From the IMG/VR virus record IMGVR_UViG_3300035698_035366, positions 62,001 to 126,000 of that record: 64,000 nucleotides of DNA; one strand, given 5' to 3'. Shown piece after piece: positions 1 through 64,000 of this stretch (positions are counted from its first letter, which is position 1; every line of letters begins with the position of its first letter). Both the position numbers and the translations under genes were made by a program. Source of the DNA: a virus. The notes beneath the pieces were generated by a model. It was not told where the DNA came from and ran no database searches. It saw nothing but the letters and a program-made list of their open reading frames with translations.

Positions 1-2
1 CT

Positions 3-989
3 GATTCAGTACGTATATTTGTTGATGATAACATTATCCCTATGTCAGAACGTCTTGGTGAATGGTTGGCAGATGACGGTATACCAAAAGCTATGGGTAA
101 AATTGCAGATTGGTATGATGGTTTATTTGAAGGGGTGGCTGGAACAGACCCAGGGAAAAAATTTACTAATTGGATAGATGGTATTTTTGCATCAGCTGAT
201 GGTAAAGCTGCTACTGGAATTTTGAATGGCCTTGGAAATATGTTTGAAAACATAGGTATTAAGCTTAAAGAAATTTTCTTTGGATCAACAAAGGAAATTG
301 AAGGTGTGATGAAAACATTACCTGGAGTTTTTGGTGATCCTGGAGATTGGGAAGCTATAAAGAAATATGTTAGTGGTTTTATTGAAGGTATAAAAAATAC
401 TTTTGCTTCTTTTGGTGAGTTGACAAAAGAAGACGTTGCAAAAAAAATATCCGAAGTGATTAATAGTGTAATTACAGCTTTTGCGGCTTTTCCAGAATTT
501 ATTGATAATTTTATTGCTTCTTTTATCGGTAGCAAGTTTTTCTCTGATGAAACTGTTGAAGATGCTGAAAAAAGAATTAAAGATAGAGCAATAGCAAAAT
601 TGGAAGCCGAAACAACTGATATTCTTAATAATCCCAAAACCGATCCGAAGAGTAAATATAATCTAGAAATGAAGGAACAGGAAAGAGTTAAAACGGATGT
701 ATCAAACAGAGATTCTGGTGGATGGTTTTCCTTACCTACAAAACCAGAAGAACAACGTGGCCCAACGATACAAGATAGTCTTCAAAAAATGATTGCAGCA
801 AGACAAGATGGTGGTTTGGATAGCAATGAATTAAAAGAAATTAAAGCTGCCATCGCAAAGCTTGGCGTTCCTTTAGAAAAAGCAAATGATGCAATGCAAT
901 ATTTGGCAAGTGTTAAACCTGGTGAGTTGAATGCTGCGACCGCCGCGGTTGAATTAAATGGAAGAATACTTAGAGTTGCTAGAGAATAA
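3..989 (+). CDS. C-terminal part of a large virion protein (tape-measure or internal protein candidate)
   Basis: The frame is open to the left window edge, and the first ATG (42) has no Shine-Dalgarno sequence, so this is the 3' end of a longer gene. The visible part is rich in amphipathic and hydrophobic helices (residues around 145-165 of the ATG-initiated form are strongly apolar), has a Pro/Lys linker and ends in a helical domain. It lies directly upstream of the portal in a late orientation, where a tail or internal virion gene is expected. No catalytic motif is visible. A tape-measure role is inferred from position and composition only. Confidence 0.5.
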   Translation, partial: DSVRIFVDDNIIPMSERLGEWLADDGIPKAMGKIADWYDGLFEGVAGTDPGKKFTNWIDGIFASADGKAATGILNGLGNMFENIGIKLKEIFFGSTKEIEGVMKTLPGVFGDPGDWEAIKKYVSGFIEGIKNTFASFGELTKEDVAKKISEVINSVITAFAAFPEFIDNFIASFIGSKFFSDETVEDAEKRIKDRAIAKLEAETTDILNNPKTDPKSKYNLEMKEQERVKTDVSNRDSGGWFSLPTKPEEQRGPTIQDSLQKMIAARQDGGLDSNELKEIKAAIAKLGVPLEKANDAMQYLASVKPGELNAATAAVELNGRILRVARE

Positions 990-1006
990 TGACTAATACT
1001 ATAAAC

Positions 1007-1014
1007 AATAAATA
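1007..1014 (+). promoter_or_regulatory. T4-type late promoter box AATAAATA upstream of portal
   Basis: The box AATAAATA lies 29 bases before the portal ATG, in the spacing seen for the other late boxes in this window. Confidence 0.4.
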
Positions 1015-1042
1015 CTATGTAATTAACTTTTAGGTTGAAAAT

Positions 1043-4000
1043 ATGAGCTGGAAAAAACATTTGGCTGCCGTACCACAAGGGCAAAAACTCCAAGCTGCAA
1101 TTGATAGAATGCACGCTAATATGGATAATGAAGCCATTACTGGTACGAGTGGTAAATTTACTTCTTATCTACCAGAAGTTTATTCTGGGCAAGATAACCG
1201 TATTGAAAGATACGGTCAATATTTGAACATGGATAAAGATCCAGCCGTCAATGCTGCATTGGATACCATTTCATATTTCTGTACACAAACTGAAGAAGAA
1301 TCACCTTTGATGTTCAAAATTGATTACTTTGATAATGTCACTGATGCGGAAACAGAAGTGTTACAAGCTTCCCTTAGAAAATGGACATTAATCAATAAAT
1401 TCAAACAACGACTATTTGGTATTTTCAGAAAAACTATTATGTATGGTGATCAATTCTTTATTCGCGACCCAGAAACATTTGAACTGCATTGGGTCAATCA
1501 CGAAAATGTTGATAAGATAATTGTAGATGAGGCACAAGGAAAGAAACTTGATCAATTCATAGTTAGGGATTTGGATTTGAATCTGCAGACATTAGTAGCA
1601 ACTCAGCCTAGAAAAGGACGTGGTTCACAAGGACCAACAGGGTGGGCTGGAACGCCTAAGGCCGCTGGACCAGTCACTGTTCCATCATCAGCAGGTGGTT
1701 ATGGTACAAGGTTTGATACTGGTCAAGGTGAATATATTGATGCAAATCATGTTGTTCAATTCTCTCTTTCAGATGGACAAGACGCAAATTGGCCGTTTGG
1801 TTCTTCAATTTTGGAATCAGTTTTCAAACCATACAAGCAGAAAGAATTAATTGAAGATGCGGTTATCATTTATCGAGTTCAAAGAGCACCTGAACGTAGA
1901 GTATTTTATATTGATACTGGTAATGCACCCCCACATAAGGCTATGGAGTTCGTTAATCGAATTTCAAATGAAATACACCAACGACGTATACCAACACAGA
2001 CTGGTGGTGGATCAACAATTATGGATGCAGCATACAACCCATTGTGTTTAGCGTTAGACACAACTATACCGCTATTAGATGGTAGAACACTTAAATTGGA
2101 AGAATTGATTACTGAATATAACCAAGGTAAAGAAAATTGGACTTATAGTTGTGACCCTATAACAGGTAAGATTGTTCCTGGTAATATTACATGGGCAGGT
2201 ATCACACGCAAAAACACACAAGTGATTAAATTAAACCTGGATGATGGAACTTCAATTACATTAACACCAGACCACAAAGTACCGGTTTTAGGTAAAGGAT
2301 TCGTCGAAGCACAACACCTGACTAAAAATGATTCATTGATTAGTTATGAAACACGAGAAAAAAGCCTAGTTTCTTCGGATAATGATAGAACATACACTCA
2401 AATTTACGATCATGAACAAAATGAATGGGTTTATGTTCATCGGTTAGTTAATAAATTCTTTAGAGATATTAACAAACATCAAGAATTTACATATCTACCA
2501 GAAAATATTAATTCTCATAAAAGTGTTGTTCACCATAAAGATTTCAATCGATATAATAATGATCCTAGGAATCTACAATTAATGAATCACTTAGACCATA
2601 TTAGATACCATCAGGATACTAATTTTTGGCAGCATATTTCAGAGAAAGAAGCTGAACGAATTAAATTAAAAATAAGTAAGACCTTAAAAAATCGGTGGGA
2701 AAATATTACCGATGATGAAAAAAGAATTTCTTTAAAAAATATAAGAAAAGCGCAGCAACAAGCAGTTTGGTTAAGAAATAATGACAATGATCATGCAACA
2801 AAATATGCTGTTAATTTTGGAAAAGCAAGACGTGAAAAAATTAAAAACGATCCTGATTTCAAAAAACGAATTACTTCACATTTAACAAATTGGCAAGAAA
2901 ATATGCCTAATCAACGAAAGAATTACACTCAAAAGATGTTACAATTAGTAATTGATGTTGTTAGAGAAAATGATTCAAACCGTGTTAATACAGCTAAAAT
3001 ATTAAATGAAAATGGTGATATACTTAACGAAATTAAATTAGTAAATCCAGTAGATCCTAAAAAGAATAATAAAATTGGTTATACAACATTCACTCCTGAA
3101 AATCTCGACGGTATTATTTCTAATTTCGGATACAAAGGATGGAAAGACTTTAAATCTAAAATTAATGTTTATAATCATAGAATTACCTCAATTGAATGGT
3201 TAGATGAAAAACAAGATACTGGCACAATAACAATAGATGGTAAAGAAAAATGGCATAATTATCATACCTTCCCAGTAAATAATAGCATTTTTGTTAAAAA
3301 TTCAATGATTGACGATTATTTCTTTCCACAAACTGCAGAAGGTCGAGGATCAAAGGTTGAAACTCTTCCGGGTGGAGATAGTTTAGGTGAGATTGATGAT
3401 TTGAAATATTTCAATAATAGAATGCTCGATGGTTTGCGCGTTCCCCGTTCATATATTTCAACAGGACCAGATGAAAACCAAGGTGGGTTAAGTGACGGTA
3501 AGCTCGGAATGGCTTATATGCAAGACTTTAGTTTTGGCAAGTATTGTGGTAGAATTCAAGATCAGCTAAATCCAACATTTGACCGTGAATTCAAATTATT
3601 TCTAAAGGACCGCGGTATTCAAGTTGATTCAGGTATGTTCCAAATTGAACTTCATACGCCGCAGAATTTCTCAAAGTATCGCCAAATTGAGGCTGATTCA
3701 GCACAAATTTCAGTATTCCAACCACTAGCTGATGTTCCTTACTTGTCTAAGCGATTCCTAATGAAACGATTCCTAAATCTTTCAGATGAAGAAATTCTTG
3801 AAAATGAGGAATTGTGGAGAGAGGAAAATGAAGAATCTGCAAATGATGCAATGGGTATAAATACTGGTGGTGGAGGCGGAGGTGCCGCTGGCGTTTCAGG
3901 CCTGAGTGCTGTTGGTATTCGTCCAGATGAAGGTGGTGAAGATATTGATACCGGAGAAGAATTGGAAGGCACGGAATCGCCAATCTCTGGTGGTGAAGCT

Positions 4001-4045
4001 GGTGAAGTCGAAACAGGTGAAGAAGCCCCTGAAGTGGAGTTATAA
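1043..4045 (+). CDS. Portal vertex protein (T4 gp20-like) interrupted by an intein
   Basis: The 1000-residue precursor comprises an N-terminal portal part (residues 1-334), an intein (335-753) and the C-terminal portal part (754-1000). The spliced protein would be 581 residues, close to the usual size of T4-type portals. The splice junction sits in the conserved stretch AYNPL|SMIDDYFFPQ, followed by EGRGSKVETLPGG, which is typical of gp20. The portal forms the dodecameric head vertex through which DNA is packaged. The C-terminus is a Gly- and Glu-rich tail. The start is ATG 1043, 29 bases after a late box. Confidence 0.93.
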   Translation: MSWKKHLAAVPQGQKLQAAIDRMHANMDNEAITGTSGKFTSYLPEVYSGQDNRIERYGQYLNMDKDPAVNAALDTISYFCTQTEEESPLMFKIDYFDNVTDAETEVLQASLRKWTLINKFKQRLFGIFRKTIMYGDQFFIRDPETFELHWVNHENVDKIIVDEAQGKKLDQFIVRDLDLNLQTLVATQPRKGRGSQGPTGWAGTPKAAGPVTVPSSAGGYGTRFDTGQGEYIDANHVVQFSLSDGQDANWPFGSSILESVFKPYKQKELIEDAVIIYRVQRAPERRVFYIDTGNAPPHKAMEFVNRISNEIHQRRIPTQTGGGSTIMDAAYNPLCLALDTTIPLLDGRTLKLEELITEYNQGKENWTYSCDPITGKIVPGNITWAGITRKNTQVIKLNLDDGTSITLTPDHKVPVLGKGFVEAQHLTKNDSLISYETREKSLVSSDNDRTYTQIYDHEQNEWVYVHRLVNKFFRDINKHQEFTYLPENINSHKSVVHHKDFNRYNNDPRNLQLMNHLDHIRYHQDTNFWQHISEKEAERIKLKISKTLKNRWENITDDEKRISLKNIRKAQQQAVWLRNNDNDHATKYAVNFGKARREKIKNDPDFKKRITSHLTNWQENMPNQRKNYTQKMLQLVIDVVRENDSNRVNTAKILNENGDILNEIKLVNPVDPKKNNKIGYTTFTPENLDGIISNFGYKGWKDFKSKINVYNHRITSIEWLDEKQDTGTITIDGKEKWHNYHTFPVNNSIFVKNSMIDDYFFPQTAEGRGSKVETLPGGDSLGEIDDLKYFNNRMLDGLRVPRSYISTGPDENQGGLSDGKLGMAYMQDFSFGKYCGRIQDQLNPTFDREFKLFLKDRGIQVDSGMFQIELHTPQNFSKYRQIEADSAQISVFQPLADVPYLSKRFLMKRFLNLSDEEILENEELWREENEESANDAMGINTGGGGGGAAGVSGLSAVGIRPDEGGEDIDTGEELEGTESPISGGEAGEVETGEEAPEVEL
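2045..3301 (+). other. Intein with HNH homing endonuclease inside the portal gene
   Basis: The element encodes 419 residues. Block A begins with Cys1 (CLALDTTIPLLDG), and the 'TLTPDHKVPV' stretch provides the block B Thr/His motif. The C-terminus is HNYHTFPVNNSIFVKN followed by +1 Ser, matching the terminal Asn and nucleophile required for splicing. An HNH nuclease core is visible in the middle (VVHHKDFNRYNNDPRNL). All splicing residues I could check are present, so it should be active. Its target is one of the most conserved sites of the portal. Confidence 0.9.
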
Positions 4046-4046
4046 A

Positions 4047-4310
4047 ATGAAATTAACGGAAGCATTAAAAATTATTTTAGAGTTTGAACAGGAAAATGCT
4101 AATTTTGGGTTTTATGATCCATCTGAAGACAAAATTGCACAACGTAACCTTGACGATACACGCAAAACCAAGTTAACCCTAAAGCACTTAAATCGTTTGA
4201 AGAAAATCCGAGCGACTAAAAAATTGGCTCATGTGCAGAAGACAGGGCTTCTGCAATTAATGTATGGTTCAGCCGGTGGTGAAGAAGAGGGTGGTGCGTC
4301 CCCGTTCTAA
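4047..4310 (+). CDS. Small late head gene product, unknown (gp67-position)
   Basis: The product has 87 residues. It starts at ATG 4047, right after the portal stop, so it is probably translated with it. The protein has an acidic, helical N-terminus, a basic middle (KTKLTLKHLNRLKKIRATKK) and a Gly/Glu-rich end. In T4 a small prohead core gene (67) follows the portal gene, which suggests a comparable role, but no sequence match is claimed. The upstream in-frame extension within the portal reading region was rejected because it overlaps portal coding sequence. Confidence 0.6.
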   Translation: MKLTEALKIILEFEQENANFGFYDPSEDKIAQRNLDDTRKTKLTLKHLNRLKKIRATKKLAHVQKTGLLQLMYGSAGGEEEGGASPF

Positions 4311-4801
4311 AATCTTAATTTGAATAATAATCTATCATCTTCATTTTGGAAATAAAATATTGGATATATATTAATATATACTTTATTAAACGAATCAACA
4401 AACATTATATCAGCATGAAACCCGAAAGAAGCGTTTATTTTATCTTCTTCTAAGTAATTAATATATTCTTTTAATCCAACCCTGATGATAAAATCACTAA
4501 TGCGTTTAGCGTGTACATTATGGTATAGATTATTATCCCCCAATTCATACATATAATATGTAGAAAATTCTAAAATAGTGTGCCCAATACAAGAAAGCTT
4601 ATACGGGTCAAGTATAAAGTCATCAAGTTTCAGCATATATCTGTGAGTCTTTAATGATCTTTTATGCGTTTCTGTTAAATAACCTCTTAATTGGTTAACG
4701 TTTACTTGATTTTTTATATCACCTTCATAAGAATAGAAAGTAAAATTATACTTAACGTCGTCGACGCGATTTTCGTACGGCTGTATCGCGGTTGGCTCCA
4801 T
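4307..4801 (-). CDS. Hypothetical protein with C-terminal YFxNxxDxxLFKLxF motif
   Basis: The product has 164 residues from ATG 4801 (MEPTAIQPYENR). A longer in-frame form reaches further into the HNH gene and is less likely. The C-terminus YFQNEDDRLLFKLRF belongs to a motif found at the ends of at least ten other small proteins in this window. The gene is the last of a minus-strand chain of overlapping genes and converges on the portal operon, overlapping its end by 4 bases. Function unknown. Confidence 0.65.
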   Translation of the reverse strand: MEPTAIQPYENRVDDVKYNFTFYSYEGDIKNQVNVNQLRGYLTETHKRSLKTHRYMLKLDDFILDPYKLSCIGHTILEFSTYYMYELGDNNLYHNVHAKRISDFIIRVGLKEYINYLEEDKINASFGFHADIMFVDSFNKVYINIYPIFYFQNEDDRLLFKLRF

Positions 4802-5048
4802 AAAATTCAGGATCTTTTCGAGCCACCCATTTAATAAATTTTTTAATTTCATCGTGATCATTGATCCGATCCCATGTATAATACCAGTTTGCAAGTTCTT
4901 TCTCCGTAAACACTGAATGAATTTTTTGGTGACATACGCGATGTATCGTTTCAGTACCAGTCCCTTTTTTAGCTTTGGGAATCATGTGATGGTTATCAAT
5001 ACTTTTTCCTTGTATTAATTCTCTACCACACATTGGACAATTATTCAT
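4752..5048 (-). CDS. HNH endonuclease (small, free-standing)
   Basis: The product has 98 residues. It carries CPMCG near the N-terminus, then NHHMIPKAKKGTGTETIHRVCHQKIH, a zinc-bound HNH core with the expected Cys pair and His residues. Such proteins are mobile endonucleases or DNA-processing nucleases of phages. The start overlaps the end of the upstream gene by 8 bases, and the end overlaps the next gene by 50 bases, so it is embedded in a translationally coupled chain. The C-terminus is very basic (RKSRRRR), consistent with DNA binding. Confidence 0.8.
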   Translation of the reverse strand: MNNCPMCGRELIQGKSIDNHHMIPKAKKGTGTETIHRVCHQKIHSVFTEKELANWYYTWDRINDHDEIKKFIKWVARKDPEFYGANRDTAVRKSRRRR

Positions 5049-5238
5049 TATGCATTAACCTAAACATTATTGCTTCTTCATTATCTTCAAATTCAACTAT
5101 TACATCATACGATGGTAAATCATAAAAGACCTTTCCGGTTTCGAAATTGTCATCTACATATTTTCGAAGAGTGAGTAATTGATAATTTACTTGTTTCGGT
5201 GGGGTAAAACGTCGTTCAATTTGAATTTTATATCCCAT
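5041..5238 (-). CDS. Small protein of the C-terminal-motif family
   Basis: The product has 65 residues and ends with VEFEDNEEAIMFRLMHNE, the window-wide family motif (acidic turn followed by a short apolar strand). Its start overlaps the stop of the preceding gene by one base, so translation is coupled. Unknown function; probably a small accessory protein expressed before late genes. Confidence 0.65.
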   Translation of the reverse strand: MGYKIQIERRFTPPKQVNYQLLTLRKYVDDNFETGKVFYDLPSYDVIVEFEDNEEAIMFRLMHNE

Positions 5239-5468
5239 CAGATATTCCAGTTCATCTTAAACAAGACCGCATCTTCTATATTTTCAAATACAATGTTAAA
5301 ACCTATAACATTTTGCGGACCATCTTGATCATCGTATGTCTCAAATAATGGTTTGATTATACCAAAAATATCATTTTTATCGAAAACATCTTCGATCATT
5401 TGATGCACAAGAGTGAATCCCAAACTATATTGACTACATGGGTATTCGATAAAATAATCAATCATCAT
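5238..5468 (-). CDS. Small protein of the C-terminal-motif family
   Basis: The product has 76 residues and ends with FENIEDAVLFKMNWNI. It overlaps the upstream gene by 11 bases and touches the downstream gene. Apart from the shared C-terminus it has no similarity that I can see to its neighbours, so the family may share only a terminal domain or signal. Function unknown. Confidence 0.65.
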   Translation of the reverse strand: MMIDYFIEYPCSQYSLGFTLVHQMIEDVFDKNDIFGIIKPLFETYDDQDGPQNVIGFNIVFENIEDAVLFKMNWNI

Positions 5469-5676
5469 ATATCAATCTAATTAGGGTTATGTCTTCTTGG
5501 GAGCCACATATCACTTCGTAATAAAATGGTCTTGATTCGGCTTCTGCTATAAACGATTCATTGAGAAAATTTACAGGTAGGACATTTCCGCCAATGTTAT
5601 TTTCCTTTAGAATATTTTTCATTCTCATATAATGTTGATATCTACCTTTGAACATAAATGAAAACATCATACCCAC
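5458..5676 (-). CDS. Small protein, divergent member of the C-terminal-motif family
   Basis: The product has 72 residues. The C-terminus CGSQEDITLIRLIYDD keeps the 'EDxxLxRL' pattern of the family with an altered start. The start overlaps the previous gene by 10 bases. ATG codons at residues 1, 3 and 4 are all possible starts. Function unknown. Confidence 0.6.
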   Translation of the reverse strand: MGMMFSFMFKGRYQHYMRMKNILKENNIGGNVLPVNFLNESFIAEAESRPFYYEVICGSQEDITLIRLIYDD

Positions 5677-6137
5677 GTCATTTTAGTTAACAATAAATCT
5701 TCTTGATTTTTAAAAATAATTGCGAAACAATTGACTGAATTTGAGTAAACGTCCTCAGCCCTCACGAAATTGGTACTCCAAGAAATCCTTTGCTCGTTAA
5801 TCCATTGTGTGAATGGTTTATGTCTCCAGCTAAGAGAACAATTATCTTCATGAATTTCTTTAACAACAAACGTTCCATCAAGGTTTGAGACTTGGCTACT
5901 TATATGTTTCAATTCCTGAGGCTTGATAGCACACATTAACCACACAAAGGGTTTTCTAGAATATATGGGATGTTCAGAATCGTATCTCCATATATTACAA
6001 TGTGGGAAATTTTCCAGTTCAAGAATTTTCCATTGTCGATCGGAGAGCTCGAGATTCATACCCCGAGCCCTCTCTATTGCAGATAAATCCGAAGTACGAT
6101 ATTCCTCATACTTCTCGGGTGATACCTTGCCAATCAT
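5667..6137 (-). CDS. Hypothetical protein with C-terminal family motif
   Basis: The product has 156 residues from ATG 6137 (MIGKVSPEKYEEYR). The reading frame continues further upstream, but that part runs through the nicotinamidase gene and encodes an implausible Leu/Ser-rich stretch. The end, FKNQEDLLLTKMTWV, carries the family motif. The start overlaps the 3' end of the nicotinamidase gene by 32 bases, pointing to one operon. The middle has several Trp and Cys residues but no recognisable active site. Confidence 0.65.
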   Translation of the reverse strand: MIGKVSPEKYEEYRTSDLSAIERARGMNLELSDRQWKILELENFPHCNIWRYDSEHPIYSRKPFVWLMCAIKPQELKHISSQVSNLDGTFVVKEIHEDNCSLSWRHKPFTQWINEQRISWSTNFVRAEDVYSNSVNCFAIIFKNQEDLLLTKMTWV

Positions 6138-6684
6138 CTCCCATTTCCTCAATTTGCCTAAATAACCCCTTGCTAATCGACCCCTTAACTGTGACATCAA
6201 AACCAAGAGCAGCAACCCCTCGGACGAAGAAGTCGACACAAATATCAGTAGCAACGCCACCAACTTCGATTTCATTAACACCAGCAGCGAGCATTTCAGA
6301 GAAGAATTGATCTCTTGTCTTCATTGTACCGTATCCTTCGATTCTGAGATTATCCTCTTCGAAGGTGTCGAACGCATTCTTGTAAATGGTATATACCGGA
6401 ATGTCTGAATTGATCACTAATTGATTAACCGCCAGACGTGAGCCAACGGTGTTTTTTACACAGTGGCTTGGGAACGGTGTGCCATCTGGCATAGTTTCAA
6501 CAAAGTCTGCTTCATGCCAATCCTTAGTGAATACAACTGCTTCAATCTCATCGGGATTCAGGTCAATTAAATACTGGGTCATCGGAATAATTAATTCCTT
6601 TGAACCGGGGATTGGTAATTTCGAACCCACCAAATCCAGGAAGTCTACCTGAAAATCTACAATACCTACTAACTTCTTTGCCAT
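6106..6684 (-). CDS. pncA: Nicotinamidase (PncA-like isochorismatase-fold hydrolase)
   Basis: The 192-residue protein converts nicotinamide to nicotinate and ammonia, the entry step of bacterial NAD salvage. VDFQVDF near residue 9 carries the catalytic Asp; FTKDWHEADF and GTPFPSHCVKNTVGS match the metal-binding and substrate regions; YKNAFDTF supplies the Lys; and GVATDICV contains the catalytic Cys. Length fits the family. It is the downstream partner of the phosphoribosyltransferase, adenylyltransferase and NAD synthetase genes on the same strand between 8293 and 12551, which together form a complete route to NAD. Confidence 0.92.
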   Translation of the reverse strand: MAKKLVGIVDFQVDFLDLVGSKLPIPGSKELIIPMTQYLIDLNPDEIEAVVFTKDWHEADFVETMPDGTPFPSHCVKNTVGSRLAVNQLVINSDIPVYTIYKNAFDTFEEDNLRIEGYGTMKTRDQFFSEMLAAGVNEIEVGGVATDICVDFFVRGVAALGFDVTVKGSISKGLFRQIEEMGDDWQGITREV

Positions 6685-6732
6685 CTTACAATCTCCTTAT
6701 AGACGGTTTTTCAATGTGACCAAATGATCCAA

Positions 6733-6760
6733 TTTTGATCCGCTTCATGCGTGACCGAAT
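6733..6760. repeat. Copy 1 of a short direct repeat (ATGCGTGACC core)
   Basis: TTTTGATCCGCTTCATGCGTGACCGAAT recurs with few changes at 7398-7424. Both copies lie just downstream of small minus-strand genes. This looks like a relic of a local duplication rather than a regulatory site. Confidence 0.5.
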
Positions 6761-6764
6761 TACA

Positions 6765-7085
6765 TTATTTTATAATCTTAAAAACTTCAAGCAAATCGAA
6801 CGGATCAATGTTTCTTTCGTTTGCAACAACAATAACCTTCTTAGCTTTATTAAGCCAGGTATTATGTGCATCTGATGGTGTCTCCCAAGAACCATAAAAC
6901 CAACTACATCCTTCAGCGTGATTATGATGGCATAGTGTTTCATGTAATTCCTCAGCGAGTCTACGATCATTGCTAAGTGCCATAAATCTTTGACGTTGTT
7001 TTTCACGTTTTTCTAATTCTTCGCGGAGATCTACAATCTCTCCTTCAATGCATTCTTCGATTGTCTCAAAACTTTGCGTAACCAT
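6765..7085 (-). CDS. Hypothetical coiled-coil protein
   Basis: The product has 106 residues from ATG 7085 (MVTQSFETIEECIEGE). The N-terminal third is a charged heptad-like helix (LREELEKREKQRQRF). The middle contains CHHNHAEGCSWFYGSW, a Cys/His cluster that could bind a metal. It overlaps the upstream gene by 20 bases. An alternative upstream start at 7100 is possible. Function unknown. Confidence 0.65.
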   Translation of the reverse strand: MVTQSFETIEECIEGEIVDLREELEKREKQRQRFMALSNDRRLAEELHETLCHHNHAEGCSWFYGSWETPSDAHNTWLNKAKKVIVVANERNIDPFDLLEVFKIIK

Positions 7086-7344
7086 TATCCTCTCCCACAA
7101 TTGTTATAATATCTCGAATCTTCTGTTGTAGAACTGTGATCTGTTGATCTCTCGATCTAATTTCTCTTTCATGATCTAAACGTGATACTGGCTCCAATTC
7201 TCTAATTCTAACAAACATTGGATTATTATAATCCTTTGCTTCTTTATCAGCCTTGGTTCTGGCAGATTTTTCATTCTTGGCATCAACGATAATATCAACA
7301 CTTTGATGGGGACCAACCTCATATATTGCCTCAAACTGTTTCAT
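7066..7344 (-). CDS. Hypothetical protein, 92 residues
   Basis: The N-terminus (KQFEAIYEVGPHQSVDIIVDAKNEKSARTKADKEAKDY) reads like a short beta-alpha domain resembling phage proteins that modify residue strings. The C-terminal half is a coiled coil (REIRSRDQQITVLQQKIRDII). It overlaps the next gene. No function can be assigned. Confidence 0.65.
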   Translation of the reverse strand: MKQFEAIYEVGPHQSVDIIVDAKNEKSARTKADKEAKDYNNPMFVRIRELEPVSRLDHEREIRSRDQQITVLQQKIRDIITIVGEDNGYAKF

Positions 7345-7407
7345 CTACCAATTACCTTCATAATGCCTTAATTTTTCTTCATCAGTAAAACCATCTCTTT
7401 GATCCAC
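7345..7407 (-). pseudogene. Remnant of a duplicated small gene (C-terminal fragment)
   Basis: On the minus strand this stretch encodes DQRDGFTDEEKLRHYEGNW-stop, clearly similar to the end of the 7601-7819 protein (QRDGGGFTDAEQLESAERAAGLRW). It has only a GTG start immediately after an in-frame TGA, so the N-terminal part is missing. It marks a local tandem duplication that has decayed. Confidence 0.5.
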
Positions 7408-7424
7408 TCAATGCGTGACCCGAT
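7398..7424. repeat. Copy 2 of the short direct repeat (ATGCGTGACC core)
   Basis: TTTGATCCACTCAATGCGTGACCCGAT is the second copy of the repeat at 6733-6760. It overlaps the start of the gene remnant at 7345-7407. Confidence 0.5.
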
Positions 7425-7427
7425 CTC

Positions 7428-7595
7428 TTACATGCAATCCAAAGCATATTCTTCTAACTCTTCAATATCTTGTCCCTTTGCCCATTTACAAAAAGCATGA
7501 AATTCATATTGTTTATAAAGTTTCGCAGCCTTGAATAACCCAAAGACTCGTTTCAATTGTAATTCCCTTTCAGGTAATGATAATTCTTTGCTCAT
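7428..7595 (-). CDS. Small hypothetical protein, 55 residues
   Basis: From ATG 7595, preceded by an AAGGTGG-like ribosome binding site at good distance, an uninterrupted 55-codon frame encodes MSKELSLPERELQLKRVF and ends ...LEEYALDCM. It fits tightly between the flanking genes on the same strand. Composition is that of a soluble helical protein. No function can be assigned. Confidence 0.6.
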   Translation of the reverse strand: MSKELSLPERELQLKRVFGLFKAAKLYKQYEFHAFCKWAKGQDIEELEEYALDCM

Positions 7596-7600
7596 TATCT

Positions 7601-7819
7601 TTACCACCTTAATCCAGCAGCACGTTCAGCAGATTCCAATTGTTCGGCGTCAGTAAACCCACCACCATCTCTTTGGGCGGCTTCTCGTGTCCAAGACGAT
7701 TCACTTGCTTCTTTCCGGTTCAATAGTTCTTTCATCCGATACATTTTCGTTGACAATTCCAGGACAAGAGAAATAAGTTCATCTTTTGATAACTTCTTTA
7801 ATTCCTCTAACGTTTTCAT
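7601..7819 (-). CDS. Small paralogous protein (MKxxELKxxSxDELI family), copy A
   Basis: The product has 72 residues. The N-terminus MKTLEELKKLSKDELISLVLEL resembles that of the 7870-8061 product, and the C-terminus resembles the remnant at 7345-7407, so at least three copies arose here by duplication. A promoter on the minus strand at 7839-7866 lies directly upstream. Function unknown. Confidence 0.7.
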   Translation of the reverse strand: MKTLEELKKLSKDELISLVLELSTKMYRMKELLNRKEASESSWTREAAQRDGGGFTDAEQLESAERAAGLRW

Positions 7820-7838
7820 TTTATTTTACCTCACTATT

Positions 7839-7866
7839 ATTATAACAATATTTTGTAAATTGTCAA
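7839..7866 (-). promoter_or_regulatory. Sigma70-like promoter
   Basis: On the minus strand TTGACA (7861-7866) and TATAAT (7839-7844) are separated by 16 bases. The promoter faces the small gene starting at 7819 and may drive the chain down to 4307. Confidence 0.65.
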
Positions 7867-7869
7867 CAT

Positions 7870-8061
7870 TTAATCACCGAAACCGCCATGGTAATAACTT
7901 TGTTTATCGTCTTGGACAAATGAATTTCCTAGTCGTTCGGCATATTCAGTATATATTTCTTCATCTGACCTTGCTGATAACCTTAGAATAGTCTTTGATT
8001 GCATCTCGATAATTGCAATCAATTCATCAACAGATTTTTCTTTCAATTCTTCTTTTTTCAT
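7870..8061 (-). CDS. Small paralogous protein (MKxxELKxxSxDELI family), copy B
   Basis: The product has 63 residues starting MKKEELKEKSVDELIAIIEMQ, a paralogue of the 7601-7819 product. The C-terminal half differs (QDDKQSYYHGGFGD). It overlaps the upstream gene by 4 bases (ATGA arrangement), so translation is coupled. Function unknown. Confidence 0.7.
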   Translation of the reverse strand: MKKEELKEKSVDELIAIIEMQSKTILRLSARSDEEIYTEYAERLGNSFVQDDKQSYYHGGFGD

Positions 8062-8324
8062 ATCTCTACCTCTTTAACCCAATTGTTGGCATCTTGCACA
8101 CATTCATCGTATGGAGTTGGTATATAACGGCTATTCTTTGAAGTCCACACTTGTCTACGCTTAGAACATACTGAACATTCTTGTCCGGTTAGGATACCGT
8201 ATCCATGAAATAGTTTCTTATCCACCCAATGACAATATCCGAGGTTATGGAGTTTCTTTCTAAAATATAGTCTTAATCTCGTTAACAAAGTTTTAATCCT
8301 TTGCCCAAAAACTCTTTGGCTCAT
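8058..8324 (-). CDS. Hypothetical protein with possible zinc site
   Basis: The product has 88 residues. The N-terminus is basic (RIKTLLTRLRLYFRKK). GYCHWVDKKLFHGYG followed by ECSVCSKRR gives Cys/His pairs that could form a zinc knuckle. The first codons overlap the end of the adenylyltransferase gene by 32 bases, as is common in this operon. Function unknown. Confidence 0.6.
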   Translation of the reverse strand: MSQRVFGQRIKTLLTRLRLYFRKKLHNLGYCHWVDKKLFHGYGILTGQECSVCSKRRQVWTSKNSRYIPTPYDECVQDANNWVKEVEI

Positions 8325-8910
8325 TAATACGGAATTCTTCTGGAAAATTATACTCTACAATTTTCCAATTAACCCGGGGAACCCATTCCTTCCAATCATC
8401 GGAGCGAAGTTCCAGAAAAGTTCGAAGATCAGTCGCTGCCGGAACTGGATTAGCGTTACGGTCCAAAACATGTAGGACTCGAGTAATTACATCGTCATTT
8501 ACATAATCCTGTCGGTTTTTCATACCAAACTGGTCATCGCATTTTTCTTCTGGCATAAAACGGCCTTCATACCAACGACCGTCGGCCCGGGATCCGGTAA
8601 AATAATCAGTTGGCTCGGGTAAACCAATCTTGGTTATCTTCTCCAAAATATAATCAACCCACTGGTTGGTTCCCTCAACAGTTCCAAGATCGTTTAGCTG
8701 AACGATTTTCAATCGATCACCGTACACATTTTGGACCATCTTCTTTCGTTCTTCGAACGTGTATGGATCCCACTTTTCACGGCTTTTCTGAGACGAGCCA
8801 ATGCACAGGATTGCGGTCTCATGATCCCGAATCATTTTATTGATGATCCGGCAATGCCCTTCATGTAGAGGTTGAATTCTCATTACCGCAAGTGCAATTC
8901 TTGTTACCAT
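8293..8910 (-). CDS. nadM: Nicotinamide/nicotinate mononucleotide adenylyltransferase-like protein (NadM type)
   Basis: The 205-residue protein is of the HxGH nucleotidyltransferase superfamily. HEGH at residues 16-19 (RIQPLHEGHCRII) is the nucleotide-binding motif; CIGSSQKSREKWDPYTFEERKKM is the typical NadM-type loop with the ISTxxxR-like helix replaced by the PYTFEERKKM sequence. It joins (nicotinate or nicotinamide) mononucleotide to AMP from ATP. Substrate preference cannot be read from the sequence. It lies in the NAD cluster between the Nudix and nicotinamidase genes. Confidence 0.85.
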   Translation of the reverse strand: MVTRIALAVMRIQPLHEGHCRIINKMIRDHETAILCIGSSQKSREKWDPYTFEERKKMVQNVYGDRLKIVQLNDLGTVEGTNQWVDYILEKITKIGLPEPTDYFTGSRADGRWYEGRFMPEEKCDDQFGMKNRQDYVNDDVITRVLHVLDRNANPVPAATDLRTFLELRSDDWKEWVPRVNWKIVEYNFPEEFRINEPKSFWAKD

Positions 8911-8922
8911 AATTTTATTCCT

Positions 8923-9390
8923 TCATCCGTCCGAAATAACCCAACCGCGCTGGATAGCCAGTTCAGCTAAATCGCTATGATTGAAAGCCAGGTTCATTTC
9001 GTCAATTTCGTCGATTGGAAATCCCCGAACTTCTGCTAAATCGTCCCCGGCCACCGCATTTACAGCTTCAATATGGGTGAGGTAAGCAATGTAGCAGGTA
9101 TTAACAACATGGCCACGCGGATCAGTTTTTGGATCCGAATGGACGTGATAAAGTTCAAGATCACCAATATGATAGTCGACGCCTGTCTCTTCTTTGAGTT
9201 CACGAACAGCACACTCTTCAGTAGTTTCGGTACCAATGTTTAGGAACCCACCAGGCATACACCACTGGCCAGGAAAAGTATCAACATCATCCCGGCGCCG
9301 ACCAAGCAACATATACATTTGCCCGTTGATGAAATAAATCGGTGCAACTGTTGATGTGTTATCACCCTTCGGATACTTATATTCAAACAT
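8923..9390 (-). CDS. Nudix hydrolase
   Basis: The product has 155 residues with a complete Nudix box: GGFLNIGTETTEECAVRELK followed by EETGV, which fits GX5EX7REUXEEXGU. The N-terminal part (LLGRRRDDVDTFPGQWCMPGG) is typical of ADP-ribose or NADH-type pyrophosphatases. Its position inside the NAD cluster favours a substrate such as ADP-ribose or a damaged dinucleotide. A minus-strand promoter lies at 9418-9445. Confidence 0.88.
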   Translation of the reverse strand: MFEYKYPKGDNTSTVAPIYFINGQMYMLLGRRRDDVDTFPGQWCMPGGFLNIGTETTEECAVRELKEETGVDYHIGDLELYHVHSDPKTDPRGHVVNTCYIAYLTHIEAVNAVAGDDLAEVRGFPIDEIDEMNLAFNHSDLAELAIQRGWVISDG

Positions 9391-9417
9391 TTTCTATTCT
9401 CCTTTTTGTGCAAACTA

Positions 9418-9445
9418 ATTATAACACATCATTGGTGGATGTAAA
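9418..9445 (-). promoter_or_regulatory. Sigma70-like promoter upstream of the Nudix gene
   Basis: On the minus strand TTTACA (9440-9445) and TATAAT (9418-9423) have a 16-base spacer. The promoter overlaps the end of the pncB-like gene and faces the Nudix and adenylyltransferase genes. Confidence 0.55.
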
Positions 9446-9448
9446 CCT

Positions 9449-10798
9449 TTACACCGTCACTTCCTGTTCACCGATACCAGCAACATCGAAAATTTTCTTA
9501 TACATCTCAATTGCTTCGGGTGTTCCAGTTGCCTTGTTGATGTTGTTGCTGAGTTTTACAGCGGGATTACCGTCTGCTTCAACTACTTTAATAACAACAC
9601 TGAATGGGCGGAATGCTTCTTCGAGTGTTAAATTGGTTCCGGGAACACAAAGTTCTGGATCAGGTACACAACCAATAAAATCATTCGTTAGGTTTGTTCC
9701 CCAACCATATGGTGTGGTGATTTGTTTCCGGAAATATCCCTGCAATTCAACAATGTCGGGATCATTTAGGCCATCTGAGAAAATATTCGTTTTCTTCAGA
9801 ATTTCTTCATTGTTCAAACCATTGTCACGCAACCACTCGATGAACTTTGTGGCTTCCGTGCGGGGATCGCCCGAGTCCTGACGCTGTCCTCTCCATGAGG
9901 TAACAACTTCCTGTCGAAGATCATCTGGCATACCAGCGTAAAACTGCTCGGATCCGAATGTATCAGGAAGCATGATTCGAAGACCCTTGTTAAACAGTGG
10001 GCCCCATTTCCGCAGGACATCATATTGTGCCATACGCTTCTTTTCGTAAGGGGCAATTGCCGTCATAATCATTGGAAGTTCATGGGCATTTGTACCAATT
10101 GGAACCAGGTCACCATTAAAAGCCATCCATGTATTGGAAGTGCCAACGAAACTAGCCTTCAAAACTTCCTGGCACATTTCGATAGCTTTCTTCTGCCAAA
10201 GGAAACTATGCCTGCGCCTCTGTCCAAAATCTGAAACCAATGCATCAGGAGCATTATCCCGAATATTACATAGCTTCTTGTATAGCTTATCAGTTGCGCG
10301 ACCGTACATGATGTCAATGTCTGTTGGTGACATAAGTTTCATTAGATTCCGGTAATAAAGTTCAGAAATAATGGCAAGAGCAATCGTTTCCCAATCCTTA
10401 GTCATCTGCCATGGACCGTAAAATTCAAGATTGAATTGATCACCTTCAACTGAAAGTGTGTATCCGGAAAGCTGTCTATTTTTCAAACTATCAATATAGC
10501 TTTCGGAGAACATATTCTTACCGTAAACATCCATACCACGAAGATAATAAATATCAGTCAAACGGTATTTTAGTGTTTGGACGTGGTCGAGTTGCTCACG
10601 TAATTGCTGTTCTGGGATAATTTTTGCCAACGGAATCGCCTTATTGCGATTGATTAGCTTAAACCGAACCATAACATTGTCCAGTTCATTTGCGTGGATA
10701 TACTGTCCCATCGTCAGTTTGTAAAAATCAATGTCCATAAGACTACGGACAATGTAATCCGACTGTTGATGGCGTACCTGTTGTGCGAAATCAGTCAT
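9449..10798 (-). CDS. pncB: Nicotinate phosphoribosyltransferase (PncB-like)
   Basis: The 449-residue enzyme makes nicotinate mononucleotide from nicotinate and PRPP. Family landmarks are visible: DIDFYKLTMGQ near the N-terminus, SDFGQRRRHSFLWQ, FVGTSNTW, GTNAHELPMI (containing the conserved His), RQDSGDP and FSDGLN. Full length. The start overlaps the upstream gene by 8 bases. Together with PncA, the adenylyltransferase and NAD synthetase it completes the Preiss-Handler salvage route. Confidence 0.92.
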   Translation of the reverse strand: MTDFAQQVRHQQSDYIVRSLMDIDFYKLTMGQYIHANELDNVMVRFKLINRNKAIPLAKIIPEQQLREQLDHVQTLKYRLTDIYYLRGMDVYGKNMFSESYIDSLKNRQLSGYTLSVEGDQFNLEFYGPWQMTKDWETIALAIISELYYRNLMKLMSPTDIDIMYGRATDKLYKKLCNIRDNAPDALVSDFGQRRRHSFLWQKKAIEMCQEVLKASFVGTSNTWMAFNGDLVPIGTNAHELPMIMTAIAPYEKKRMAQYDVLRKWGPLFNKGLRIMLPDTFGSEQFYAGMPDDLRQEVVTSWRGQRQDSGDPRTEATKFIEWLRDNGLNNEEILKKTNIFSDGLNDPDIVELQGYFRKQITTPYGWGTNLTNDFIGCVPDPELCVPGTNLTLEEAFRPFSVVIKVVEADGNPAVKLSNNINKATGTPEAIEMYKKIFDVAGIGEQEVTV

Positions 10799-11465
10799 TT
10801 TCTTTCTCCTTAACGAGCGTCATCATAAGCATTGGCATACCATATTTTGTAGAACTACCGCCTCTATAACACCTGGAATAAACTACGTCGTAGCCATATT
10901 TTTTAGCTAGGTTGTTTACAGCGAAACGCTGTATATCAGCTGCTGGTACACTATGCTTAGAATTGCGTTTATCCCATTGTTTTTGTTTATTGTTATATTG
11001 TTCCCACCAATATTGCAAATAATCATTGTTCTCGATATTAAGTCTAGCAGCAACTACGATATTGATAATGTCAACACCGTTTTCACTGCAAATTTTGATA
11101 GTACGTTCTTGATCCTCGTCGAAATTCTTGATACCATCATAATCAGCAACTCGCACCCTGACTTTTTTAGCAAACAAGTCTTCTAAAACGTCATTAAACA
11201 TTGCACGTTTAATATGCGGCCTAGCTGCTTGATTGGATACTTTACCACAAAGTCTAGTAGCAGCATTCATCAAACTTTTATATGCCTTAAAGTTCCAGTC
11301 GACGAAATGAAGCTGATCTAGGCTTCTAAAACCCAAACCATTGATAAATTCGTTGATATGGTTTTTGAAATTTGAGGGAGTACCCCCAGGAAGTGTTACG
11401 CACACACCTGAATCGAAACCTGCGGGATAAAGCTTATTGATTATTTCTGAATATTCAGAAATCAC
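10791..11465 (-). CDS. Hypothetical protein in the NAD operon; 5' end possibly frameshifted
   Basis: The product has 224 residues from a GTG at 11465 with only a weak binding site. The frame is open further upstream to about 11546. A strong AAAAGGAGAT site with ATG at 11560 opens an 11-codon frame that ends just after an A6 tract; a -1 shift at this tract would join it to this protein. The product has no recognised motif (KFGMPMLMMTLV-like C-terminus). It is translationally coupled to pncB. Confidence 0.6.
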   Translation of the reverse strand: MISEYSEIINKLYPAGFDSGVCVTLPGGTPSNFKNHINEFINGLGFRSLDQLHFVDWNFKAYKSLMNAATRLCGKVSNQAARPHIKRAMFNDVLEDLFAKKVRVRVADYDGIKNFDEDQERTIKICSENGVDIINIVVAARLNIENNDYLQYWWEQYNNKQKQWDKRNSKHSVPAADIQRFAVNNLAKKYGYDVVYSRCYRGGSSTKYGMPMLMMTLVKEKEND

Positions 11466-11524
11466 TTCATGCTTTTTCGGACTTCCGGTTTTAGCTTTAC
11501 CATTCTTATAATTCTTCGAATGTG

Positions 11525-11560
11525 TTATTCTTTTTTCATCTTTTCAATTTTAGAAATCAT
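11525..11560 (-). CDS. Short leader frame with strong ribosome binding site (possible 5' exon of the next gene)
   Basis: MISKIEKMKKE-stop is preceded by AAAAGGAGAT at 8 bases (11567-11576). It is either a leader peptide or the true N-terminus of the 10791-11465 protein separated by slippage on the AAAAAA tract. Confidence 0.4.
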   Translation of the reverse strand: MISKIEKMKKE

Positions 11561-11615
11561 TTCTGTATCTCCTTTTAAGAATAATGAGAAGGAAAATCGC
11601 TCTCTATCACTCTTC

Positions 11616-12551
11616 TTACTGTAGTATAGCAGGCTTATACTGATTGTCAAGGCTTGCCAATTTGGCAAATCTGGACTTATCAAGCGGGTTGTCCAAATAA
11701 GCTGGATTGTAACGCTTGAACGCACTTGCTTTCATACGTTCCGTTACTATCTCTAGAACCTGTTTGGATCGTTCGTCGTTAACTTCAACATCATCTGCGA
11801 GAATTGACATGGTCATAATGTCCCATTCAAGGTAAGAGCAACCAAACTGAGCTTCATCACCATCGTCAATACCTAAACCATCAGTAGGTTTAGCTGTATA
11901 GATGTTTTCAGGAACGCCAGCAAGTCGAGCCATCACAGGAACTTCCCATGACTTCCAAAGAGATTGAATTGGGCTAAGGTCGCCGACATCGCCATGTAGT
12001 GTCCAAAAACCAGCTGTTAATTCTGAAAAATTGTCAGTTGATGCAACGAGGCCACCGCGACCATTCGCATAGTTATAAAGGGTGATCATCCGTAGTTTCG
12101 CACGAATATTACCGTTCATAATGTCTTTGCGCCGGGCCTGACCAGTAAAGTTACCGTTGAGTTTTTCACTCATAACATCGTATTCATTGCTTAGATCGAC
12201 GATGTGGCTTTCAATTCCGAGAGAATTGCAGGCTTCAATACCACGTTCAGTCTCTTCTGGATTCTGATGAATCGGCATTACAACACCAATAACCGTCCAT
12301 CGTGCTTCTTTGAACAATGCGGCTGTAAGTGCGGAATCAACTCCGCCGCTCATACCAACAACCACAGTTGCAATAGATGCTTGATGACGATACGCAATCA
12401 GTGCATCAACAATACCTTCACGCATTTCTGCAATCTGTGCTTCGGTTTTAAAGGAATTATTTTGGATTAGCTTGTTAAGCTGCTGGTCCAACCAACCTGT
12501 TAGTGGACCTTGAGTATCCTGACGGGATACTGATAGGAGTGTATTCTTCAT
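11616..12551 (-). CDS. nadE: NAD synthetase (NadE-like, ammonia-dependent type)
   Basis: The 311-residue enzyme amidates nicotinate adenine dinucleotide to NAD. The PP-loop VVGMSGGVDSALTAALF (around residue 64) binds ATP. LVASTDNFSELTAGFWTLHGDVGDLSPIQSLWK matches the NaAD-binding region of NadE. There is no N-terminal glutaminase domain, so ammonia is the expected nitrogen donor. It is the first gene of the NAD cluster and has its own promoter at 12648-12676. Confidence 0.93.
   Translation of the reverse strand: MKNTLLSVSRQDTQGPLTGWLDQQLNKLIQNNSFKTEAQIAEMREGIVDALIAYRHQASIATVVVGMSGGVDSALTAALFKEARWTVIGVVMPIHQNPEETERGIEACNSLGIESHIVDLSNEYDVMSEKLNGNFTGQARRKDIMNGNIRAKLRMITLYNYANGRGGLVASTDNFSELTAGFWTLHGDVGDLSPIQSLWKSWEVPVMARLAGVPENIYTAKPTDGLGIDDGDEAQFGCSYLEWDIMTMSILADDVEVNDERSKQVLEIVTERMKASAFKRYNPAYLDNPLDKSRFAKLASLDNQYKPAILQ
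11623..11650 (-). promoter_or_regulatory. Sigma70-like promoter inside the 3' end of nadE
   Basis: On the minus strand TTGACA (11645-11650) and TATACT (11623-11628) are 16 bases apart. Transcription would begin near 11616 and run into the leader frame, the 10791-11465 gene and pncB. Confidence 0.6.
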
Positions 12552-12647
12552 TTTCTTTTACCTCACCTTCATGGGCAAATAGCCTTTAGTTGTGTCCTTG
12601 CGAACCAACAAGCGAGAATTGGATAATCCTAACTCTCTATAATATTA

Positions 12648-12676
12648 TTTATACACTGATTAATTTAATCTGTCAA
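12648..12676 (-). promoter_or_regulatory. Promoter upstream of nadE
   Basis: On the minus strand TTGACA (12671-12676), a 17-base spacer and TATAAA (12648-12653) are followed by TA, making the -10 also a TATAAATA late box. Early as well as late expression is possible. Confidence 0.6.
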
Positions 12677-12694
12677 TACTTTTTTCATATTTCT

Positions 12695-13168
12695 TTAAAA
12701 TTGTATCCCATCGTCGAATGGATTATCGATTTCTTCATCTAATTTATCATCTTCTAATTTATGTAGAATAGCAATTTCCTGAAGATCTAAATCACCGATT
12801 GCGTTTTTTGGTATAATGTTAGTTAATAATTCTTTTTGCCGGATATGCCGTAAATCGACTACCATTTCGTCTGCTTCGATGTTTTCGAACATAGTTAACG
12901 TTTTTATAAGCTTAATCGTTTTGAAATCAACATATATTGCTCCGGGCAGCTTTGTCTTTTTTCCAGATAGAAAATAATCACTACGCACCAGAGTCTTCCT
13001 GTACTTATTAATGGCTTCTTCGGTTGTGTCAAATTTTGTAGAATTAAACCAATCGCTTTGCCATCCCTCGTTCGAGTTCCAGAAGAATATTTCACCGGCA
13101 TTTTGTTGAATGCCTGAAGCTACCCAACAAAACCCATATTCGATAATATTTTCTTTCGAAATTTCCAT
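12695..13168 (-). CDS. Hypothetical acidic protein
   Basis: The product has 157 residues with an aromatic-rich N-terminus (YGFCWVASG, FFWNSNEGWQSDWF) and an acidic C-terminus (DDKLDEEIDNPFDDG). No motif is recognised. It is the first minus-strand gene left of the divergent head operon. Confidence 0.6.
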   Translation of the reverse strand: MEISKENIIEYGFCWVASGIQQNAGEIFFWNSNEGWQSDWFNSTKFDTTEEAINKYRKTLVRSDYFLSGKKTKLPGAIYVDFKTIKLIKTLTMFENIEADEMVVDLRHIRQKELLTNIIPKNAIGDLDLQEIAILHKLEDDKLDEEIDNPFDDGIQF

Positions 13169-13458
13169 ATTTTAAGATACCAAGAATTAATTTCGTACAT
13201 TTATATTATTATGATAACAATATTTTTGTTAAAAATCAATACAAATTTATGTCATTGAAATACTGTTAAAAAACCGAACAGAGTTCATATAGTTACTGCA
13301 AAATTGAGAAAACTACGTAGATTTTAAAAAAACGTTAAAAAAACGAGCATAAAACCGCAATATTTCAATAATTATGTAAATAGATATATGTAGTTATGCC
13401 ACTAAAGGTATGATTACGTGTTCTGTTTTAGAAACTTATAACGTAAGGAGAGTTTAAC
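13169..13458. other. Divergent intergenic region between early-type and late operons
   Basis: About 290 AT-rich bases without a supported gene. It contains an AT-rich promoter-like stretch for the minus-strand gene and, on the plus strand, a TGTAAATA late box (13375-13382) followed by AAGGAG just before ATG 13459. I see no stable hairpin. Confidence 0.5.
13375..13382 (+). promoter_or_regulatory. Late promoter box of the head operon (TGTAAATA)
   Basis: The TGTAAATA box lies 77 bases before the core protein gene. It is the only candidate for the four-gene head operon that ends at the terminator 17668-17696. Confidence 0.4.
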
Positions 13459-14469
13459 ATGAGTTTACAAAAGAAGCTAGAAAAACTTCATGCTCTCATC
13501 ATCAACGAAGAACATGAAAAGGCCGAGGCACTATTTCATGAGGCTTTCGTTGAAGCTGCCCGTTCAGTACACAAGAATTTCATGGAAGAAGAAGATTTGA
13601 TGTCAGAAGACGTCTTCGATGAAAATGATGTGGACGCCGCAACAGATGAGATTGAAGATGAAGAAATGTTCGCAGAAGACGAATTCGAAGATGATGATTT
13701 TGAAAGCGACGAAGACGACGCCGAAGATGATCTAGAAACCGAAATGTCAGATGACGACATGGATATGGACATGGACGACGAAGCTGAAGAAGGCGAAGAA
13801 GGCGATGTTGAAGAGCGCCTTGAAGACCTTGAATCAGAAATCGAGCGTCTACAGGCTGAATTCGAAGAATTGATGGGTGTTGAAGAAAAAGAACACGATG
13901 AAGATTTCGATGATGACGGTGTAATTGGTGACGAAGAAGTTTCGGATGAAGAAGTTGAAGACGACGAATTTGAAGACGACGAGGAAGTTGAAGAAGGTGT
14001 TTTTGAATCCGATGATGACGATGAAGACGATGACGATTCACTAGAAGAAGCATTCGACGAACTAGACGAAAGTTTTGAACTAGAAGATGTTAAGAATGAA
14101 AATTCTGAAGATGCAATTGGTACCGGTGGAAAAGAGAGTTTCTCTCCAAACGCACCAGACAACACAGTTCTTCCAAAGAAGTCAGCTAACACAATGGATG
14201 CAAAGCCTCAGAAGATTGGTCAAGGCCCAACTCATAAGGGTTATGACCGTGAAGATGCACCTTCTACATCAAAGATGAAAGCTCGTAAGAACGTTCGTAG
14301 TAAGTCTACTGACGATACAAAGAGTGTATCTAAAGAAGGTGATGCGGGCGCAGCTCTAAACAAGGATTATGCAGGTAATAAGGGTAACCAAAAGAGCCCA
14401 TATGTATCCGCTAAGAATGTTACAGAGAGCAAGAAGACACCAACACGTCGACGTGCTACAAAGAAATAA
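13459..14469 (+). CDS. Highly acidic prohead core protein candidate
   Basis: The product has 336 residues. The N-terminus is a short amphipathic helix, residues about 50-210 are dominated by Asp and Glu, and the C-terminal third is basic and Ser/Lys-rich. Strongly acidic core proteins co-assemble with scaffold in T4-type proheads and are later cut by the prohead protease; its position just before the protease supports that. Antisense frames rich in Ser are mere complements of the Asp/Glu codons. AAGGAG precedes the start. Confidence 0.65.
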   Translation: MSLQKKLEKLHALIINEEHEKAEALFHEAFVEAARSVHKNFMEEEDLMSEDVFDENDVDAATDEIEDEEMFAEDEFEDDDFESDEDDAEDDLETEMSDDDMDMDMDDEAEEGEEGDVEERLEDLESEIERLQAEFEELMGVEEKEHDEDFDDDGVIGDEEVSDEEVEDDEFEDDEEVEEGVFESDDDDEDDDDSLEEAFDELDESFELEDVKNENSEDAIGTGGKESFSPNAPDNTVLPKKSANTMDAKPQKIGQGPTHKGYDREDAPSTSKMKARKNVRSKSTDDTKSVSKEGDAGAALNKDYAGNKGNQKSPYVSAKNVTESKKTPTRRRATKK

Positions 14470-14482
14470 TTGAGGTATAAAC

Positions 14483-15118
14483 ATGTATAGACGCGGTTTA
14501 ACAGAGGTATTGAATTTCAAGCAGTCACATGCAGAAATCCTCACAGAGGATAGAGCAGATGGCGGTAAGAACCTTTATATGAAGGGGATTTTCTTGGAAG
14601 GAGATGTGCGTAATCATAACCAAAGAGTTTATCCAACTAACGAGATTAAGACGGCAGTGGAGACACTAAACGAGACAATCCGTGATGGAGAAAGCATCCT
14701 TGGTGAAGCGGATCACCCAGAAGAATTAAATATCAACCTTGACCGTGTTTCCCATGAAATTACTGAAATGTGGATGGATGGTTCCCGTGGTTGTGGTAAG
14801 CTAAAAGTGCTACCAACACCCATGGGGAACATCGTTCGAACATTATTAGAAAGCGGCGTGAAACTAGGTGTTTCAAGTCGTGGTTCAGGTAATGTAGACA
14901 ACAACGGTATGGTTTCCGAATTTGAAATTGTTACTGTCGATGTTGTGGCTAAACCAAGTGCTCCAAGTGCCTATCCTAAGGCAATTTATGAAGCATTTAA
15001 TATGCCACGTCACGGTGCAATTGTTGAAGACTTAGCCGTTGCTATGCAACACGATCCAAGAGCTCAAGCGTTTCTCGCAGAGAAACTACTAAAGTTCATG
15101 GAAAGTTTAAAAAGTTAA
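14483..15118 (+). CDS. Prohead core protease (T4 gp21-like)
   Basis: The 211-residue serine protease matures the T4-type prohead. GEADHP (around residue 74) holds the catalytic His and GVSSRGSG (around residue 131) the catalytic Ser, as in the U9/S78-like family. FEIVTVDVVAKPSAPSA follows. It is placed between the acidic core gene and the scaffold gene as expected. Its probable substrates include scaffold, capsid protein and the internal proteins with conserved N-termini described under findings. Confidence 0.93.
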   Translation: MYRRGLTEVLNFKQSHAEILTEDRADGGKNLYMKGIFLEGDVRNHNQRVYPTNEIKTAVETLNETIRDGESILGEADHPEELNINLDRVSHEITEMWMDGSRGCGKLKVLPTPMGNIVRTLLESGVKLGVSSRGSGNVDNNGMVSEFEIVTVDVVAKPSAPSAYPKAIYEAFNMPRHGAIVEDLAVAMQHDPRAQAFLAEKLLKFMESLKS

Positions 15119-15130
15119 AGGAGATGGTCC

Positions 15131-16378
15131 ATGGATATCATTAAAAGTCTCCTTGAAAGCGAAGGCCTAGACGATAAGTTGAAAGCCAAGCTTGAAGAGG
15201 AATGGAACGCCAAACTTGAAGAAGCCCGTGTTTCTGTTCGTGAAGAAGTTGAAGTAGACATTCGCGAAGAGTTCGCACGTCGTTTTGAGACAGACCGTGC
15301 TAAGATGGTCGAAGCAATGGATAAGTTCATGACCGATTCTATTACTAAGGAACTGGAAGAATTTCACGAGGATCGCCGTCAGGTGTTCGAAGCTCGTGCA
15401 AAGCTTGCTAAACAGATCCGAGAAAATAAGGAATCAGTTGCGAAGACATTATCTGGTGCATCCGCCGTTCTAGAACAGTTTGTTTTGGGCAAGGTTAAAG
15501 AAGAACTAGGTGAGTTCATGCAGGACAAGAAGGCACTAGCCGAACAGCGTAAAGCAATGAAGGTTAAATTGGAAGAGCAGCAGACGCAGCTTAACCAGAT
15601 TACCGCAGAGCGTATCGGTAAGCTAGAGAAGTTTATTACTCGTAAGTTGTCTGAAGAAATTCAGGAATTTGAGACTGATAAGCACGAACTAGTAGAGCAG
15701 AAAGTCCGCATGGCACGTGAAGCAAAGGCAAAACTTGATGAAACACGCAAGAACTTTGTACAGCGTTCAGCTCGTCTAGTAGAACAGACTCTAAATGAGT
15801 CACTACAAAAAGAATTTACTCGTTTCCGCGAAGATATTAAGGCAGCACGACAGAATCACTTCGGTCGTAAAATCTTTGAATCCTTTGCAGCAGAGTATAT
15901 GACATCTTATCTTTCCGAAGGTTCCGAAGTCAAGAAGTTGTCCAATATGTTGGAAGAGAGCAAGTCACAAACGGCTAAAGCTCTTAACACACTTAAAGAA
16001 CAGCAGAATGTCATCGGTGGCCTAAACCGTAAGGTTCAGGTTACAGAAGGAAATGCTAAGAGAACAAAACTCATGACAGAACTATTGTCTCCATTGTCTC
16101 GCGACAATAGAAGCATTATGGAAGAAGTGTTAAGCAACGTGAAGACTGAGCGTCTACGTGAAGCTTTCAAAAAGCACCTACCATCAGTTCTAAATGAGAA
16201 TCGCGGTGCAGCGCGTCGTAAGGAAAATCTTTCCGAAGACCGTGCGGTACCATCCAGGAGAGTTGTTGAAAAGACCGGTAACAAAAAGACTCGAGTAGTA
16301 ACCGAGAATAGACAGCTAGAACAAAGTGCAGGTGATGATAATGTCGTAAGACTTCAAAAGCTTGCCGGCATTAAATAA
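15131..16378 (+). CDS. Prohead scaffold (core) protein, T4 gp22-like
   Basis: The 415-residue protein is almost entirely charged coiled coil, starting MDIIKSLLESEGLDDKL, with long Glu/Lys/Arg heptads and a basic tail. The length and place between protease and capsid genes match gp22. A strong AAAGGAGATGG site precedes ATG 15131. Confidence 0.85.
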   Translation: MDIIKSLLESEGLDDKLKAKLEEEWNAKLEEARVSVREEVEVDIREEFARRFETDRAKMVEAMDKFMTDSITKELEEFHEDRRQVFEARAKLAKQIRENKESVAKTLSGASAVLEQFVLGKVKEELGEFMQDKKALAEQRKAMKVKLEEQQTQLNQITAERIGKLEKFITRKLSEEIQEFETDKHELVEQKVRMAREAKAKLDETRKNFVQRSARLVEQTLNESLQKEFTRFREDIKAARQNHFGRKIFESFAAEYMTSYLSEGSEVKKLSNMLEESKSQTAKALNTLKEQQNVIGGLNRKVQVTEGNAKRTKLMTELLSPLSRDNRSIMEEVLSNVKTERLREAFKKHLPSVLNENRGAARRKENLSEDRAVPSRRVVEKTGNKKTRVVTENRQLEQSAGDDNVVRLQKLAGIK

Positions 16379-16404
16379 ACTTATTATTAAAGGGAGAGTT
16401 TACA

Positions 16405-17640
16405 ATGACTAAACTTTTTGAATCACAGTGGAAGAAGACAAAGTCCGCTCTTTGCGAAGGCAGAGATTTAGAATTTAACCAGGATGGTTCCCGTAACGAA
16501 ACTAAGAAAGCAGTTATGGAAACAATTTTGGAAAACACACACAGAGAAATGACCCGTCTGGGTCAGATGCCTTTGATGGAAACAGCAACAGCGGGATCAT
16601 CTTCTGCTGGTAATATTGCTACTCTAAACAAGGTTATTCTACCAGTTATCCGTCGTGTTATGCCAACCGTTATTGCTAACGAAATTATTGGTGTTCAACC
16701 AATGACAGGACCAGTAGCTCAGATTCATACACTTCGCGTTCGCTACGGCGACACTGTTCCATCACTAGGTGGCGGTGTAACAGCAGGTAACGAAGCACTA
16801 TCACCATTTGATATCGCTCGTTATTACTCAGGTAATGAAGATGTAACAACTCCACTAGCTGCTCCTACAGCACGTCTAGAAGGTGTTCCAGGCAACCGCT
16901 TGAACATTGAAATCCTAAAGGAAGTTGTTGAAGCTAAGACACGTCGTCTATCCGCACGTTGGACCTTTGAGGCTCAGCAGGATGCACAGGCACAGCAGGG
17001 CATCGACATTGAAGCAGAAATTCTTGCAGCATTAGCTCAGGAAATTACCGCTGAAATTGACCAGGAAATTCTTGGTTCCCTACGTCGTCTACCAGGCGCA
17101 CCAACAATTACCTTTACACAGGGTACAGTTACAGGTACTCCAACATTCGTTGGTGACACCCACGCTGCCCTAGCAGTTCTAATCAACCAGCAGGCCAACC
17201 TAATCGCTGCACGTACACGTCGTGGCGCAGGTAACTGGGTTGTTGTTTCTCCAACTGCTCTAACCGTTCTACAGTCTGCTACAACATCAGCATTCGCACG
17301 TACAACTGAAGGTGTTTTCGAAGCACCAACAAACACAAAGTTCGTTGGTACTCTTAACTCTTCAATGCGCGTTTATGTTGATCAGTATGCAGATGATGCA
17401 ACCCCAGTCCTAGTTGGATATAAGGGTGATGGTGAAATTGATGCCGCAGCTTATTACTGCCCATATGTTCCACTAACATCTTCTGGTGTTGTTATTGATC
17501 CACAGACATTCGAGCCAGTCGTATCCTTCATGACACGTTATGGCTACCTAGAGCTAACCAACTCCGCTACCTCTCTTGGTAACGCTGCTGATTACCTAGG
17601 CCTAATCGGAATCGACACTGCAACTCTAAAGTTCCAGTAA
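16405..17640 (+). CDS. Major capsid protein (T4 gp23-like)
   Basis: The 411-residue protein has the T4-type landmarks VILPVIRRVMPTVIANEIIGV (residues 78-97), EAKTRRLSARWTFEAQQDA (176-194), DIEAEILAALAQEITAEIDQ (201-220) and VGYKGDGEIDAAAYYCPYVP (337-356). LMET near residue 58-61 is the likely maturation cleavage region. Codon use is GC-richer than that of the neighbours, as expected for very high expression. A GGGAGAG site precedes the start, and a strong terminator follows. Pieces of this sequence recur in the mini-gene array at 19441-20511. Confidence 0.95.
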   Translation: MTKLFESQWKKTKSALCEGRDLEFNQDGSRNETKKAVMETILENTHREMTRLGQMPLMETATAGSSSAGNIATLNKVILPVIRRVMPTVIANEIIGVQPMTGPVAQIHTLRVRYGDTVPSLGGGVTAGNEALSPFDIARYYSGNEDVTTPLAAPTARLEGVPGNRLNIEILKEVVEAKTRRLSARWTFEAQQDAQAQQGIDIEAEILAALAQEITAEIDQEILGSLRRLPGAPTITFTQGTVTGTPTFVGDTHAALAVLINQQANLIAARTRRGAGNWVVVSPTALTVLQSATTSAFARTTEGVFEAPTNTKFVGTLNSSMRVYVDQYADDATPVLVGYKGDGEIDAAAYYCPYVPLTSSGVVIDPQTFEPVVSFMTRYGYLELTNSATSLGNAADYLGLIGIDTATLKFQ

Positions 17641-17667
17641 GATATACCGACGAAAGTCAAAAGAACG

Positions 17668-17696
17668 AACCCGGGGCTTTATGCCTCGGGTTTTTC
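17668..17696 (+). terminator. Rho-independent terminator after the capsid gene
   Basis: A 10-pair stem (AACCCGGGGC with GCCTCGGGTT, loop TTTAT) is followed by T-rich sequence. It overlaps the end of the convergent endonuclease gene. Confidence 0.85.
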
Positions 17697-19334
17697 TTTA
17701 TTCCATACCCAAACATTATTGCCACAATCCCATATTCTATCATACCCAATTGTTTGCATATATTTCCATTCAGATAAGTCTGTTTTTGGTAATTTTTTCT
17801 TTTGATATTTATAACGTGATTCCCTGATTTCATAATTTCGTGTATATGAATATCCTGGAGATGTCATTTTTTTGAATTTGAATTTATTATGTTTGTACAC
17901 ATTACCATTACCGTATCTTAAATCAGCATATGATAATATAGTATCCGGATCATTATTCTTTATAAAATAATTTAATAACCTTGAAAATCCACCAGTAACA
18001 GTTGTTCCTTGCAAGGAAGTAAATCTAGTCAATTCCCATTCATATGATCTATCAAATCTGGATTTTGAAAATGATGCAACTGATACCAGTGAATCGTCAT
18101 ATACTAAACCAATGTTTATAAGCGAATTTATATGGCCCTGTATATGATTTTTATTATGAAATTTTTGAACATCAGAATTGGATAACTCATTTATGGAACA
18201 TTTTCTTGCCATCAATTTGTTGTTAAAAATTCCCAATTTAGCCGATATAACCGATTTAACAATATCTTGTTTTTGTTTCCATTCATCACTAAAAATTGTT
18301 ATAAGTCTGATTCCTTTATCATTACATTTTACAAATTTATCTTGATGGTATTTTGGATGTTTCGATGAACTTAATTCAGAATGCCAATACAAACCACAAT
18401 ATTCAATTGCAATATTATTATCTGGAATTAATATATCCAATTCATATGGATTAATTAATGATCTATCTCCTGACAATGCATTTACACCTAATGATTTTAC
18501 AAAATCAAATACTTCTAGTTCTTCTCTAGATTTATAAATTACAGGCGTAGGGTTGCATATTTTGCACTCGGGACGTCGACCATTATCAATATACGTGGAG
18601 AACGTATGATCACAACTTATACATTCAAAATCATAATATTTTTGATTTGAAACACCTTCATATAAATCAATTGGTGTTATAAACTTTATATTACAATTTT
18701 CTTTATAATATTCATTTAATTTTAGATATGAAATTCTTTTGAAATGCTCATTCGTATACAATTTTCTTCTAGTTGCTGCTGATTTCCTAGCTACAACTGG
18801 ATCCACCATTGGGTTTTTTTCAGTCAACCGTTTCATAACGTGGGGGAGATGGGCAGCATTTTCAACACCATATCTATCCATCATTGTTTGTTTATGTGTA
18901 GCTAGTTGTTTTTTTATATTATTCTGACTTGCGTAGAAAATCTGGTGTTGTTTTCGAGCATGTTCTGATTGCCCAGCGTTTTCTACACCATATTTTTCTA
19001 AATTTGTTTGATACCTTTTTTCATTAATTTGGTCCTTTTCTTCTTTGTTATATGATTGTTTGGACTGACTTACCTTTTCGGAGACCGTTTTTCTTGCGCA
19101 CTCGCATACACCAGTCCTACCGCAGAACTTATATCCTCTAACAATTGAATCGAATTTTTTCGTATTACCATTAACGCAAATGTTTAATCCTGGATAGATT
19201 TTATTATACACAAATTCTGCAAAAGGAGACGAGTTATCAAACGCAAGCCAATCCATTATTTCAGGATCTTTTTTCAAAAACCTTGAATAATGTTTTGGAT
19301 AATCGTCAATTGTCTTTAGTATTTTATCCCGCAT
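17679..19334 (-). CDS. Free-standing homing endonuclease of the Vsr-like (EDxHD) type
   Basis: The product has 551 residues. The N-terminal half has repeated DNA-binding-like segments (RYGVENAAH, KYGVENAGQ) and a zinc-like ECISCDH...CKIC region. The nuclease core LINPYELDILIPDNNIAIEYCGLYWHSE...RLITIFSDEWKQK matches the Vsr/EDxHD fold, and the C-terminal domain resembles known companions of such enzymes. It sits directly after the capsid gene in the opposite direction, a usual insertion site for a mobile nuclease. A TATAAATA box (19377-19384, minus) lies upstream. Confidence 0.82.
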   Translation of the reverse strand: MRDKILKTIDDYPKHYSRFLKKDPEIMDWLAFDNSSPFAEFVYNKIYPGLNICVNGNTKKFDSIVRGYKFCGRTGVCECARKTVSEKVSQSKQSYNKEEKDQINEKRYQTNLEKYGVENAGQSEHARKQHQIFYASQNNIKKQLATHKQTMMDRYGVENAAHLPHVMKRLTEKNPMVDPVVARKSAATRRKLYTNEHFKRISYLKLNEYYKENCNIKFITPIDLYEGVSNQKYYDFECISCDHTFSTYIDNGRRPECKICNPTPVIYKSREELEVFDFVKSLGVNALSGDRSLINPYELDILIPDNNIAIEYCGLYWHSELSSSKHPKYHQDKFVKCNDKGIRLITIFSDEWKQKQDIVKSVISAKLGIFNNKLMARKCSINELSNSDVQKFHNKNHIQGHINSLINIGLVYDDSLVSVASFSKSRFDRSYEWELTRFTSLQGTTVTGGFSRLLNYFIKNNDPDTILSYADLRYGNGNVYKHNKFKFKKMTSPGYSYTRNYEIRESRYKYQKKKLPKTDLSEWKYMQTIGYDRIWDCGNNVWVWNKEKPEA

Positions 19335-19394
19335 CGATGTGTCATCCTTTGAACCAGTTATATATTAAATATAGTGTATTTATATTAATAAATC

Positions 19395-19433
19395 AATAAA
19401 TAATATTGACTATTACTTGATCATTACTATAGA
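19395..19433 (+). promoter_or_regulatory. Candidate promoter(s) of the mini-gene array
   Basis: AATAAATA at 19395-19402 is a possible late box. TTGACT (19406-19411) with TATAGA (19428-19433), 16 bases apart, is a possible sigma70-type promoter. The latter would start transcription almost at the first ATG (19441). Confidence 0.35.
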
Positions 19434-19440
19434 ATATAAT

Positions 19441-19590
19441 ATGGATAATAAAAACGATAAAGAAATTAAAGTTACAATGTCAAAAACCCAAGTCTTGGCG
19501 AAGAATAGAGCATTAAGTGCTGACTGGACATTTGAAATTCTTCAAGATCTTCAAACCAATCAGGCCAATCCAAAGGAATGTTATGAGTAA
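19441..19590 (+). CDS. Mini-gene 1: capsid-like fragment with ANPKECYE tail
   Basis: The 49-residue product contains QVLAKNRALSADWTFEILQD, which aligns with capsid protein residues 175-193 (VEAKTRRLSARWTFEAQQD) and even more closely resembles the RALxAxxTxELAQDL consensus of T4-type capsid proteins. It ends QANPKECYE. The ATG at 19441 has no clear ribosome binding site, and an internal ATG at 19477 is an alternative start. The stop overlaps the ATG of mini-gene 2. Confidence 0.7.
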   Translation: MDNKNDKEIKVTMSKTQVLAKNRALSADWTFEILQDLQTNQANPKECYE

Positions 19591-19744
19591 TAAACCAGCA
19601 CAACCGCAAAATTGGATTTCGAATGATATTAATGTAGGACTCCATTTTCCAAGCAAGGGGATAGGAAAATTATCATTCAGGAACTCAAAAGAAATTTTAT
19701 TAAATATGACTAATAGAGCGGAACCAAAGGAATGTTATGAGTGA
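19583..19744 (+). CDS. Mini-gene 2: unique peptide with AEPKECYE tail
   Basis: The 53-residue product starts MSNKPAQPQNWISNDINVG. ATG 19583 lies 3 bases inside the tail of mini-gene 1, with AAAGGA 6 bases upstream. The body has no match to other proteins in the window that I can detect. It ends NRAEPKECYE. Longer upstream reading in this frame lacks a suitable start. Confidence 0.7.
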   Translation: MSNKPAQPQNWISNDINVGLHFPSKGIGKLSFRNSKEILLNMTNRAEPKECYE

Positions 19745-19892
19745 CATAAAAAATAAAGAATATAACAAATTGATCTTTTCAGATATTATTAATGGTCAAA
19801 TTATGCATGAAACAAAGTTCATCAATATTAATAATTGGCAACTTCATAAATATCGAATTAATGAATGTAATCCAAAGGAATGCTATGAATAA
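19737..19892 (+). CDS. Mini-gene 3: unique peptide with CNPKECYE tail
   Basis: The 51-residue product starts MSDIKNKEYNKLIFSDIING and ends INECNPKECYE. Start and ribosome binding site are provided by the tail repeat of mini-gene 2 (ATG overlapping TATGAGTGA). Body unmatched in this window. Confidence 0.7.
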   Translation: MSDIKNKEYNKLIFSDIINGQIMHETKFININNWQLHKYRINECNPKECYE

Positions 19893-20034
19893 AATAAAAC
19901 CATCAATCTTTAACGTTGAGGAAGAACTACGTGAAATATTAGCTGCTGAAATATCGCAGGAAATAGATCGGGAAATTATGGAAAAAATTTATAAAGAAAT
20001 GGAAAAAGCTAATCCAAAGGAGTGTTATGAGTGA
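19885..20034 (+). CDS. Mini-gene 4: capsid-like fragment with ANPKECYE tail
   Basis: The 49-residue product contains FNVEEELREILAAEISQEID followed by REIM, aligning with capsid protein residues 201-223 (DIEAEILAALAQEITAEIDQ, then EIL). It starts MNKIKPSI and ends KANPKECYE. Translation start overlaps the stop of mini-gene 3. Confidence 0.75.
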   Translation: MNKIKPSIFNVEEELREILAAEISQEIDREIMEKIYKEMEKANPKECYE

Positions 20035-20197
20035 TATATATAACGAAATAGAAAATATAGTTCACGGTTTGGTGGGATATAAAGGAAAAATGAAATATGA
20101 ATCCGCCACTTTTTATTGCCCATATGTTCCATTAACATCATTTGGGGTTATAGATCAAACCGATAATTATGCTAATCCAAAGAATTGCTATGAATAA
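20027..20197 (+). CDS. Mini-gene 5: capsid-like fragment with ANPKNCYE tail
   Basis: The 56-residue product contains LVGYKGKMKYESATFYCPYV followed by PLTSFGVID, aligning with capsid protein residues 336-365 (VGYKGDGEIDAAAYYCPYVP then LTSSGVVID). The DNA is also similar here (TATTGCCCATATGTTCCA is nearly the same in both). It ends NYANPKNCYE, a variant of the tail. Confidence 0.75.
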   Translation: MSDIYNEIENIVHGLVGYKGKMKYESATFYCPYVPLTSFGVIDQTDNYANPKNCYE

Positions 20198-20360
20198 TTC
20201 AAATAATTCAAATAATCCTAATCAGGTATTGTTACCAATAATTCGAAGAATTATGCCTAATCTAATTGCTAATGAAATTATCGGAGTTCAACCAATGACA
20301 GGGGAAACGGGGGCGATTTTCACAGGTAATAGAGCAAATCCAAAGCATTGTTATGAATAA
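20190..20360 (+). CDS. Mini-gene 6: capsid-like fragment with ANPKHCYE tail
   Basis: The 56-residue product has an Asn/Ser-rich start (MNNSNNSNNPNQ), then VLLPIIRRIMPNLIANEIIG and VQPMTGETGAIF, aligning with capsid protein residues 77-103. The capsid gene and this frame share long nearly identical DNA here (GTTCAACCAATGACAGG). It ends RANPKHCYE. Confidence 0.75.
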   Translation: MNNSNNSNNPNQVLLPIIRRIMPNLIANEIIGVQPMTGETGAIFTGNRANPKHCYE

Positions 20361-20511
20361 ATTTAAAAAACAGGTTGAAATTTTAGAAGAAGCACAACAC
20401 GTTTTTCTTAAATTATCACCGTGGACAAAAAACCTTAGCGAGTTGCAAATGGATATTAATTATATCCTAGATAAAGTTGAGCAATGTAACCCTAAAAATA
20501 GTTACGAATAA
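20353..20511 (+). CDS. Mini-gene 7: last member, CNPKNSYE tail without downstream gene
   Basis: The 52-residue product starts MNKFKKQVEILEEAQHVFLK and ends VEQCNPKNSYE. Its tail is encoded by AACCCTAAAAATAGTTACGA, which has lost the ribosome binding site and the overlapping ATG yet still encodes nearly the same peptide. That indicates selection on the peptide itself. Body unmatched in this window. Confidence 0.7.
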   Translation: MNKFKKQVEILEEAQHVFLKLSPWTKNLSELQMDINYILDKVEQCNPKNSYE

Positions 20512-20572
20512 ACTATTACTATTATCTACCTATCAATGGTGTAAGTATTAATGAACATTGTGGGTTGGTAAT

Positions 20573-21109
20573 ATGCAAAAAGTTTTTAAACAGGATGCGC
20601 AAATTTATAAAAGAGGTGAAACTTATCATTTCAAATGGATAGTGAAGAACCTTACTGAACATCGTATACCATTAAAGCCAGGCATGGTTTTATTGGATGA
20701 AAATCGCCCTAGTGTTCATCCAAGATTTCGCCCAATCGAATGGAATGCAGTTGAGGCAATTGAGCCAAAAGAAACAATCATTATATTGGATCAAGAATTG
20801 TATCCAGATAGAGTCGATAATTACCGTTTCAATTTTGAAGCATACAATACTATTGGAATTGGGGATATCTGGCATCAGTGTTATTACATCACTGAAAAAC
20901 AACGCAAAAATATCGTTAAAAAGCTAAACGAGCTAAGTGATAGAGAGTTACCGCAAGCTTGGTATCTTACAAAGAATGACACTGATAAACAGTTAAATGC
21001 CGCATTAGCCGGAAATGGAATGAAATCAATTATAGAGATATATATGGAAGAAGGATTTAATCCAGATCCAATAAATAAACCAAATAGTGTTACGCTCGAC
21101 AAACTGTAA
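20573..21109 (+). CDS. Hypothetical virion-associated protein
   Basis: The product has 178 residues from ATG 20573 (MQKVFKQDAQIYKRGETYHF); a TTG 15 bases upstream is less likely. The N-terminal 110 residues look like a beta-sandwich (FKWIVKNLTEHRIPLKPGMV...), similar in character to immunoglobulin-like or neck/decoration domains, followed by a helical C-terminus. It lies between the mini-gene array and the neck genes. No specific match. Confidence 0.6.
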   Translation: MQKVFKQDAQIYKRGETYHFKWIVKNLTEHRIPLKPGMVLLDENRPSVHPRFRPIEWNAVEAIEPKETIIILDQELYPDRVDNYRFNFEAYNTIGIGDIWHQCYYITEKQRKNIVKKLNELSDRELPQAWYLTKNDTDKQLNAALAGNGMKSIIEIYMEEGFNPDPINKPNSVTLDKL

Positions 21110-21143
21110 ACTCTCCCCAAGTTACAATTTCCCCGAGCCACTT

Positions 21144-21182
21144 CTCCCGGTACGCTAAATACTAGCATATCGGGAGTTTTTT
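21144..21182 (+). promoter_or_regulatory. Hairpin with late promoter box in its loop and ribosome binding site in its stem
   Basis: CTCCCG (21144-21149) pairs with CGGGAG (21171-21176), followed by six Ts and the ATG at 21183. The loop holds GCTAAATA (21154-21161), a late promoter box, and the right stem arm doubles as the GGGAG ribosome binding site. It can act as terminator for upstream transcription and as start region for the next operon. Confidence 0.7.
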
Positions 21183-21884
21183 ATGAGATACGATGAATTA
21201 TTAGAAGTCACAGATGAATATGAAATGGAGCAAGCAATTGCGGCTGCTCGAAAAATTCGTCAGGATTGTGAGCATTATCTACGAAGTAAAAGTGTTGGAT
21301 CAAATCTTGTAAGGGGTGACAATTATACTGAGCAGAAATATACAGTATGGGATCAGGACTTTACACAATTTAGAAACCGGGATAGAATTTATAGTTCAAC
21401 CCATGTATCTCAAATAGTTCACGATTATTTAGATTCAAATGGATTTAAAGCTACCCGCCTTAGAGGGAAATTTTGTTATAAAACAAAAAACTCAACTCCA
21501 ACATTGGCAACCAATTGGTTTGGTAAAGCATTTGTGTGTTTCCCAGTCGGAAATGATTGGGATATCATGTATATAGATGAGAAAGAATCAAAGAAGATTG
21601 GATTTAAAGGCGGGGATTATGGCGGTGACTATTTGGTAGGAAAGGCATCCGACATAATGGATCGGGAAGCAGATGACGATATATCATATGACCACTCTTT
21701 AGAAGAAATAATGAAATGGTTCTTAGATCGTCATGGTAATATATTCAAACATAGCAAAAGTGCCAATGATGTTCCGAATCAACATGAATGTGTGTTGTAT
21801 GCACCAAATGTTCATATGTTAAATGCAAATTTGTTGGTACATAATCCAAATTTACTAAAGATATTATATAAAGGAATTTCTTAA
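21183..21884 (+). CDS. Hypothetical late protein, possible internal/neck protein
   Basis: The product has 233 residues. The N-terminus MRYDELLEVTDEYEMEQAI resembles other late proteins here that begin with a short helix ending in LLE. The body contains WFGKAFVCFPVGNDWDIMYIDE, a small beta-rich domain. It overlaps the next gene by one base. The start is fixed by the GGGAG site in the hairpin. Confidence 0.6.
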   Translation: MRYDELLEVTDEYEMEQAIAAARKIRQDCEHYLRSKSVGSNLVRGDNYTEQKYTVWDQDFTQFRNRDRIYSSTHVSQIVHDYLDSNGFKATRLRGKFCYKTKNSTPTLATNWFGKAFVCFPVGNDWDIMYIDEKESKKIGFKGGDYGGDYLVGKASDIMDREADDDISYDHSLEEIMKWFLDRHGNIFKHSKSANDVPNQHECVLYAPNVHMLNANLLVHNPNLLKILYKGIS

Positions 21885-22954
21885 TGCCAAGATTACAATT
21901 ATACAATAGAAGAAAAGGTCACACTTATAAACAGATGGATAATTATGTCCGTCAACAGCTTCTTCAAGGCGGAACAGAATTTCTTGTTCACAAATATGTT
22001 GGACCAGTTAGTTCAAACGATCCCGAGATCGCTACACCAATTGATTTAAGTAGAGATGGTGAAACTAGAGAAATGACTATTCAAGATATTTTCTTTATGG
22101 AAAACCGAGATCGAGTTTATGATGCAGACGTTTATTCGCAATGGGGCCATTATACAATTTCAGATAACGATTTCGATTTATCCCAGTTTGGTTTATTCTT
22201 GCCCAATGATGTAAAGTTTGTTGAATTCCATTTAAATGACATGGTTGACACAATTGGTCGAAAGTTTATGTCGGGTGATGTTTTAGAAATTCCTCACCTC
22301 CGAGATGAATTACTACTTGATGCGAGTCGCCCAGCAATAAATAAATTTTTTGTTATCACAGACGTAAATAAAGCAAGCGACGGTTATTCACCATTATGGT
22401 ATACTCATTTGTATAGAGTAAAAATTGAGCCAATGCCTGCTAGTCAGGAATATAATGATATCCTTGATCAAGAGATTGAGGATTCAGCAGGTGAAACATT
22501 GCGTGATATTCTTTCTTCATATAATGAAGATATTAAAATATCTGACGCAATTGCCGCTGAAGCAGACCGCCGTGTTCCGGAATACAATTTTGAAACAGCA
22601 CATTTTTATTATGTTCCGGATGATGACACAGGAGTGGGATTTCCGTGGATTTTCGCAGGTGATGGTGAGCCACCAAATGGTGCAGAGCTTTTAGGATCTG
22701 GTAACGGTTTTCCAATTGATGCAGTTGAGGGTGAATGGTTCTTGCGCACTGATTATACACCAGCGGTTCTTTTTCAACGAGAAGGAAATTGTTGGAAGAG
22801 ACGTGAAGTTGATTATAGAAGGAAATGGACCGCAGCACATAGAATACTAACAAGCTTCATCAACAATGATAATATAACGACAATGCCTAATGGCGAAGAG
22901 TTTGCAGAGAAGACGGCAATATCAAAAGCAGTTAAACCGAGGGTGGATTTATAA
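21884..22954 (+). CDS. Neck protein candidate (T4 gp14-like position)
   Basis: The product has 356 residues. The first half contains MENRDRVYDADVYSQWGHYT, FLPNDVKFVEFHLNDMVDTI and SGDVLEIPHLRDELLLD...NKFFVITDVNKASDGYSPLW, a beta-rich architecture like T4-type gp14 neck proteins. The second half has a Gly-rich insertion. It is translationally joined to the gp15-like gene that follows, as in T4 where 13, 14 and 15 are neighbours. Assignment rests on architecture and order. Confidence 0.55.
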   Translation: MPRLQLYNRRKGHTYKQMDNYVRQQLLQGGTEFLVHKYVGPVSSNDPEIATPIDLSRDGETREMTIQDIFFMENRDRVYDADVYSQWGHYTISDNDFDLSQFGLFLPNDVKFVEFHLNDMVDTIGRKFMSGDVLEIPHLRDELLLDASRPAINKFFVITDVNKASDGYSPLWYTHLYRVKIEPMPASQEYNDILDQEIEDSAGETLRDILSSYNEDIKISDAIAAEADRRVPEYNFETAHFYYVPDDDTGVGFPWIFAGDGEPPNGAELLGSGNGFPIDAVEGEWFLRTDYTPAVLFQREGNCWKRREVDYRRKWTAAHRILTSFINNDNITTMPNGEEFAEKTAISKAVKPRVDL

Positions 22955-22955
22955 A

Positions 22956-24323
22956 ATGGCGGCACTAGATTATTTTTATGATGGCCAATTACGTGGATAT
23001 TTGGTTCAAGCAGTAAGGGCATTCCATGGCTTTCAGTATGCATCATTAGACCGAAATGGTAATTCAATTCTCCGTCAAATACCAGTAAGTTATGGTGATC
23101 GAAGTCGATTAGTTGCACATATTTTGAATAATAATTCAGAAAATGTTATGAATTCAACACCTTTTATTTCTGTTTATATTTCAGAATTGCAAATGAGACC
23201 ACAAGACCGACAAGCGCCAGCTCATGAAGAACATGTAAGAGTTAGGGAGCGGGAATTTGATGAAGAAGCTCAGGCTTATACGCAAAATAGTGGTAATGCT
23301 TATTCAATGTATCGATTCATGCCAGTACCATATTTGATGAGTATAAACGTTGATATTTGGACAACCAATAATGAGCAAAAATTACAAATTCTTGAACAAC
23401 TCTTAGTGTTGTATAATCCAACGCTTGATATTCAATCCAACACTAATCCATTGGATTGGACAGCGAAGACATATTTAGAAATGGTTGGTCTGACGTGGTC
23501 AAGTCGTTCCATACCATCAGGAACAGATAACCAGATTGATATTGCAACCATAAACATCAATATACCAATATGGTTAAATCCACCAGCTAAGGTCCAAAAA
23601 CAGAACGTTATTCAGCAAATTGTGCAAAATATCGTTGAACTGAATGTTGATTGTTTTGGTGAAACTGGATTTTTACCAAGTGATGCTGATTTACTATCAC
23701 AACAAATAGTAACCCCCGGAAATTATTTTATACAAATTGATGGTACTGAAATTACATTATTAGGAGAAGGTGGGGGTCCAACTGACGTTACCTGGCCGCA
23801 ACTATTCGACATTTATGGAAACTTCCGTCCTGGTGTTACTGAGCTTCGACTAAAACGGTATGCAGAAAACTTAGATGATTTAACAAACGATATTTTTGGA
23901 CCAATTGAGATTCACCCAACTAATGATTCAATTTTATTATGGGCTCCAGACCCATTATCAATTCCAAGCAACACGTTGCCCGCAATTGATGCAATTATCG
24001 ATCCACACATTTCATTCCCGGGAAATGGATTACCAGTAGTTAATTCGGGTCAGCGTTATTTAATTACTCAAGGAATAGCAGATGAAATTGGTGGGGATGG
24101 TGGGGATACATTTGCGTGGGGTTCGTTAGTTGCCCATGTTAATGATATTATTGAGTTTGATGGGACAGAATGGACTGTTGCATTTGAAGCCGCTACGATC
24201 GTCGATAAACAATTTGCTGTTAATTTATTCGCTGGCCAGCAGCTATTGTTTGATAACAACGAATGGGTATTGGCAGTAGACGGGGAATATTCTCCAGGTT
24301 ATTGGAGATTGAATTTCTGCTAG
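22956..24323 (+). CDS. Tail completion and sheath stabiliser protein (T4 gp15-like)
   Basis: The product has 455 residues from ATG 22956 (MAALDYFYDGQLRGYLVQ). A longer frame from 22890 overlaps the upstream gene. The order of elements matches T4 gp15: a YFYDxxLRxY start, IPVSYGDRSRLVAHI, a middle region, then MSINVDIWTTNNEQKLQILE and QLLVLYNP, and IDIATININIPIWLNPPA. The C-terminal 200 residues are an extension not needed in T4 gp15. The protein caps the tail tube and joins it to the head. Confidence 0.75.
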   Translation: MAALDYFYDGQLRGYLVQAVRAFHGFQYASLDRNGNSILRQIPVSYGDRSRLVAHILNNNSENVMNSTPFISVYISELQMRPQDRQAPAHEEHVRVREREFDEEAQAYTQNSGNAYSMYRFMPVPYLMSINVDIWTTNNEQKLQILEQLLVLYNPTLDIQSNTNPLDWTAKTYLEMVGLTWSSRSIPSGTDNQIDIATININIPIWLNPPAKVQKQNVIQQIVQNIVELNVDCFGETGFLPSDADLLSQQIVTPGNYFIQIDGTEITLLGEGGGPTDVTWPQLFDIYGNFRPGVTELRLKRYAENLDDLTNDIFGPIEIHPTNDSILLWAPDPLSIPSNTLPAIDAIIDPHISFPGNGLPVVNSGQRYLITQGIADEIGGDGGDTFAWGSLVAHVNDIIEFDGTEWTVAFEAATIVDKQFAVNLFAGQQLLFDNNEWVLAVDGEYSPGYWRLNFC

Positions 24324-24325
24324 GG

Positions 24326-24354
24326 TTGACAATCAATTTAACATATAGTATAAT
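24326..24354 (+). promoter_or_regulatory. Sigma70-like promoter of the endolysin gene
   Basis: TTGACA (24326-24331), 17-base spacer and TATAAT (24349-24354), starting directly after the gp15-like stop codon. Confidence 0.75.
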
Positions 24355-24386
24355 TTAACATTGGTTCAACTATTGGATATCTCTAT

Positions 24387-25118
24387 ATGTTAATACTTAA
24401 AGATATAATTGGTAAGCATTTGAATATATTCATTATGTCTACCTTGATGGTTTCTTTTGTGGTTGGAATGCTTTCAGTAAGCCAATTTATCAAACAAGGA
24501 GCCAAGATGGAATTAGCAAATTTACCAGAATATTTAACCCCTGTACCAATTAAGGCAGTTGATTCTGTACAAATAACAAGTATAGAAGACCTGAATTTTG
24601 TAGATAATTTTGATAGCAACAAGCACGCCATGCGCTATGCTACCCAGAAACAACAAAAAGCTATCGATTGTCTTTCAGTAACACTTTTCCTCGAAGCGCG
24701 TAATCAATCACGTAAAGGGGTTATTGCGGTTGGTCGGGTAATTAAGAATAGAGTAGGTGATCCAAGATGGCCTAATACAGTTTGTCAGGTAGTTGAACAG
24801 GGACCAAAACAACAAAGCTGGAAGGATAAATCAATAATGATCCTTCGAAAAAATAAATGCCAATTTTCAGCTCTTTGCGACGGAAAACCCGATGACCCAT
24901 TAGAATTTATGTTTACCAAAGATGGTGAGCTTATTGAACTTGAACGTGAAGCTTGGGAAAATAGCTATCAAATAGCAAAGGATATTGTTTTATATGATCG
25001 CTATAAGGGAGTAGTTCATGGTGCAACCAATTACCACGCTAGTTATGTTAACCCAAATTGGAAGAACGTTAGGCGTGTAGCAATAATAGACGATCATCTC
25101 TTTTATATTAAAAAATAG
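24387..25118 (+). CDS. SleB/CwlJ-type cell wall hydrolase with N-terminal membrane anchor (endolysin)
   Basis: The product has 243 residues. Residues 13-35 (LNIFIMSTLMVSFVVGMLSV) form a membrane segment that may act as a signal anchor. The catalytic domain carries CLSVTLFLEARNQSRKGVIA with the essential Glu and ends in VVHGATNYHASYVNPNW, both typical of SleB-type hydrolases. It cleaves peptidoglycan at lysis. It has its own promoter, and a candidate holin gene follows. Confidence 0.87.
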   Translation: MLILKDIIGKHLNIFIMSTLMVSFVVGMLSVSQFIKQGAKMELANLPEYLTPVPIKAVDSVQITSIEDLNFVDNFDSNKHAMRYATQKQQKAIDCLSVTLFLEARNQSRKGVIAVGRVIKNRVGDPRWPNTVCQVVEQGPKQQSWKDKSIMILRKNKCQFSALCDGKPDDPLEFMFTKDGELIELEREAWENSYQIAKDIVLYDRYKGVVHGATNYHASYVNPNWKNVRRVAIIDDHLFYIKK

Positions 25119-25125
25119 AATAATT

Positions 25126-25133
25126 GATAAATA
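25126..25133 (+). promoter_or_regulatory. Late promoter box (GATAAATA)
   Basis: The box lies 21 bases before ATG 25154, with AAGGAG between. Confidence 0.4.
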
Positions 25134-25153
25134 ATGCGATAAGGAGTCGTATT

Positions 25154-25423
25154 ATGGAAGATCTCTCACAATTTGCCAGTGTTTTTATAGGATTCTCAGC
25201 ACTATTAATAACGGGTATAACTGCATTATTTGGTGTTGTTAAATATCTATTGTCGATAATCCGAAAAGCTACCGAAGGCAGCGCCATCATCCACGCTGAA
25301 CTAGACATCAAAATTCAAAAATTAGATGAACTTATGCGAGATCGAACTGCCGAAATATCATCGAGAGTTACTCGTTTAGAGACAATTGATGAAGTCAACC
25401 AAAGACCAATACCACCTGAATAA
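25154..25423 (+). CDS. Small membrane protein, holin-like candidate
   Basis: The 89-residue protein starts MEDLSQFASVFIGFSALLIT. One strong membrane segment (residues 8-33) is followed by a charged coiled coil (ELDIKIQKLDELMRDRTAEI). It lies directly after the SleB endolysin and ends at a bidirectional terminator. The topology suits a pinholin, antiholin or inner-membrane lysis accessory; no family match. AAGGAG precedes ATG 25154, so the longer frame was not used. Confidence 0.6.
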   Translation: MEDLSQFASVFIGFSALLITGITALFGVVKYLLSIIRKATEGSAIIHAELDIKIQKLDELMRDRTAEISSRVTRLETIDEVNQRPIPPE

Positions 25424-25434
25424 TAGACAAAAAG

Positions 25435-25463
25435 AAACCCGGGATTATTAATCCCGGGTTTTT
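25435..25463. terminator. Bidirectional rho-independent terminator
   Basis: AAACCCGGGAT pairs with ATCCCGGGTTT, with A and T runs on both sides. It separates the endolysin unit (plus) from the EF-G gene (minus). Confidence 0.85.
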
Positions 25464-25485
25464 AGTGTTTGGGTATTTTTTTATA

Positions 25486-27609
25486 TTAAGCGTCTGTTGC
25501 GATTATTTCATCAACAATGTTCTTTGGTACTTCTGTATATTTTTCAAGATGCATTGTAAATGTTGCGCGCCCTGAAGTCATACTCCGTAATGCAGTCATA
25601 TAGCCAAACATTTCCGAAAGTGGAACGTTTGCTTCTACAACAACTGCGCTACCACGTGCATCTTGTCCAAGAATTAATCCACGACGTCGACTAATATCAC
25701 CAATAACGTCTCCTAGGTAATCATTCGGAGTAACCACTTCAACCATCATCAATGGTTCAAGTAGAACTGGTCCGGCTTTTTTAGCAGCTTCTCGGAAGCA
25801 AGCCTTCGCCGCAATTTCGAACGCAAGAGCACTAGAATCAACATCATGATATTTTCCGTCGATTAGTGTCACTTTAAAGTCCAAAGTTGGATAACCAGCG
25901 ACAACACCGCTCTTGCCTTGTTCTCTAAAACCATCTTCAACGGCTGGGACGTATTCTCTTGGAACATTACCACCCGTAACAAGATTTTCGAACGAATAAC
26001 CAGCACCTGGTTCATTTGGACCAATTGTAACCTTAATTTCAGCAAACTGTCCTGAACCACCAGACTGCTTACGGTGAGTATAAGTATGCTCGACGTCCCT
26101 CGTTAATGTTTCACGATAAGCAACTTTTGGCTTACCGATGTTACATGCAACATCGTATTCACGCATCATGCGGTCGATAATAATGTCTAGGTGTAGTTCA
26201 CCCATACCACTAAGAATGGTTTGCCCGGACTCTTCATCGAGCTTTAGACGCAAGCTTGGATCTTCCTTGCCGAGCTTATTGAGTGCAATGCCCATCTTCT
26301 GCTGGTCAGCTTTGGTTTTTGGTTCAACCGCAATATCAATCACTGGTTCAGGAAAGATCATTCGTTCAAGCACGCATGGTTTATTAATATCACATAATGT
26401 ATCACCAGTCGTAGAGTCCTTTAGACCAACGAACGCAACAATGTCACCCGCCACCACACCGTCAATATTTTCACGACTATTGGCATGCATTTCAACGATG
26501 CGACCAAGACGTTCATTTTTTCCTCGTGTTGAATTTAGTACCGTAGTTCCGGAACTGGCTGTACCAGAATAAACACGGGCGAATGCGAGAGAACCGAATT
26601 TGTCTTCAATAATTTTGAAAACAAGCGCACTAAATGGCTCATTGTCTGAAGATTTTCGAACTCCACTAACTTCACCATCTTCATCGACTGTATTGATATT
26701 ATCAACATCGGTTGGTGCTGGCATATAATCAACGACTGCGTCAAGTAATGGCTGAACGCCTTTATTCTTGAAAGCAGAACCGCACAGGATTGGTACAAAT
26801 AACCCATTAACTGTACCCTTTCGGATGCACTTAATTAATGTATCAAAATCCAAATCACCATTTTCAAAATATGATTCCATAGCATCATCATCGGCGCCAG
26901 CAGCATCTTCGATTAGTTTTTCGCGAAGTTCTGTGATACGCTCAATAACGTCTTTATCTTCCGCAATCAAATCCATATCTGCAATTCGTTTGGAAAATTC
27001 ATCGCTGGTTACATCAACTTCATCCCATGTCGCTCCCAAATCTTCACCATGATAAAACAGTCCTTTCATAGTGACAAGGTTCACAATCCCTTCGAATTTT
27101 TCTTCAGAACCCATAGGAAGTTGTGTAATAAGCGGCGTAGCAGCAAGACGGCTTTCAATCATGTCAACACACCGCATGAAGCTGGCACCATCACGGTCCA
27201 TCTTGTTAATAAAACACATACGGGGAACGTTGTATTGATCAGCTAAACGCCAATTTGTTTCGGACTGTGGCTCAACCCCAGCAACACCGTCAAAAACAAC
27301 AACAGCACCATCAAGCACGCGAAGTGAACGATTTACCTCAATCGTGAAGTCAACGTGTCCTGGAGTATCGATAATATTGATTTGATGATCTCGCCAGAAG
27401 ACAGTAGTTGCAGCGGAGGTAATAGTAATACCACGCTCTTGCTCTTGTGCCATATAATCAGTGGTGGCGGCGCCATCATGTACTTCACCAATTTTATGGC
27501 CCTTTCCGGTGTAGTATAGAATACGTTCGGTTGTGGTGGTTTTACCTGCATCGACGTGGGCGATAATACCAATATTCCGGTACATATTCAAGGGTTTATT
27601 GCGAGCCAT
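25486..27609 (-). CDS. fusA: Translation elongation factor G
   Basis: The 707-residue protein is a full-length canonical EF-G. G domain: [19 protein letters not shown] (P-loop), [10 protein letters not shown] (switch I), DTPGHVDF (G3), NKMD (G4), and [10 protein letters not shown]. Domains II-V follow, with [20 protein letters not shown] and RRRGLILGQ near the C-terminus. It catalyses ribosome translocation. All GTPase motifs are intact, so it should be active. It is unusual in a phage genome. It is expressed from a minus-strand promoter at 27655-27685 that includes a TATAAATA late box. Confidence 0.97.
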
Positions 27610-27654
27610 AAAAATTCTCCTGCGCGTTTCAATTAATAGTGTATTTATGTTGTC

Positions 27655-27685
27655 TATTTATAGCATATTCAAAGCTAAATTTCAA
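27655..27685 (-). promoter_or_regulatory. Promoter of the EF-G gene with late box TATAAATA
   Basis: On the minus strand TATAAATA (27655-27662) is followed by a leader of about 40 bases and GGAGA before the ATG. TTGAAA (27680-27685) lies 17 bases upstream, so sigma70-type use is also possible. Confidence 0.6.
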
Positions 27686-27726
27686 TTAATTAAATATGTA
27701 TATTAAACATATGAAAGGAATCTATT

Positions 27727-28032
27727 ATGAACGAGTTAACTGTACTGCATTCAATGATCGCCATTGAAATTACTGAAAAAGAAAGAAAGTCCGATGGTGG
27801 TATCTTTCTACCAGATGCCCATGAGGTTCTTCCAATGGAGGGCGTAGTGTCTTCCCTTGGGATTGGAAGCTGGGTTGAAAATGAAAAAACTGGAACCCTT
27901 GAAAGAGATACTTTTCAGGTTAAGGTTGGTGACCACGTTATTTTCTCTCCGAACACACCAATTGAATTGGAAGTTGGTGAGAAAAAATATTATCTGCTAG
28001 AAGAAAAGAATATTATTGGAATTATTGTATGA
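27727..28032 (+). CDS. GroES-like co-chaperonin
   Basis: The 101-residue protein has the Cpn10 fold pattern: an N-terminal strand, the mobile-loop region EKERKSDGGIFLPD, the GVVSSLGIG turn, then VKVGDHVIFSPNTPIELEVG and a terminal strand (NIIGIIV). T4 encodes an analogue (gp31) needed to fold the capsid protein with host GroEL; a similar role is likely. It overlaps the next gene by 4 bases. AAAGGA precedes the ATG. Confidence 0.88.
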   Translation: MNELTVLHSMIAIEITEKERKSDGGIFLPDAHEVLPMEGVVSSLGIGSWVENEKTGTLERDTFQVKVGDHVIFSPNTPIELEVGEKKYYLLEEKNIIGIIV

Positions 28033-29291
28033 TTCGAATCATTGGTGATATAATGTTAGACCGTTGGGTCATTGGGTCAACTGACCGTATATCGCCAGAA
28101 GCGCCTGTTTTGATATTAAGAAAAGAGATGATTACGTCATCACCTGGCGGTGCTGCCAATCTTGCTATCAATTTAGCAAACATAATAGATGAAGAAATCC
28201 AATTATGTGGTGCTGTTGCAATAGGTAATGAATTGACAGACCTTGTTAAGGGGTTGGATGAATACCCAAACATCCAACCTTGGTTTGATTCTGATCACCC
28301 AATAACAACAACAAAAACCCGTTTTATGGATAACAGTGGGCATTACCTCCTCCGTGTAGATAATGAAGAAAAATATACAAAACAAACCTGCACAAGCAAT
28401 ATGACTAGCGTGTTAGCAAAAAATGATATTGTATTAATAAGTGATTATAATAAAGGCGTTATACAATTTGACACAACACTTCGGATCTTAAAGCAAACGC
28501 CTTATGTGTTTGTCGATCCCAAGCAACCCCCATCTTTTTATCGGGGAGCATTTTTAGTAAAACCAAACATGGTTGAATATGAAGCTTGGAATGGTAAATT
28601 TGAAATTGATTCAGCGTTATCGTTTATGAATAGTTTTTCTTGGACATGGTTAGTGGTGACGGCGAGTAGTGATGGGATGCACGTTTTGAATAAAGATGGG
28701 AACTACCATCATTTCAAATCAACAGCCCATGAAGTTGCTGATGTAACTGGTGCTGGTGACACCGTTCTTGCGGTAATATCGTATTGTTTTAACAACGGAA
28801 TGGATATTCCTGAGGCTTGTAAATTAGCTTGTCATGCAGCATCAAAGGGAGTTGAACGTCGAGGGGTTTCTCCGGTCCGCCCCGAAGATTTGATATTGGA
28901 CCAAGTTGTTTTTACGAACGGCGTGTTTGATATTTTGCACACGGGTCATCTTGAGCTCTTAAAATTCTGTAAAGAACAAGGAAAGAAATTAATTGTTGGT
29001 TTGAATAGTGATGAAAGCGTCAAGCGTCTCAAAGGGCCTTCTAGACCGATAAATAACATTGATGCTCGTCGATCCCAAATTGAAGCGTTACCATGGGTTG
29101 ACGAAGTCGTTGTTTTTGAAGAAGACTCACCGTACGAAATCTTACAGGAAATTCGTCCTGATATTATCGTAAAGGGTGGCGATTATACAGAAGATGAAGT
29201 CGTTGGTAAGGAATTAGCAAAAGTTATTATCTATCCAACGGTTGACAATTACTCAAGTTCTGCTATAATTAAGCGTACAGAGGAAAAATAG
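28029..29291 (+). CDS. hldE: Bifunctional heptose kinase/adenylyltransferase-like enzyme (HldE-type)
   Basis: The product has 420 residues. N-terminal PfkB-type kinase (about 1-285): GDIMLDRWVIGSTDRISPEA, SSPGGAANLAINLA and the catalytic DVTGAGDTVLAV. C-terminal nucleotidyltransferase (about 295-420): FTNGVFDILHTGHLELLKFC with the HTGH motif, and IVKGGDYTEDEVVG. This matches HldE of ADP-heptose synthesis (LPS core precursor) over its length, slightly shorter than bacterial forms. It starts within the GroES-like gene and is followed after 1 base by the CCA enzyme gene. Confidence 0.88.
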   Translation: MIRIIGDIMLDRWVIGSTDRISPEAPVLILRKEMITSSPGGAANLAINLANIIDEEIQLCGAVAIGNELTDLVKGLDEYPNIQPWFDSDHPITTTKTRFMDNSGHYLLRVDNEEKYTKQTCTSNMTSVLAKNDIVLISDYNKGVIQFDTTLRILKQTPYVFVDPKQPPSFYRGAFLVKPNMVEYEAWNGKFEIDSALSFMNSFSWTWLVVTASSDGMHVLNKDGNYHHFKSTAHEVADVTGAGDTVLAVISYCFNNGMDIPEACKLACHAASKGVERRGVSPVRPEDLILDQVVFTNGVFDILHTGHLELLKFCKEQGKKLIVGLNSDESVKRLKGPSRPINNIDARRSQIEALPWVDEVVVFEEDSPYEILQEIRPDIIVKGGDYTEDEVVGKELAKVIIYPTVDNYSSSAIIKRTEEK

Positions 29292-29292
29292 A

Positions 29293-30501
29293 ATGAGAAT
29301 TGCAATGTTTGAAGATCGAACAACCGCTCACGTGGATGCCAGTACAATCGTCACGCCTGATATGCTGACGATTCGAAGAGCATTTCAGGAAGCAGGGCAT
29401 GAACTCCGTATTGTTGGTGGAACAGTCCGTGATCTTCTTCTTGGGAAAGACCCCAAGGACATCGACTTCGCAACAACGGCCACACCTGAAGAAATGAAAG
29501 AAATCTTTGAGAACAATGGTTTCTCTTGGATCCCAACAGGTGAGCAGCACGGAACGTTGACAGTTCTTGGTACCAAAGACCGTGAACCGTTTGAGGTTAC
29601 AACCCTGCGTATTGACACCAATCAAGATGGTCGTCATGCTGATGTAGAGTTCACTCGCTCATGGGAAAAAGATGCATCCCGCCGTGATCTTACCTACAAT
29701 GCAATGAGCATGGATTTTGATGGAAACGTTTTTGATTACAACGGTGGTCTCGCTGATCTACAAAGCGAAACGACGCGATTTGTTGGTTCACCCGATGAGC
29801 GTGTTCGAGAAGATTTCCTGCGTATTCTCCGCTTTTTCCGTTTCCAATCTCGTTTTGCACACGATATTCCTGATGACGAGCTTTTGGCTATCAAAAATAA
29901 CGTTGACGGCCTCCGCAATATCAGTGGAGAGCGGATGTGGATGGAGATGAGTAAAATTCTTAGTGGAAACACCGAAAAGTTGGCGGCTATCATCGACACT
30001 ATGCAAAACCTCAACGTCCTGGACGCAATTGGCTTCGCTCGAAAGGTCAATGCAAATGACGTTGAGCTAGTTCGAAAGCTTACTGATAATCCAGTTACAG
30101 TCCTTGTGGCACTGGTAAAAACGCATGATGGTTTCAACCGCCTGGCGGATAAGTGGAAGATGAGTAGTGCTGAGCGCAACCTCGGTGAGTTTATCCTTGA
30201 TAATCTTTTTGAAAACATCGGTGTTCAAGAAGCTGAAGACATGCTCACTGACAAAGTTGATCCAGCATGGATCCAAGAACTGTTTGCAGCGAAGGGGAAG
30301 CCCAATCCCGTGGCTACTTTCACTCCAACAAAATTCCCAGTGACAGGTGGAGACCTAATCGCTCAGGGTCACAAACCGGGACCAGAAATGGGCAATACGC
30401 TCAAGTTTTTGAATCAGGAATGGAAGAAGAGTCGTTTTTCTCTTTCAAAGGACGAGTTGCTTCGTTTGAGCAAACCGGCGAGCAAAACCATTCAACGGTA
30501 A
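29293..30501 (+). CDS. cca: CCA-adding tRNA nucleotidyltransferase (class II)
   Basis: The product has 402 residues. The head domain shows LRIVGGTVRDLLLGKDPKDIDFATTATPEE, the GG(x)nDxD signature. SRRDLTYNAMSMD and VREDFLRILRFFRF match the neck motifs. It adds or repairs the CCA end of tRNAs (or is a poly(A) polymerase of the same family; the sequence does not fully separate them). No tRNA gene is visible in this window. The last 100 bases overlap an antisense frame. Confidence 0.9.
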   Translation: MRIAMFEDRTTAHVDASTIVTPDMLTIRRAFQEAGHELRIVGGTVRDLLLGKDPKDIDFATTATPEEMKEIFENNGFSWIPTGEQHGTLTVLGTKDREPFEVTTLRIDTNQDGRHADVEFTRSWEKDASRRDLTYNAMSMDFDGNVFDYNGGLADLQSETTRFVGSPDERVREDFLRILRFFRFQSRFAHDIPDDELLAIKNNVDGLRNISGERMWMEMSKILSGNTEKLAAIIDTMQNLNVLDAIGFARKVNANDVELVRKLTDNPVTVLVALVKTHDGFNRLADKWKMSSAERNLGEFILDNLFENIGVQEAEDMLTDKVDPAWIQELFAAKGKPNPVATFTPTKFPVTGGDLIAQGHKPGPEMGNTLKFLNQEWKKSRFSLSKDELLRLSKPASKTIQR

Positions 30502-30682
30502 TCTCATCGTTGATAACTTTCTGCAATTCTTCCATTGACAACGGATTGACTTTTTCACGACGATTATAGAGTGGCATACCGAGATCATTTTCTCGGTACC
30601 ATTCTTTGTCATATTTTTTGGCACAATGATCACACTGTAACCGCCCCCAAAGATCAGGGCGAAATAATATTGTTGAAAACAC
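30401..30682 (-). CDS. Small zinc-ribbon-like protein (convergent overlap with cca)
   Basis: The 93-residue frame holds two Cys pairs, LQCDHCAKKYDKEWY and WFCSPVCSN, spaced as in a zinc ribbon. Its 3' third overlaps the end of the cca gene on the other strand. No promoter was identified on the minus strand; the divergent TTGACA promoter at 30683 abuts its start. The Cys pattern argues for a real gene, the overlap against. Confidence 0.45.
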   Translation of the reverse strand: MFSTILFRPDLWGRLQCDHCAKKYDKEWYRENDLGMPLYNRREKVNPLSMEELQKVINDEITVEWFCSPVCSNEATRPLKEKNDSSSIPDSKT

Positions 30683-30710
30683 TTGACAACCTCCTATTTT
30701 TAAGTATAAT
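30683..30710 (+). promoter_or_regulatory. Sigma70-like promoter
   Basis: TTGACA (30683-30688), 16-base spacer, TATAAT (30705-30710), 26 bases upstream of ATG 30736. Confidence 0.7.
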
Positions 30711-30735
30711 AGCAGAATGAACAGGAATATTCAAT

Positions 30736-31206
30736 ATGCCAAGTCTTAATCTATCACTAAAACTGAAAAAGGGCGAAAGCTCTGCTGACGCGATCATGCG
30801 GATGCTCAGCGACATTGGTAAAGAACGAGAACCGTCTGAAGAATTTCCTGGCATTAGTGAAGCAGGTATGGTGACAGAAGACGTTTATACGTCTAAAACT
30901 GATAAGGAAATTAAGGAGTTAGCTCTCGAACTTTATCGTGGAGAGATTTTCACTAGTCTACAGCTTCGGGATCTTGAGAGTGAGCTTTCAATGGTATTCA
31001 TGCCTCTTAGGTTCATGGACGAAATTGCAATCAAAATTCTTGTTGAATCTAAGGTGGGGATGTTTTACGCCAAAATGAATCAAGCCGCTCCCCGTTGCAT
31101 TAATGGACTACCAGTCTTCTTCGGAGTAAGTTATATCAACGAAGATGACACGGATCGATTAATGAAAAAGTATAACAAAGTCATTGAACTTATGGAGGAT
31201 TTGTAA
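30736..31206 (+). CDS. Hypothetical protein, 156 residues
   Basis: It begins MPSLNLSLKLKKGESSADAI. The body is mixed alpha/beta with a helical C-terminus (EDDTDRLMKKYNKVIELMED). No known motif. It has its own early-type promoter and is followed by a family-motif gene after 2 bases. Confidence 0.7.
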   Translation: MPSLNLSLKLKKGESSADAIMRMLSDIGKEREPSEEFPGISEAGMVTEDVYTSKTDKEIKELALELYRGEIFTSLQLRDLESELSMVFMPLRFMDEIAIKILVESKVGMFYAKMNQAAPRCINGLPVFFGVSYINEDDTDRLMKKYNKVIELMEDL

Positions 31207-31208
31207 TT

Positions 31209-31520
31209 ATGAAAAAATTGATCGATTCGGAGACATTCCGCAATGAGAAGTCTCTTCCCTTCTATTATATAAAGCTCGAGGAGCGGTTATATTCTGGTAT
31301 GAAACGCGATATCGTCGACAAATGGATTGATGAAAACATTTCCGGAGATTGGTGGTATACTGACGGTCTAACCTACGTATTCTCTACTAAGGAAGATTCG
31401 GTTCTTTTTGCATTGCATTACAAATCGGGATTATTTTCGGCTGATAACGGAAACCTTGAATTCATAAGAGACAATTGGCTTGAAGAACTTAGTGAGTCGT
31501 CGGAGGGTTTGGAAGAGTAA
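31209..31520 (+). CDS. Small protein of the C-terminal-motif family (motif internal)
   Basis: The product has 103 residues. The family motif YVFSTKEDSVLFALHYKSG is followed here by about 25 more residues (LEFIRDNWLEELSESSEGLE). The end overlaps the convergent MscS-like frame by 32 bases. Function unknown. Confidence 0.7.
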   Translation: MKKLIDSETFRNEKSLPFYYIKLEERLYSGMKRDIVDKWIDENISGDWWYTDGLTYVFSTKEDSVLFALHYKSGLFSADNGNLEFIRDNWLEELSESSEGLEE

Positions 31521-31830
31521 TCCTCCGACTTCTTGCCCGAACGATTTTAGCAAGCTTAATTTCTTTCATTTTGGTGTTAGCAACGTAGCGCCATACGGTT
31601 CCATGTTCGTCATCTATTTGGAAAACTGTGTTCCTGATTCCAATAGATATAATGATAGCTTTTTGGTCTTCCAATAAAACATCATCACCGGCTTTGAATT
31701 GCTGGCTTAATTTGAATAATAAGCCAACAACGAAGCTTGTTGCAAGCTCTTTGACAATTAAACTACCGATTAGTGTTATAATCATAGCCATGCCTGCGAT
31801 CTCATTTGGTGTTAAATTTAAGTCTGGCAT
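31489..31830 (-). CDS. Small membrane protein with MscS-like beta domain
   Basis: The product has 113 residues from ATG 31830 (MPDLNLTPNEIAGMAMIITL). One long or two short membrane segments (residues 10-45) are followed by FKAGDDVLLEDQKAIIISIG and VWRYVANTKMKE, which resembles the small beta domain of MscS channels (FxxGDxVxxxxxxGxVxxIxxRxTxxxxxDGxxxxIPN). It would be a minimal MscS-type protein, perhaps modifying host membrane behaviour. The 3' end overlaps the convergent gene. Confidence 0.6.
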   Translation of the reverse strand: MPDLNLTPNEIAGMAMIITLIGSLIVKELATSFVVGLLFKLSQQFKAGDDVLLEDQKAIIISIGIRNTVFQIDDEHGTVWRYVANTKMKEIKLAKIVRARSRRITLPNPPTTH

Positions 31831-31862
31831 TCTTTCTCCTCCATATATTATATATTTATCGC

Positions 31863-31891
31863 TTGACAATAAAAATTAATGAAAGTATAGT
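31863..31891 (+). promoter_or_regulatory. Sigma70-like promoter
   Basis: TTGACA (31863-31868), 17-base spacer, TATAGT (31886-31891), immediately before the ATG at 31898. The transcript would be nearly leaderless unless translation starts at ATG 31919. Confidence 0.6.
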
Positions 31892-31897
31892 AGTTTT

Positions 31898-32263
31898 ATG
31901 GGTAATCGTCTAACAGCCATGCAATGGTCAAAAATCAAAAAAGATTTTCCGGAAATTGCTAAATCAGCAACAAAGGTTATTCTTGATTTTGAAAGCCGTA
32001 TTTTTAAGATTCATTATCGACGGTTTAAGAAATTGAAAAACAAAACACCGGATGGAAAATCCGGTATAATTAATGACACAATGCTTGAAATTATGGATTG
32101 GTGCGAAGAAGTGTTGGATGGTGACTTTTATATCACTGCCTCATCAAACAGCCCATTAACAAGTGAGCGACGTTCAGCAACCTTTTATTTTGCTGAAGAT
32201 AGTGATGCAACCTTGTTTACACTAACCTGGTTGAATAGTAAGGGTATTGTCGATAGCAAGTAG
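31898..32263 (+). CDS. Protein of the C-terminal-motif family
   Basis: The product has 121 residues and ends ATFYFAEDSDATLFTLTWLN then SKGIVDSK. The N-terminal part is helical and basic. ATG 31898 lies very close to its promoter; ATG 31919 (MQWSKIKKDF) is an alternative. Function unknown. Confidence 0.7.
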   Translation: MGNRLTAMQWSKIKKDFPEIAKSATKVILDFESRIFKIHYRRFKKLKNKTPDGKSGIINDTMLEIMDWCEEVLDGDFYITASSNSPLTSERRSATFYFAEDSDATLFTLTWLNSKGIVDSK

Positions 32264-32306
32264 TATAACCAATTGAAATAAAAAGAAACTATTAGATTCC
32301 CAAAGG

Positions 32307-32334
32307 TTGACATCGTCCTATTCTGTGTTATAAT
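32307..32334 (+). promoter_or_regulatory. Sigma70-like promoter
   Basis: TTGACA (32307-32312), 16-base spacer, TATAAT (32329-32334), 30 bases before ATG 32365. Confidence 0.75.
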
Positions 32335-32364
32335 AATGGTACAACAACGGAAAAGGAATACAAA

Positions 32365-33438
32365 ATGGCTAAAGCTTCCAAGATTTCAACAAAGATTTTG
32401 ATCGAAGAATCGTATGGCAAACTTCCGACGCTCAAGGGCCTCGAAGTTGGTACTTCAGAATATCGTCTCGCTAACGCCCGTATGCTCAATTGGGTTAATG
32501 TGATGTTCGAAACATCGGAACTCAAAAAAATATTTGTTAAGCGCGAAGGTGTGAAGTTTTCCGACGTACCGGATTACGAATTCAAAACCCTTGGAGCACT
32601 GTCCCACTTCCTTGATAACGGCGAAGAACTGTCCGTCGATGCAATGGAATGGTACGACCGGAAGGTTTCAGAAATTGTTGAAAAATACAATTTGAACGAG
32701 GTAGCGGAAGTTGCTTCCACTCCCGTCGTAAATACGAACCTTTTGACCTACTATAATGCCCGAAATTACCTGGCGGACATGGTTGAAGACCGTACCGTCC
32801 GACGCGAAGATGACAACACTGCATACAATTACCTGGTTGAATTGAAAGGCAATAAGTTTGTCTTCAAGAAATTGAAAGATTATGTCGACGAGGTTATTGC
32901 AGAACTGGTTGATGCCCGCAGCGAAGAAACAGCGGAATACTTTGAGAATGTTTCCGACGAGGCTTTGAACGCAGACCTCGAACAGTACAAGATGCTCAAG
33001 GAAATGTTGTTCAGTATCGAAGAAAACACGAAGGCAACTCGACGCAAGCCGCGCAAGCGAGTGAAGTCTGCAGAAAAAATGACCAAGAACGTCAAATTCA
33101 TGCAGAATGATGATAGCCTGAATATTACTAGTATCAATCCAGGGACCATTGTTGGAGCACAGGCGCTCATGGTGTTCAATGTGAAAACCCGCAAATTGGG
33201 AATGTACTACGCAAAGGACGAATCAGGCCTGGCAATGAAGGGCACGACGGTACAGAACTTTTCTGAGAAGAGTACTGCTAAAACGGTCCGCAAACCGAAC
33301 GATGTGTTGCCGCATTTCCGTAAGGGTACACGGATCCGCAGGTGGGAAACATTGTTTAGTGATATCAATGCAAAGTCCCAATCGCTTACTGGTCGGATCA
33401 ACGCTGATACACTGATTGTTAAGGTACTAAGTGTCTAA
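32365..33438 (+). CDS. Hypothetical phage protein, 357 residues
   Basis: It is markedly GC-richer at third codon positions than its neighbours, suggesting high early expression. Largely helical N-terminal part, a basic linker (RRKPRKRVKSAEK, residues about 222-235), then a C-terminal beta domain with NVKTRKLGMYYAKDESGLAM, which also appears in other phage proteins of unknown role. It ends overlapping the GTG of the next frame by 8 bases. Confidence 0.75.
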   Translation: MAKASKISTKILIEESYGKLPTLKGLEVGTSEYRLANARMLNWVNVMFETSELKKIFVKREGVKFSDVPDYEFKTLGALSHFLDNGEELSVDAMEWYDRKVSEIVEKYNLNEVAEVASTPVVNTNLLTYYNARNYLADMVEDRTVRREDDNTAYNYLVELKGNKFVFKKLKDYVDEVIAELVDARSEETAEYFENVSDEALNADLEQYKMLKEMLFSIEENTKATRRKPRKRVKSAEKMTKNVKFMQNDDSLNITSINPGTIVGAQALMVFNVKTRKLGMYYAKDESGLAMKGTTVQNFSEKSTAKTVRKPNDVLPHFRKGTRIRRWETLFSDINAKSQSLTGRINADTLIVKVLSV

Positions 33439-33649
33439 CGGTATTGGTATAATCAACGGGGGCGGTCCAATACGGACCGCCCTTAGTAGCTATATAAAAG
33501 TTTATGTCCCAAGGGAACACATAATCGAAACAGTTAACTTTTGTTTTGATAATTTTGAGTTCCAATGCTGGCTTTCAATAGAAGCAAATTTTTATTTCAA
33601 GAACCAAACCGATGCAACATTGTTCAGTTTAACATTTGATACATATTAA
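33431..33649 (+). CDS. Small protein of the C-terminal-motif family
   Basis: The product has 72 residues. It starts with GTG inside the upstream stop region and ends NFYFKNQTDATLFSLTFDTY. The first codons run through a perfect inverted repeat (33460-33482), so the true start might be downstream, but no ATG is available in frame. Confidence 0.6.
   Translation: MSNGIGIINGGGPIRTALSSYIKVYVPREHIIETVNFCFDNFEFQCWLSIEANFYFKNQTDATLFSLTFDTY
33460..33482 (+). terminator. Strong inverted repeat, attenuator- or terminator-like
   Basis: GGGCGGTCC pairs with GGACCGCCC around AATAC. No T-run follows, so termination would be weak. It lies just after the 32365-33438 gene and within the start of the next frame. 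Confidence 0.4.
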
Positions 33650-33669
33650 CTTAATAATTAGAGTTTGAA

Positions 33670-33882
33670 ATGAGAGATACAATGTCTAACATCCAATCCC
33701 CCAAGCTTAAAAATTGGCATCGAGTAGTTGCTAAAAAGGGGAAACAAAAAGACACTGTTCGATTCTGTGAAGAGCATTGTGAAACACGACATCATTGGCA
33801 CAATTCTGGTCGACATTTTTATTTCAAAAATGTTGAAGTTGCGGTTCTATTCAAAATGACCTTTCTTATTGGTGGAGAATAA
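33670..33882 (+). CDS. Small protein of the C-terminal-motif family
   Basis: The product has 70 residues from ATG 33670, or 66 from ATG 33682. It is His-rich in the middle (EEHCETRHHWHNSGRH) and ends FYFKNVEVAVLFKMTFLIGG. It is followed after 1 base by the next family member. Function unknown; the His/Cys cluster may bind a metal. Confidence 0.65.
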   Translation: MRDTMSNIQSPKLKNWHRVVAKKGKQKDTVRFCEEHCETRHHWHNSGRHFYFKNVEVAVLFKMTFLIGGE

Positions 33883-33883
33883 T

Positions 33884-34108
33884 ATGGATATGGGACTTTC
33901 GTTGTGTATGAATGCTGGCGGTGGTGGTGATGATGTCAGGGATGATTGGTATGCATTTCAAGTATCATGTGATATAAGTAAAATGGACGAAATCGATGAA
34001 TATTGCTGGGACGAGTTTGGTCCTAAAGATTGGTTTCGATCAGGAATGTTTTATAATTTCCGTAATAAAGAGGATTCGGTGCAATTCCGTTTGATGTTTG
34101 CAGGCTAA
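33884..34108 (+). CDS. Small protein of the C-terminal-motif family
   Basis: The product has 74 residues from ATG 33884 (MDMGLSLCMNAGGGGDDVRD), preceded by GGTGGAGAAT. It ends FYNFRNKEDSVQFRLMFAG. Its stop codon is part of the GCTAAATA late promoter box of the next operon. Confidence 0.65.
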   Translation: MDMGLSLCMNAGGGGDDVRDDWYAFQVSCDISKMDEIDEYCWDEFGPKDWFRSGMFYNFRNKEDSVQFRLMFAG

Positions 34109-34111
34109 ATA
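34104..34111 (+). promoter_or_regulatory. Late promoter box GCTAAATA
   Basis: The box lies 29 bases before the gp13-like ATG and overlaps the stop codon of the preceding small gene. Confidence 0.55.
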
Positions 34112-34139
34112 GTAGCGACTCATAATTTGGGAGACTACT

Positions 34140-34910
34140 ATGGCTAAAAGTCCACGCACAATACAACAGAAACCAGTTCGAACTGAACTTACAAAACAAC
34201 TCCGTTTGATGCTCGGTGAAGGTATGATTGACATTGAACCAGATCCTGAACATATCAATTTAGCCATTGACCTTTCGTTCGATCAGATCCGCCGCCGCTC
34301 ATCCAATGCAAAAGAAGAAGCTTATGTATTTTTGGAATTACAAGCTGATGTTCAGGAGTACACATTACCGAAAGAGTTCGCTGATGTGCGTGAAGTTTTC
34401 CGTAGGGGAACATCTGGATTGAACACTGGTGGTGGAACGCAAATTGACCCATTCAGCCTAGCGTTTAATAATTTGTATCTATTACGTTCAGGAGATCAGG
34501 GGGGTTTGGCGACGTATCATCTGTTCGCTGATTACCAGGAAACCGTTGGGAGACTGTTTGGGCTGTATATCAATTATACGTATAATCAATCTTCTAGAGT
34601 TCTAACACTTATGCGACGCCCTCGCACCAATGAAACTATTCTTTTATGGGTTTATAAGAATCGTTCAGAAGAAGAATTATGGGAAGATGAATATTTGCGT
34701 CCATGGATCCGAGATTATAGTTTAGCACAGACAAAGCTTATGATGGCTGAAGCCCGTACATTGTTTGCATCTATTCCAGGTCCTGGTGGGGGAACTACAC
34801 TAAACGGTGATACCCTGAAAGCTGACGCCCAACAACGTATCCTAGAACTCGAAGATGAGATTAAAAATCTATTAGATGGATCACAACCGATGTGGTTTTG
34901 TATCCGTTAA
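34140..34910 (+). CDS. Neck protein (T4 gp13-like)
   Basis: The 256-residue protein has the gp13 pattern: an N-terminal DNA-end-like helix (RLMLGEGMIDIEPDPEHINL followed by AIDLSFDQ), then VQEYTLPKEFADVREVFR, a region with GLYINYTYNQSSRVLTLMRR, and the terminal ELWEDEYLRPWIRDYSLAQT and KLMMAEAR. It closes the filled head and forms the collar to which the tail attaches. It stands alone here, between small genes and an HNH gene, behind its own late promoter. Confidence 0.75.
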   Translation: MAKSPRTIQQKPVRTELTKQLRLMLGEGMIDIEPDPEHINLAIDLSFDQIRRRSSNAKEEAYVFLELQADVQEYTLPKEFADVREVFRRGTSGLNTGGGTQIDPFSLAFNNLYLLRSGDQGGLATYHLFADYQETVGRLFGLYINYTYNQSSRVLTLMRRPRTNETILLWVYKNRSEEELWEDEYLRPWIRDYSLAQTKLMMAEARTLFASIPGPGGGTTLNGDTLKADAQQRILELEDEIKNLLDGSQPMWFCIR

Positions 34911-34914
34911 TATA

Positions 34915-35733
34915 TTAATAATTGACTCTTTCATAATCTTCAAACAATTTCTCTTTTGTTTTACCACATTTAGCACCTTTACTGCTATTATCATATCGAG
35001 ATAATATCTGTAAATTTGTATAATGGGAAATAATCTCAGGTGGAATGTCTTGATTGTATCCTTCAGAGATTGAAAATATATGATCGAGATACCATTCATT
35101 GCTCCGTTTATCAGCATTTGGTATATCATGAAAATGTTTATAATACTGTGAATTGGTTAATTCGCATACCGTAGCATTGTATTCGGCTTTTTTCGTATCA
35201 TAATTATACCATTTCCCGCTTTCTTTGTTAACTTGTGATATTTTTTCTATCACTTTTTCAGCTTTGAATGGATTATCAACTCCATATTTTTTCATCCATG
35301 TTTCTTTTCGTTTTTCTTGAACTTCCTTCTTACTAAAAGGAGATGTATATTTTGAATAATCTCGCTCTTTTTGTTTTATCAATTGTTCTTCTCTATCGGG
35401 ATTCTCCTTAGCGTACCAATGCCGTTCGCCCGTCCGTTCTTGATATGTTTGCATACGTAATTTTGTATGTTCGGGATCACGCGCCTTAGCACTATTTGAA
35501 CTGTATTTTGAATAGTGGCTACCCCACCATCTTACCGGAATATTATCTATGGGGCATAACTTGATTTCGTATGATTCATTGAGTATGTGCCAACAGCGTT
35601 GAGCAGGCTTAACATCTTCCGGTAAAAAATTAGTAGCTTGTATAATTTCTTCCCATAATTTGGTCTCCCGTTTTGGAAGACCTCGATAGGTGTAAATTTT
35701 GAGATATTGTTTTAATTGTTCTTTGATAGACAT
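34915..35733 (-). CDS. HNH homing endonuclease (free-standing)
   Basis: The product has 272 residues. The C-terminal EWYLDHIFSISEGYNQDIPP followed by ...SHYTNLQILSRYDNSSKGAK is an HNH core (Asp-His and Asn). A central KKYGVDNPFKAEKVIEKI segment resembles the DNA-binding modules of homing nucleases, and similar KYGVEN motifs occur in the 17679-19334 enzyme. It lies tail to tail against the gp13-like gene. A TATAAATA box sits only 3 bases before its ATG. Confidence 0.85.
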   Translation of the reverse strand: MSIKEQLKQYLKIYTYRGLPKRETKLWEEIIQATNFLPEDVKPAQRCWHILNESYEIKLCPIDNIPVRWWGSHYSKYSSNSAKARDPEHTKLRMQTYQERTGERHWYAKENPDREEQLIKQKERDYSKYTSPFSKKEVQEKRKETWMKKYGVDNPFKAEKVIEKISQVNKESGKWYNYDTKKAEYNATVCELTNSQYYKHFHDIPNADKRSNEWYLDHIFSISEGYNQDIPPEIISHYTNLQILSRYDNSSKGAKCGKTKEKLFEDYERVNY

Positions 35734-35870
35734 AGTATTTATACCGCTTGTATAGAAAATCGCAAAATAATGTTAATTATTTACCCCTTATATATTTATG
35801 TTACATAAATAAAGATGTAGGTAGTTACTTACAGAAACCGTAGGTTTTGCATTGTTACAAACATTGAAGT

Positions 35871-35902
35871 AAAAAAAGGGGAGTGCGATAACATCCCCTT
35901 TT
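35871..35902. terminator. Bidirectional terminator after the microprotein gene
   Basis: AAAGGGGA pairs with TCCCCTTT around GTGCGATAACA. On the minus strand a run of seven Ts follows, and on the plus strand four Ts. Confidence 0.75.
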
Positions 35903-35914
35903 AATAAAACTAAA

Positions 35915-35977
35915 TTATACTACTTTTTCAATGATCTTTAAAGCAGCTAGTATAATTTTTAAAATTTGGTTGATCAT
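35915..35977 (-). CDS. 20-residue amphipathic microprotein
   Basis: MINQILKIILAALKIIEKVV is encoded between an ideal AGGAGG site (7 bases upstream) and a terminator 12 bases after the stop. The leader has an 11-pair hairpin, and a late box lies upstream, so the transcription unit is complete. The peptide would form an amphipathic, membrane-active helix with net positive charge, similar in character to small membrane toxins, phenol-soluble-modulin-like peptides or lysis peptides. No homology is claimed. Confidence 0.65.
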   Translation of the reverse strand: MINQILKIILAALKIIEKVV

Positions 35978-36003
35978 ACTTGATCCTCCTTTTAACGCAG
36001 ATT

Positions 36004-36031
36004 TAGATAGGGTGCTCCAACACCCTATCTA
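36004..36031 (-). promoter_or_regulatory. Leader hairpin of the microprotein gene
   Basis: TAGATAGGGTG pairs perfectly over 11 bases with CACCCTATCTA around a 6-base loop. It would lie at the 5' end of the minus-strand transcript, where it could protect the mRNA. Confidence 0.6.
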
Positions 36032-36041
36032 GTGCGCTAAT

Positions 36042-36049
36042 TATTTATA
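36042..36049 (-). promoter_or_regulatory. Late promoter box TATAAATA for the microprotein gene
   Basis: An exact T4-type late box on the minus strand. The expected start of transcription is just before the leader hairpin. Confidence 0.6.
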
Positions 36050-36122
36050 TATTAAATTTTGATATATCGATAATATGCTTGTATAATACTTTCTTCGAAG
36101 TTATAAAATAATCCAATTTATC

Positions 36123-36152
36123 TTGACATTTTATACGCATTCATAGTATTAT
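36123..36152 (+). promoter_or_regulatory. Sigma70-like promoter
   Basis: TTGACA (36123-36128) and TATTAT (36147-36152) with an 18-base spacer. The promoter faces the membrane protein gene at 36180. Confidence 0.6.
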
Positions 36153-36179
36153 AATAGCTTAATGAAATGGAGAGTTATT

Positions 36180-36335
36180 ATGGAAATAATTTTAATTGCG
36201 TTAGTTGCCGGTATCGCGGTTGGTTCATTATATCATACCGTCAAGTATTTCGTTAACCGCCCCACGCAGTCAGACACTGACAATTCTTTGTCTCGTCAAG
36301 AAGCAATCTCGCTTTATCACAAAAAATCCCACTAG
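36180..36335 (+). CDS. Membrane-anchored Ser-rich protein, N-terminal part (interrupted at an A6 tract)
   Basis: The 51-residue frame starts MEIILIALVAGIAVGSLYHT, a membrane segment, preceded by GGAGAG. It stops right after AAAAAA at 36320-36325. With one A fewer the frame continues into the 36316-36786 frame as LYHKNPTRARYLVARRRPE, giving one protein of about 201 residues. The short form could be produced on its own. Confidence 0.6.
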   Translation: MEIILIALVAGIAVGSLYHTVKYFVNRPTQSDTDNSLSRQEAISLYHKKSH

Positions 36336-36786
36336 AGCCCGCTATCTAGTTGCTCGACGTCGACCTGAGCTTTATGTAGATAACGATTCCGACATGTTTG
36401 AAGTCTTCATCCTACTTTATCTCGTGCTCGGCAATGATTTCACGTATATCGATGATTTCGACAATTTCTCTGAACCGCTTAACTACACTGAAACAGAATT
36501 TCTCAAAGATTACGAGGAAAATCTATCGGTTCACCTTGTAGATGATGCGTATACATTACACGCAATGACTGATGTTGTTCGAGAATCCGATGGCTCAACC
36601 TCATCGGCTGATGTAGAAATTGAAGATACGAAATCTTCAACACCGTCGTATGATACACCGGAACCGGAAACCCGCCGCGAACCAACACCATCGTATGAAC
36701 CTTCATCATATGATTCCGGAAGTTCGTCGTATGACAGTGGAAGTAGTTCTTCCGACAGTTCTAGTTCAAGTTCAAGTTCGGATTAA
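36316..36786 (+). CDS. Membrane-anchored Ser-rich protein, C-terminal part (no own start)
   Basis: This +1 frame continues the 36180 gene: ARYLVARRRPELYVDNDSDM, an acidic domain, then a long low-complexity tail of Tyr, Asp and Ser (SSYDSGSSSYDSGSSSSDSS). The frame has no plausible ribosome binding site of its own. It may be joined to the N-terminal part by slippage on A6, or the tract may be a sequencing error. Confidence 0.55.
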   Translation: MTKNPTRARYLVARRRPELYVDNDSDMFEVFILLYLVLGNDFTYIDDFDNFSEPLNYTETEFLKDYEENLSVHLVDDAYTLHAMTDVVRESDGSTSSADVEIEDTKSSTPSYDTPEPETRREPTPSYEPSSYDSGSSSYDSGSSSSDSSSSSSSSD

Positions 36787-37118
36787 GCTGAAAAGCTTTT
36801 TGTAGTATCGTTACCAGAATAACCATCCTGGGCAGAATTGCTTGGGGTGGTTCTTGCTATTTTAGCGGCCATAGCCTCTTTACCGTATGCAGATCCCAGT
36901 CTTGGATCATTAATTGGATCGCCCTTCTTGATTATGTCTTTATATTTCTTCTTGACCGATCCATCCTTTCGAACCATGCCAAGAGGACCACTGGCACGGG
37001 AAAAAATAAAATCTTTTGGTGGTATTGTTAACGGAGACAAGCGATTATCGGCTGGGTCATCGTCGGAACGGATATCCTTCTTATGATCGTCTTCGTCAAA
37101 TAGTTCATAAAGGCGCAT
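36783..37118 (-). CDS. Hypothetical late protein, possible internal protein
   Basis: The product has 111 residues starting MRLYELFDEDDHKKD. It is polar, apparently disordered, with Lys- and Asp-rich segments. The first nine residues (helix ending in Asp-Glu) resemble the leader type seen in the neighbouring minus-strand genes. It belongs to the minus-strand late block 36783-41093. Function unknown. Confidence 0.6.
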   Translation of the reverse strand: MRLYELFDEDDHKKDIRSDDDPADNRLSPLTIPPKDFIFSRASGPLGMVRKDGSVKKKYKDIIKKGDPINDPRLGSAYGKEAMAAKIARTTPSNSAQDGYSGNDTTKSFSA

Positions 37119-37124
37119 ATTATA

Positions 37125-38108
37125 TTACCATCTAGCCTTCGCGCGGACAGATTTTGGCACAATGCGACCGCCTTCTAGACCAAGAACAACTTCAAGACGT
37201 TCTGGTGGACGATTTTCTTCATCATTTGCTCTATACATTTCTCGCCAATCCGGTCCTTGATCAATAGTGTATTCAATTGTGGACTCACCGTGGAATGAAT
37301 CCTTACCACTAAGGCTTCGGAGATTAATACGATCATTGCTCAATGAATACGTAAAACCACCAACGTTGATTTTATCAATATAACCTTTTTCTATAATATA
37401 TGGTAACATTTCTTCAACAGACCCAACCTGCGCTGCTCGACTTGACTTGAATTGATCTAAACGTATTTTAAGCTGCTGGCGCATGCCACGAATATATTCT
37501 TGTGAGGTCATATCAATTGGTTGGTTTGCTTTGCGTTCTTTTCGTTTTTCTAGACGTTCAGTATCAACAGTAAGCAACTGCATTCCAACTTTGCCACCTG
37601 TATCTCTAATTGCTTTTTGTAACAAACGAATAAGCGTCTTGACTTGGTTTTCAGCAGTGTTATGGTCCTTTGGTCGAATATCATAGTTGGTAATTTTTTG
37701 CATAAGTTCTGAATCAGGATACTTCTCAGCCATTACGGTTTCATCCACAGCGTATGATGAACCATATTTTCCAAATTTTGTACTTCGATATGATGGCGTT
37801 GGTTGACCAACAATTATTGCCAATTGATCTTCACCGTCAGTAATTAAAATACCAGCGGCACTACCATCAACCAGTTCTCTATAAGCCTGCGATGCATTCT
37901 TGTATTCACCAATTATTATCTTTGATTGTGGGCCAAGGTGGCTAGGGCCAATACGAGGTGAAGATGAAGACCAACCACTCTTTAATGCTACTTGAAGAGG
38001 AGAGGAAATATTTTCTAAGTTTCCAATATCTTCATTTAATTGTGTGCTACTATTAATGTCAGGAGATGCTATTTCAAGTAATTTCCTCATTCCGCTACGA
38101 TAACCCAT
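37125..38108 (-). CDS. Hypothetical internal virion protein candidate
   Basis: The product has 327 residues, beginning MGYRSGMRKLLEIASPDINS. MRKLLE-IA is close to the leader of the upstream genes (MRxILE). The middle contains ILITDGEDQLAIIVGQPTP, a compact alpha/beta domain, then a basic helical segment. An AATAAATA box on the minus strand (38142-38149) and GGAGA lie upstream. Packaging into the head is inferred from the leader and operon. Confidence 0.6.
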   Translation of the reverse strand: MGYRSGMRKLLEIASPDINSSTQLNEDIGNLENISSPLQVALKSGWSSSSPRIGPSHLGPQSKIIIGEYKNASQAYRELVDGSAAGILITDGEDQLAIIVGQPTPSYRSTKFGKYGSSYAVDETVMAEKYPDSELMQKITNYDIRPKDHNTAENQVKTLIRLLQKAIRDTGGKVGMQLLTVDTERLEKRKERKANQPIDMTSQEYIRGMRQQLKIRLDQFKSSRAAQVGSVEEMLPYIIEKGYIDKINVGGFTYSLSNDRINLRSLSGKDSFHGESTIEYTIDQGPDWREMYRANDEENRPPERLEVVLGLEGGRIVPKSVRAKARW

Positions 38109-38144
38109 TATTATATTCTCCTTGTGTTCACACTTTGTAATTAT

Positions 38145-38858
38145 TTATTCAATACCTTGATGGAATTTCCCAATTCGAGATCTTTTAGCTATACGCTTTA
38201 AATCTTCCCATTCAATGGGTTGTCCATCCAAGGTATATTGGCGAGGGCTACCAATAGCTGTTACTACTCGAGCCTTTCCATTCCTATCAATTAAATTTAC
38301 TTTGGCACCATCATAATACATACCAGCATACATACTGAAATCAACAATGTCACCTTCAACAAGAACGCTTTTCATTCGTTCAAGTATGGATTTCATATCG
38401 CTTCCAGGGTGATCTTCCATATATTCTACCATTGCTTCCGCGGCCCGCTCATAATCACCGCCAGCGTGTTTTAGTTCTTTAACAGAATCAATGATTGTTG
38501 AATCACCTGCACCATGCGGATATTCTTCAGATCCAGCAGCACTCATAATATGACCATACCAATATGAACGAGCACGCTCATAGTGTCCACCATTTTGCTG
38601 TACCAGGTGCAAAGCTTCACGCGCTAGTTCCTGAATCTCTTCGGAAATCTCGTGTAGACGGGCAGAAGCATCATTACCGCCTTCTGTCAATTCAAGTGAC
38701 TCAGATACATTATTGCATTCACAAGGGCAATTCTCATCACCACATTTCCCACCACAATTTCCTCCGCAAAGGCAATCAGGCCCACATCCACAGGATGACT
38801 CAGATGCATTCATTGATTCGAGGATTGTTCTCATATTTTTTGTTCTATTGATATGCAT
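38145..38858 (-). CDS. Cys-rich late protein with INRTKNMRxILE leader
   Basis: The product has 237 residues, beginning MHINRTKNMRTILESMNASE. It is followed by a Cys/Gly cluster (CGCGPDCLCGGNCGGKCGDE then NCPCECNN), probably metal-binding. The middle is helical, and the end contains IVDFSMYAGMYYDGAKVNLI, a small SH3-like beta domain. The leader is nearly identical to that of the next gene upstream (38860-39177). Confidence 0.7.
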   Translation of the reverse strand: MHINRTKNMRTILESMNASESSCGCGPDCLCGGNCGGKCGDENCPCECNNVSESLELTEGGNDASARLHEISEEIQELAREALHLVQQNGGHYERARSYWYGHIMSAAGSEEYPHGAGDSTIIDSVKELKHAGGDYERAAEAMVEYMEDHPGSDMKSILERMKSVLVEGDIVDFSMYAGMYYDGAKVNLIDRNGKARVVTAIGSPRQYTLDGQPIEWEDLKRIAKRSRIGKFHQGIE

Positions 38859-38859
38859 T

Positions 38860-39177
38860 TTATTCTCCTAGTGGTTTTCCGTTATGCATTAATCTAACTT
38901 TACCCCCGTCATCGTCGTTAATCATTTCAATAGTAACCCCAATGGAAGCTAATCTATCAGCAAGTTCCTCTAAGACGTCGTTGATATCTGTGTCATCACC
39001 CCAGACTTCAAACCATCCCGGTTCATTGTCGTCACCCCACTCATCATCTTGCCAAAGATCGCTTCTGTCAACGATATTGGATTCATTCATTTCTACGGAT
39101 TCGTCGAAACTATCATCTTCCGGAAATGTCATAGATTCTAGAATTGTTCTCATATTTTTTGTTCTATTGATATTCAT
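38860..39177 (-). CDS. Acidic late protein with INRTKNMRxILE leader
   Basis: The product has 105 residues, beginning MNINRTKNMRTILESMTFPE, the same leader as the 38145-38858 product. The rest is very acidic and ends with a short alpha/beta unit (LADRLASIGVTIEMINDDDG). Adjacent genes on both sides carry the same leader, which suggests a common destination such as the prohead core. Confidence 0.7.
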   Translation of the reverse strand: MNINRTKNMRTILESMTFPEDDSFDESVEMNESNIVDRSDLWQDDEWGDDNEPGWFEVWGDDTDINDVLEELADRLASIGVTIEMINDDDGGKVRLMHNGKPLGE

Positions 39178-39182
39178 TTAAA

Positions 39183-41093
39183 TTACCTCTTTAGGTGTTT
39201 GCTTTTGGTTGGGCGGTTCATTACAATCTTACGAGCTTCAGCAATCTGTCGTCCAGCAAGATGGATAAGGCGGTCTAGTTCGGTTTGTGAAGATTCATCT
39301 AAATCTTCATCATCATAATCTACTCCTCCGTAACCGTCCCAGAGAAGTGCATCATCTCGGTCTTGCTTAATTTGGTTTACTACATCCATGGTAATGAGTT
39401 GCATTTCGGATTTGATTCTTTCTGGTACATCACCGCCACCGATTAGTTCATAACCAGAATCGGGATATGCAGTGCCAATTCCGATATCACCTAGAACATT
39501 AATAAAATTAGAGTAGGTTCCTTCGTTATCAAACATACAATATGTCATATAATCACCGACACCGTTTTCAGCATAAACAACTGAATCTTCGTCTTCATAA
39601 ATACCGTCTTTGTCATCGCCGAATGAAACGCTATTATTCTTTACACCCTTGTTCATCTTGAAATTGCGTGGCTTTCTGCCATTCTTTTCCCAACCTGCGT
39701 CATTTGGTCCTGATCCCATTGTTGAAAGATGATTAGATTCCTTCACTTCTTCTGATTCATCTTCATCTTTATCAACGTCTTGATCTTCAACATTGTCATC
39801 CTTGTTACAGAATGGGCAAGTGCAATCTGGCTTGTGGTTTTTATTTTCAAACATGTTCAATATGCCACGCATATTTTTAGTTCTATTAATAGCCATTGGT
39901 TTTGTTCCTCGATTATCGCTTTCGTATGTGTGTTTTGGGTCTGCACCGTATTCATAGTCTGTGTTTTCTTGTGCCTGATCAACAAACTCTTGTCGATCCC
40001 GGTGATCTTTTAAAAGCATTTTTATGTATGAATCATTTACTTTGGCAACGTTAAAATCATTTGTGGCATAACCAGTTAAACTGTTTGGATCAACTACATA
40101 TTTTCCATTGACTTTGTTAGCTTTGTAGTGCAAATAACCAGATGCCATTTCACCATCATCTCCTGGCCATTCAATTTCCATCTCACAATCAATAACATCT
40201 GAATCATCTTCACTCATTTGAAGTTGTGTGCGACCATAAGCCGCCGCAGCATTAGCATGACTTGCTGCACTTGGGCGAATTGGGTCGTTAGTGAGGGAGT
40301 TTTCGTTACCATCAATCACTGCACGCACTGCACTAGTTGTCATGCCAAGACTGGCGGCAATCATTGACGGTTTCATACCATCGTCGTGCATGTCCATAAT
40401 ATCGTCGTAATTTTCAGTAACTTTCTTCTTATCGCCTCTCCAACCCTTTAAAAGAGAATGAATAGCTTTGCCTTCTTTACCTTTAATTCGTTTATCTTTT
40501 TTGATTTCTTTTTCAACGGAATCTTCGTTGTATTCAGGTTCTTCGTAAACTTCCCAATCTTCTTGCATTATACCAGAACCGGATAATGCAAAGTCGAGTT
40601 CTTCTTTAGCCATACGTTGTAGATGACCAAACTTGGGGGAACGACACCATGATTCATTTAAAATATCTAGAAGATCTGAATACTTTACAAAATCGGGATA
40701 AGATTGTGATACTCTGTCAGAAATTCTATTTAGAAATTTACCAAGTTCTGGATCAACGTCACTAATTTCTTCAGCAGATGACTTCAACGCTTTAATAACA
40801 ATATCGCTATCCCAATCATTGTTTGAATTTTCTGTTAAATCTTCTTGCATCTCCACTTCTTCATATGGATCAATACCATAATTATCTCGACAATATTCAG
40901 CGGTTGTTTCGGGATCAAGATCGTATTCCATACAAATCATTTCCCAGTCATCTCGGTTATTTAGGAGTTCTTGACAAGCAGAATCACGTGGATCATCATC
41001 TACTGGATTTGAATAATCAACTCGGAGTGGTTCATCCGAATTGAAAGCTTCTAAAAGCTTACGCATATTCTGGACTTTGTTAATTCTAGACAT
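39183..41093 (-). CDS. Large acidic late protein, apparent fusion with two leaders and a helix-turn-helix segment
   Basis: The product has 636 residues. The N-terminus MSRINKVQNMRKLLEAFNSD and an internal MAINRTKNMRGILNMFENKN (around residue 400) are two copies of the same leader, so two genes seem to have fused. The second leader is followed by CTCPFCNKDD, a Cys pair. Around residue 225-250, DDIMDMHDDGMKPSMIAASL and GMTTSAVRAVIDG look like a helix-turn-helix. An ACTAAATA box (41125-41132, minus) precedes it. Confidence 0.7.
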   Translation of the reverse strand: MSRINKVQNMRKLLEAFNSDEPLRVDYSNPVDDDPRDSACQELLNNRDDWEMICMEYDLDPETTAEYCRDNYGIDPYEEVEMQEDLTENSNNDWDSDIVIKALKSSAEEISDVDPELGKFLNRISDRVSQSYPDFVKYSDLLDILNESWCRSPKFGHLQRMAKEELDFALSGSGIMQEDWEVYEEPEYNEDSVEKEIKKDKRIKGKEGKAIHSLLKGWRGDKKKVTENYDDIMDMHDDGMKPSMIAASLGMTTSAVRAVIDGNENSLTNDPIRPSAASHANAAAAYGRTQLQMSEDDSDVIDCEMEIEWPGDDGEMASGYLHYKANKVNGKYVVDPNSLTGYATNDFNVAKVNDSYIKMLLKDHRDRQEFVDQAQENTDYEYGADPKHTYESDNRGTKPMAINRTKNMRGILNMFENKNHKPDCTCPFCNKDDNVEDQDVDKDEDESEEVKESNHLSTMGSGPNDAGWEKNGRKPRNFKMNKGVKNNSVSFGDDKDGIYEDEDSVVYAENGVGDYMTYCMFDNEGTYSNFINVLGDIGIGTAYPDSGYELIGGGDVPERIKSEMQLITMDVVNQIKQDRDDALLWDGYGGVDYDDEDLDESSQTELDRLIHLAGRQIAEARKIVMNRPTKSKHLKR

Positions 41094-41124
41094 ACTGGTT
41101 CCTCTAAGTACAAATGTTCTATTG

Positions 41125-41132
41125 TATTTAGT
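41125..41132 (-). promoter_or_regulatory. Late promoter box ACTAAATA (minus strand)
   Basis: The box lies 32 bases before ATG 41093 and probably drives the minus-strand late block down to 36783. Confidence 0.5.
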
Positions 41133-41144
41133 TAACCAGTGATT

Positions 41145-41564
41145 TTATTTTTCATTAACCATGTAATGTAGAGCGTAATTGTCTTCACCAACGCGGATAA
41201 TTTCAGGTTTTTCTGAAATTTCCATACCATACGCATCAATAATAGCATGAACATCTTCATTGAGGCTTTTAACTAATTCTTTATCATCCACTTCAGCCCT
41301 ACTCAAATGGATAACAATCGCTGATGAATCATCATCTCGGCAGATTTGACTATCATCGTCGAAAACAAAATAGTGTAGGGCGCAATCCTGATCCGTTATT
41401 GCGGATAAACCATGGTCAGTAATGGACTTTTCAGTTGCTATGTAACTAACGACATCAACACCAGTTTTCGCTTTTAGTGCAAACGCCAGAATGGCTGGAA
41501 TTTCAACCCCACCGCAACCTGAAAGCATAAAACTAAAGATAAGTAGAAATAATATTTTTTTCAT
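41145..41564 (-). CDS. Lipoprotein
   Basis: The product has 139 residues. A signal peptide with lipobox (FLLIFSFMLSGC) is followed by GVEIPAILAFALKAKTGVDV, VSYIATEKSITDHGLSAIT and DQDCALHYF. This arrangement resembles a family of short lipoproteins that I associate with Alphaproteobacteria. It is probably host-derived and placed in the host envelope. It might modify the cell surface. Confidence 0.75.
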   Translation of the reverse strand: MKKILFLLIFSFMLSGCGGVEIPAILAFALKAKTGVDVVSYIATEKSITDHGLSAITDQDCALHYFVFDDDSQICRDDDSSAIVIHLSRAEVDDKELVKSLNEDVHAIIDAYGMEISEKPEIIRVGEDNYALHYMVNEK

Positions 41565-41645
41565 AATAATCTTTCAAAAGGATAAAATTTATTGTACACA
41601 TTTTTATATAAAATTGCAATGAAAATATCGATATACTATAATTAG

Positions 41646-41653
41646 TATAAATA
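41646..41653 (+). promoter_or_regulatory. Late promoter box TATAAATA upstream of the dehydrogenase
   Basis: Exact T4-type late box. The transcript would have a structured leader of about 110 bases before ATG 41772. Confidence 0.6.
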
Positions 41654-41663
41654 TTATGGACAG

Positions 41664-41771
41664 ATGAATCAAAGAGTTAGAACACTCTTCCACCCACAGG
41701 GGAAATATAAAGCAGACTCTGTTTTCCCGAAGAATTGTGGTAAGACCTGCTAGGAAACTAGGAGTTTAACG
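41664..41771 (+). promoter_or_regulatory. Structured 5' leader of the dehydrogenase gene
   Basis: Several helices can form: AGAGT/ACTCT, an outer CCACA/TGTGG enclosing GGGAAA/TTTCCC with an inner CAG/CTG, and CTAG-GAAA-CTAG with a GNRA-type loop directly before the AGGAG ribosome binding site. It may be a regulatory leader or riboswitch-like element. I do not recognise a known class. Confidence 0.45.
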
Positions 41772-42797
41772 ATGAATCTATATGAGGAGATTAATATTGC
41801 TGGCTACGAACGAGTAGTAAAATGCACGAATGATATAACCGGGCTTCATTCCTGGATTGTCGTCCATAATACGAGCAGGGGACCATCTCTTGGTGGTTGC
41901 CGAATGTGGAATTATGCAACGGAAAAAGATGCACTTCAAGACTGCTTAAACCTCGCAAAGGGAATGACCTACAAATCAGCAATAAGTAATTTGCCACTGG
42001 GCGGTGGAAAAGCCGTAATTTGGGGAGATAAACGACATAAAACTAGAGATTTACTTTTATCAATGGCTGAGTTTGTAAATTATCTTGATGGAAAATATAT
42101 CATCGCAGAAGATGTTGGTACAACAATTGACGATATGCTTATTATGCAGGAACTTGGAAAAGCCAATATTGTAAATTGTGATTGTGGTGATCCTGGACCT
42201 TATACGGCCTGGGGTGTTGTATCTGGTATCAAAGCTTGTTTAGATTTTAAACACGGGTCACCTGATCCAACCAATCGTTCATTTATGATACAAGGTATTG
42301 GTTCAGTTGGAAATGGTGTTGCGAATCATTTAAGTGAAGATAATGTTGATTTGTATATCAGCGATATTAATGAAGAAGCACTTCTTAGAGTAGCCACTGA
42401 AACGGGAGCAACTATCGTATCAAACGATGAAATTTATGCAAAAGATGTCGATGTTTATGTTCCTTGTGCTCTTGGTCAAACTATAAATGAAGAATGTTTA
42501 ACAACGCTTAAAGCACCAATAATTGCTGGCTCAGCTAATAACCAACTGGCCGCCTCTGAATACGGAGATCATCTTTTCCATAAGGGTATTTTGTATGCCC
42601 CTGATTATGTGATTAACGCCGGTGGCATCATCTTGGCGTGCGAGGCCACACGATCCGATGGCAATGAGCAGAAGATTATGGAAGCTATTTCCAAAATTGG
42701 GCCAACGTTAATTGAGGTATTTGAAAGAAGTAGAGATGAAAAGCTGCCAACTAATGTCATAGCTGACAGAATGGCAGAAGAACGATTTAAAGGTTGA
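41772..42797 (+). CDS. Leucine/glutamate-type amino-acid dehydrogenase
   Basis: The product has 341 residues. The N-terminal domain has RGPSLGGCRMW, GMTYKSAISNLPLGGGKAVI with the substrate-binding Lys, and ISNLPLGGGK; the Rossmann domain has MIQGIGSVGNGVANHL with the GxGxxG motif and SDINEEAL after it. ANNQL and VINAGGII are typical of leucine dehydrogenases. It would catalyse reversible NAD-dependent oxidative deamination. It is complete and unusual in a phage. It fits with the NAD-producing genes. Confidence 0.88.
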   Translation: MNLYEEINIAGYERVVKCTNDITGLHSWIVVHNTSRGPSLGGCRMWNYATEKDALQDCLNLAKGMTYKSAISNLPLGGGKAVIWGDKRHKTRDLLLSMAEFVNYLDGKYIIAEDVGTTIDDMLIMQELGKANIVNCDCGDPGPYTAWGVVSGIKACLDFKHGSPDPTNRSFMIQGIGSVGNGVANHLSEDNVDLYISDINEEALLRVATETGATIVSNDEIYAKDVDVYVPCALGQTINEECLTTLKAPIIAGSANNQLAASEYGDHLFHKGILYAPDYVINAGGIILACEATRSDGNEQKIMEAISKIGPTLIEVFERSRDEKLPTNVIADRMAEERFKG

Positions 42798-42821
42798 CAC
42801 AATCCAGTTTGGTGCTATAAT
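42794..42821 (+). promoter_or_regulatory. Sigma70-like promoter
   Basis: TTGACA (42794-42799), 16-base spacer, TATAAT (42816-42821). It overlaps the stop of the dehydrogenase gene. Confidence 0.75.
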
Positions 42822-42860
42822 AAGGGTACAAACAAACAGCAACCAACTGGAGATCGAAAA

Positions 42861-43259
42861 ATGACCAAACAAGTAACCAAATTTAGCAAGCCCGTTTGCA
42901 AGGACCTTCGCGACACCTTCTTCGCGGAAGTTGAAGAGCTCGCCAAGAAGTACGGCATGGAAGCAGACACGAAGAATATGCGCTTCTACGATACAAGTTG
43001 TGACGTTAAGCTGGTCCTGACCATCGCTGGTGCCGAGTCCGTTGAAGTGAAGGATTTCAAGCTGTATGCTAATATGTTTGGTATGGAACCAACTGATCTC
43101 GGCCGCAAGTATCGGTCCAACGGAAAGGTGTTCACTATTTCCGGATATCTCCGCAGCCGCCGGAAGCTCAACATCCTGATCGTTGATCAGGACGGTAAGG
43201 CGTTCATTAACAGCGTTGAAGACGCGAAGCGCGGCCTGTCTTACGCGGAAGTGAAATAA
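42861..43259 (+). CDS. Hypothetical phage protein, 132 residues
   Basis: GC-rich codon use like the 32365-33438 gene. Beta-rich protein with MRFYDTSCDVKLVLTIAG and GRKYRSNGKVFTISGYLRSR followed by RKLNILIVDQDGKAF. Its own strong early promoter and optimal codons suggest abundant early expression. No known motif. Confidence 0.75.
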   Translation: MTKQVTKFSKPVCKDLRDTFFAEVEELAKKYGMEADTKNMRFYDTSCDVKLVLTIAGAESVEVKDFKLYANMFGMEPTDLGRKYRSNGKVFTISGYLRSRRKLNILIVDQDGKAFINSVEDAKRGLSYAEVK

Positions 43260-43369
43260 CAGAAAAACATGAGATCAAAACGAAAACAATTATAAAGGAA
43301 TTGGGGTGGAAATTTTCCCCTTACCAATATTCTATTTTTCACAACCATCCGCACACTAGAGGAGTTTTT

Positions 43370-43783
43370 ATGTTTAAAGAAGAAGACCGCGTCGTTGTTA
43401 TTCGAACCGGCGCAGCAGGTTTTATTACTTATGCCGAAGATGGCTACTATGTTGTAGAACTTGATAACGGCGCCGAGCAAGAGTTTGAAAATGCTGGGCT
43501 TTTAATCGCAGAAGACGATTATGTACCAGTTGCACCGGCGGAGAAATATACCGTTGAACAGGCTCGAAAGGTCCTCAAAAGTGTGAATGCATGTAACCGC
43601 GTCTTTTATAGTGCATTTGAGGGAAGCGTAATCTCCAAAGGAATTGATTATGATTCACTTTCACCACAAGAACAAGTGAATGAACTGGCTAAAATGACCG
43701 CTGTTGATAAGCGTGAATTTTATGACGCATCCCGTGATGATAAAACTATGAAAAAATTATTGCAGATCATTTCTGATAGTTGA
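43370..43783 (+). CDS. Hypothetical protein with N-terminal KOW/SH3-like segment
   Basis: The product has 137 residues from ATG 43370 (MFKEEDRVVVIRTGAAGFIT), preceded by AGAGGAG. The first 45 residues read as a small beta barrel (VVVIRTGAAGFITYAEDGYY then VVELDNG). The remainder is helical. A GGGG/CCCC hairpin (about 43302-43321) lies upstream and may end the previous transcript. Function unknown. Confidence 0.65.
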   Translation: MFKEEDRVVVIRTGAAGFITYAEDGYYVVELDNGAEQEFENAGLLIAEDDYVPVAPAEKYTVEQARKVLKSVNACNRVFYSAFEGSVISKGIDYDSLSPQEQVNELAKMTAVDKREFYDASRDDKTMKKLLQIISDS

Positions 43784-43787
43784 TAAT

Positions 43788-44075
43788 GTGATATCTAAAA
43801 AGATTATACTTGTATATTTGATTGTTTGGCTGTTGTCATCTTCGGTGATGGCAGAGGAGTATAATCGTGGTTTAGTTATGTCCATTGTTGGTAAAATACA
43901 TTCTGGAAACACTGGTGAATTATTAACCACAAATCCAAAAACAATTAGAAGGCTGCATTTGAATTCGATTGGTGGTAAAGTTGAATCGGCAATTTTGATG
44001 GCCCAATATGTTAGAAAAATAATATCACAACATATGTTGGTAAGGATCAGAAATGTTATAGCGCCTGCACGTTAG
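43788..44075 (+). CDS. Periplasmic ClpP-like protein, N-terminal part (frame broken at an A5 tract)
   Basis: The 95-codon frame begins with a signal peptide (ISKKIILVYLIVWLLSSSVM, cut after MAE-like site) and then LHLNSIGGKVESAILMAQYV, a ClpP/crotonase-like 'NSxGGxV' segment. After AGAAAAATAAT (44013-44023) this frame loses similarity and ends. The -1 frame continues the family (see 44015-44329). One more A in the tract would restore a protein of about 180 residues. Confidence 0.6.
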   Translation: MISKKIILVYLIVWLLSSSVMAEEYNRGLVMSIVGKIHSGNTGELLTTNPKTIRRLHLNSIGGKVESAILMAQYVRKIISQHMLVRIRNVIAPAR

Positions 44076-44329
44076 TCTTTCAATCTGGTGTAAACCGCAT
44101 AGCACACCGATCTGCGATGTTCATGTATCATTATGCATCAAATAAGAAAATTGTCAATGGTGAAGAAACTCGCGTACCAAATATACAATGGACTGATGTC
44201 GTAAAGGTTTATTTGTTAAAATTTGGAGCAATGCCGGATTTGCTCGATAATATACAGCCAAATATAGATGTATATCTTACAGCAGAAGAAGCTATGTGGT
44301 TTGGTGTTGTTACTAGTATTGAAGATTAA
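44015..44329 (+). CDS. Periplasmic ClpP-like protein, C-terminal part (-1 frame)
   Basis: This frame reads KNNITTYVGKDQKCYSACTL then VFQSGVNRIAHRSAMFMYHY, which fits the region after the NSxGG segment in periplasmic ClpP-like proteins (nucleophile in the CYSAC segment, His in MYHY). It ends LTAEEAMWFGVVTSIED. It has no start of its own at 44015; an internal ATG (44117) is available. It is interpreted as the second part of the 43788 gene. Confidence 0.55.
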   Translation, partial: KNNITTYVGKDQKCYSACTLVFQSGVNRIAHRSAMFMYHYASNKKIVNGEETRVPNIQWTDVVKVYLLKFGAMPDLLDNIQPNIDVYLTAEEAMWFGVVTSIED

Positions 44330-44346
44330 TACTTTACCACAAACCG

Positions 44347-44354
44347 TATAAATA
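44347..44354 (+). promoter_or_regulatory. Late promoter box TATAAATA
   Basis: Exact late box only 6 bases before the small frame at 44360. It may be a relic, or may serve transcription of that region. Confidence 0.35.
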
Positions 44355-44359
44355 TAAAT

Positions 44360-44452
44360 ATGAGATATATTGAATTAATTGAGGCTCCCATTGACAATTG
44401 GGAATCCGATCCGAACTTTGAACGTAATGAACAAGACCTGGTAAGGTGGTAA
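44360..44452 (+). pseudogene. Short remnant with internal-protein-like leader
   Basis: The 30-codon frame MRYIELIEAPIDNWESDPNF ... DLVRW has the short helix-plus-Glu start found in late proteins here. A second frame directly after it reads VVKNDEILRKLEESLNNQKL, suggesting a decayed or truncated gene. Confidence 0.4.
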
Positions 44453-44510
44453 AGAACGACGAAATTTTGAGAAAGTTGGAAGAGTCTTTAAATAACCAAA
44501 AATTATAAAC

Positions 44511-44538
44511 TTGATATTCAATAAAAGTGTGCTATTAT
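44511..44538 (+). promoter_or_regulatory. Sigma70-like promoter
   Basis: TTGATA (44511-44516), 16-base spacer, TATTAT (44533-44538), upstream of the Pth2-like gene. Confidence 0.55.
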
Positions 44539-44567
44539 ATACAATATAATTTAATTAGGAGGTTTAC

Positions 44568-45068
44568 GTGGATACGTTTCCAGTTCTTTATATCTTGGCT
44601 CGCTCGTATGCAACCGATCTTCCCTCGTGTAATGCGGGGAAATTAGCCGCGCAATGCAGTCATGCATCGAATGCATTTGTACATTCAATGAATGTAGGCG
44701 ATAAGGAATATTTGGGGAAAGAATTGACCAATAACGACGAATTGTTCAACAAATGGCAACTTGAAACGCCACAGGGTTTCGGAACCGTTCTTGTCCTGGC
44801 GGTCAATGAAACGCAGATGCGAACGGCTGTAAAGGTCGCTACTGCATTAGATCTTGTTTCTGGTGTAGTAAATGACCCAACGTATCCAGCACATTTAGAT
44901 GCCGAAGCGGCGGTGATGATTCCCGCTGAAACATGGACGCTGGATCCTATTCCCGCTGGCGACAAAATGGTTACCTTCCGAAGCGAAGATACGTGCTCAT
45001 ATATTTTTGGCGATAAGAATGACCCAATGCTTTCGGCAGTTGTTGGTAGATTTCCATTGCATCCATAA
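44568..45068 (+). CDS. Pth2-type peptidyl-tRNA hydrolase-like protein
   Basis: The product has 166 residues with a GTG start after AGGAGG. NAGKLAAQCSHASNAFV is the Pth2 signature (GKxAAQxxHA), and the TVLVLAVNETQM and DPTYPAHLDAEAAVMIP regions follow as in that family. Pth2 releases peptides from drop-off peptidyl-tRNAs; some phage members may instead have other amide-hydrolase roles. It fits with EF-G and the CCA enzyme. Confidence 0.8.
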   Translation: MDTFPVLYILARSYATDLPSCNAGKLAAQCSHASNAFVHSMNVGDKEYLGKELTNNDELFNKWQLETPQGFGTVLVLAVNETQMRTAVKVATALDLVSGVVNDPTYPAHLDAEAAVMIPAETWTLDPIPAGDKMVTFRSEDTCSYIFGDKNDPMLSAVVGRFPLHP

Positions 45069-45101
45069 AAGATTGGTAATACCAAGTAATACATTTTAAT
45101 A

Positions 45102-45130
45102 TTGAATAAAAGGTCTCCTTTTGTTATAGT
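45102..45130 (+). promoter_or_regulatory. Sigma70-like promoter
   Basis: TTGAAT (45102-45107), 17-base spacer, TATAGT (45125-45130), followed by AAAGGGAG and ATG 45158. Confidence 0.6.
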
Positions 45131-45157
45131 TAATAAAATAATAAAGGGAGATTTTTT

Positions 45158-45787
45158 ATGATTTCAAATAGAAAGACCGTATTCATTTCAGGATTCAAGA
45201 ACTCAGGCAAAGATACAGTAGCCAATTACTTAGTTAATACACGGAATTATCGAAAAGATTCATTTGCTGCTTCATTAAAAGACATAACAGGAATTTTGTT
45301 TGGGTGGGATAGAGCAATGCTTGAGGGAGACACTTCTGAAAGTAGGGCACAACGAGAAATACCAGACGAATGGTGGACAGAACGCTTGGGAATTAATGAC
45401 CTTTCCCCTCGATATGCATTACAGTTAGTAGGAACAGAGGCACTTAGAAACAATTTCCACAATGATATTTGGGTTGCTAGTGTAGAAAAACGCATCATTG
45501 ACAATAATAATCCAACAGTCTTGAGCGATTGTAGGTTTCAAAATGAACTTTTGCTTTGTGATAAGCTTGGTGGATCAACCGTTTGTGTTATGCGGGGTGA
45601 TTATCCAGAATGGTGGGATACCGCAATCGAGGCTAATATGGGTTCAGATGCAGCAATACGAAAAATGGCAGATTTAGAAATTCACACTAGTGAATATAAC
45701 TGGATTGGGTTTCCGTTTGATTATGTTATCGAAAATAATGGGACGATTGAAGAATTATATGAACAAGTTAAAGAAATCTTATCTTAA
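45158..45787 (+). CDS. Deoxynucleoside monophosphate kinase (T4 gp1-like)
   Basis: The product has 209 residues. P-loop ISGFKNSGKDTVANYL near the N-terminus; ALQLVGTEALRNNFHNDIWV and VLSDCRFQNEL follow as in phage dNMP kinases. It phosphorylates dNMPs released from host DNA for phage DNA synthesis. It converges on the minus-strand gene at 45784 with a 4-base overlap. Confidence 0.85.
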   Translation: MISNRKTVFISGFKNSGKDTVANYLVNTRNYRKDSFAASLKDITGILFGWDRAMLEGDTSESRAQREIPDEWWTERLGINDLSPRYALQLVGTEALRNNFHNDIWVASVEKRIIDNNNPTVLSDCRFQNELLLCDKLGGSTVCVMRGDYPEWWDTAIEANMGSDAAIRKMADLEIHTSEYNWIGFPFDYVIENNGTIEELYEQVKEILS

Positions 45788-46872
45788 AGAGTTTTTAAGG
45801 CCTGTTCTATATAACTTCTAAATATTGGGTCTGATTTGGCCCATGCCATAATTGCCGCTTCTGGATTTGCGGGATCATATTTAACATCATCGATCATATT
45901 ATCGGTCGCTTTATTGTCAGTTTCTCCATCAGAATCTTTAGCGGTGATACCAATCTCATTGAATGCTATCGTTATTACGTCATTGGGCACTTCCAATTTT
46001 TTAAGAAACGCGCCTAATGCTTGTGCATCGGTTGGTCTGCTTGCTTTTTTCCAAGAAGCTATCAACGATTTATCATCCAGTTTTCCAACGTCTTTTGCTT
46101 TATCACCAATTTTTGAAGCGATCTTTTTCGCAAAGGCGGCGACATCTTTAAGCTCTGCTTCTGTCAACATTGGATTATTTTTTATATATGATTCATTCGC
46201 AGATTTTCCTGTCAATTTATCAATAACATCTGGTTCCAAACCTTCACCAACAGAGGTAGAAAATTTATCATCTTGTAGGAGATTGTTACCACCACGAAGA
46301 AACATACCAACCGCTGCATCACCGGCTCTACCCGTGGCTAAGGCCAGCCCACCAACTAACAAACCAATGATCAATGCTTGCTTGCCAGGAATTTTCTTAG
46401 CCCATTTTCCATAATTGGCAACAACCTTAACGATTTTGTCATCATCACCACCCAATTTTTGTACTAGGCTAGTTTTTAGTTTATCAAATTTTTCATCAAA
46501 GTTCTTAACTGGCTCAGTATCACCAACGTATTTTTTTGCAATTGCACCAACTGCTTTGTTTAGCACAGAGAGCCCCTCTGCACCCTTTTTAGCCAGATTG
46601 ACTGTTGTTGAGTTTGCAACTTTATCACCTAGTCTCTCAATGCTACCGGATTGTTTTTCTTTGGGATAATTTACGATAACACTTCGGAATAATGTTTTGA
46701 GTTGGTCTTTATCTAGATCCCGCTCAATTAAATGAAAGCTATTAATTTTATTTGATGCTAGAAAAACCTCATGGATGACACCATCAATAATACATTTTTG
46801 ATCAAATGTATAATCTTGAATATCTTCAAGTAAAATTTCACACGGTGTTGGATAAGTTTCTAAAAACTTCAT
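45784..46872 (-). CDS. Internal virion protein candidate with hydrophobic segment
   Basis: The product has 362 residues, starting MKFLETYPTPCEILLEDIQD (helix ending LLE). A Gly/Ala-rich apolar stretch (LIIGLLVGGLALATGRAGDA) lies at about residues 166-185, between Lys-rich helical regions. It follows the 46883-47569 gene in the same late unit. An internal head or ejected protein is suggested by leader type and operon, not by homology. Confidence 0.6.
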   Translation of the reverse strand: MKFLETYPTPCEILLEDIQDYTFDQKCIIDGVIHEVFLASNKINSFHLIERDLDKDQLKTLFRSVIVNYPKEKQSGSIERLGDKVANSTTVNLAKKGAEGLSVLNKAVGAIAKKYVGDTEPVKNFDEKFDKLKTSLVQKLGGDDDKIVKVVANYGKWAKKIPGKQALIIGLLVGGLALATGRAGDAAVGMFLRGGNNLLQDDKFSTSVGEGLEPDVIDKLTGKSANESYIKNNPMLTEAELKDVAAFAKKIASKIGDKAKDVGKLDDKSLIASWKKASRPTDAQALGAFLKKLEVPNDVITIAFNEIGITAKDSDGETDNKATDNMIDDVKYDPANPEAAIMAWAKSDPIFRSYIEQALKTL

Positions 46873-46882
46873 AATTATACCT

Positions 46883-47569
46883 TTATGTATTCTTTAATGC
46901 CGCTTGTAAGATTGCAGTAAGAACCTTTGGATCATTTTTAGTTGCTTTTTTTAGTTGTTCTAATGCATTCTTTTGCTCATCGGTTATTTCACCTGATTTA
47001 TTGGCTGTTTTTCGGCCATTGTTAACGTTATCAGATTGTTTATCAGTTTGTCCACCATGTATATCACCTTTCAGTACAGCAACAATACGATTTAGGATAG
47101 GCTTGGACACCGCTGGGTCTGATGATACTAAAAATGCTGAAACATCGTCTAATGCATCTTTTTCATTCTTCCAACTTCCGGAAAGCATTTTATCAAATGC
47201 ATCTTCATTCATTGATTCGTTTGCTAATTCATCAGCGACTTTGTTTTGTTCTTTAGCAATGATTTCTATTTGTTTATCAGTTATTCCGATAATGCTAAGA
47301 AATCTCTTCAATCCAGCCATGCCTTTTGGTGGGAATTCATTTGTTTTCGGATCTCTAACCTTTTTGAATTTTTTATATGAATTAACCAACCCTTTAAAAA
47401 TTTTCTGAGATTTAACCGTGTTTGATTTTTGCACTGCTCCCTTGACACCAGGTATTTTTGACCCAACAGCAATCGCCGCTTTTTTGGCTATTCTATTAAT
47501 GAGACCCTTTTCAGTTAAATCTTGGCTTTCATTAATAACATTGAGATAATTTCTAATATCGTGTGTCAT
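46883..47569 (-). CDS. Lys-rich internal virion protein candidate
   Basis: The product has 228 residues, basic and helical, starting MTHDIRNYLNVINESQDLTE. It contains ANESMNEDAFDKMLSGSW, a site type (xxNE/ESMNE) resembling prohead protease targets. Preceded by a minus-strand late box GCTAAATA (47603-47610). No known domain. Confidence 0.6.
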   Translation of the reverse strand: MTHDIRNYLNVINESQDLTEKGLINRIAKKAAIAVGSKIPGVKGAVQKSNTVKSQKIFKGLVNSYKKFKKVRDPKTNEFPPKGMAGLKRFLSIIGITDKQIEIIAKEQNKVADELANESMNEDAFDKMLSGSWKNEKDALDDVSAFLVSSDPAVSKPILNRIVAVLKGDIHGGQTDKQSDNVNNGRKTANKSGEITDEQKNALEQLKKATKNDPKVLTAILQAALKNT

Positions 47570-47602
47570 ACTATCGTCCTAATGATGGATTCACTTATAC
47601 AA

Positions 47603-47610
47603 TATTTAGC
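47603..47610 (-). promoter_or_regulatory. Late promoter box GCTAAATA (minus strand)
   Basis: The box lies 34 bases before ATG 47569 and faces the two internal-protein candidates. Confidence 0.55.
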
Positions 47611-47645
47611 ATCTTTTAAAAAATACACAGTTTTTATACTCGTCT

Positions 47646-47653
47646 GCTAAATA
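47646..47653 (+). promoter_or_regulatory. Late promoter box GCTAAATA (plus strand)
   Basis: The box lies 95 bases before the sheath ATG. It forms a divergent pair with the minus-strand box at 47603-47610. Confidence 0.55.
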
Positions 47654-47740
47654 CCAACGTATAATTTATGTGTATGATTGCATGAATAAAACAATTTGAA
47701 TAATATGCAATTTGCAAGAAACATTAAGGAGAGATATATA

Positions 47741-50700
47741 ATGGCACTCGTATCACCAGGCGTAGAAGTCACAGCAACCGATGAAAGTTTCTTTGCCAAC
47801 CCAGGGCAAGGAACAATTCCTTTCATTATGATTGCTACCGCTGAAGACAAGCCAAATCCAGGTAATCCAGCTTTAAATGCACCTGGTACAACACAAGCAA
47901 ACGCTGATAAACTTTTTCTTATCACTAGTCAAAGAGAACTAATCCAAACATTTGGTGAACCAACTTTTGCTCAGGTTCAAGGTACTCCACAACATGGTAA
48001 TGAGACAAACGAATACGGTTTATGGGCCGCGTATAGTTACATGGGGATTTCAAATCGCGCCTATGTTATGCGTGCTGATCTAAACTTGGATCAGTTGCAG
48101 CCAGAAGTTAATGAACCACGTAGTCAAGCACTAAATGGAACGTATTGGTTAGACACCGGAACAACAAATTTTGGTATTTTCCGATCAATCGGTTCCGATG
48201 GCAATCCCGCTACTTCCGCGTTTAATGATTGGTCTGTAAAAACACCATTTGTTGTAGATACGACTGCTGAAGCAAGCACACAACGAGTTTCATCTTTCTT
48301 CGTACCAACAATTGGCGACGCACTAATTGCCGGCGCCGGAGACCTAGTAATTAATGGTGTTACAATACCATTAGCTGGTGGTGAGGACCTAAGCAATGTT
48401 GGACTTGATAATGGTTTGGTTCAGATCATTAACAATGCTGTTATTCCAGGAATTGAAGCTTCAGTTTGGTGGTTTGGTCGCGGTTTAAAGTTGGTAATTA
48501 CAAATACAACGTCGGGATCAATTGATCTAACCGGCTCTGATTCTTCTATCCTAATTGATCTTGGTCTCGGCTCATCAGAGATTGTTCCTGACCGTGCATT
48601 ATTTGACGGAGAAACATTCTTTGCGGTTGTTACAATTGATTTTGAAAACAGAGTTTATGAGTGGATCACCCCAGTTGATGGAAATGGTGTTACTTTGGGA
48701 CCTGCTCAATGGTACCTAGTTGGTACTGATGGTTGGAGAAATGCTGTTCCTTCACAAGTTGAGGGAGATGGCACAGTTGTTACCGCAGCATCAACAATTT
48801 CAGTAACTTTTAGTTTATCAGGAAATACAACTTCAACCCAAACAGTTGTTGCAAGCGCGGCAACCGTCCCAGCGATGGTTGCAGATTTAACAACAGCATT
48901 CGCAACTGAAGTTGCTGATCAACAAGTTGAGTTCGCAGTTGGTGGATCAGGAAGTTTAGTAATTACAAACAATGACGGTGGTTCAATTACGGTATCAGGA
49001 CCACTTGCTGGTTCAACTCAATTGGATATGCCATCCCTAAAAGCTAAAGAGCTATTTTATGCTCCACATACGAACATTCCAGATAATAGTATCGAGGGTG
49101 ATGTTTGGATTAAGACAACTGAGCCAAACAATGGTGCAGATTATCAAGTGGCAATTTTTGATGATTCAATTGGACAGTTCGTTACAGTTAATGCCCCATT
49201 ATTTGCAGATGATACTGCCGCTCTTGCGGCACTGGGACCAAACCCAGCACCAGGTATCCTTTACGTTGAATTTGATGTAACAGATGAAGGTGTTGCTACC
49301 CACGTACTAAAACGTTCTAATGGTGTATCATTTGACCCATTGGTTTATGTGGCACAGGTTGCTGAGCCAACAAATGCTCCTCTAGAAGGAACATTATGGT
49401 ACAACACAAACTTTGATGTTGATATTATGGTAAGCACTGGTACTTCTTGGGTAGGTCTTAACAACCACCCATTCTATGCTAATGCTGATATTATTCTAAA
49501 TGCATCAAAACCAACACAGAAGCCAGTTGGATCACCAAATGGTGTTGCTCTTGTAGAGAATGACATCTGGATTGACACAAGTAATTTGGAGGATTATCCA
49601 ATAATCCGCCGTTATCGTGCAGCATCACAGAGTTTTGAACTAGTAGATAATACAGATCAAACAACACCGTTTGGTATTGTGTTTGCTGATGCCCGTCAAG
49701 ACGATGGTCTTGGTAATGAGGATTCAACCAGTCTTGCAAATAGCGATTTCGTTGATCCAGATGCACCAAATCCATTAACATTCCCTAATGGTTTCCTACT
49801 GTGGAATACACGCTTTAGCACATTGAATGTTAAGGAATGGCAACCAGATGCTCTTCTAGAATTTACAGAGGCAGAGCTTCTTGGAGCAAATGTTGTTCCA
49901 GCACAGTATGAAGTTGGTCTATCCGTATTCCCACCAATCCTTGATGGTGATCAGGGACGTTGGGTGACAATCAGTGGTAACCAGAATGATGGCGCGCCAA
50001 ATATGGCGCGTAATGCACAGAGAGCAATGGTTGTACGTCGAATGGCTGCATCAATTGCTGGAAATGAAGAACTTCGTGCAGAAACAGTGTTCTTCAATCT
50101 TATCGCTACACCAGGTTACCCAGAATTGATTGATGAAATGGTAACATTGAATTTTGATAAGAAGGAAATTGCGTTTATTATTGGTGATACACCAGCTAGA
50201 CTTGCTCCTTCAGGAACATCGATTCAGTCTTGGGCAACGAATGCAGAAAATGCACCAAGTAATGGTGAACTTGCACTAACAACCCGCGATACTAACGTTG
50301 GTATCTATTACCCATGGGGTCTAGGAACCAATATTGACGGGTTTGAGGTTATGGTACCACCATCAGCAATTGCACTAAGAACAATCGCGTTCAGTGATAG
50401 TGTTTCTTATCCATGGTTTGCACCCGCTGGTTTCTCCAGAGGTCGTGTTTCTAACGTGTCAAGTGTTGGTTTCTTGAACGCTGAAGAAGAATACAATCCA
50501 GTTATTCTTAATCAGGGACAACGAGATGTTCTTCAGCTTAATGACATCAATCCAATTGCATTCATGCCTAATCAGGGATTGGTTGTATTTGGACAGAAAA
50601 CACTTCATCCAGTTGACTCTGCTCTAGACAGGGTTAATGTTGTTCGATTGGTGAACTTCTTACGTTATAACTTTGATATTATTGCAAAACCATTCTTGTT

Positions 50701-50944
50701 CGAACCAAACGATCAGATTACTCGCGATTCAGTAACGTCAACATTTGAACGTTTCTTGGGTGATTTGGTTGGTCTAAGAGCACTTTTGGAGTTTGCGGTA
50801 GTCTGTGATTCGAGCAATAATACTCCAGAACGCATTGACAGGAACGAGTTGTGGATTGATATTGCCATCAAACCTGTGAAAAGTATAGAGTTTATTTTCA
50901 TTCCTATCCGCGTTCTAAACACAGGCGACGATTTAACAGCATAA
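47741..50944 (+). CDS. Tail sheath protein (T4 gp18-like), enlarged
   Basis: The product has 1067 residues from ATG 47741 (MALVSPGVEVTATDESFFAN), preceded by AAGGAGAG. The N-terminus (SPGVEVxxxDxS) and the C-terminal region (RFLGDLVGLRALLEFAVVCD, IAIKPVKSIEFIFIPIRV) are typical of contractile sheaths. T4 gp18 has 659 residues; the extra length lies in surface modules with repeated IEGDVWIKTTEPNN / LEGTLWYNTNFDVD / VENDIWIDTSNLED patterns. A strong terminator follows the gene. Confidence 0.92.
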   Translation: MALVSPGVEVTATDESFFANPGQGTIPFIMIATAEDKPNPGNPALNAPGTTQANADKLFLITSQRELIQTFGEPTFAQVQGTPQHGNETNEYGLWAAYSYMGISNRAYVMRADLNLDQLQPEVNEPRSQALNGTYWLDTGTTNFGIFRSIGSDGNPATSAFNDWSVKTPFVVDTTAEASTQRVSSFFVPTIGDALIAGAGDLVINGVTIPLAGGEDLSNVGLDNGLVQIINNAVIPGIEASVWWFGRGLKLVITNTTSGSIDLTGSDSSILIDLGLGSSEIVPDRALFDGETFFAVVTIDFENRVYEWITPVDGNGVTLGPAQWYLVGTDGWRNAVPSQVEGDGTVVTAASTISVTFSLSGNTTSTQTVVASAATVPAMVADLTTAFATEVADQQVEFAVGGSGSLVITNNDGGSITVSGPLAGSTQLDMPSLKAKELFYAPHTNIPDNSIEGDVWIKTTEPNNGADYQVAIFDDSIGQFVTVNAPLFADDTAALAALGPNPAPGILYVEFDVTDEGVATHVLKRSNGVSFDPLVYVAQVAEPTNAPLEGTLWYNTNFDVDIMVSTGTSWVGLNNHPFYANADIILNASKPTQKPVGSPNGVALVENDIWIDTSNLEDYPIIRRYRAASQSFELVDNTDQTTPFGIVFADARQDDGLGNEDSTSLANSDFVDPDAPNPLTFPNGFLLWNTRFSTLNVKEWQPDALLEFTEAELLGANVVPAQYEVGLSVFPPILDGDQGRWVTISGNQNDGAPNMARNAQRAMVVRRMAASIAGNEELRAETVFFNLIATPGYPELIDEMVTLNFDKKEIAFIIGDTPARLAPSGTSIQSWATNAENAPSNGELALTTRDTNVGIYYPWGLGTNIDGFEVMVPPSAIALRTIAFSDSVSYPWFAPAGFSRGRVSNVSSVGFLNAEEEYNPVILNQGQRDVLQLNDINPIAFMPNQGLVVFGQKTLHPVDSALDRVNVVRLVNFLRYNFDIIAKPFLFEPNDQITRDSVTSTFERFLGDLVGLRALLEFAVVCDSSNNTPERIDRNELWIDIAIKPVKSIEFIFIPIRVLNTGDDLTA

Positions 50945-50966
50945 GGATTACTTAATAAGTATTTGA

Positions 50967-50998
50967 AAAGCGCCGGGAATTTCTCCCCGGCGTTTTTT
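50967..50998 (+). terminator. Rho-independent terminator after the sheath gene
   Basis: CGCCGGG pairs with CCCGGCG, preceded by As and followed by TTTTTT. Confidence 0.88.
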
Positions 50999-51072
50999 GT
51001 TGGGTTTTATATTGATTTTTACGCAATCGTTACTGTAATATTAAGTATAAAAATAATTTGAGGTAATGTGTA

Positions 51073-52155
51073 ATGAGAATCGAGTCCGATGAAAAACTTG
51101 ACTTTTCCGATGTACTAATTCGTCCAAAACGAAGTGAATTAACTAGTCGGCGTGAAGTAAGCCTAGAGCGCACCTATAAATTTAAGCATTTACAAGACAT
51201 TGAATGGACTGGTATTCCTATCATAGCTACCAATATGGATACGGTTGGTACATTCGATATGGCTATTGCATTAAGTCGACATGGATTAATGACTGCTTTA
51301 CACAAGCATTATCAAATAAGCGACATTGCAGACTTTTTTAAGAATTATCCTAAAATGGAACAAAATAATATGTTCTATTCAATGGGAATATCAACCATGG
51401 ATCATGTTAAATTAAAGGAATTTTCCGAACTGCATCGTTTCCCAAAATTTATTTGCGTTGATGTTGCTAATGGCTATTCTGAAAAGTTTGTTCGGTTTAT
51501 TTCCAAACTCCGTGATGAAGTAGGTGACAAATCGGTTATAATGGCTGGAAATGTTGTTACTGGAGAAATGGTTGAAGAACTTATATTAGCTGGCGCTGAT
51601 ATAATTAAGGTGGGTATCGGCCCAGGATCCGTATGTACGACCCGTACAACAACTGGTGTAGGCTATCCGCAACTTTCTGCTATTATCGAATGTTCTGATG
51701 CAGCACATGGTCTTGGTGGTCTAGTTTGTGCCGACGGTGGATGTACCAATTCGGGAGACATAGCAAAAGCATTTGGTGCAGGTGCTGATTTTGTAATGCT
51801 AGGATCAATGTTCGCTGGTCATGATGAAAGTGGTGGTGAAATAGTTTATGAAACCTTTGCTGGAAAGGGTGGTTCAACCAAAATCCCAAAAAGTGTTAAA
51901 TTTTATGGCATGAGTTCATCCGAGGCAATGGATAAACATTCCGGAGGCGTAGCGGAATACAGAGCATCTGAAGGTAAATCAGTTTTGCTCCCATATCGAG
52001 GACCGGTTGAGAATACAGTTAAACAGATACTTGGTGGCATTAGATCAGCTTGCACCTACACGGGTGCCCATCAATTAAAAGAGCTAAGTAAACGCACAAC
52101 CTTTATTAAAGTTTCTGGAAAACAACAAGTCAATGAAATATATGGCAAGAGTTGA
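51073..52155 (+). CDS. guaC: GMP reductase / IMP dehydrogenase-family enzyme
   Basis: The product has 360 residues without a CBS domain, as in GMP reductase. [20 protein letters not shown] at the start, [15 protein letters not shown], then [20 protein letters not shown] with the catalytic Cys, [20 protein letters not shown], and [13 protein letters not shown] near the C-terminus. It interconverts guanine and adenine nucleotides through IMP. It overlaps the next gene by 4 bases. Confidence 0.88.
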
Positions 52156-52418
52156 TGCCTAAAGTTGAAGATTTGACTCCATTGGAGCAAAATAGATTAT
52201 TGCACGGGCATGAGGTTTGGGATGGTCAATTTGTCACAATAGCCTTTAAATTAATGACTTCACCCCAGGTTGAAAAACAAAAAGATGATATTTTTGAATG
52301 GTTGGAAAATAATACTACTGGGAAATATAAGGTTGTAACCAACATTGGTCACAAACTGGTCGCGAAGATTGAAAAAGAACAAGATGTTATTATGTTTAAA
52401 TTAACATTTCAAATATAA
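52152..52418 (+). CDS. Protein of the C-terminal-motif family
   Basis: The product has 88 residues starting with TTG or, more likely, ATG 52155 ([20 protein letters not shown]). It ends [17 protein letters not shown]. It lies between two metabolic genes and is translationally coupled to guaC. Function unknown. Confidence 0.65.
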
Positions 52419-52431
52419 AAAGGATACAATA

Positions 52432-54462
52432 ATGAGATTAAGCGAATTAAAGAAGATTGAAAAATTACCAAGTTTTACTATTGATCTTGATAATTTCGTC
52501 GAAAATGTAAAAACCAGTATTGATTCAATTAAAGAAACAGTTGATGATATCGCTAATAGTAATGAACCAATAACATGGGAATCATTTGATAAGTTATCAC
52601 TAATAGAAGAAAAATACGGTGATCTCATAGAATTGGCTGCTCACCTAAAAGGCGTTAGGGATGAACCACGTCTCAGAGAAGTTTGGGAAGAGATCATTCC
52701 AATAGCGGATGATTTTGGGAACTGGATGCGCTTCCACCGACGATTTGCTGATAGGCTTACAGAACTACGCGATTCCGGAACGCTAAATGATGAACAACAG
52801 TATATTACGGATGAAGCAGTTAAAAGCTACGAACGTAGCGGATTACTACTTGATGGTGAGCCAAAGAAACGCTTTTCTCAAATATCGTTGCGTTCCAGTG
52901 AACTAGTAAATAATTTCAATAAAAATCTTTTGGATGGAACAAAGGCTTGGTCCTTAAATATAACCGATGAATCGGAATTAGCTGGTGTACCAGAATCCGA
53001 TATGGAAGCCCTAGCTGATATGGCTGAAAGCCGTGGAGAGAAGGGTTGGACAATTACACTTGATTATCCATTATATTCTCCAATTATGGAATATTGCCAA
53101 AATAGGGAACTTCGAAGAATTTGTTCCAAGGCAATGATTACAAAATGCTCAGAATTGGCAGACGATACTAGTTTTGATAACACATCAATTATTAATGAAT
53201 TGATCAAACTTAAAGAAGAATCAGCAAAAATATTAGGGATGAAAACACCAGCCCATTTAAGTGTTGCTAGTAAAATGGTTGAATCACCTGAACAAGTTAT
53301 TGAATTCCTGCGAGATTTAATAGTCAGAACAAAACCACAGGCTGAAAAGGAATTATTCGAGCTCGAAGAGTTCGCCGGGAAAAATGGTCTAGACGGAAAA
53401 ATGCAACCATGGGATAGGGGCTTTTATGCTGAAAAAATGCTACAAAAGAACTTCAAGGTTGATTCAGAAAAGATCCGACAATATTTTATTCTTGATAATG
53501 TTATTGATGGTTTGTTTGGTCTAGTATCACGCCTATATGACATTGAAATCAAAGACGAAACTGATTTAATTGATGATAAATGGGATGACAAGGTTCGATT
53601 CTATCGCCTATACAGAGATGGTGAACATTTTGCTTCGGTATATGCAGACTTTTTTGCTGATTCGAAACGCAAGCGCGGTGGTGCCTGGATGAATGACCCA
53701 GTAACTCGCTGGACCAAACCAGACAAAATTACACAATTACCGGTTGCATATATGGTGATGAATTTCCCATCAGCTACAAAAACTCGTCCAAGTCTTCTAA
53801 CACATAATGACATTGAGACATTGTTCCACGAATTTGGTCACGCCTTGCATCACATGATGACAGAGGTCATCTACAAAGACGCCTCCGGTATACGAGGAGT
53901 TGAATGGGATGCCGTTGAATTACCAAGCCAGCTTATGGAAAACTGGTGCTGGAATGAAGATATTGTACGATCAATGTCATCTCATTGGAAAACTAAAAGA
54001 AAGCTACCAAAGTCACAATTTAAGAATATGCTTGCCGCGAAGAACTTTATGAGTGGTATGGGATTGCTTCGTCAGACAGAAATGGCATTGTTTGATTTCC
54101 TTTTGCATTACGATAGAAAACCAGATGAAACAATTCTTGATGTTCTTACACGTACCCGAGAAGAAACAAAAATATCAGAACCGCTTGAATATGACCGCTT
54201 CCCAAATGGGTTTAGTCATATTTTTGGTGGAGGATACTCGGCGGGATATTTCAGTTATCTTTGGTCTGAGGTTTTAAGTTCTGACACATTCGCCGCCTTT
54301 GAAGAAACTGGTGACGTTTTTAATCCATCAATTGCGGAAAAATTCCGTAAGGAATTATTATCAAAGGGTGGTACAAATAGTATGAGTGAATTATATAGGA
54401 ATTTTAGGGGTCGAGACGTAATATTAGAACCATTCCTTAAAAATCGAGGTATATCCACTTAG
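52432..54462 (+). CDS. M3-family oligopeptidase (PrlC/oligopeptidase A-like)
   Basis: The 676-residue zinc metallopeptidase has HEFGHALHH (HExxH) at about residue 465 and a downstream GVEWDAVELPSQLMENWCW with the third zinc ligand Glu. The C-terminal FGGGYSAGYFSYLWSEVLSS is diagnostic for M3 peptidases. It degrades short peptides in the cytoplasm. All catalytic residues are present. It is rare in phages. Confidence 0.93.
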   Translation: MRLSELKKIEKLPSFTIDLDNFVENVKTSIDSIKETVDDIANSNEPITWESFDKLSLIEEKYGDLIELAAHLKGVRDEPRLREVWEEIIPIADDFGNWMRFHRRFADRLTELRDSGTLNDEQQYITDEAVKSYERSGLLLDGEPKKRFSQISLRSSELVNNFNKNLLDGTKAWSLNITDESELAGVPESDMEALADMAESRGEKGWTITLDYPLYSPIMEYCQNRELRRICSKAMITKCSELADDTSFDNTSIINELIKLKEESAKILGMKTPAHLSVASKMVESPEQVIEFLRDLIVRTKPQAEKELFELEEFAGKNGLDGKMQPWDRGFYAEKMLQKNFKVDSEKIRQYFILDNVIDGLFGLVSRLYDIEIKDETDLIDDKWDDKVRFYRLYRDGEHFASVYADFFADSKRKRGGAWMNDPVTRWTKPDKITQLPVAYMVMNFPSATKTRPSLLTHNDIETLFHEFGHALHHMMTEVIYKDASGIRGVEWDAVELPSQLMENWCWNEDIVRSMSSHWKTKRKLPKSQFKNMLAAKNFMSGMGLLRQTEMALFDFLLHYDRKPDETILDVLTRTREETKISEPLEYDRFPNGFSHIFGGGYSAGYFSYLWSEVLSSDTFAAFEETGDVFNPSIAEKFRKELLSKGGTNSMSELYRNFRGRDVILEPFLKNRGIST

Positions 54463-54484
54463 AGCGCTAATTTCTCCATGTGGG

Positions 54485-54492
54485 GCTAAATA
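54485..54492 (+). promoter_or_regulatory. Late promoter box GCTAAATA of the lysis cassette
   Basis: The box lies 70 bases before ATG 54562 and precedes three consecutive small lysis-type genes. Confidence 0.55.
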
Positions 54493-54561
54493 ATTGTAGA
54501 GATATATGTATATATTATGCATATTCTCTTCTATATATAGAATTTACAAGGAGAAATTATT

Positions 54562-55002
54562 ATGGAAAGTACATTAGTTGATTTAAGCCCATTGCTACTA
54601 CAATTGCTTAGTGTTGTGGGTGTGGCTGTCCTAGCCATTGCTGGTTGGGCAGTTAAGAAAGTCGCTGACAAGTTTGGTCTCGAAAACGATGCTAAAATTC
54701 GTGAGTATCTACTTAGTGCAGTTGAACGCGGCGTTGAGTTTGGTAAGCATAAAGCTGAAGAAAAGCTTGGTGATGCCAACTGGGCAAAAATTGATGTTAA
54801 GAACGAATTGGTTGCTAGTGCCGCCGGTTATGTTTTGAAGAAGGTCCCTGATGCATTGAAGAAGTTCAAGCTAACAGAAGATGATGTTAAGGATCTTATT
54901 CTGTCTAAGTTGGGTGCTTCAAACGAAGAAACGGCGGCGACTAAGCCTGCCCAAGCCAGTCCTGTCCCTGTTGCCGCCCCAGTAGCCGAACCTGTAAAGT
55001 AA
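54562..55002 (+). CDS. Holin of LLH type (candidate)
   Basis: The product has 146 residues. N-terminal membrane segment (LLLQLLSVVGVAVLAIAGWA), then a charged helical domain with AVERGVEFGKHKAEEKLGDA and a Pro/Ala tail (PVPVAAPVAEPVK). This layout matches LLH-family phage holins. It is followed by two further envelope proteins. Confidence 0.7.
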   Translation: MESTLVDLSPLLLQLLSVVGVAVLAIAGWAVKKVADKFGLENDAKIREYLLSAVERGVEFGKHKAEEKLGDANWAKIDVKNELVASAAGYVLKKVPDALKKFKLTEDDVKDLILSKLGASNEETAATKPAQASPVPVAAPVAEPVK

Positions 55003-55030
55003 TAATTTAACTTTTAAGGAGGGTGTTACA

Positions 55031-55252
55031 ATGTGGACAACGGTTTTAGGAATATTTGGTAAACTTATCGGTCCAATTATGAAAATGCTGCCATTTTTAG
55101 CAGCGTATAAGGTCGGACAGGGGAAGGCAGAAAAGGATGTTTTAGAAAACAACCTTGAAGCCCGAACCGAAGGTGAGAAAGCTGCAAACGAGGTCAAACA
55201 AGAGGTCCGAGATAAGGGCCTCGCTGACACCGTTCGAAATAGGAAAATTTAA
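55031..55252 (+). CDS. Inner-membrane spanin-like protein (candidate)
   Basis: The product has 73 residues. One membrane segment (VLGIFGKLIGPIMKMLPFLA) is followed by a charged helix (EKDVLENNLEARTEGEKAAN). A single N-terminal membrane segment plus periplasmic coiled coil, directly before a small lipoprotein, is the arrangement of a two-gene spanin. AAGGAGGG precedes the ATG. Confidence 0.6.
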   Translation: MWTTVLGIFGKLIGPIMKMLPFLAAYKVGQGKAEKDVLENNLEARTEGEKAANEVKQEVRDKGLADTVRNRKI

Positions 55253-55263
55253 GGAGAGTAGAT

Positions 55264-55509
55264 ATGAAAAATGTTATTTTAATCGGCGTTCTACTTACAG
55301 CCACATTAATAGTTAGTGGTTGTGGAACAGATGTCCGTAGTACATCAAGTCTACCTACTTTGCTTGAATATTCCGACCAATTTAGGAATTCTTTTGCTGA
55401 TGAACTTGATGAAATTTGTAAAATAGGTGCTGAAAAAACACCAAAAACTTGCCAATTTATTCAAGATGCAATTGAATTACGTGCCAAAGTTAGAGCGGCA
55501 CAAGAATAA
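55264..55509 (+). CDS. Small lipoprotein, outer-membrane spanin candidate
   Basis: The product has 81 residues. Signal peptide with lipobox LIVSGC is followed by a short periplasmic domain with two Cys (ICKIGAEKTPKTCQFIQ) that might form a disulfide. Partner of the 55031-55252 protein for outer-membrane disruption. AAGGAGAG precedes the ATG. Confidence 0.68.
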   Translation: MKNVILIGVLLTATLIVSGCGTDVRSTSSLPTLLEYSDQFRNSFADELDEICKIGAEKTPKTCQFIQDAIELRAKVRAAQE

Positions 55510-55554
55510 TATTGATATCGATATATAATGATGTTAGTATATAAAATATAAACA

Positions 55555-55895
55555 GTGGGCAGCAATGTCCTGAACCCATAAACTCTATGTTGGTGACTGG
55601 GATGCCTAGTTCATGGCGTAATGATAGCGGGGGTGACAACCTCGAATATAGAGATCAATGGAATGAACCATTAACTGTTTAAGTGATAACGTAATGTTAT
55701 TACACGGGACATGGAATAGGAATGATAGCGGATGCCCGTACCGCCTTGCAAAGGTCAGCTGCCTTTGTTTGTATAGTTCATACGAGATAATTACTTAGAC
55801 CAATATCAGTCGGGTAATTATCAAGAGACTGGCAATGGATCTTCGATGATCTGTTAAAATTGAAAGCATGATATGCCGGCATTCCTATTCCAGAT
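55555..55895 (+). ncRNA. Structured non-coding RNA candidate, about 340 bases, two domains
   Basis: No frame is maintained. First domain: ATGTCC (55565-55570) pairs with GGACAT (55707-55712), enclosing CTCTAT (55583) with ATAGAG (55648) and small hairpins. Second domain: GGAATAGGAATG (55713-55724) pairs perfectly over 12 bases with CATTCCTATTCC (55880-55891), enclosing CAAAGG/CCTTTG and GATAATTAC (55786) with GTAATTATC (55814). Both domains contain AATGATAGCGG (55620 and 55721), so they may be diverged copies. No known family recognised. Confidence 0.65.
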
Positions 55896-55958
55896 CGAAA
55901 AAAGATATTGCAAATATCATTCGCTTATATTATACTACTTAAATAATAAGGAGAAACG

Positions 55959-56114
55959 ATGTTTATTTTTACAATTGCTTGGAGCCAAACAGACCGAGAC
56001 GTTATCGCAGTTGAAGCAAAGACGCGAGACGAAGCTTATGAGAAGATGGTAAAAAGGATTGGAAATAGCTTTAACATCGTTGACACAAGGGAGGTTACAA
56101 AAATAATAGAATAA
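55959..56114 (+). CDS. Small hypothetical protein, 51 residues
   Basis: MFIFTIAWSQTDRDVIAVEA begins after AAGGAG. The frame is clean to a TAA inside an ATAATAGA repeat. The sequence resembles a short beta-alpha-beta unit. It is the only supported gene between the lipoprotein and the Ro60-like gene. Confidence 0.6.
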   Translation: MFIFTIAWSQTDRDVIAVEAKTRDEAYEKMVKRIGNSFNIVDTREVTKIIE

Positions 56115-56147
56115 TAGAATAATAGAATAATAGAATAATAGAATAAT
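56103..56147 (+). repeat. Tandem 8-base repeat (AATAATAG)n
   Basis: About five head-to-tail copies begin at the stop codon of the 55959 gene. They are probably slippage-generated and of variable copy number. Confidence 0.8.
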
Positions 56148-56199
56148 TTTTAAAAAACGAACATTTTTTTATTGTTTTAGTACGAAAATTATAGTATAT

Positions 56200-56207
56200 T
56201 ATAAATA
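56200..56207 (+). promoter_or_regulatory. Late promoter box TATAAATA of the giant RNA
   Basis: An exact late box directly before the structured region. Transcription would start near 56214. Confidence 0.65.
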
Positions 56208-56368
56208 ACAATGAGGCAGGAGCGTAGGAGCAACAAAAACCTCACATAAATTAAATTATTTAGATCGAAGTCGTAGCTGGAGGTAACGTTACCAGTGAAA
56301 GCGGAAGGGCGGTATACCGCGTCCGATAAGATGAGCCTAAGTCGCAGAACGGAACTGGCACGGATACA

Positions 56369-56438
56369 GATCGAAGAGCCGAATGCAAACGGTTATCATT
56401 TGGATTGAAACTGTCGTTTGTAAATAACTTGTTCTTCG
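56369..56438 (+). repeat. Structural module, copy 1
   Basis: GATCGAAGAGCCGAA is followed by stem TGCAAACG/CGTTTGTA. The loop starts GTTATC, then AATAACTT, and the outer stem GAAGAGC/GTTCTTC closes. The nested architecture equals copy 3 with different stem sequences. Confidence 0.65.
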
Positions 56439-56440
56439 TA

Positions 56441-56530
56441 GATCGATTGAGCCGAAGGGTAGTTGGTTATCTCTTATTGAAAGAACGTGTTGCAGCACAT
56501 TAACTTGCATCCAACCCCAATCCTTGCTCA
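56441..56530 (+). repeat. Structural module, copy 2
   Basis: GATCGATTGAGCCGAA, GGTTATCTC, TTAACTTGC and the closing pair TGAGC/GCTCA are present. It carries an extra internal hairpin (GTG-TTGCAG-CAC). Confidence 0.55.
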
Positions 56531-57212
56531 TGATAATTGGTTTCCAATTTCCATAAAAAATTGGTGGTGGAGGCAGCATATAAGGATTAATCCTATTATG
56601 ATACCGCCCCAGGTTTCCAACTTCCTTAAAGAGTTGGTGGCGGATAAAAGTTTTAAGGTAGTGTAATTACCATATGACTCCTCCAAAAGCGGGAAAGAAA
56701 TTTCCCGCTGGATCGAGGCTCTAATAATAACAGGAGCAAGGCGCAGTAGAAAAACCACTCGGTATGTTTATGGGTAAGCTGCATAGACTATAAACGATTA
56801 TACAGATTTGATGCCTGATTCAGCTAAGAAGGCATCTCACGGTGGTGGTGCTGAAACCGCATGATCGTGGGGGTATTCGAGTAAAGCTCGGTACATTTTG
56901 TGGAGGAAGGCTGATTGTGGCACCGACGGAAATCTAGGGTCACCTGTTCTTCAAGGGAGGAGGCACCACAAAGATCGACCTAAATTAGTTTTACTTAGTT
57001 AAACTAAGTTGGGTTGACTTGTTTAGCGATGTATTTGTTGGCTGAAAGCCAATAAAGGTGATTATCCACTGGATAGGTAAGAGGTATACACCTTGGGGCT
57101 ATACATGGCGTTAAATGATGCGTGTAAGGGCGAGCACTGAGTTCAGAGTGCATAGGAAATAAACGGAAGTCGGGAAGCAGTAAGCCTTACGGTAGTCGCT
57201 TCCAAGTCCTAA

Positions 57213-57280
57213 GATCGAAGAGCCGAAGAAATATGGTTATCTTGCAATGATGAACCCCATATTTCATTAACTTGCTCTTT
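57213..57280 (+). repeat. Structural module, copy 3
   Basis: GATCGAAGAGCCGAA, stem GAAATATGG/CCATATTTC (9 perfect pairs), loop TTATCTTGCAATGATGAACC, then ATTAACTT and the closing pair AAGAGC/GCTCTT. Confidence 0.65.
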
Positions 57281-57287
57281 TAATTTT

Positions 57288-57350
57288 GATCGGGGCCGTA
57301 GTATGTGGGTTATCTTACATTCAGAAAACAGTTTCTTGCAGTAAGACCGC
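57288..57350 (+). repeat. Structural module, copy 4 (diverged)
   Basis: GATCGGGGCCGTAGTATGTG is followed by GGTTATCTT and a CTTGCAG end. The order of elements is kept but the stems are shortened. Confidence 0.45.
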
Positions 57351-57703
57351 TAACACTATCGCAATTACTGATTAGTAATCAATTTATTGGTGAAAATCGG
57401 TTTTCGGATGTTTAATATGGATCACTTAGAATGATTTCAATTAAGTTAAACTAGCCGAAGTCCATGTACACTATTTGCCCTTTGTTAGCTGGAAGTCATG
57501 ATCCAGCGAAAGACGATAGATGCGGGAATATGGAAGCAAGAGCGTCTTTATTAGAAAGAACTGGCGATATCCAGGGACGTTTGATAGGGATTTTCAAATA
57601 GCCAAAATGGTTATCGAGGAGTCAAATTCCGGTCCGGAATATCTGGAAAGACGTTGATACGATAACTAATCAATTAGCCAGGGCCTACCCGGCGCTTGGT
57701 TTA

Positions 57704-57732
57704 GAGGGGTTGGTGTAGAACACCTTCCCCTC
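57704..57732 (+). terminator. 3' hairpin of the giant RNA
   Basis: GAGGGG pairs with CCCCTC, with inner GGTGT/ACACC. No T-run follows, so it may be a stable 3' end or processing site rather than a rho-independent terminator. Confidence 0.5.
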
Positions 57733-57801
57733 CTTAATTGAAGTTAATTGAAGATGAATACAGAAGAATAGAACAATTTTTGAAAAACTTGAAAAAAGTT
57801 G

Positions 57802-57830
57802 TTGCTATTCATAAAAAACAGTGTTAGTAT
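57802..57830 (+). promoter_or_regulatory. Sigma70-like promoter between giant RNA and Ro60-like gene
   Basis: TTGCTA (57802-57807), 17-base spacer, TAGTAT (57825-57830). It would produce a leader of about 350 bases for the Ro60-like gene or a separate RNA. Confidence 0.45.
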
Positions 57831-57835
57831 AACGT

Positions 57836-58184
57836 CTCATATAGTAACTTACAGTAAGAGAGGAATACTAAATGGAAATTTTTAGTAGATAGATTTTATT
57901 TTTAGAGAACTTATTTTTTACTTAGAAAAGTATAGTATGATAGTCGGCCGCGCACCTTGAAATAACCGGCATTTCCTTATTATCCGAAAATGCGTGACAG
58001 GATTTTAAGGGTAGAAAACAAAAATGTTTTTTACTTATGATAGATAAATTTTAATGGGCTTGTATTCTATTAGATAGAAGTTACAAACTCTATAATAGTA
58101 GAACATTAAGGGTAACGGTAGTGGCCACTACCGTTACTCTAGATCGGAGCATAAATTGGAGCATTTAAACAGGAGGGCATAACC
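57836..58184 (+). other. AT-rich leader region of the Ro60-like gene
   Basis: No supported gene. It includes a TATAAT (58091-58096), a 26-base perfect palindrome (58112-58137) and an AGGAGGG ribosome binding site before ATG 58185. Part of it may form a further small RNA (GTCGGCCGCG...CCGGC near 57942-57970). Confidence 0.45.
58112..58137. promoter_or_regulatory. Perfect 26-base palindrome, operator or hairpin
   Basis: GTAACGGTAGTGG is followed immediately by its exact reverse complement. It lies about 16 bases after a TATAAT box, so it may be a repressor operator or an RNA hairpin at the 5' end of the Ro60-like mRNA. Confidence 0.6.
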
Positions 58185-59819
58185 ATGTCTAGCTTTAACA
58201 GTCTACGTAACACTAATAATTCGCGCCAGAACGCGGCAACCCCACAGTCACAGCCAATTCCAGGCCGTGAAGAGGAGATGGTCGAGAACAACGCAGGTGG
58301 TTTCACCTTCACCGTCGATCTATGGGACCGTCTTGACCGTTTCCTAATCCTTGGAGTTGAGGGTGGAACATACTACGTTTCAGAAAAGAAGCTCGCAGTT
58401 GACAACGCCAAAAACGTTGTTAAGGCAATTGAGCAGGACGGCCTACGGGTTGTTCAGAGAATTGTTGAAATTAGCGACTCTGGCCGAGCAGCAAAGAACG
58501 ATCCAGCATTGTTTGCTCTAGCACTAGCAGCTAGTGCAGATAATCCGCAGACTCGTCAGGCAGCACTTGTGGCTTTGCCACAGGTAGCTCGTATCGGTAC
58601 ACATCTTTTCCACTTTGCGGATTTCGTACAGAATTTCCGTGGTTGGGGCCGCGCACTTCGCCGGGCAATTGGTGATTGGTATACGAAGCAGGATGTCAGT
58701 AATCTAGCCTATCAGGCAGTTAAGTACCGCCAGCGTGATGGTTGGACCCACCGCGACTTACTCCGTTTGAGTCACCCAAAGACTCGCAACGAATCACGTA
58801 ACGATGTTTTCAAGTGGATTGTAACGGGTAAGAACGTTTCCGATGTTCCAGTTATCGCTGGATTTGAACAGGCACAAACGGCAACTTCACCAAAAGAAAT
58901 TGTACGCTTGATTAACGAATTCAATCTTCCACGTGAGGCAATTCCAACAGAGTTCCTTAACGACGTTAATGTATGGGATGCGCTTCTCCAGAAGATGCCT
59001 TTGCACGCAATGATTCGAAACCTTGGTAAGATGAGCAGCATTGGTCTACTTGCACCAATGAGTAATGCCCAGAACCTGGTTGTTAATAAGCTTTCTAACG
59101 CGGAGGATCTCCGTAGAAGCCGTGTACATCCAATGGCTGTTTTGACAGCTTTGTACACGTACAAGAGTGGTCACGGTATCCGTGGTAGCCTTTCTTGGGA
59201 CGTTAACTCTCAGGTGATGGATGCATTGGACGAATCGTTCTATGGAACTTTCCAGAACGTTGAGCCAACTGGTAAGCCAACTATGCTCGCTCTTGATGTT
59301 TCAGGAAGCATGTCAATGGACAACATTGGTGGCGTCCCAGGACTCACACCGCGTGTTGCTAGTGCTGCGATGGCTATGATTACGGCCCGCACTGAGCCAA
59401 ACTATATGGTTACTGCTTTTACCGGTGGTGGAAGCTGGGGACGTAGTGGTAATGTTGATAATTTGACAGTTCTTGATATCACTCCCCGCCAGCGTATGGA
59501 CGATGTAATTCGGAAGGTAAGTGGCCTTTCATTTGGTGGGACGGATTGTGCATTACCAATGATTTATGCCGATAAGAAGAATTTGGCTATTGACAACTTT
59601 GCGGTTTATACTGATAACGAAACATGGGCGGGTTCGATTCAGCCATCCCAGTCTTTGGTAAATTACCGTAAGAAGAGTGGTCGTGGAGCTCGTCTCGCAG
59701 TGGTGGGAATGACGTCAACGGATTTCACTATCGCTGATCCAAAGGATGCTGGTATGATGGACGTGGTTGGATTCGATTCAGCGGCTCCAGCAATTATGGC
59801 CAACTTCTTTCGAGGTTAA
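58185..59819 (+). CDS. rsr: Ro60/TROVE-domain RNA-binding protein (Rsr-like)
   Basis: The product has 544 residues. The N-terminal TROVE HEAT-repeat ring spans roughly residues 30-340 (DLWDRLDRFLILGVEGGTYY, LPQVARIGTHLFHFADFVQN, WTHRDLLRLSHPKTRN). The C-terminal von Willebrand A-type domain begins LALDVSGSMSMDNIGG with the MIDAS DxSxS. Ro proteins bind Y RNAs and misfolded RNAs and in bacteria act with exoribonucleases. Codon use suggests strong expression. It stands beside a 2.6 kb structured RNA region and is followed by a terminator. Confidence 0.93.
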   Translation: MSSFNSLRNTNNSRQNAATPQSQPIPGREEEMVENNAGGFTFTVDLWDRLDRFLILGVEGGTYYVSEKKLAVDNAKNVVKAIEQDGLRVVQRIVEISDSGRAAKNDPALFALALAASADNPQTRQAALVALPQVARIGTHLFHFADFVQNFRGWGRALRRAIGDWYTKQDVSNLAYQAVKYRQRDGWTHRDLLRLSHPKTRNESRNDVFKWIVTGKNVSDVPVIAGFEQAQTATSPKEIVRLINEFNLPREAIPTEFLNDVNVWDALLQKMPLHAMIRNLGKMSSIGLLAPMSNAQNLVVNKLSNAEDLRRSRVHPMAVLTALYTYKSGHGIRGSLSWDVNSQVMDALDESFYGTFQNVEPTGKPTMLALDVSGSMSMDNIGGVPGLTPRVASAAMAMITARTEPNYMVTAFTGGGSWGRSGNVDNLTVLDITPRQRMDDVIRKVSGLSFGGTDCALPMIYADKKNLAIDNFAVYTDNETWAGSIQPSQSLVNYRKKSGRGARLAVVGMTSTDFTIADPKDAGMMDVVGFDSAAPAIMANFFRG

Positions 59820-59828
59820 CTAAATACG

Positions 59829-59853
59829 GGGGATGGCTTGGCCATCCCCTTTA
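59829..59853 (+). terminator. Rho-independent terminator after the Ro60-like gene
   Basis: GGGGATGGC pairs with GCCATCCCC around TTG, followed by TTTATT. Confidence 0.85.
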
Positions 59854-59857
59854 TTGC

Positions 59858-60053
59858 TTGACAAACGGAAATATACGTCTACTTAGTAGATGGTATCAAG
59901 CAATTGATCGACCACCCCTGCTCCTGTTAATTGGGGTGACTCGGCGGCATTTTTTAATATTGCCGTATTACGAAAAGTGATCAACACGATCACATTTTCC
60001 GCTCCTCCTGTAGAACGGGCCGCGCAATGAACGCGTCGGCCCGTTCTTTCTTT
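59858..60053 (+). ncRNA. Small structured RNA candidate downstream of the Ro60-like gene
   Basis: It starts with a TTGACA (59858) lacking a good -10. Hairpins: CACCCC/GGGGTG (about 59912-59937), GGCA/TGCC, GTGATC/GATCAC, and a strong terminator at 60012-60053. The size (about 170-190 bases) and position next to a Ro gene are those expected of a bacterial Y RNA, but I could not identify the Y-RNA core sequence. The antisense frame here is not supported. Confidence 0.45.
60012..60053 (+). terminator. Strong rho-independent terminator
   Basis: AGAACGGGCCG pairs with CGGCCCGTTCT (11 pairs), followed by TTCTTT. Confidence 0.85.
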
Positions 60054-60059
60054 ATAAAG

Positions 60060-60087
60060 TTGACAATACACCAAATCGTGCTATAAT
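60060..60087 (+). promoter_or_regulatory. Sigma70-like promoter
   Basis: TTGACA (60060-60065), 16-base spacer, TATAAT (60082-60087), followed by AAGGAG and ATG 60117. Confidence 0.78.
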
Positions 60088-60116
60088 ACGGTATATCGAA
60101 AATAAGGAGATCGAAA

Positions 60117-60392
60117 ATGCCAAAGGCTATTGTGCTAATTCATCGAGAAGAAGTCGGGTTTCCTGGCGAAATGTTCAACCGTGATACTGTCATTGGTGTC
60201 ATGACACAAAACACCAACGAGACCGAGGTTGAATTTGATTCTCGAGTAAATGAAGTTCAAACTCGATTGAAGAACACCACAATTCTTGATCAGCTCGCAA
60301 AGTCACCTGAATTTAAAGGCATCGCCGCCCCATTCCTCGGTGATAAGCATTATGAGGGATTGATTATCGTTGAAGGAACCGAAATACTGTAA
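60117..60392 (+). CDS. Hypothetical early protein, 91 residues
   Basis: It begins MPKAIVLIHREEVGFPGEMF. Alpha/beta protein with a central acidic helix (NETEVEFDSRVNEVQTRLKN). Own early-type promoter, no known motif. First gene of a three-gene unit. Confidence 0.72.
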   Translation: MPKAIVLIHREEVGFPGEMFNRDTVIGVMTQNTNETEVEFDSRVNEVQTRLKNTTILDQLAKSPEFKGIAAPFLGDKHYEGLIIVEGTEIL

Positions 60393-60407
60393 TTTCTGGA
60401 GAATAGA

Positions 60408-60668
60408 ATGAATCATATGAAATATGTGGTAATTGATAATGGTATGTATGAACAGATTTTTATTTTCTGTGATGCAATACCGCATGATTCGATGGTTGCT
60501 AAAATTGGACAATCGACTAAAAATGTCGTTTCGGCTGGTTTTGTAACATATGGAAGTGACGGTAATTTGTCGTGTTACGGTCATTCGACCAGCTTGAACT
60601 TAAAAAGTCGTCTTATCGAAGATACCGATCTATTGAATCTAGAACTTCGAGGACGAAACCCATACTAA
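60408..60668 (+). CDS. Hypothetical protein, 86 residues
   Basis: It begins MNHMKYVVIDNGMYEQIFIF. Beta-rich, with CYGHSTSLNLKSRLIEDTDL near the end. This looks like a compact single-domain protein that several phages carry, of unknown function. It is spaced 15 bases after the previous gene. Confidence 0.7.
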   Translation: MNHMKYVVIDNGMYEQIFIFCDAIPHDSMVAKIGQSTKNVVSAGFVTYGSDGNLSCYGHSTSLNLKSRLIEDTDLLNLELRGRNPY

Positions 60669-60677
60669 GGAAAAAGA

Positions 60678-61127
60678 ATGCCTAGTATTTTTGATATTGT
60701 ACCAAATGAAAGTTTCCAAGAAGAACAAAAGAAGGCAAAGGAAATTGTCTTACGTTCTCTTCTTATCAAGAGTCGTGATATTGACGGATTCAGGAACAAT
60801 TCAACTTTGATATCTGAATTTTCTTTGTCTAACCTAGATCTATTGACATATACGGCGGTTTTCTATATAAAACCAGGCGAGTCGAATGTGAAAGAATTTA
60901 AGGAATCTGTGTCTGAGTGGGTTGCAGATTCAGCCATTGAAGGAAATTTTATTGGCTTTTTCCGAGTTAATGGTACCGGAAAAAAGAAAGAATTCGAAAC
61001 AACCAACAAAAATAAACGAAAATATACGCATCGTGCCATTGCCGTAAATGTATCATTTACGCATAAAGGAGATTATGACCTCTTCGAGAATGAATTTATG
61101 GTATTAAGTAAGCTTACTGATACATAA
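60678..61127 (+). CDS. Hypothetical protein, 149 residues
   Basis: It begins MPSIFDIVPNESFQEEQKKA. N-terminal helix, then a beta-rich region (LLTYTAVFYIKPGESNVKEF), a basic loop (TNKNKRKYTHRAIAVNVSF) and a helical end. No known motif. Third gene of the unit. Confidence 0.68.
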   Translation: MPSIFDIVPNESFQEEQKKAKEIVLRSLLIKSRDIDGFRNNSTLISEFSLSNLDLLTYTAVFYIKPGESNVKEFKESVSEWVADSAIEGNFIGFFRVNGTGKKKEFETTNKNKRKYTHRAIAVNVSFTHKGDYDLFENEFMVLSKLTDT

Positions 61128-61243
61128 TTTATCAAGAAATATTAGAAACCCCAATCTTAAAGCACGTAAAAAATTGCGTGGCCGCCTTCACGAGTAAAAA
61201 ATCATATCTCCGAAGTAATATGAAAATTTGGCAGACTAGAAAA

Positions 61244-61251
61244 GCTAAATA
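61244..61251 (+). promoter_or_regulatory. Late promoter box GCTAAATA of the tail tube operon
   Basis: The box lies 52 bases before ATG 61303. A TATATAA stretch and AAGGAGAT lie between. Confidence 0.55.
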
Positions 61252-61302
61252 AATATATAAAGTGTAATAACTTGTACACAAAAATTAAGGAGATATCAAA
61301 AG

Positions 61303-61890
61303 ATGGTGGAAACGTTAAATAAATTCGGAGTTCCGGTAGACGGTGAAAGAGCTGGTATGCTTATGCCAAAGCTCACAAACCGCTTTCGCGTTCGTCTAAC
61401 AAATTTCGGCCCGCTTAATTCGGCACAATCAGTAGATCTATCACGTCAGGTTATATCGGTTGCAAAGCCAAACTTAACACATGAAGAAGTTATGGTTCAT
61501 AGTTATAACTCAATTGCTTACTTTGCTGGTAAACATGCATGGCAAACTGTTGATCTAGTAGCACGTGATGACATCACAAACGCTGTAACGCGCCTTGTGT
61601 ATCATCAGGTACAGAAACAGATGAACCACTTTGAACAGACTAGCCCAATTGCTGGTTCTAACTACAAATTCGGTATGGTTGTTGAAACACTAGACGGTGG
61701 AAACGATGGTGTGTTGGAAAAATGGGAACTGGAAGGTTGCTTCCTAACTAATATTGCTACGGAAGGTCTAAATTATGAATCTGCAAATGCGCAGACCATT
61801 ACGATGACAATTCGTTACGATAACGCAACACTACAGGATGGTCTACAGACACAGACACCAGAGCTTCTAACAGGATTGACGAGAGTTTAA
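61303..61890 (+). CDS. Tail tube protein (T4 gp19-like)
   Basis: The 195-residue protein has the tube fold pattern NRFRVRLTNFGPLNSAQSVD, a central VARDDITNAVTRLVYHQVQK with QMNHFEQ, and WELEGCFLTNIATEGLNYES then TITMTIRYDNA at the C-terminus. It forms the inner tube of the contractile tail. AAGGAGAT precedes the ATG. Confidence 0.9.
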   Translation: MVETLNKFGVPVDGERAGMLMPKLTNRFRVRLTNFGPLNSAQSVDLSRQVISVAKPNLTHEEVMVHSYNSIAYFAGKHAWQTVDLVARDDITNAVTRLVYHQVQKQMNHFEQTSPIAGSNYKFGMVVETLDGGNDGVLEKWELEGCFLTNIATEGLNYESANAQTITMTIRYDNATLQDGLQTQTPELLTGLTRV

Positions 61891-61911
61891 TTTAATCCTG
61901 GAGGAATTCTA

Positions 61912-63426
61912 ATGCCTTTAGTTAATGATTTACTGTCTTTTGCTTTTAGTGGACAAAATCCGTTTGAAGATAGGATGCTACGTGATAGTAGACATGCACG
62001 TCACCGCTTTGAAACAAGAGATGCACAAACAGAACAAGATTTTGGTGGACGACCAAAACCAAAATTCCTGTTTGGTGTGCGATTCATAACTCAGTTCAAT
62101 TCACCGGCCTTTGGACAATTTTCTGACCAAAATGGCGACGTCGCTTTTATGGTTAAAACTGTTGATAAACCAAAAATTGATTTTGACGTCACAGTTATGA
62201 ATCAATATAATAAGCGTAGATTAGTTCAAACAAAAATAAAATATCAACCAATTAATATGCGTTTTTATGATTCAGTAGATGAAAGACTATCAAAATTTAT
62301 ATTATCATACATGCAGCATTACTATGGTGATCATTTAGCAGAAAATGTTGATCAATGGAGTTATGATAAAATTTCTTCAGAATTCAATAATGGTGTAGAT
62401 GGTTGGGGTTACAGAGGTATTTCCCAACCAGGCCGCTCAAATTCTGCCCCTTTCATGTCACATATTGAACTTTATCAATTCTTTGGTGGTAATTTTTCTC
62501 GTTGGGTTTTTGTTAACCCATTGATTACTAGCTTTGATCATGATAATGTTGATGCAGAATCGGGCAATGTTGCACAAGAAGCAAGTATGTCAGTCGAATT
62601 TGAAGGACTTCTTTATAGAGAAAAAAATATCCCATTAGCAACATCTAAAGTTGGTCGCGCAGCAATTGATTTCTTCAAGCTAGAAGAGTTCGCTGATAAT
62701 TTAGAATTACCTGATGCACTACAAATCGGCGGTTTAAATCTCGGTGGTATTAGTGATCTTGCATCGGCTAGATCAGTTTTTGGTCGAGAACTTGGTAGGA
62801 AAACAATCGAAGTTTTGAGCGGTAGCCCAATCGATACATCAGGCATTTCTAGAACATCATCATCGGCATTAACACCGTTTGGTAACTTTGATTTTGGTTC
62901 AGTTATTGTTGGTGAAGGTGTTGATGGATTAATTAGTAGCGGTGTAAGTGGATCGACAGGTGCGGTTTCAAACGCCATTAGAGCTGGTACTGCAAACGTT
63001 GCACGTGATGCTCTTAACTTGGTTAGAGGTAATATTCTTGGAACAGGTGGTACTCGACTCAATGACGGCGCTGCCTCGTTTTGTGCTGACCCAGCAACAG
63101 GATCTGGGACTTCACCGTCCGCATCCCCGGCAGGTGCCGCCAAAGCTGTTGGTCAAACAGGTGGGTTTTCCACACCAGGAGTAGCAGCAGATGAAAATTC
63201 AGCAGTTGTACAGTTTGCAGGAGCGGTGACAACTGGTGTTGATACAGTGGTCAAAGGGGTTGGTGATGGTTTACAGTTTGGATTAGAGACCATCGGGCTT
63301 AGAAATTCCCAATCTACTACAGGAAACCAAATTGGAGTAACAGCTAAACCATTTGTTGACCCAGATTCATTAACGCCTTCACAACGGGCTATTCGGGCAC
63401 AAAACCAATTTCCGGATAACACCTGA
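61912..63426 (+). CDS. Tube-like baseplate protein (T4 gp54/gp48-like candidate)
   Basis: The product has 504 residues. The first 250 residues repeat the tube-type fold in an enlarged form (KFLFGVRFITQFNSPAFGQF, VKTVDKPKIDFDVTVMNQYN, KTKIKYQPINMRFYDSVDE). The C-terminal half is Gly/Ser/Ala-rich. Tube-initiator proteins of the baseplate have such architecture. It lies between the tube gene and the gp4-like gene. Precise equivalence to a T4 protein is uncertain. Confidence 0.6.
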   Translation: MPLVNDLLSFAFSGQNPFEDRMLRDSRHARHRFETRDAQTEQDFGGRPKPKFLFGVRFITQFNSPAFGQFSDQNGDVAFMVKTVDKPKIDFDVTVMNQYNKRRLVQTKIKYQPINMRFYDSVDERLSKFILSYMQHYYGDHLAENVDQWSYDKISSEFNNGVDGWGYRGISQPGRSNSAPFMSHIELYQFFGGNFSRWVFVNPLITSFDHDNVDAESGNVAQEASMSVEFEGLLYREKNIPLATSKVGRAAIDFFKLEEFADNLELPDALQIGGLNLGGISDLASARSVFGRELGRKTIEVLSGSPIDTSGISRTSSSALTPFGNFDFGSVIVGEGVDGLISSGVSGSTGAVSNAIRAGTANVARDALNLVRGNILGTGGTRLNDGAASFCADPATGSGTSPSASPAGAAKAVGQTGGFSTPGVAADENSAVVQFAGAVTTGVDTVVKGVGDGLQFGLETIGLRNSQSTTGNQIGVTAKPFVDPDSLTPSQRAIRAQNQFPDNT

Positions 63427-63857
63427 TGGCTAAGTATGGTCATGTGCATAGTGGTGAATTTACGCCCAGCAATCCGGCAAAATATAAAGGTTCATATCCA
63501 ATAACATATAGAAGTTCATGGGAACTCACTGTATTCAACATGTTTGATTCGCACCCCAACGTTTTAGAATGGGCAAGTGAAAGCATAAAAATACCTTATA
63601 TGCACCCATTTAAGGGTAGAATGTCATTTTATATCCCAGACATTGTTGCAAAATTCGTGGATAAAAAAGGAAAAACTCATGTTGAGGTTATCGAGATAAA
63701 GCCTTTGAAAGAAACTTTGGCAGAACATGCCAAATCCAGGTATGATCAAGCACAATTAGCGGTTAATCATGCTAAATGGAAATCGGCTCAAGCTTATTGT
63801 GCAAAAGTCGGTATGAAATTTAGGATTTTAACCGAAAAACAAATATATAGAAATTAG
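63426..63857 (+). CDS. Head completion protein (T4 gp4-like nuclease fold)
   Basis: The 143-residue protein starts MAKYGHVHSGEFTPSNPAKY and contains YRSSWELTVFNMFDSHPNVL, then FYIPDIVAKFVDKKGKTHVE and VIEIKP, the D...E-x-K core of the gp4 endonuclease-like fold. It acts at head completion before tail joining. Its ATG overlaps the previous stop codon. Confidence 0.85.
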   Translation: MAKYGHVHSGEFTPSNPAKYKGSYPITYRSSWELTVFNMFDSHPNVLEWASESIKIPYMHPFKGRMSFYIPDIVAKFVDKKGKTHVEVIEIKPLKETLAEHAKSRYDQAQLAVNHAKWKSAQAYCAKVGMKFRILTEKQIYRN

Positions 63858-63920
63858 CAATTACTTAGTGCAATTGCGGTTTATACAACTTCTTTGCTGT
63901 GAACCTTACGAAATTCGTTT

Positions 63921-63928
63921 TGTAAATA
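63921..63928 (+). promoter_or_regulatory. Late promoter box TGTAAATA
   Basis: The box lies 27 bases before ATG 63955. Confidence 0.4.
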
Positions 63929-63954
63929 ATAAAAATATATTGAGGAGATATTGT

Positions 63955-64000
63955 ATGCCTAAACAGCAAAAAACAAAACTTGAAGAAACCTTGGATTTGC
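63955..64000 (+). CDS. Start of a late gene cut by the window end
   Basis: ATG 63955, preceded by GAGGAG at a suitable distance, opens MPKQQKTKLEETLDL and runs off the window. Too short to assign. Confidence 0.55.
   Translation, partial: MPKQQKTKLEETLDL

Follow-up and report, generated by a model that had tools for sequence, protein, structure and literature searches.

Results

The window analysed here, a stretch of 64,000 nucleotides of phage DNA, carries between positions 19441 and 20511 seven small open reading frames of 49 to 56 amino acids (u1 to u7) whose stop and start codons overlap and every one of which ends in PKxxYE-stop, as a first-pass annotation had described. Written out, the tail pattern of the seven units is [A/C][N/E]PKx[C/S]YE-stop, and the lengths of u1 to u7 and of an eighth member found elsewhere in the genome (u8) were counted from the ATG taken as start. 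The array, its surroundings and u8 comprise the following features.

16405-17640, plus strand: MCP gene encoding the gp23-type major capsid protein (MCP), source family of the u1, u4, u5 and u6 bodies
17667-17693, plus strand: terminator-like hairpin 3' of the MCP gene (consensus match)
17679-19334, minus strand: HNH homing endonuclease gene, between the MCP gene and the array
19406-19435, plus strand: candidate sigma70-like promoter TTGACT-18-TAGAAT 5' of the array (consensus match only)
19441-19590, plus strand: u1, 49 amino acids, MCP 166-198 segment and ANPKECYE
19583-19744, plus strand: u2, 53 amino acids, body without match and AEPKECYE
19737-19892, plus strand: u3, 51 amino acids, body without match and CNPKECYE
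19885-20034, plus strand: u4, 49 amino acids, MCP 201-226 segment and ANPKECYE
20027-20197, plus strand: u5, 56 amino acids, MCP 336-362 segment (GYKG..CPYVPLT) and ANPKNCYE
20190-20360, plus strand: u6, 56 amino acids, MCP 75-109 segment and ANPKHCYE
20353-20511, plus strand: u7, 52 amino acids, body without match and CNPKNSYE, no overlapping gene 3' of the stop
genome 190283-190432: u8, 49-amino-acid frame ending in ADPKNCYE, 5' of an RNA ligase gene and 108 kb from the array

The tail DNA had been proposed to double as ribosome binding site for the next frame. This is the case for u2 to u5, whose Shine-Dalgarno sequences are located in the tail DNA (-5.6 to -8.2 kcal/mol), but not for u6 and u7, where the Shine-Dalgarno sequence is weak (-0.9 and -0.1 kcal/mol, respectively) and which must therefore use translational coupling. 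For u1, a Shine-Dalgarno sequence was looked for and is absent, and the ATG lies immediately 3' of a TATAAT, so the start of this unit is uncertain. Direct repeats in the array are limited to the tails and their immediate flanks, and the array is therefore not a simple tandem duplication. The structure of the array, with MCP pieces and a common tail, is well supported, and the function of its units is what we infer below.

The terminator-like hairpin after the MCP gene suggests that array transcripts do not simply continue from MCP. The HNH homing endonuclease gene and the array form one AT-rich island of mostly 28-32% GC, compared to about 45% in the MCP gene, and since the best relatives of the endonuclease (33% identity) are also placed after MCP in PA5oct-like phages, this is a recurrent insertion site. 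The motif GCTAAATA is found 5' of several structural genes (genome 83154, 109646, 123244 and others) and is perhaps the late promoter of this phage, and a distinct TTGACA-16-TATAAT promoter class is common elsewhere in the genome. A search with PADLOC of the eight units and their neighbouring genes gave no match to known anti-phage defence proteins.

Other genes in the window include one for a phage-encoded elongation factor G of 707 amino acids (25486-27609) and a portal gene of 1000 codons (1043-4045), to which the portal profile matches at 2-261 and 253-433 in one frame; the insertion that splits the match looks intein-like. On the minus strand, at 6106-12551, lies an NAD+ salvage-like set (nicotinamidase-like, NMN adenylyltransferase-like, nicotinamide phosphoribosyltransferase and NadE-like), which would fit a phage that faces defences of the kind discussed below, although such a connection is circumstantial.

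The bodies of u1, u4, u5 and u6 had been read as capsid protein segments, and both profiles used here agree. All four exceed the Pfam cut-off for Gp23 (PF07068), with E-values of 1.6e-7, 2.9e-6, 1.9e-9 and 1.3e-11, respectively, and an MCP profile built from 39 MCPs scored them at 28, 26, 41 and 58 bits, whereas shuffled bodies, 200 per unit, stayed at or below 5.4 bits. The units span 30-36 of the 376 positions of PF07068 apiece and are thus not full-length, shell-building proteins. The aligned pieces are 26-35 residues long and share 42-69% identity with the phage's own MCP; together, the bodies retain 43 of the 56 residues that are invariant across the MCP clade, while their synonymous sites have moved far from those of the own MCP (pS 0.64, pN 0.30). 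These comparisons show that the four bodies descend from a gp23-type MCP, and we read at least these four as mimics of the segments that are best conserved among capsid proteins of this type. The u6 segment corresponds to about residues 83-117 of T4 gp23, in the neighbourhood of Gol, which we take to be about codons 93-122 of the T4 gene.

The remaining bodies, those of u2, u3 and u7, had been left without a match earlier and gave none above noise in Pfam, PHROGs, the phage collection or the MCP and portal profiles. As candidate pieces of MCP or portal, u2, u3, u7 and u8 gave no signal above shuffles, a result that for MCP is limited by detectability. A resemblance of u2 to a T4 gp26-type baseplate protein ('FPSKG') was rejected on a negative profile score, and u8 is not a copy of its upstream neighbour, the similarity being no better than that of shuffles. 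An AlphaFold model of the MCP made from 11 sequences reached a pLDDT of 38.5 and was set aside. Which MCP regions show up is largely set by detectability, and the recurrence of the same regions is therefore partly a detection effect; for this reason we make no claim that only those regions are used, and the bodies without a match may also come from MCP.

A recent capture of the pieces from the adjacent capsid gene does not find support. Among 121 MCPs, the phage's own ranked only 32nd for u1, 119th for u4, 11th for u5 and 76th for u6, the set for the last being biased as many of the MCPs had been fetched using u6, and the MCP pieces of Sinorhizobium phage Phosso and of G002 likewise do not favour the MCP of their own genome. 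That no piece is closest to the own MCP would also fit a use in competition, where the mimics would bind or cap the capsid subunits, and in relatives also those of the portal, when a T4-type phage infects the same cell, and so poison the head assembly of that phage. The segments are the most conserved of MCP, which would widen the range of targets, a few portal pieces are found as well, and blocking of assembly between phages is documented, though for tails (PMC10884400, PMC11364771). However, pieces of the length and identity given above are a poor basis for co-assembly, and the phage's own capsid would also be hit unless the effect were timed or counteracted, and no counter-protein was identified. 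We regard this explanation as rather unlikely.

Of 6087 stop-to-stop frames in this genome with 25 codons or more, exactly 8 end in PK..YE, namely u1 to u7 and u8, and the recurrence of this ending is not chance. The earlier suggestion that the tail peptide is under selection is borne out by a comparison of the tails (pN 0.16, pS 0.66). The last seven codons of u7 differ from the consensus at 8 nucleotides and 2 residues (P about 0.0006), and CNPKNSYE is indeed kept through the codons AAC, CCT, AAA and TAC; the tail of u8, diverged in nucleotide sequence with the peptide kept, follows the same trend by randomisation (P 0.005-0.02), all of these P values being approximate for such short sequences, in which gene conversion is possible. 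Neither u7 nor u8 has an overlapping downstream gene, and the peptide is kept in both, so selection acts on the peptide itself, beyond the DNA. The comparisons thus show a tail conserved at the peptide level, independent of gene overlap, a case that the separate location of u8 strengthens. Together with the matches of the bodies, this supports the earlier view that segments of the capsid protein carry one shared peptide at their C terminus.

The tail family is known from one phage genome. Scans of IMG/VR found the tail pattern only in contigs that are identical to this phage. Further phage records that were searched contained no array or clustered tail matches and a few lone single-site matches, and no report of the tail was found in the open-access literature. 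In bacterial genomes, a 14-base tail pattern gave 24 matches in 257 Gb, compared to about 30 calculated for chance; two of these stand in an 'FDPKKCYEY' context, presumably PilY1-like, and were judged a coincidence. The tail is not a tmRNA tag either, since it is encoded within each gene and a tmRNA was not found. The constant Cys-Tyr-Glu C terminus could be taken to mean that the units are precursor peptides that are modified, or attached by their C terminus, at the tail Cys or the terminal Glu, and in Phosso one MCP-piece gene, gene 276, is located among radical SAM genes (L228:1371-7692). We find this very improbable, as u7 has Ser in place of Cys, neither the array nor u8 has a recognisable peptide-modifying enzyme next to it, and a Pup-like GG-E/Q terminus is lacking (by eye).

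By the first-pass annotation, absence of the array and its tail from all relatives would count against its reading. The tail is indeed absent from the relatives searched, but stand-alone MCP pieces with other partners were found in all six records of at least 290 kb that are close by MCP, namely Phosso and G031, G032, G033, G036 and G037 (290-543 kb, among the closest by MCP). The search was a whole-record Gp23 profile search with E-values per genome, and the relatives include metagenome-derived records; smaller contigs without matches are fragments that say little, and G000 may be incomplete. Phosso carries MCP pieces in gene 170 (9e-6) and gene 276 (2.4e-9), the latter apparently annotated too short, with the piece 5' of the annotated start. 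The piece in G033 is the weakest of the other five (9.7e-4 with Pfam, 2e-5 with the MCP profile). In G002, one gene of 116 amino acids contains both the u1 and the u4 segment, in this order (2.7e-8), and G004 has a weak MCP-piece gene (0.0025). Mimics of the Gol type, corresponding to the same part of MCP as u6, are found in G031, G032, G037 and Phosso. No stand-alone pieces were found in about twelve other jumbo phages, where only the MCP itself was matched (RaK2, 121Q, GAP32, PA5oct, XbC2, Kae01, PHA46, XaC1, BF, CBB, Kaldavass, Vibrio phage 2.275.O and Atu_ph07), or in T4, which gave only gp23 and gp24. As judged from these searches, MCP pieces in separate small genes are a feature of the clade and the NPKxxYE tail is not.

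These distributions also bear on the possibility that the units are accessories of the phage's own assembly, acting on assembly timing, through engagement of a chaperone or EF-Tu, or by packaging into the prohead via the common tail. The array adjoins the MCP gene, a gene for a GroES-like protein lies in the window (27727-28032), and the Gol region of T4 binds EF-Tu (PMC3014915). Still, the own MCP is nearest to none of the pieces, a terminator-like hairpin and a candidate promoter separate MCP from the array, the mimic genes of relatives are situated far from MCP, and the other jumbo phages searched and T4 manage without mimics, which makes such a role quite improbable in our view.

The partners of the MCP pieces vary. 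In Phosso gene 170 and one gene of G037, a C-terminal domain with the ending LFKLTF/FKMCW comes after the MCP piece, and G031 has two adjacent genes, of the LFKLTW kind by eye, with u5-like and u4-like pieces. A domain of the LFKLTW type (DAxLFKLTW) forms the C terminus of 44 small genes here and of 65 in Phosso. The N termini of these genes are unrelated, and the members are often organised in overlapping tandem arrays. Examples of the family are the following.

window 31898-32263: LFKLTW-family example
window 31209-31520: LFKLTW-family example
L068:15207-15488: LFKLTW-family example
Phosso 113159-114922: LFKLTW-family example
Phosso 6664-14020: LFKLTW-family example

No significant Pfam match to the domain was obtained among the members scanned, no NPKxxYE unit was among the members found, and when the N termini were compared with large phage proteins, a single MCP piece was all that clearly beat the shuffled control. 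The mimic of G032 (MSNNSNNKCIMPIVRRIMPNLVAGQLVGVQPM...) shares an NNSN start with u6 and scores 141 against it, compared to 112 for the best of the 121 MCPs, and carries a partner domain that differs from the u6 tail and is apparently related to one in G031. As this mimic is closer to u6 than to any MCP tested, the mimic itself is inherited while its partner changes. The sequences thus show MCP pieces repeatedly grafted into small genes and joined to varied partners.

Other core families served as controls. DNA polymerase B gave no separate small fragments in nine genomes of this set and neither did the sheath, a control that is limited by a weak sheath profile. For the portal, Pfam matches to small genes were weak, and with a clade profile an 82-amino-acid gene of G037 (6.5e-6) and a 254-amino-acid gene of G031 (4e-4) were convincing, with the motif seen by eye in two further genes. 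Portal pieces (e.g., GRGSHVKTLPGG and KAPERKIFAID) thus occur in unrelated small genes of G037, G031 and G033, at the following positions.

L365:438-683: portal-piece gene
L362:761-1522: portal-piece gene
L363:949-1782: portal-piece gene
L361:697-1764: portal-piece gene

In a scan of 62 core families made without bias, which covered this genome, Phosso and G031 up to 400 kb, fragments came most often from MCP, with five true matches, while the other families gave at most one or two each with artefacts set aside, matches from the ends of 20-kb pieces or from antisense frames having been discounted by eye. These controls are relevant to the idea that the array is a by-product of gene birth in a gene-rich clade, in which gene fragments are glued to ready-made tails with a ribosome binding site and have little function, MCP pieces being over-represented since they are highly conserved and detectable. 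The dozens of small genes in this phage and Phosso whose N termini are unrelated and whose C-terminal domain is shared, the limits that detectability sets on what is visible, and the use of the tail DNA as ribosome binding site and start would all agree with this. The constraint on bodies and tail, the retention of u6 and the G032 mimic across phages, the lack of fragments from the conserved polymerase and the prominence of MCP among the 62 families speak against it, and we judge it distinctly unlikely.

Discussion

Our tentative proposal, possible rather than probable, is that the units are decoys of a 'bait plus handle' type, aimed at a component that detects conserved surfaces of MCP, possibly a capsid-sensing form of immunity. 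Each microprotein would consist of a variable N-terminal body as the bait and the constant C-terminal peptide [A/C][N/D/E]PKx[C/S]YE as the handle, and the mimics would compete for a component of the infected cell with affinity for conserved parts of MCP; a host factor or an immune sensor that recognises the capsid protein is the likeliest candidate. The common tail might give all baits one fate, e.g., a common partner, oligomerisation or degradation, and capsid-triggered defence would be blunted with the phage's own capsid unchanged. Head poisoning of competitors is the main rival of this proposal, followed by gene-birth noise and roles in the phage's own assembly.

Several known systems make a capsid decoy conceivable. 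Portal and terminase trigger Avs proteins. The Gol segment of T4 gp23 binds EF-Tu and triggers the Lit protease, which leads to exclusion through cleavage of EF-Tu (PMC3014915); here a short conserved gp23 segment acts alone via protein binding, and u6 represents the same part of MCP. In contrast to the array segment, which is a separate phage gene with other partners, Gol sits within the full-length MCP and triggers host suicide. MCP also triggers CapRel (PMC9712102) and staphylococcal Thoeris, which depletes NAD+ (PMC11312562), and in both the conserved capsid protein is a ligand for cellular factors; these are host sensors, whereas the mimics would be decoys on the phage side, of which we found no description in the open-access literature. 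Against the decoy proposal stand the bodies of u2, u3, u7 and u8, which have no explanation in it, the occurrence of the tail in one phage genome, and the part that detection plays in which MCP regions recur. Moreover, 30-residue pieces would not deceive a sensor that reads the capsid in its folded or assembled state, and a peptide resembling Gol could switch a Lit-type system on instead of inhibiting it.

Set beside the array units by description, Tab and Tai, from prophages and satellites, are likewise small phage-encoded blockers of another phage's virion assembly, but they block tails and come with antidotes (PMC10884400, PMC11364771). A close likeness in organisation is that of the LFKLTW arrays, with a variable N terminus, a constant C terminus and overlapping tandem genes, and with MCP pieces in the variable region in Phosso, G037 and (by eye) G031; there, what stays constant is a whole domain (about 40-50 amino acids), whereas the NPKxxYE units have an 8-residue peptide instead. 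In Vibrio phage 2.275.O (L076:7734-10243), four small genes after MCP end in T[YW]ELL and two of these tails hold the start codon of the next gene, but their bodies resemble usual paralogues from a single family and contain no MCP segment. The jumbo-phage clade could keep an interchangeable arsenal in which conserved capsid and portal pieces are joined to a few constant C-terminal handles (NPKxxYE, LFKLTW and others) and serve as decoys against sensors or rivals, a suggestion that we make with reserve.

If the decoy proposal is true, phages bear separate genes that imitate the parts of their proteins by which they are recognised. This would be a general means of counter-defence or a weapon between phages, and would show which capsid surfaces are surveyed, and short segments of core proteins within accessory genes would be a searchable signature for new immune triggers. 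The arsenal, if real, would give bacterial viruses a counterpart, at the protein level, of antigen mimicry. Even without a function, the conserved pieces of one virion protein have been grafted repeatedly into small genes, with the mimic inherited apart from its partner.

What the first reader, a model, noticed from the sequence alone, without database searches (positions are those of the whole stretch)
55510..60053. Ro60-like protein embedded in a phage island of large structured RNAs
Between the lysis cassette and the Ro60/TROVE gene lie about 2.6 kb with only one small gene and dense RNA structure, and a further structured RNA follows the Ro gene. Bacterial Ro proteins are known to work with adjacent Y RNAs. 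Here the neighbouring RNAs are far larger than Y RNAs. Inference: the Ro ring may bind, stabilise or be guided by these RNAs late in infection, or form a phage ribonucleoprotein used in host RNA turnover.
Basis: partly seen in the sequence, partly recalled or inferred. Interest (0 to 1): 0.9.

Follow-up and report, generated by a model that had tools for sequence, protein, structure and literature searches.

The report
Phage Ro60 with Y-RNA array
A giant bacteriophage carries its own copy of the RNA-handling ring protein Ro60, and the long gene-free stretch beside it encodes several copies of the RNA hairpin that Ro60 binds (Y RNA) plus a separate, widespread knotted phage RNA that appears not to have been catalogued before.

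Summary
The observation largely holds; the interpretation changes. The window is part of a 296-kb phage record. ORF 58185-59819 is a genuine Ro60 orthologue. The 2.7 kb before it is essentially non-coding, yet folding energy does not set it apart; comparative evidence does. (1) The "far larger RNAs" contain canonical Y-RNA Ro-binding hairpins: a covariance model trained only on other phages hits 57220-57277 (E 4e-12), 56376-56434 (E 1.2e-7) and, weakly, 56449-56529. A fourth copy is tentative. Y-module arrays beside Ro genes are common in phages, so this is an unusually long, tRNA-free variant of a known kind. (2) The upstream RNA (core 55556-55670) is not a Y RNA but a pseudoknotted phage RNA with no Rfam match, found in about 75 phage records with strong covariation. 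A direct pseudoknot test was decisive: compensated forms gave 40 and 42 contig hits, mismatched forms 9 and 1, none of them family members. It also occurs away from Ro, beside phage polA and inside tRNA islands, so it is probably not a Ro partner. Best reading: a phage Ro RNP locus with a multi-module Y RNA next to an independent new RNA family. Transcription and binding are untested.

The parts
55512..55540 (+). promoter-like site for RNA1 (TTGATA-17-TAGTAT)
   Evidence: relative L010 has TTGCGA-17-TATAAT at the matching place (5610-5638). Scan totals are at chance level; only the shared position is informative
55556..55670 (+). RNA1 core: pseudoknotted phage RNA
   Evidence: covariance model R2 built without the window, E 2.2e-12; covariation in 40 sequences; pseudoknot test
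55713..55891 (+). RNA1 second domain, closed by GGAATAGGAATG / CATTCCTATTCC and followed by AGATCG
   Evidence: sequence; similarly placed closed domain ending in GATCG in relatives
55959..56114 (+). small ORF, 51 aa, preceded by AAGGAG; no family match; not seen in L010
56172..56200 (+). promoter-like site TTGTTT-17-TATATT for the Y-module RNA
   Evidence: below the scan's cut-off in the window; lies in a conserved block, 79% over 75 nt with L010; L010 site TTGATT-17-TATATT
56376..56434 (+). Y module A (Ro-binding hairpin)
   Evidence: model R1, E 1.2e-7
56449..56529 (+). Y module B (longer apical part, weak upper stem)
   Evidence: model R1 filters off, E 4.8e-4; motif with 0 expected in shuffles
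56536..56651 (+). wcaG-like RNA element
   Evidence: Rfam RF01761, 56.2 bits, gathering 42
57220..57277 (+). Y module C (Ro-binding hairpin)
   Evidence: model R1, E 4e-12
57293..57480 (+). Y module D, with about 150-nt apical insert (tentative)
   Evidence: 5' motif GGGCCGTAG..GGGTTATC and a loosely complementary 3' strand; not significant with model R1
57704..57732 (+). strong hairpin near the end of the Y-module RNA
   Evidence: sequence; z -3 to -5 around it
58112..58137 (+). 26-nt near-perfect hairpin, followed by AGATCG and the Ro ribosome-binding site
   Evidence: z -4.8
58185..59819 (+). Ro60/Rsr orthologue, 544 aa
   Evidence: conserved H197, K180, R184 and DVSGSM
59828..59850 (+). 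intrinsic-terminator-like hairpin after Ro
59855..60046 (+). downstream structured element: GCTCCTCCTGTAGA at 60001-60014, then terminator-like hairpin
   Evidence: conserved only in L010 and the near-identical L009

Best explanation
This is a phage-encoded Ro ribonucleoprotein locus lying between the tail-sheath and tail-tube genes of a jumbo phage. It consists of a Ro60 orthologue and, just upstream and on the same strand, a 1.5-1.9 kb noncoding unit that carries three, probably four, Y-type Ro-binding hairpins separated by other domains. Proposed mechanism: Ro protein binds each hairpin on the outside of its ring. Binding stabilises the RNA and lets the non-Ro domains of the Y RNA gate the ring or recruit a host exonuclease such as PNPase, so that the phage steers decay or quality control of structured RNA (rRNA, tRNA) during infection. 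RNA1, the upstream RNA, is a separate pseudoknotted phage RNA that shares the intergenic slot and is probably not a Ro ligand. Shown here: Ro orthology, Ro-binding modules, RNA1 structure by covariation, conserved gene order. Inferred: transcription, processing at AGATCG borders, Ro binding, function.
For: Ro orthologue with the Y-contact histidine conserved (H187 in animals, PMC4030889; H197 here) and the residues I recall as contacting misfolded RNA, K170/R174 (K180/R184 here). Model R1, trained on 11 modules from other phages, finds modules A and C as its only significant hits in 64 kb and B with filters off. The same model gives 84 hits up to E 1 in 79 loci (1.4 Mb), all on the plus strand and most within about 1 kb of Ro. 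The modules covary: 94.7% of cells paired, covariation score 0.758 against 0.283 shuffled. The invariant C after the lower stem matches the bulged cytidine that defines the Ro site (PMC4726728, PMC4030889). Relative L010 has the same layout with 3-4 modules. About a dozen jumbo relatives keep sheath-Ro-tube order, including cultured Sinorhizobium phage Phosso and Agrobacterium phage Atu_ph07. RNA1 without Ro nearby.
Against: No expression data. No tRNA-like module, which many bacterial Y RNAs have. Rfam's own models do not call any Y family here. Module D is tentative and module B is weak. Only one relative (L010) carries the expanded island, so structure between the modules is not covariation-tested. 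The nuclease-recruitment role rests on Deinococcus work by others; no PNPase link was tested.
Confidence: 0.7

Rival explanations
1. The island is one uncleaved, multivalent RNA that gathers several Ro rings (and perhaps RNA1) into one large phage particle.
For: No strong plus-strand terminator between the RNA2 promoter-like site and the end of Ro. Modules lie in pairs 14-15 nt apart. Other phages pack 3-5 modules into under 800 nt, too close for separate promoters.
Against: The strand-biased AGATCG hexamer at module borders (34 forward, 3 reverse) looks more like cutting or unit boundaries. A lone Y module 140 kb away suggests modules work singly.
Confidence: 0.2
2. The modules are regulatory leaders: Ro binds its own transcript to control its synthesis, and the array is a titration device rather than an effector RNA.
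For: Nine jumbo-phage contigs carry a permuted Ro-type site (CCTTGCTC-hairpin-GAGCCGAA) immediately before or overlapping the Ro ribosome-binding site.
Against: That leader site is absent in the window and in L010. The modules here lie 0.7-1.8 kb upstream, with other domains between.
Confidence: 0.15
3. Counter-defence: the modules and RNA1 are decoys or protectors against host RNases that attack tRNA during infection, with Ro as stabiliser.
For: RNA1 sits within phage tRNA islands, 14-22 nt from tRNA genes in several phages. The lone Y module follows a phage GluRS-like gene in a tRNA-bearing region. A decoy role for YrlA has been suggested (PMC7790460).
Against: No nuclease identified; evidence is position only; no tRNA mimicry detected in the window's modules.
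Confidence: 0.15
4. Non-functional spacer or decayed genes.
For: Folding energy is no lower than in coding sequence; little DNA similarity to relatives.
Against: Independent-model hits and covariation and the pseudoknot substitution test.
Confidence: 0.03

Closest known systems
Bacterial Ro60 (Rsr) with Y RNAs: Deinococcus DrY, Salmonella YrlA/YrlB
   Same: Ro orthologue next to RNAs with the Ro-binding helix and bulged C
   Different: several modules in a 1.5-1.9 kb unit, long non-tRNA-like domains between them, in a jumbo-phage structural gene cluster
Phage Ro-like RNA-binding proteins of mycobacterio-, gordonia-, streptomyces- and microbacterium phages
   Same: Ro orthologues, mostly 38-51% identical; Y modules beside the gene
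   Different: many phage arrays carry tRNA halves around the modules (Rfam tRNA hit); none seen here
Jumbo-phage TROVE proteins noted in the survey PMC7824862
   Same: presence of TROVE genes in some jumbo phages; RNA-repair context proposed
   Different: the passage found does not describe Y arrays or RNA1
GOLLD and ROOL large phage RNAs (PMC12286853)
   Same: structured phage RNAs of unknown function; RNA1 relatives also lie near tRNA genes
   Different: no sequence or structure match; RNA1 core is only about 115 nt
wcaG RNA (RF01761)
   Same: significant match at 56536-56651
   Different: described upstream of polysaccharide or high-light genes in cyanophages (PMC2864571); here inside a Ro-associated noncoding island

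Membership tests
Ro60/Rsr (TROVE) protein | TROVE ring domain plus vWA domain | tested here: met
   Pfam PF05731 and PF25045 above cut-off; full-length matches to 2nvo and 1yvp
Ro60/Rsr (TROVE) protein | Y-RNA contact histidine and misfolded-RNA residues | tested here: met
   H197, K180, R184 align with Xenopus H187, K170, R174; role of H187 from PMC4030889, of K170/R174 from memory
Ro60/Rsr (TROVE) protein | binds Y RNA | not testable with these tools
   needs a binding assay
Y RNA | Ro-binding helix with bulged C and opposite-strand bulge | tested here: met
   modules A, C strong and B weak by covariance model; bulged C invariant in the model set; feature as defined in PMC4726728
Y RNA | encoded next to a Ro gene | tested here: met
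   window coordinates; for other phages
Y RNA | tRNA-like module (YrlA subgroup) | tested here: not met
   no tRNA-like element by ARAGORN or Rfam; so not filed as YrlA
Y RNA | small separate RNA of roughly 80-130 nt | not testable with these tools
   transcript ends unknown; modules lie in a longer noncoding unit
GOLLD / ROOL / OLE | match to the Rfam covariance model | tested here: not met
   no hit at gathering or at E up to 10
wcaG RNA | match to the Rfam covariance model | tested here: met
   56.2 bits against gathering 42
wcaG RNA | lies in the 5' UTR of polysaccharide or high-light genes | tested here: not met
   next sizeable gene on the strand is Ro, 1.5 kb away
any Rfam 15 family, for RNA1 | significant model match | tested here: not met
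   no credible hit for the window, L010, L302 or L041 at E up to 1-10

The most novel reading that the evidence does not exclude
RNA1 founds a new class of phage noncoding RNA: a pseudoknotted core of about 115 nt, spread over jumbo phages, phages with a polA neighbour and tRNA-island phages, acting in trans on translation or tRNA, and in this lineage placed next to a multivalent Ro-Y RNA scaffold.
Probability: 0.6. Interest if true: 0.85.

Novelty: new variant of a known kind. Interest (0 to 1): 0.72.

Why it matters
Bacterial Ro proteins and Y RNAs have been studied in few organisms, and what phages do with them is open. This locus shows that Ro genes in a jumbo-phage lineage sit at a fixed place in the virion gene cluster with recognisable cognate RNAs, and the lineage has a cultured member (Sinorhizobium phage Phosso), so the question can be tested. 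RNA1 is a separate gain: a structure supported by a clean compensatory-mutation test in about 75 phage records, without an Rfam entry.

Tried and rejected
Single-protein scan with the window's Ro found nothing; alignment-based scans were needed. Blastn of the island, of RNA1 and of RNA1 relatives against named phages found nothing. Folding energy as evidence of structure: rejected, no contrast with coding DNA. GOLLD, ROOL, OLE and tRNA: no match. RNA1 as a Ro partner: rejected as the default, because it occurs without Ro nearby. The first iterated profile of RNA1 drifted into tail-tube coding sequence at its 3' end, so the core was redefined by hand and by covariance model. RNA1 in bacterial genomes: 9 pattern matches in 84,980 species, only one marginal model hit (E 0.0023), none strong. 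RNA1 was not found in Atu_ph07, the three actinophages checked, or (E 0.8 only) PA5oct. Key papers on bacterial Y RNA (Chen 2014; Sim 2020) are not held, so what they say about phage Y RNAs could not be checked.
Full report
WHAT IS THERE. The window is positions 62001-126000 of a 296,119-base virus record. The gene order around the finding is tail sheath (47696-50944), IMPDH/GMP-reductase-like gene, M3 peptidase (52432-54462), three small genes of a lysis-like cassette, then 2.7 kb with one small ORF, then Ro (58185-59819), then tail tube (61303-61890). The lysis reading is from sequence appearance only; Pfam gave nothing for those genes.

THE PROTEIN. The 544-aa product has TROVE and Ro60 vWA domains above Pfam cut-offs and aligns over nearly its whole length with Deinococcus Rsr (2nvo, E 8e-129) and Xenopus Ro (1yvp, E 8e-126). 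The histidine that contacts Y RNA (H187 in animals, PMC4030889) is H197 here. K170 and R174, known to me as contacts for misfolded RNA, are K180 and R184. The MIDAS-type DVSGSM motif is intact.

RELATIVES. Cultured phages Sinorhizobium Phosso and Agrobacterium Atu_ph07 carry Ro at the same place, between sheath and tail tube. PA5oct has a homing endonuclease there. About a dozen uncultured jumbo-phage contigs share the sheath-Ro-tube order. One, L010, has the full layout of the window: M3 peptidase, the same three small genes, 1.9 kb noncoding, Ro (with a frameshift or assembly error), and a downstream element. L009 is nearly identical to the window but starts only 1.4 kb before the tail tube.

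Y MODULES. A repeated motif, GCCGNNG-N(5-8)-GGTTATC, occurs three times in the island and is expected 0.00 times in shuffled windows. It is the 5' strand of the Y-RNA Ro site; the 3' strand ends ACTTGCYC. The resemblance to vertebrate Y RNA was first noticed from memory, so it was tested. The same motif lies close to Ro genes in many other phages. A covariance model (R1) made from 11 modules of other phages, with neither the window nor L010 in it, finds 57220-57277 (E 4e-12) and 56376-56434 (E 1.2e-7) as its only significant hits in 64 kb. With filters off over the 4.7-kb region, 56449-56529 follows (E 4.8e-4); the fourth candidate is not significant and rests on its 5' motif and a loosely matching 3' strand around a 150-nt insert. 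L010 has three modules by the model and a fourth by eye. Over 79 loci R1 gives 84 hits up to E 1, all on the plus strand, most within about 1 kb of Ro, often two to five per locus. On 68 aligned modules 94.7% of cells pair and the covariation score is 0.758 against 0.283 in shuffles; this alignment is fitted to the structure, so the numbers lean towards it (versions slid by one to three columns reach at most 48% paired).

RNA1. The first RNA, 55556-55670, belongs to a different family. Its relatives share CTGAACCCATA, a variable stem strand, GGTGACTGGG, a hairpin, TAAAGGTA, a second hairpin and the other stem strand. Model R2, built from 12 relatives without the window, hits the window once, at E 2.2e-12, and 40 sequences in all. 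In the 12-sequence MAFFT alignment, not fitted by a covariance model, 96% of cells pair, 15 of 21 pairs change on both sides, and none of 500 shuffles reaches any measure; the structure was derived from one of these sequences, which favours it somewhat. In 40 sequences the pseudoknot helix, which the model cannot represent, is paired in every sequence with two-sided changes at two positions.

A PREDICTION TEST. If CCCA pairs with TGGG, then CCTA should go with TAGG and mixed forms should be missing. Scans of 2.9 million viral contigs gave 40 stretches for CCCA/TGGG, 42 for CCTA/TAGG, 9 for CCTA/TGGG and 1 for CCCA/TAGG. R2 confirms 41 of the 42 compensated ones and none of the 10 mixed ones (best E 0.54). 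Cautions: R2's training set held one CCTA/TAGG member, and contigs of related phages are not independent events.

WHERE RNA1 OCCURS. Between sheath and tube with Ro; between sheath and tube without Ro (for example L324, L056, L287, L036, L055); upstream of a phage DNA polymerase I gene (L302, L294, L300); and inside tRNA islands, 14-22 nt from a tRNA gene in L343, L363, L360, L351 and L365. Counting without shared contigs gives about 75 records. In L055, L036 and L101 a terminator-like hairpin follows it. This spread says that RNA1 is its own unit and not a Ro accessory. It has no Rfam match. Among six named phages searched whole, only Phosso has it (E 4.3e-8).

OTHER FEATURES. A wcaG element lies at 56536-56651. 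The hexamer AGATCG marks borders: after RNA1, before Y modules, before the Ro ribosome-binding site. In 12 phages it occurs 34 times forward and 3 reverse in the sheath-Ro interval, seven times denser than elsewhere (the phages are related, so the nominal p overstates). A processing site is one reading. A further Y module lies 140 kb away in the same record, just after a GluRS-like gene in a region with tRNA genes.

WHAT WAS NOT SUPPORTED. Energy-based folding does not distinguish the island from coding DNA. Promoter-like counts equal chance; only their conserved positions argue for them. The downstream element (59855-60046) is conserved in one distinct relative only.

MECHANISM. Literature: Y RNA binds the outside of the Ro ring, Ro stabilises Y RNA, and in Deinococcus the Y RNA tethers Ro to PNPase for decay of structured RNA (PMC4726728, PMC7790460). 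Inferred here: the phage supplies Ro and several Y modules so that Ro is loaded and gated during infection, with unknown partners on the non-Ro domains. I give the anatomy about 0.85 and the decay-steering role about 0.35; the stated 0.7 is for the explanation as a locus-level model.

VERDICT. A real and informative locus. The Ro part is a new variant of a known kind (phage Ro-Y locus with a long multi-module, tRNA-free array). RNA1 is a strong candidate for a new RNA family and is the more novel piece, though not what the finding proposed.

Noticed in passing
L334:3164-3230 (record position 260663-260729): A second, lone Y module (E 2e-4) just after the stop codon of a GluRS-like gene, in a region with four tRNA genes; preceded by AGATCG.
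   Followed up: partly
window 55892, 56262, 56368, 56440, 56972, 57212, 58141 and sheath-Ro intervals of other jumbo phages: AGATCG hexamer at borders of RNA domains, 34 forward against 3 reverse in 12 phages; possible RNA processing or protein site, unexplained.
   Followed up: partly
L034:8096, L041:6696, L045:6708, L046:3424, L058:6030, L089:9915, L093:9942, L314:2401, L039:5935: Permuted Ro-type hairpin immediately before or overlapping the Ro ribosome-binding site in relatives; suggests that Ro controls its own synthesis. Absent in the window and L010.
   Followed up: partly
L343, L363, L360, L351, L365: RNA1 relatives inside phage tRNA islands, 14-22 nt from tRNA genes; some of these islands also have tmRNA-like calls.
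   Followed up: partly
L103:9485-9954 and L142:9624-9816: Y modules interleaved with tRNA halves (D arm, T arm), as if the anticodon arm of a tRNA were replaced by a Ro site; Rfam tRNA hit at L142 9688-9808.
   Followed up: no
window 60001-60014; L010 9837-9850: Shared GCTCCTCCTGTAGA (contains the anti-Shine-Dalgarno-like CTCCT) before a terminator-like hairpin, downstream of Ro.
   Followed up: no
L010:3371-4599: TnpB-like transposon ORFs between the M3 peptidase and the lysis-like genes in the closest distinct relative.
   Followed up: no
window 51073-54462: IMPDH/GMP-reductase-like and M3 oligopeptidase genes within the tail gene cluster; PA5oct also has an oligopeptidase a few kb upstream of its sheath.
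   Followed up: no
L058:9691-9908: Group I intron (Rfam 89 bits) just before the tail tube gene of a relative.
   Followed up: no
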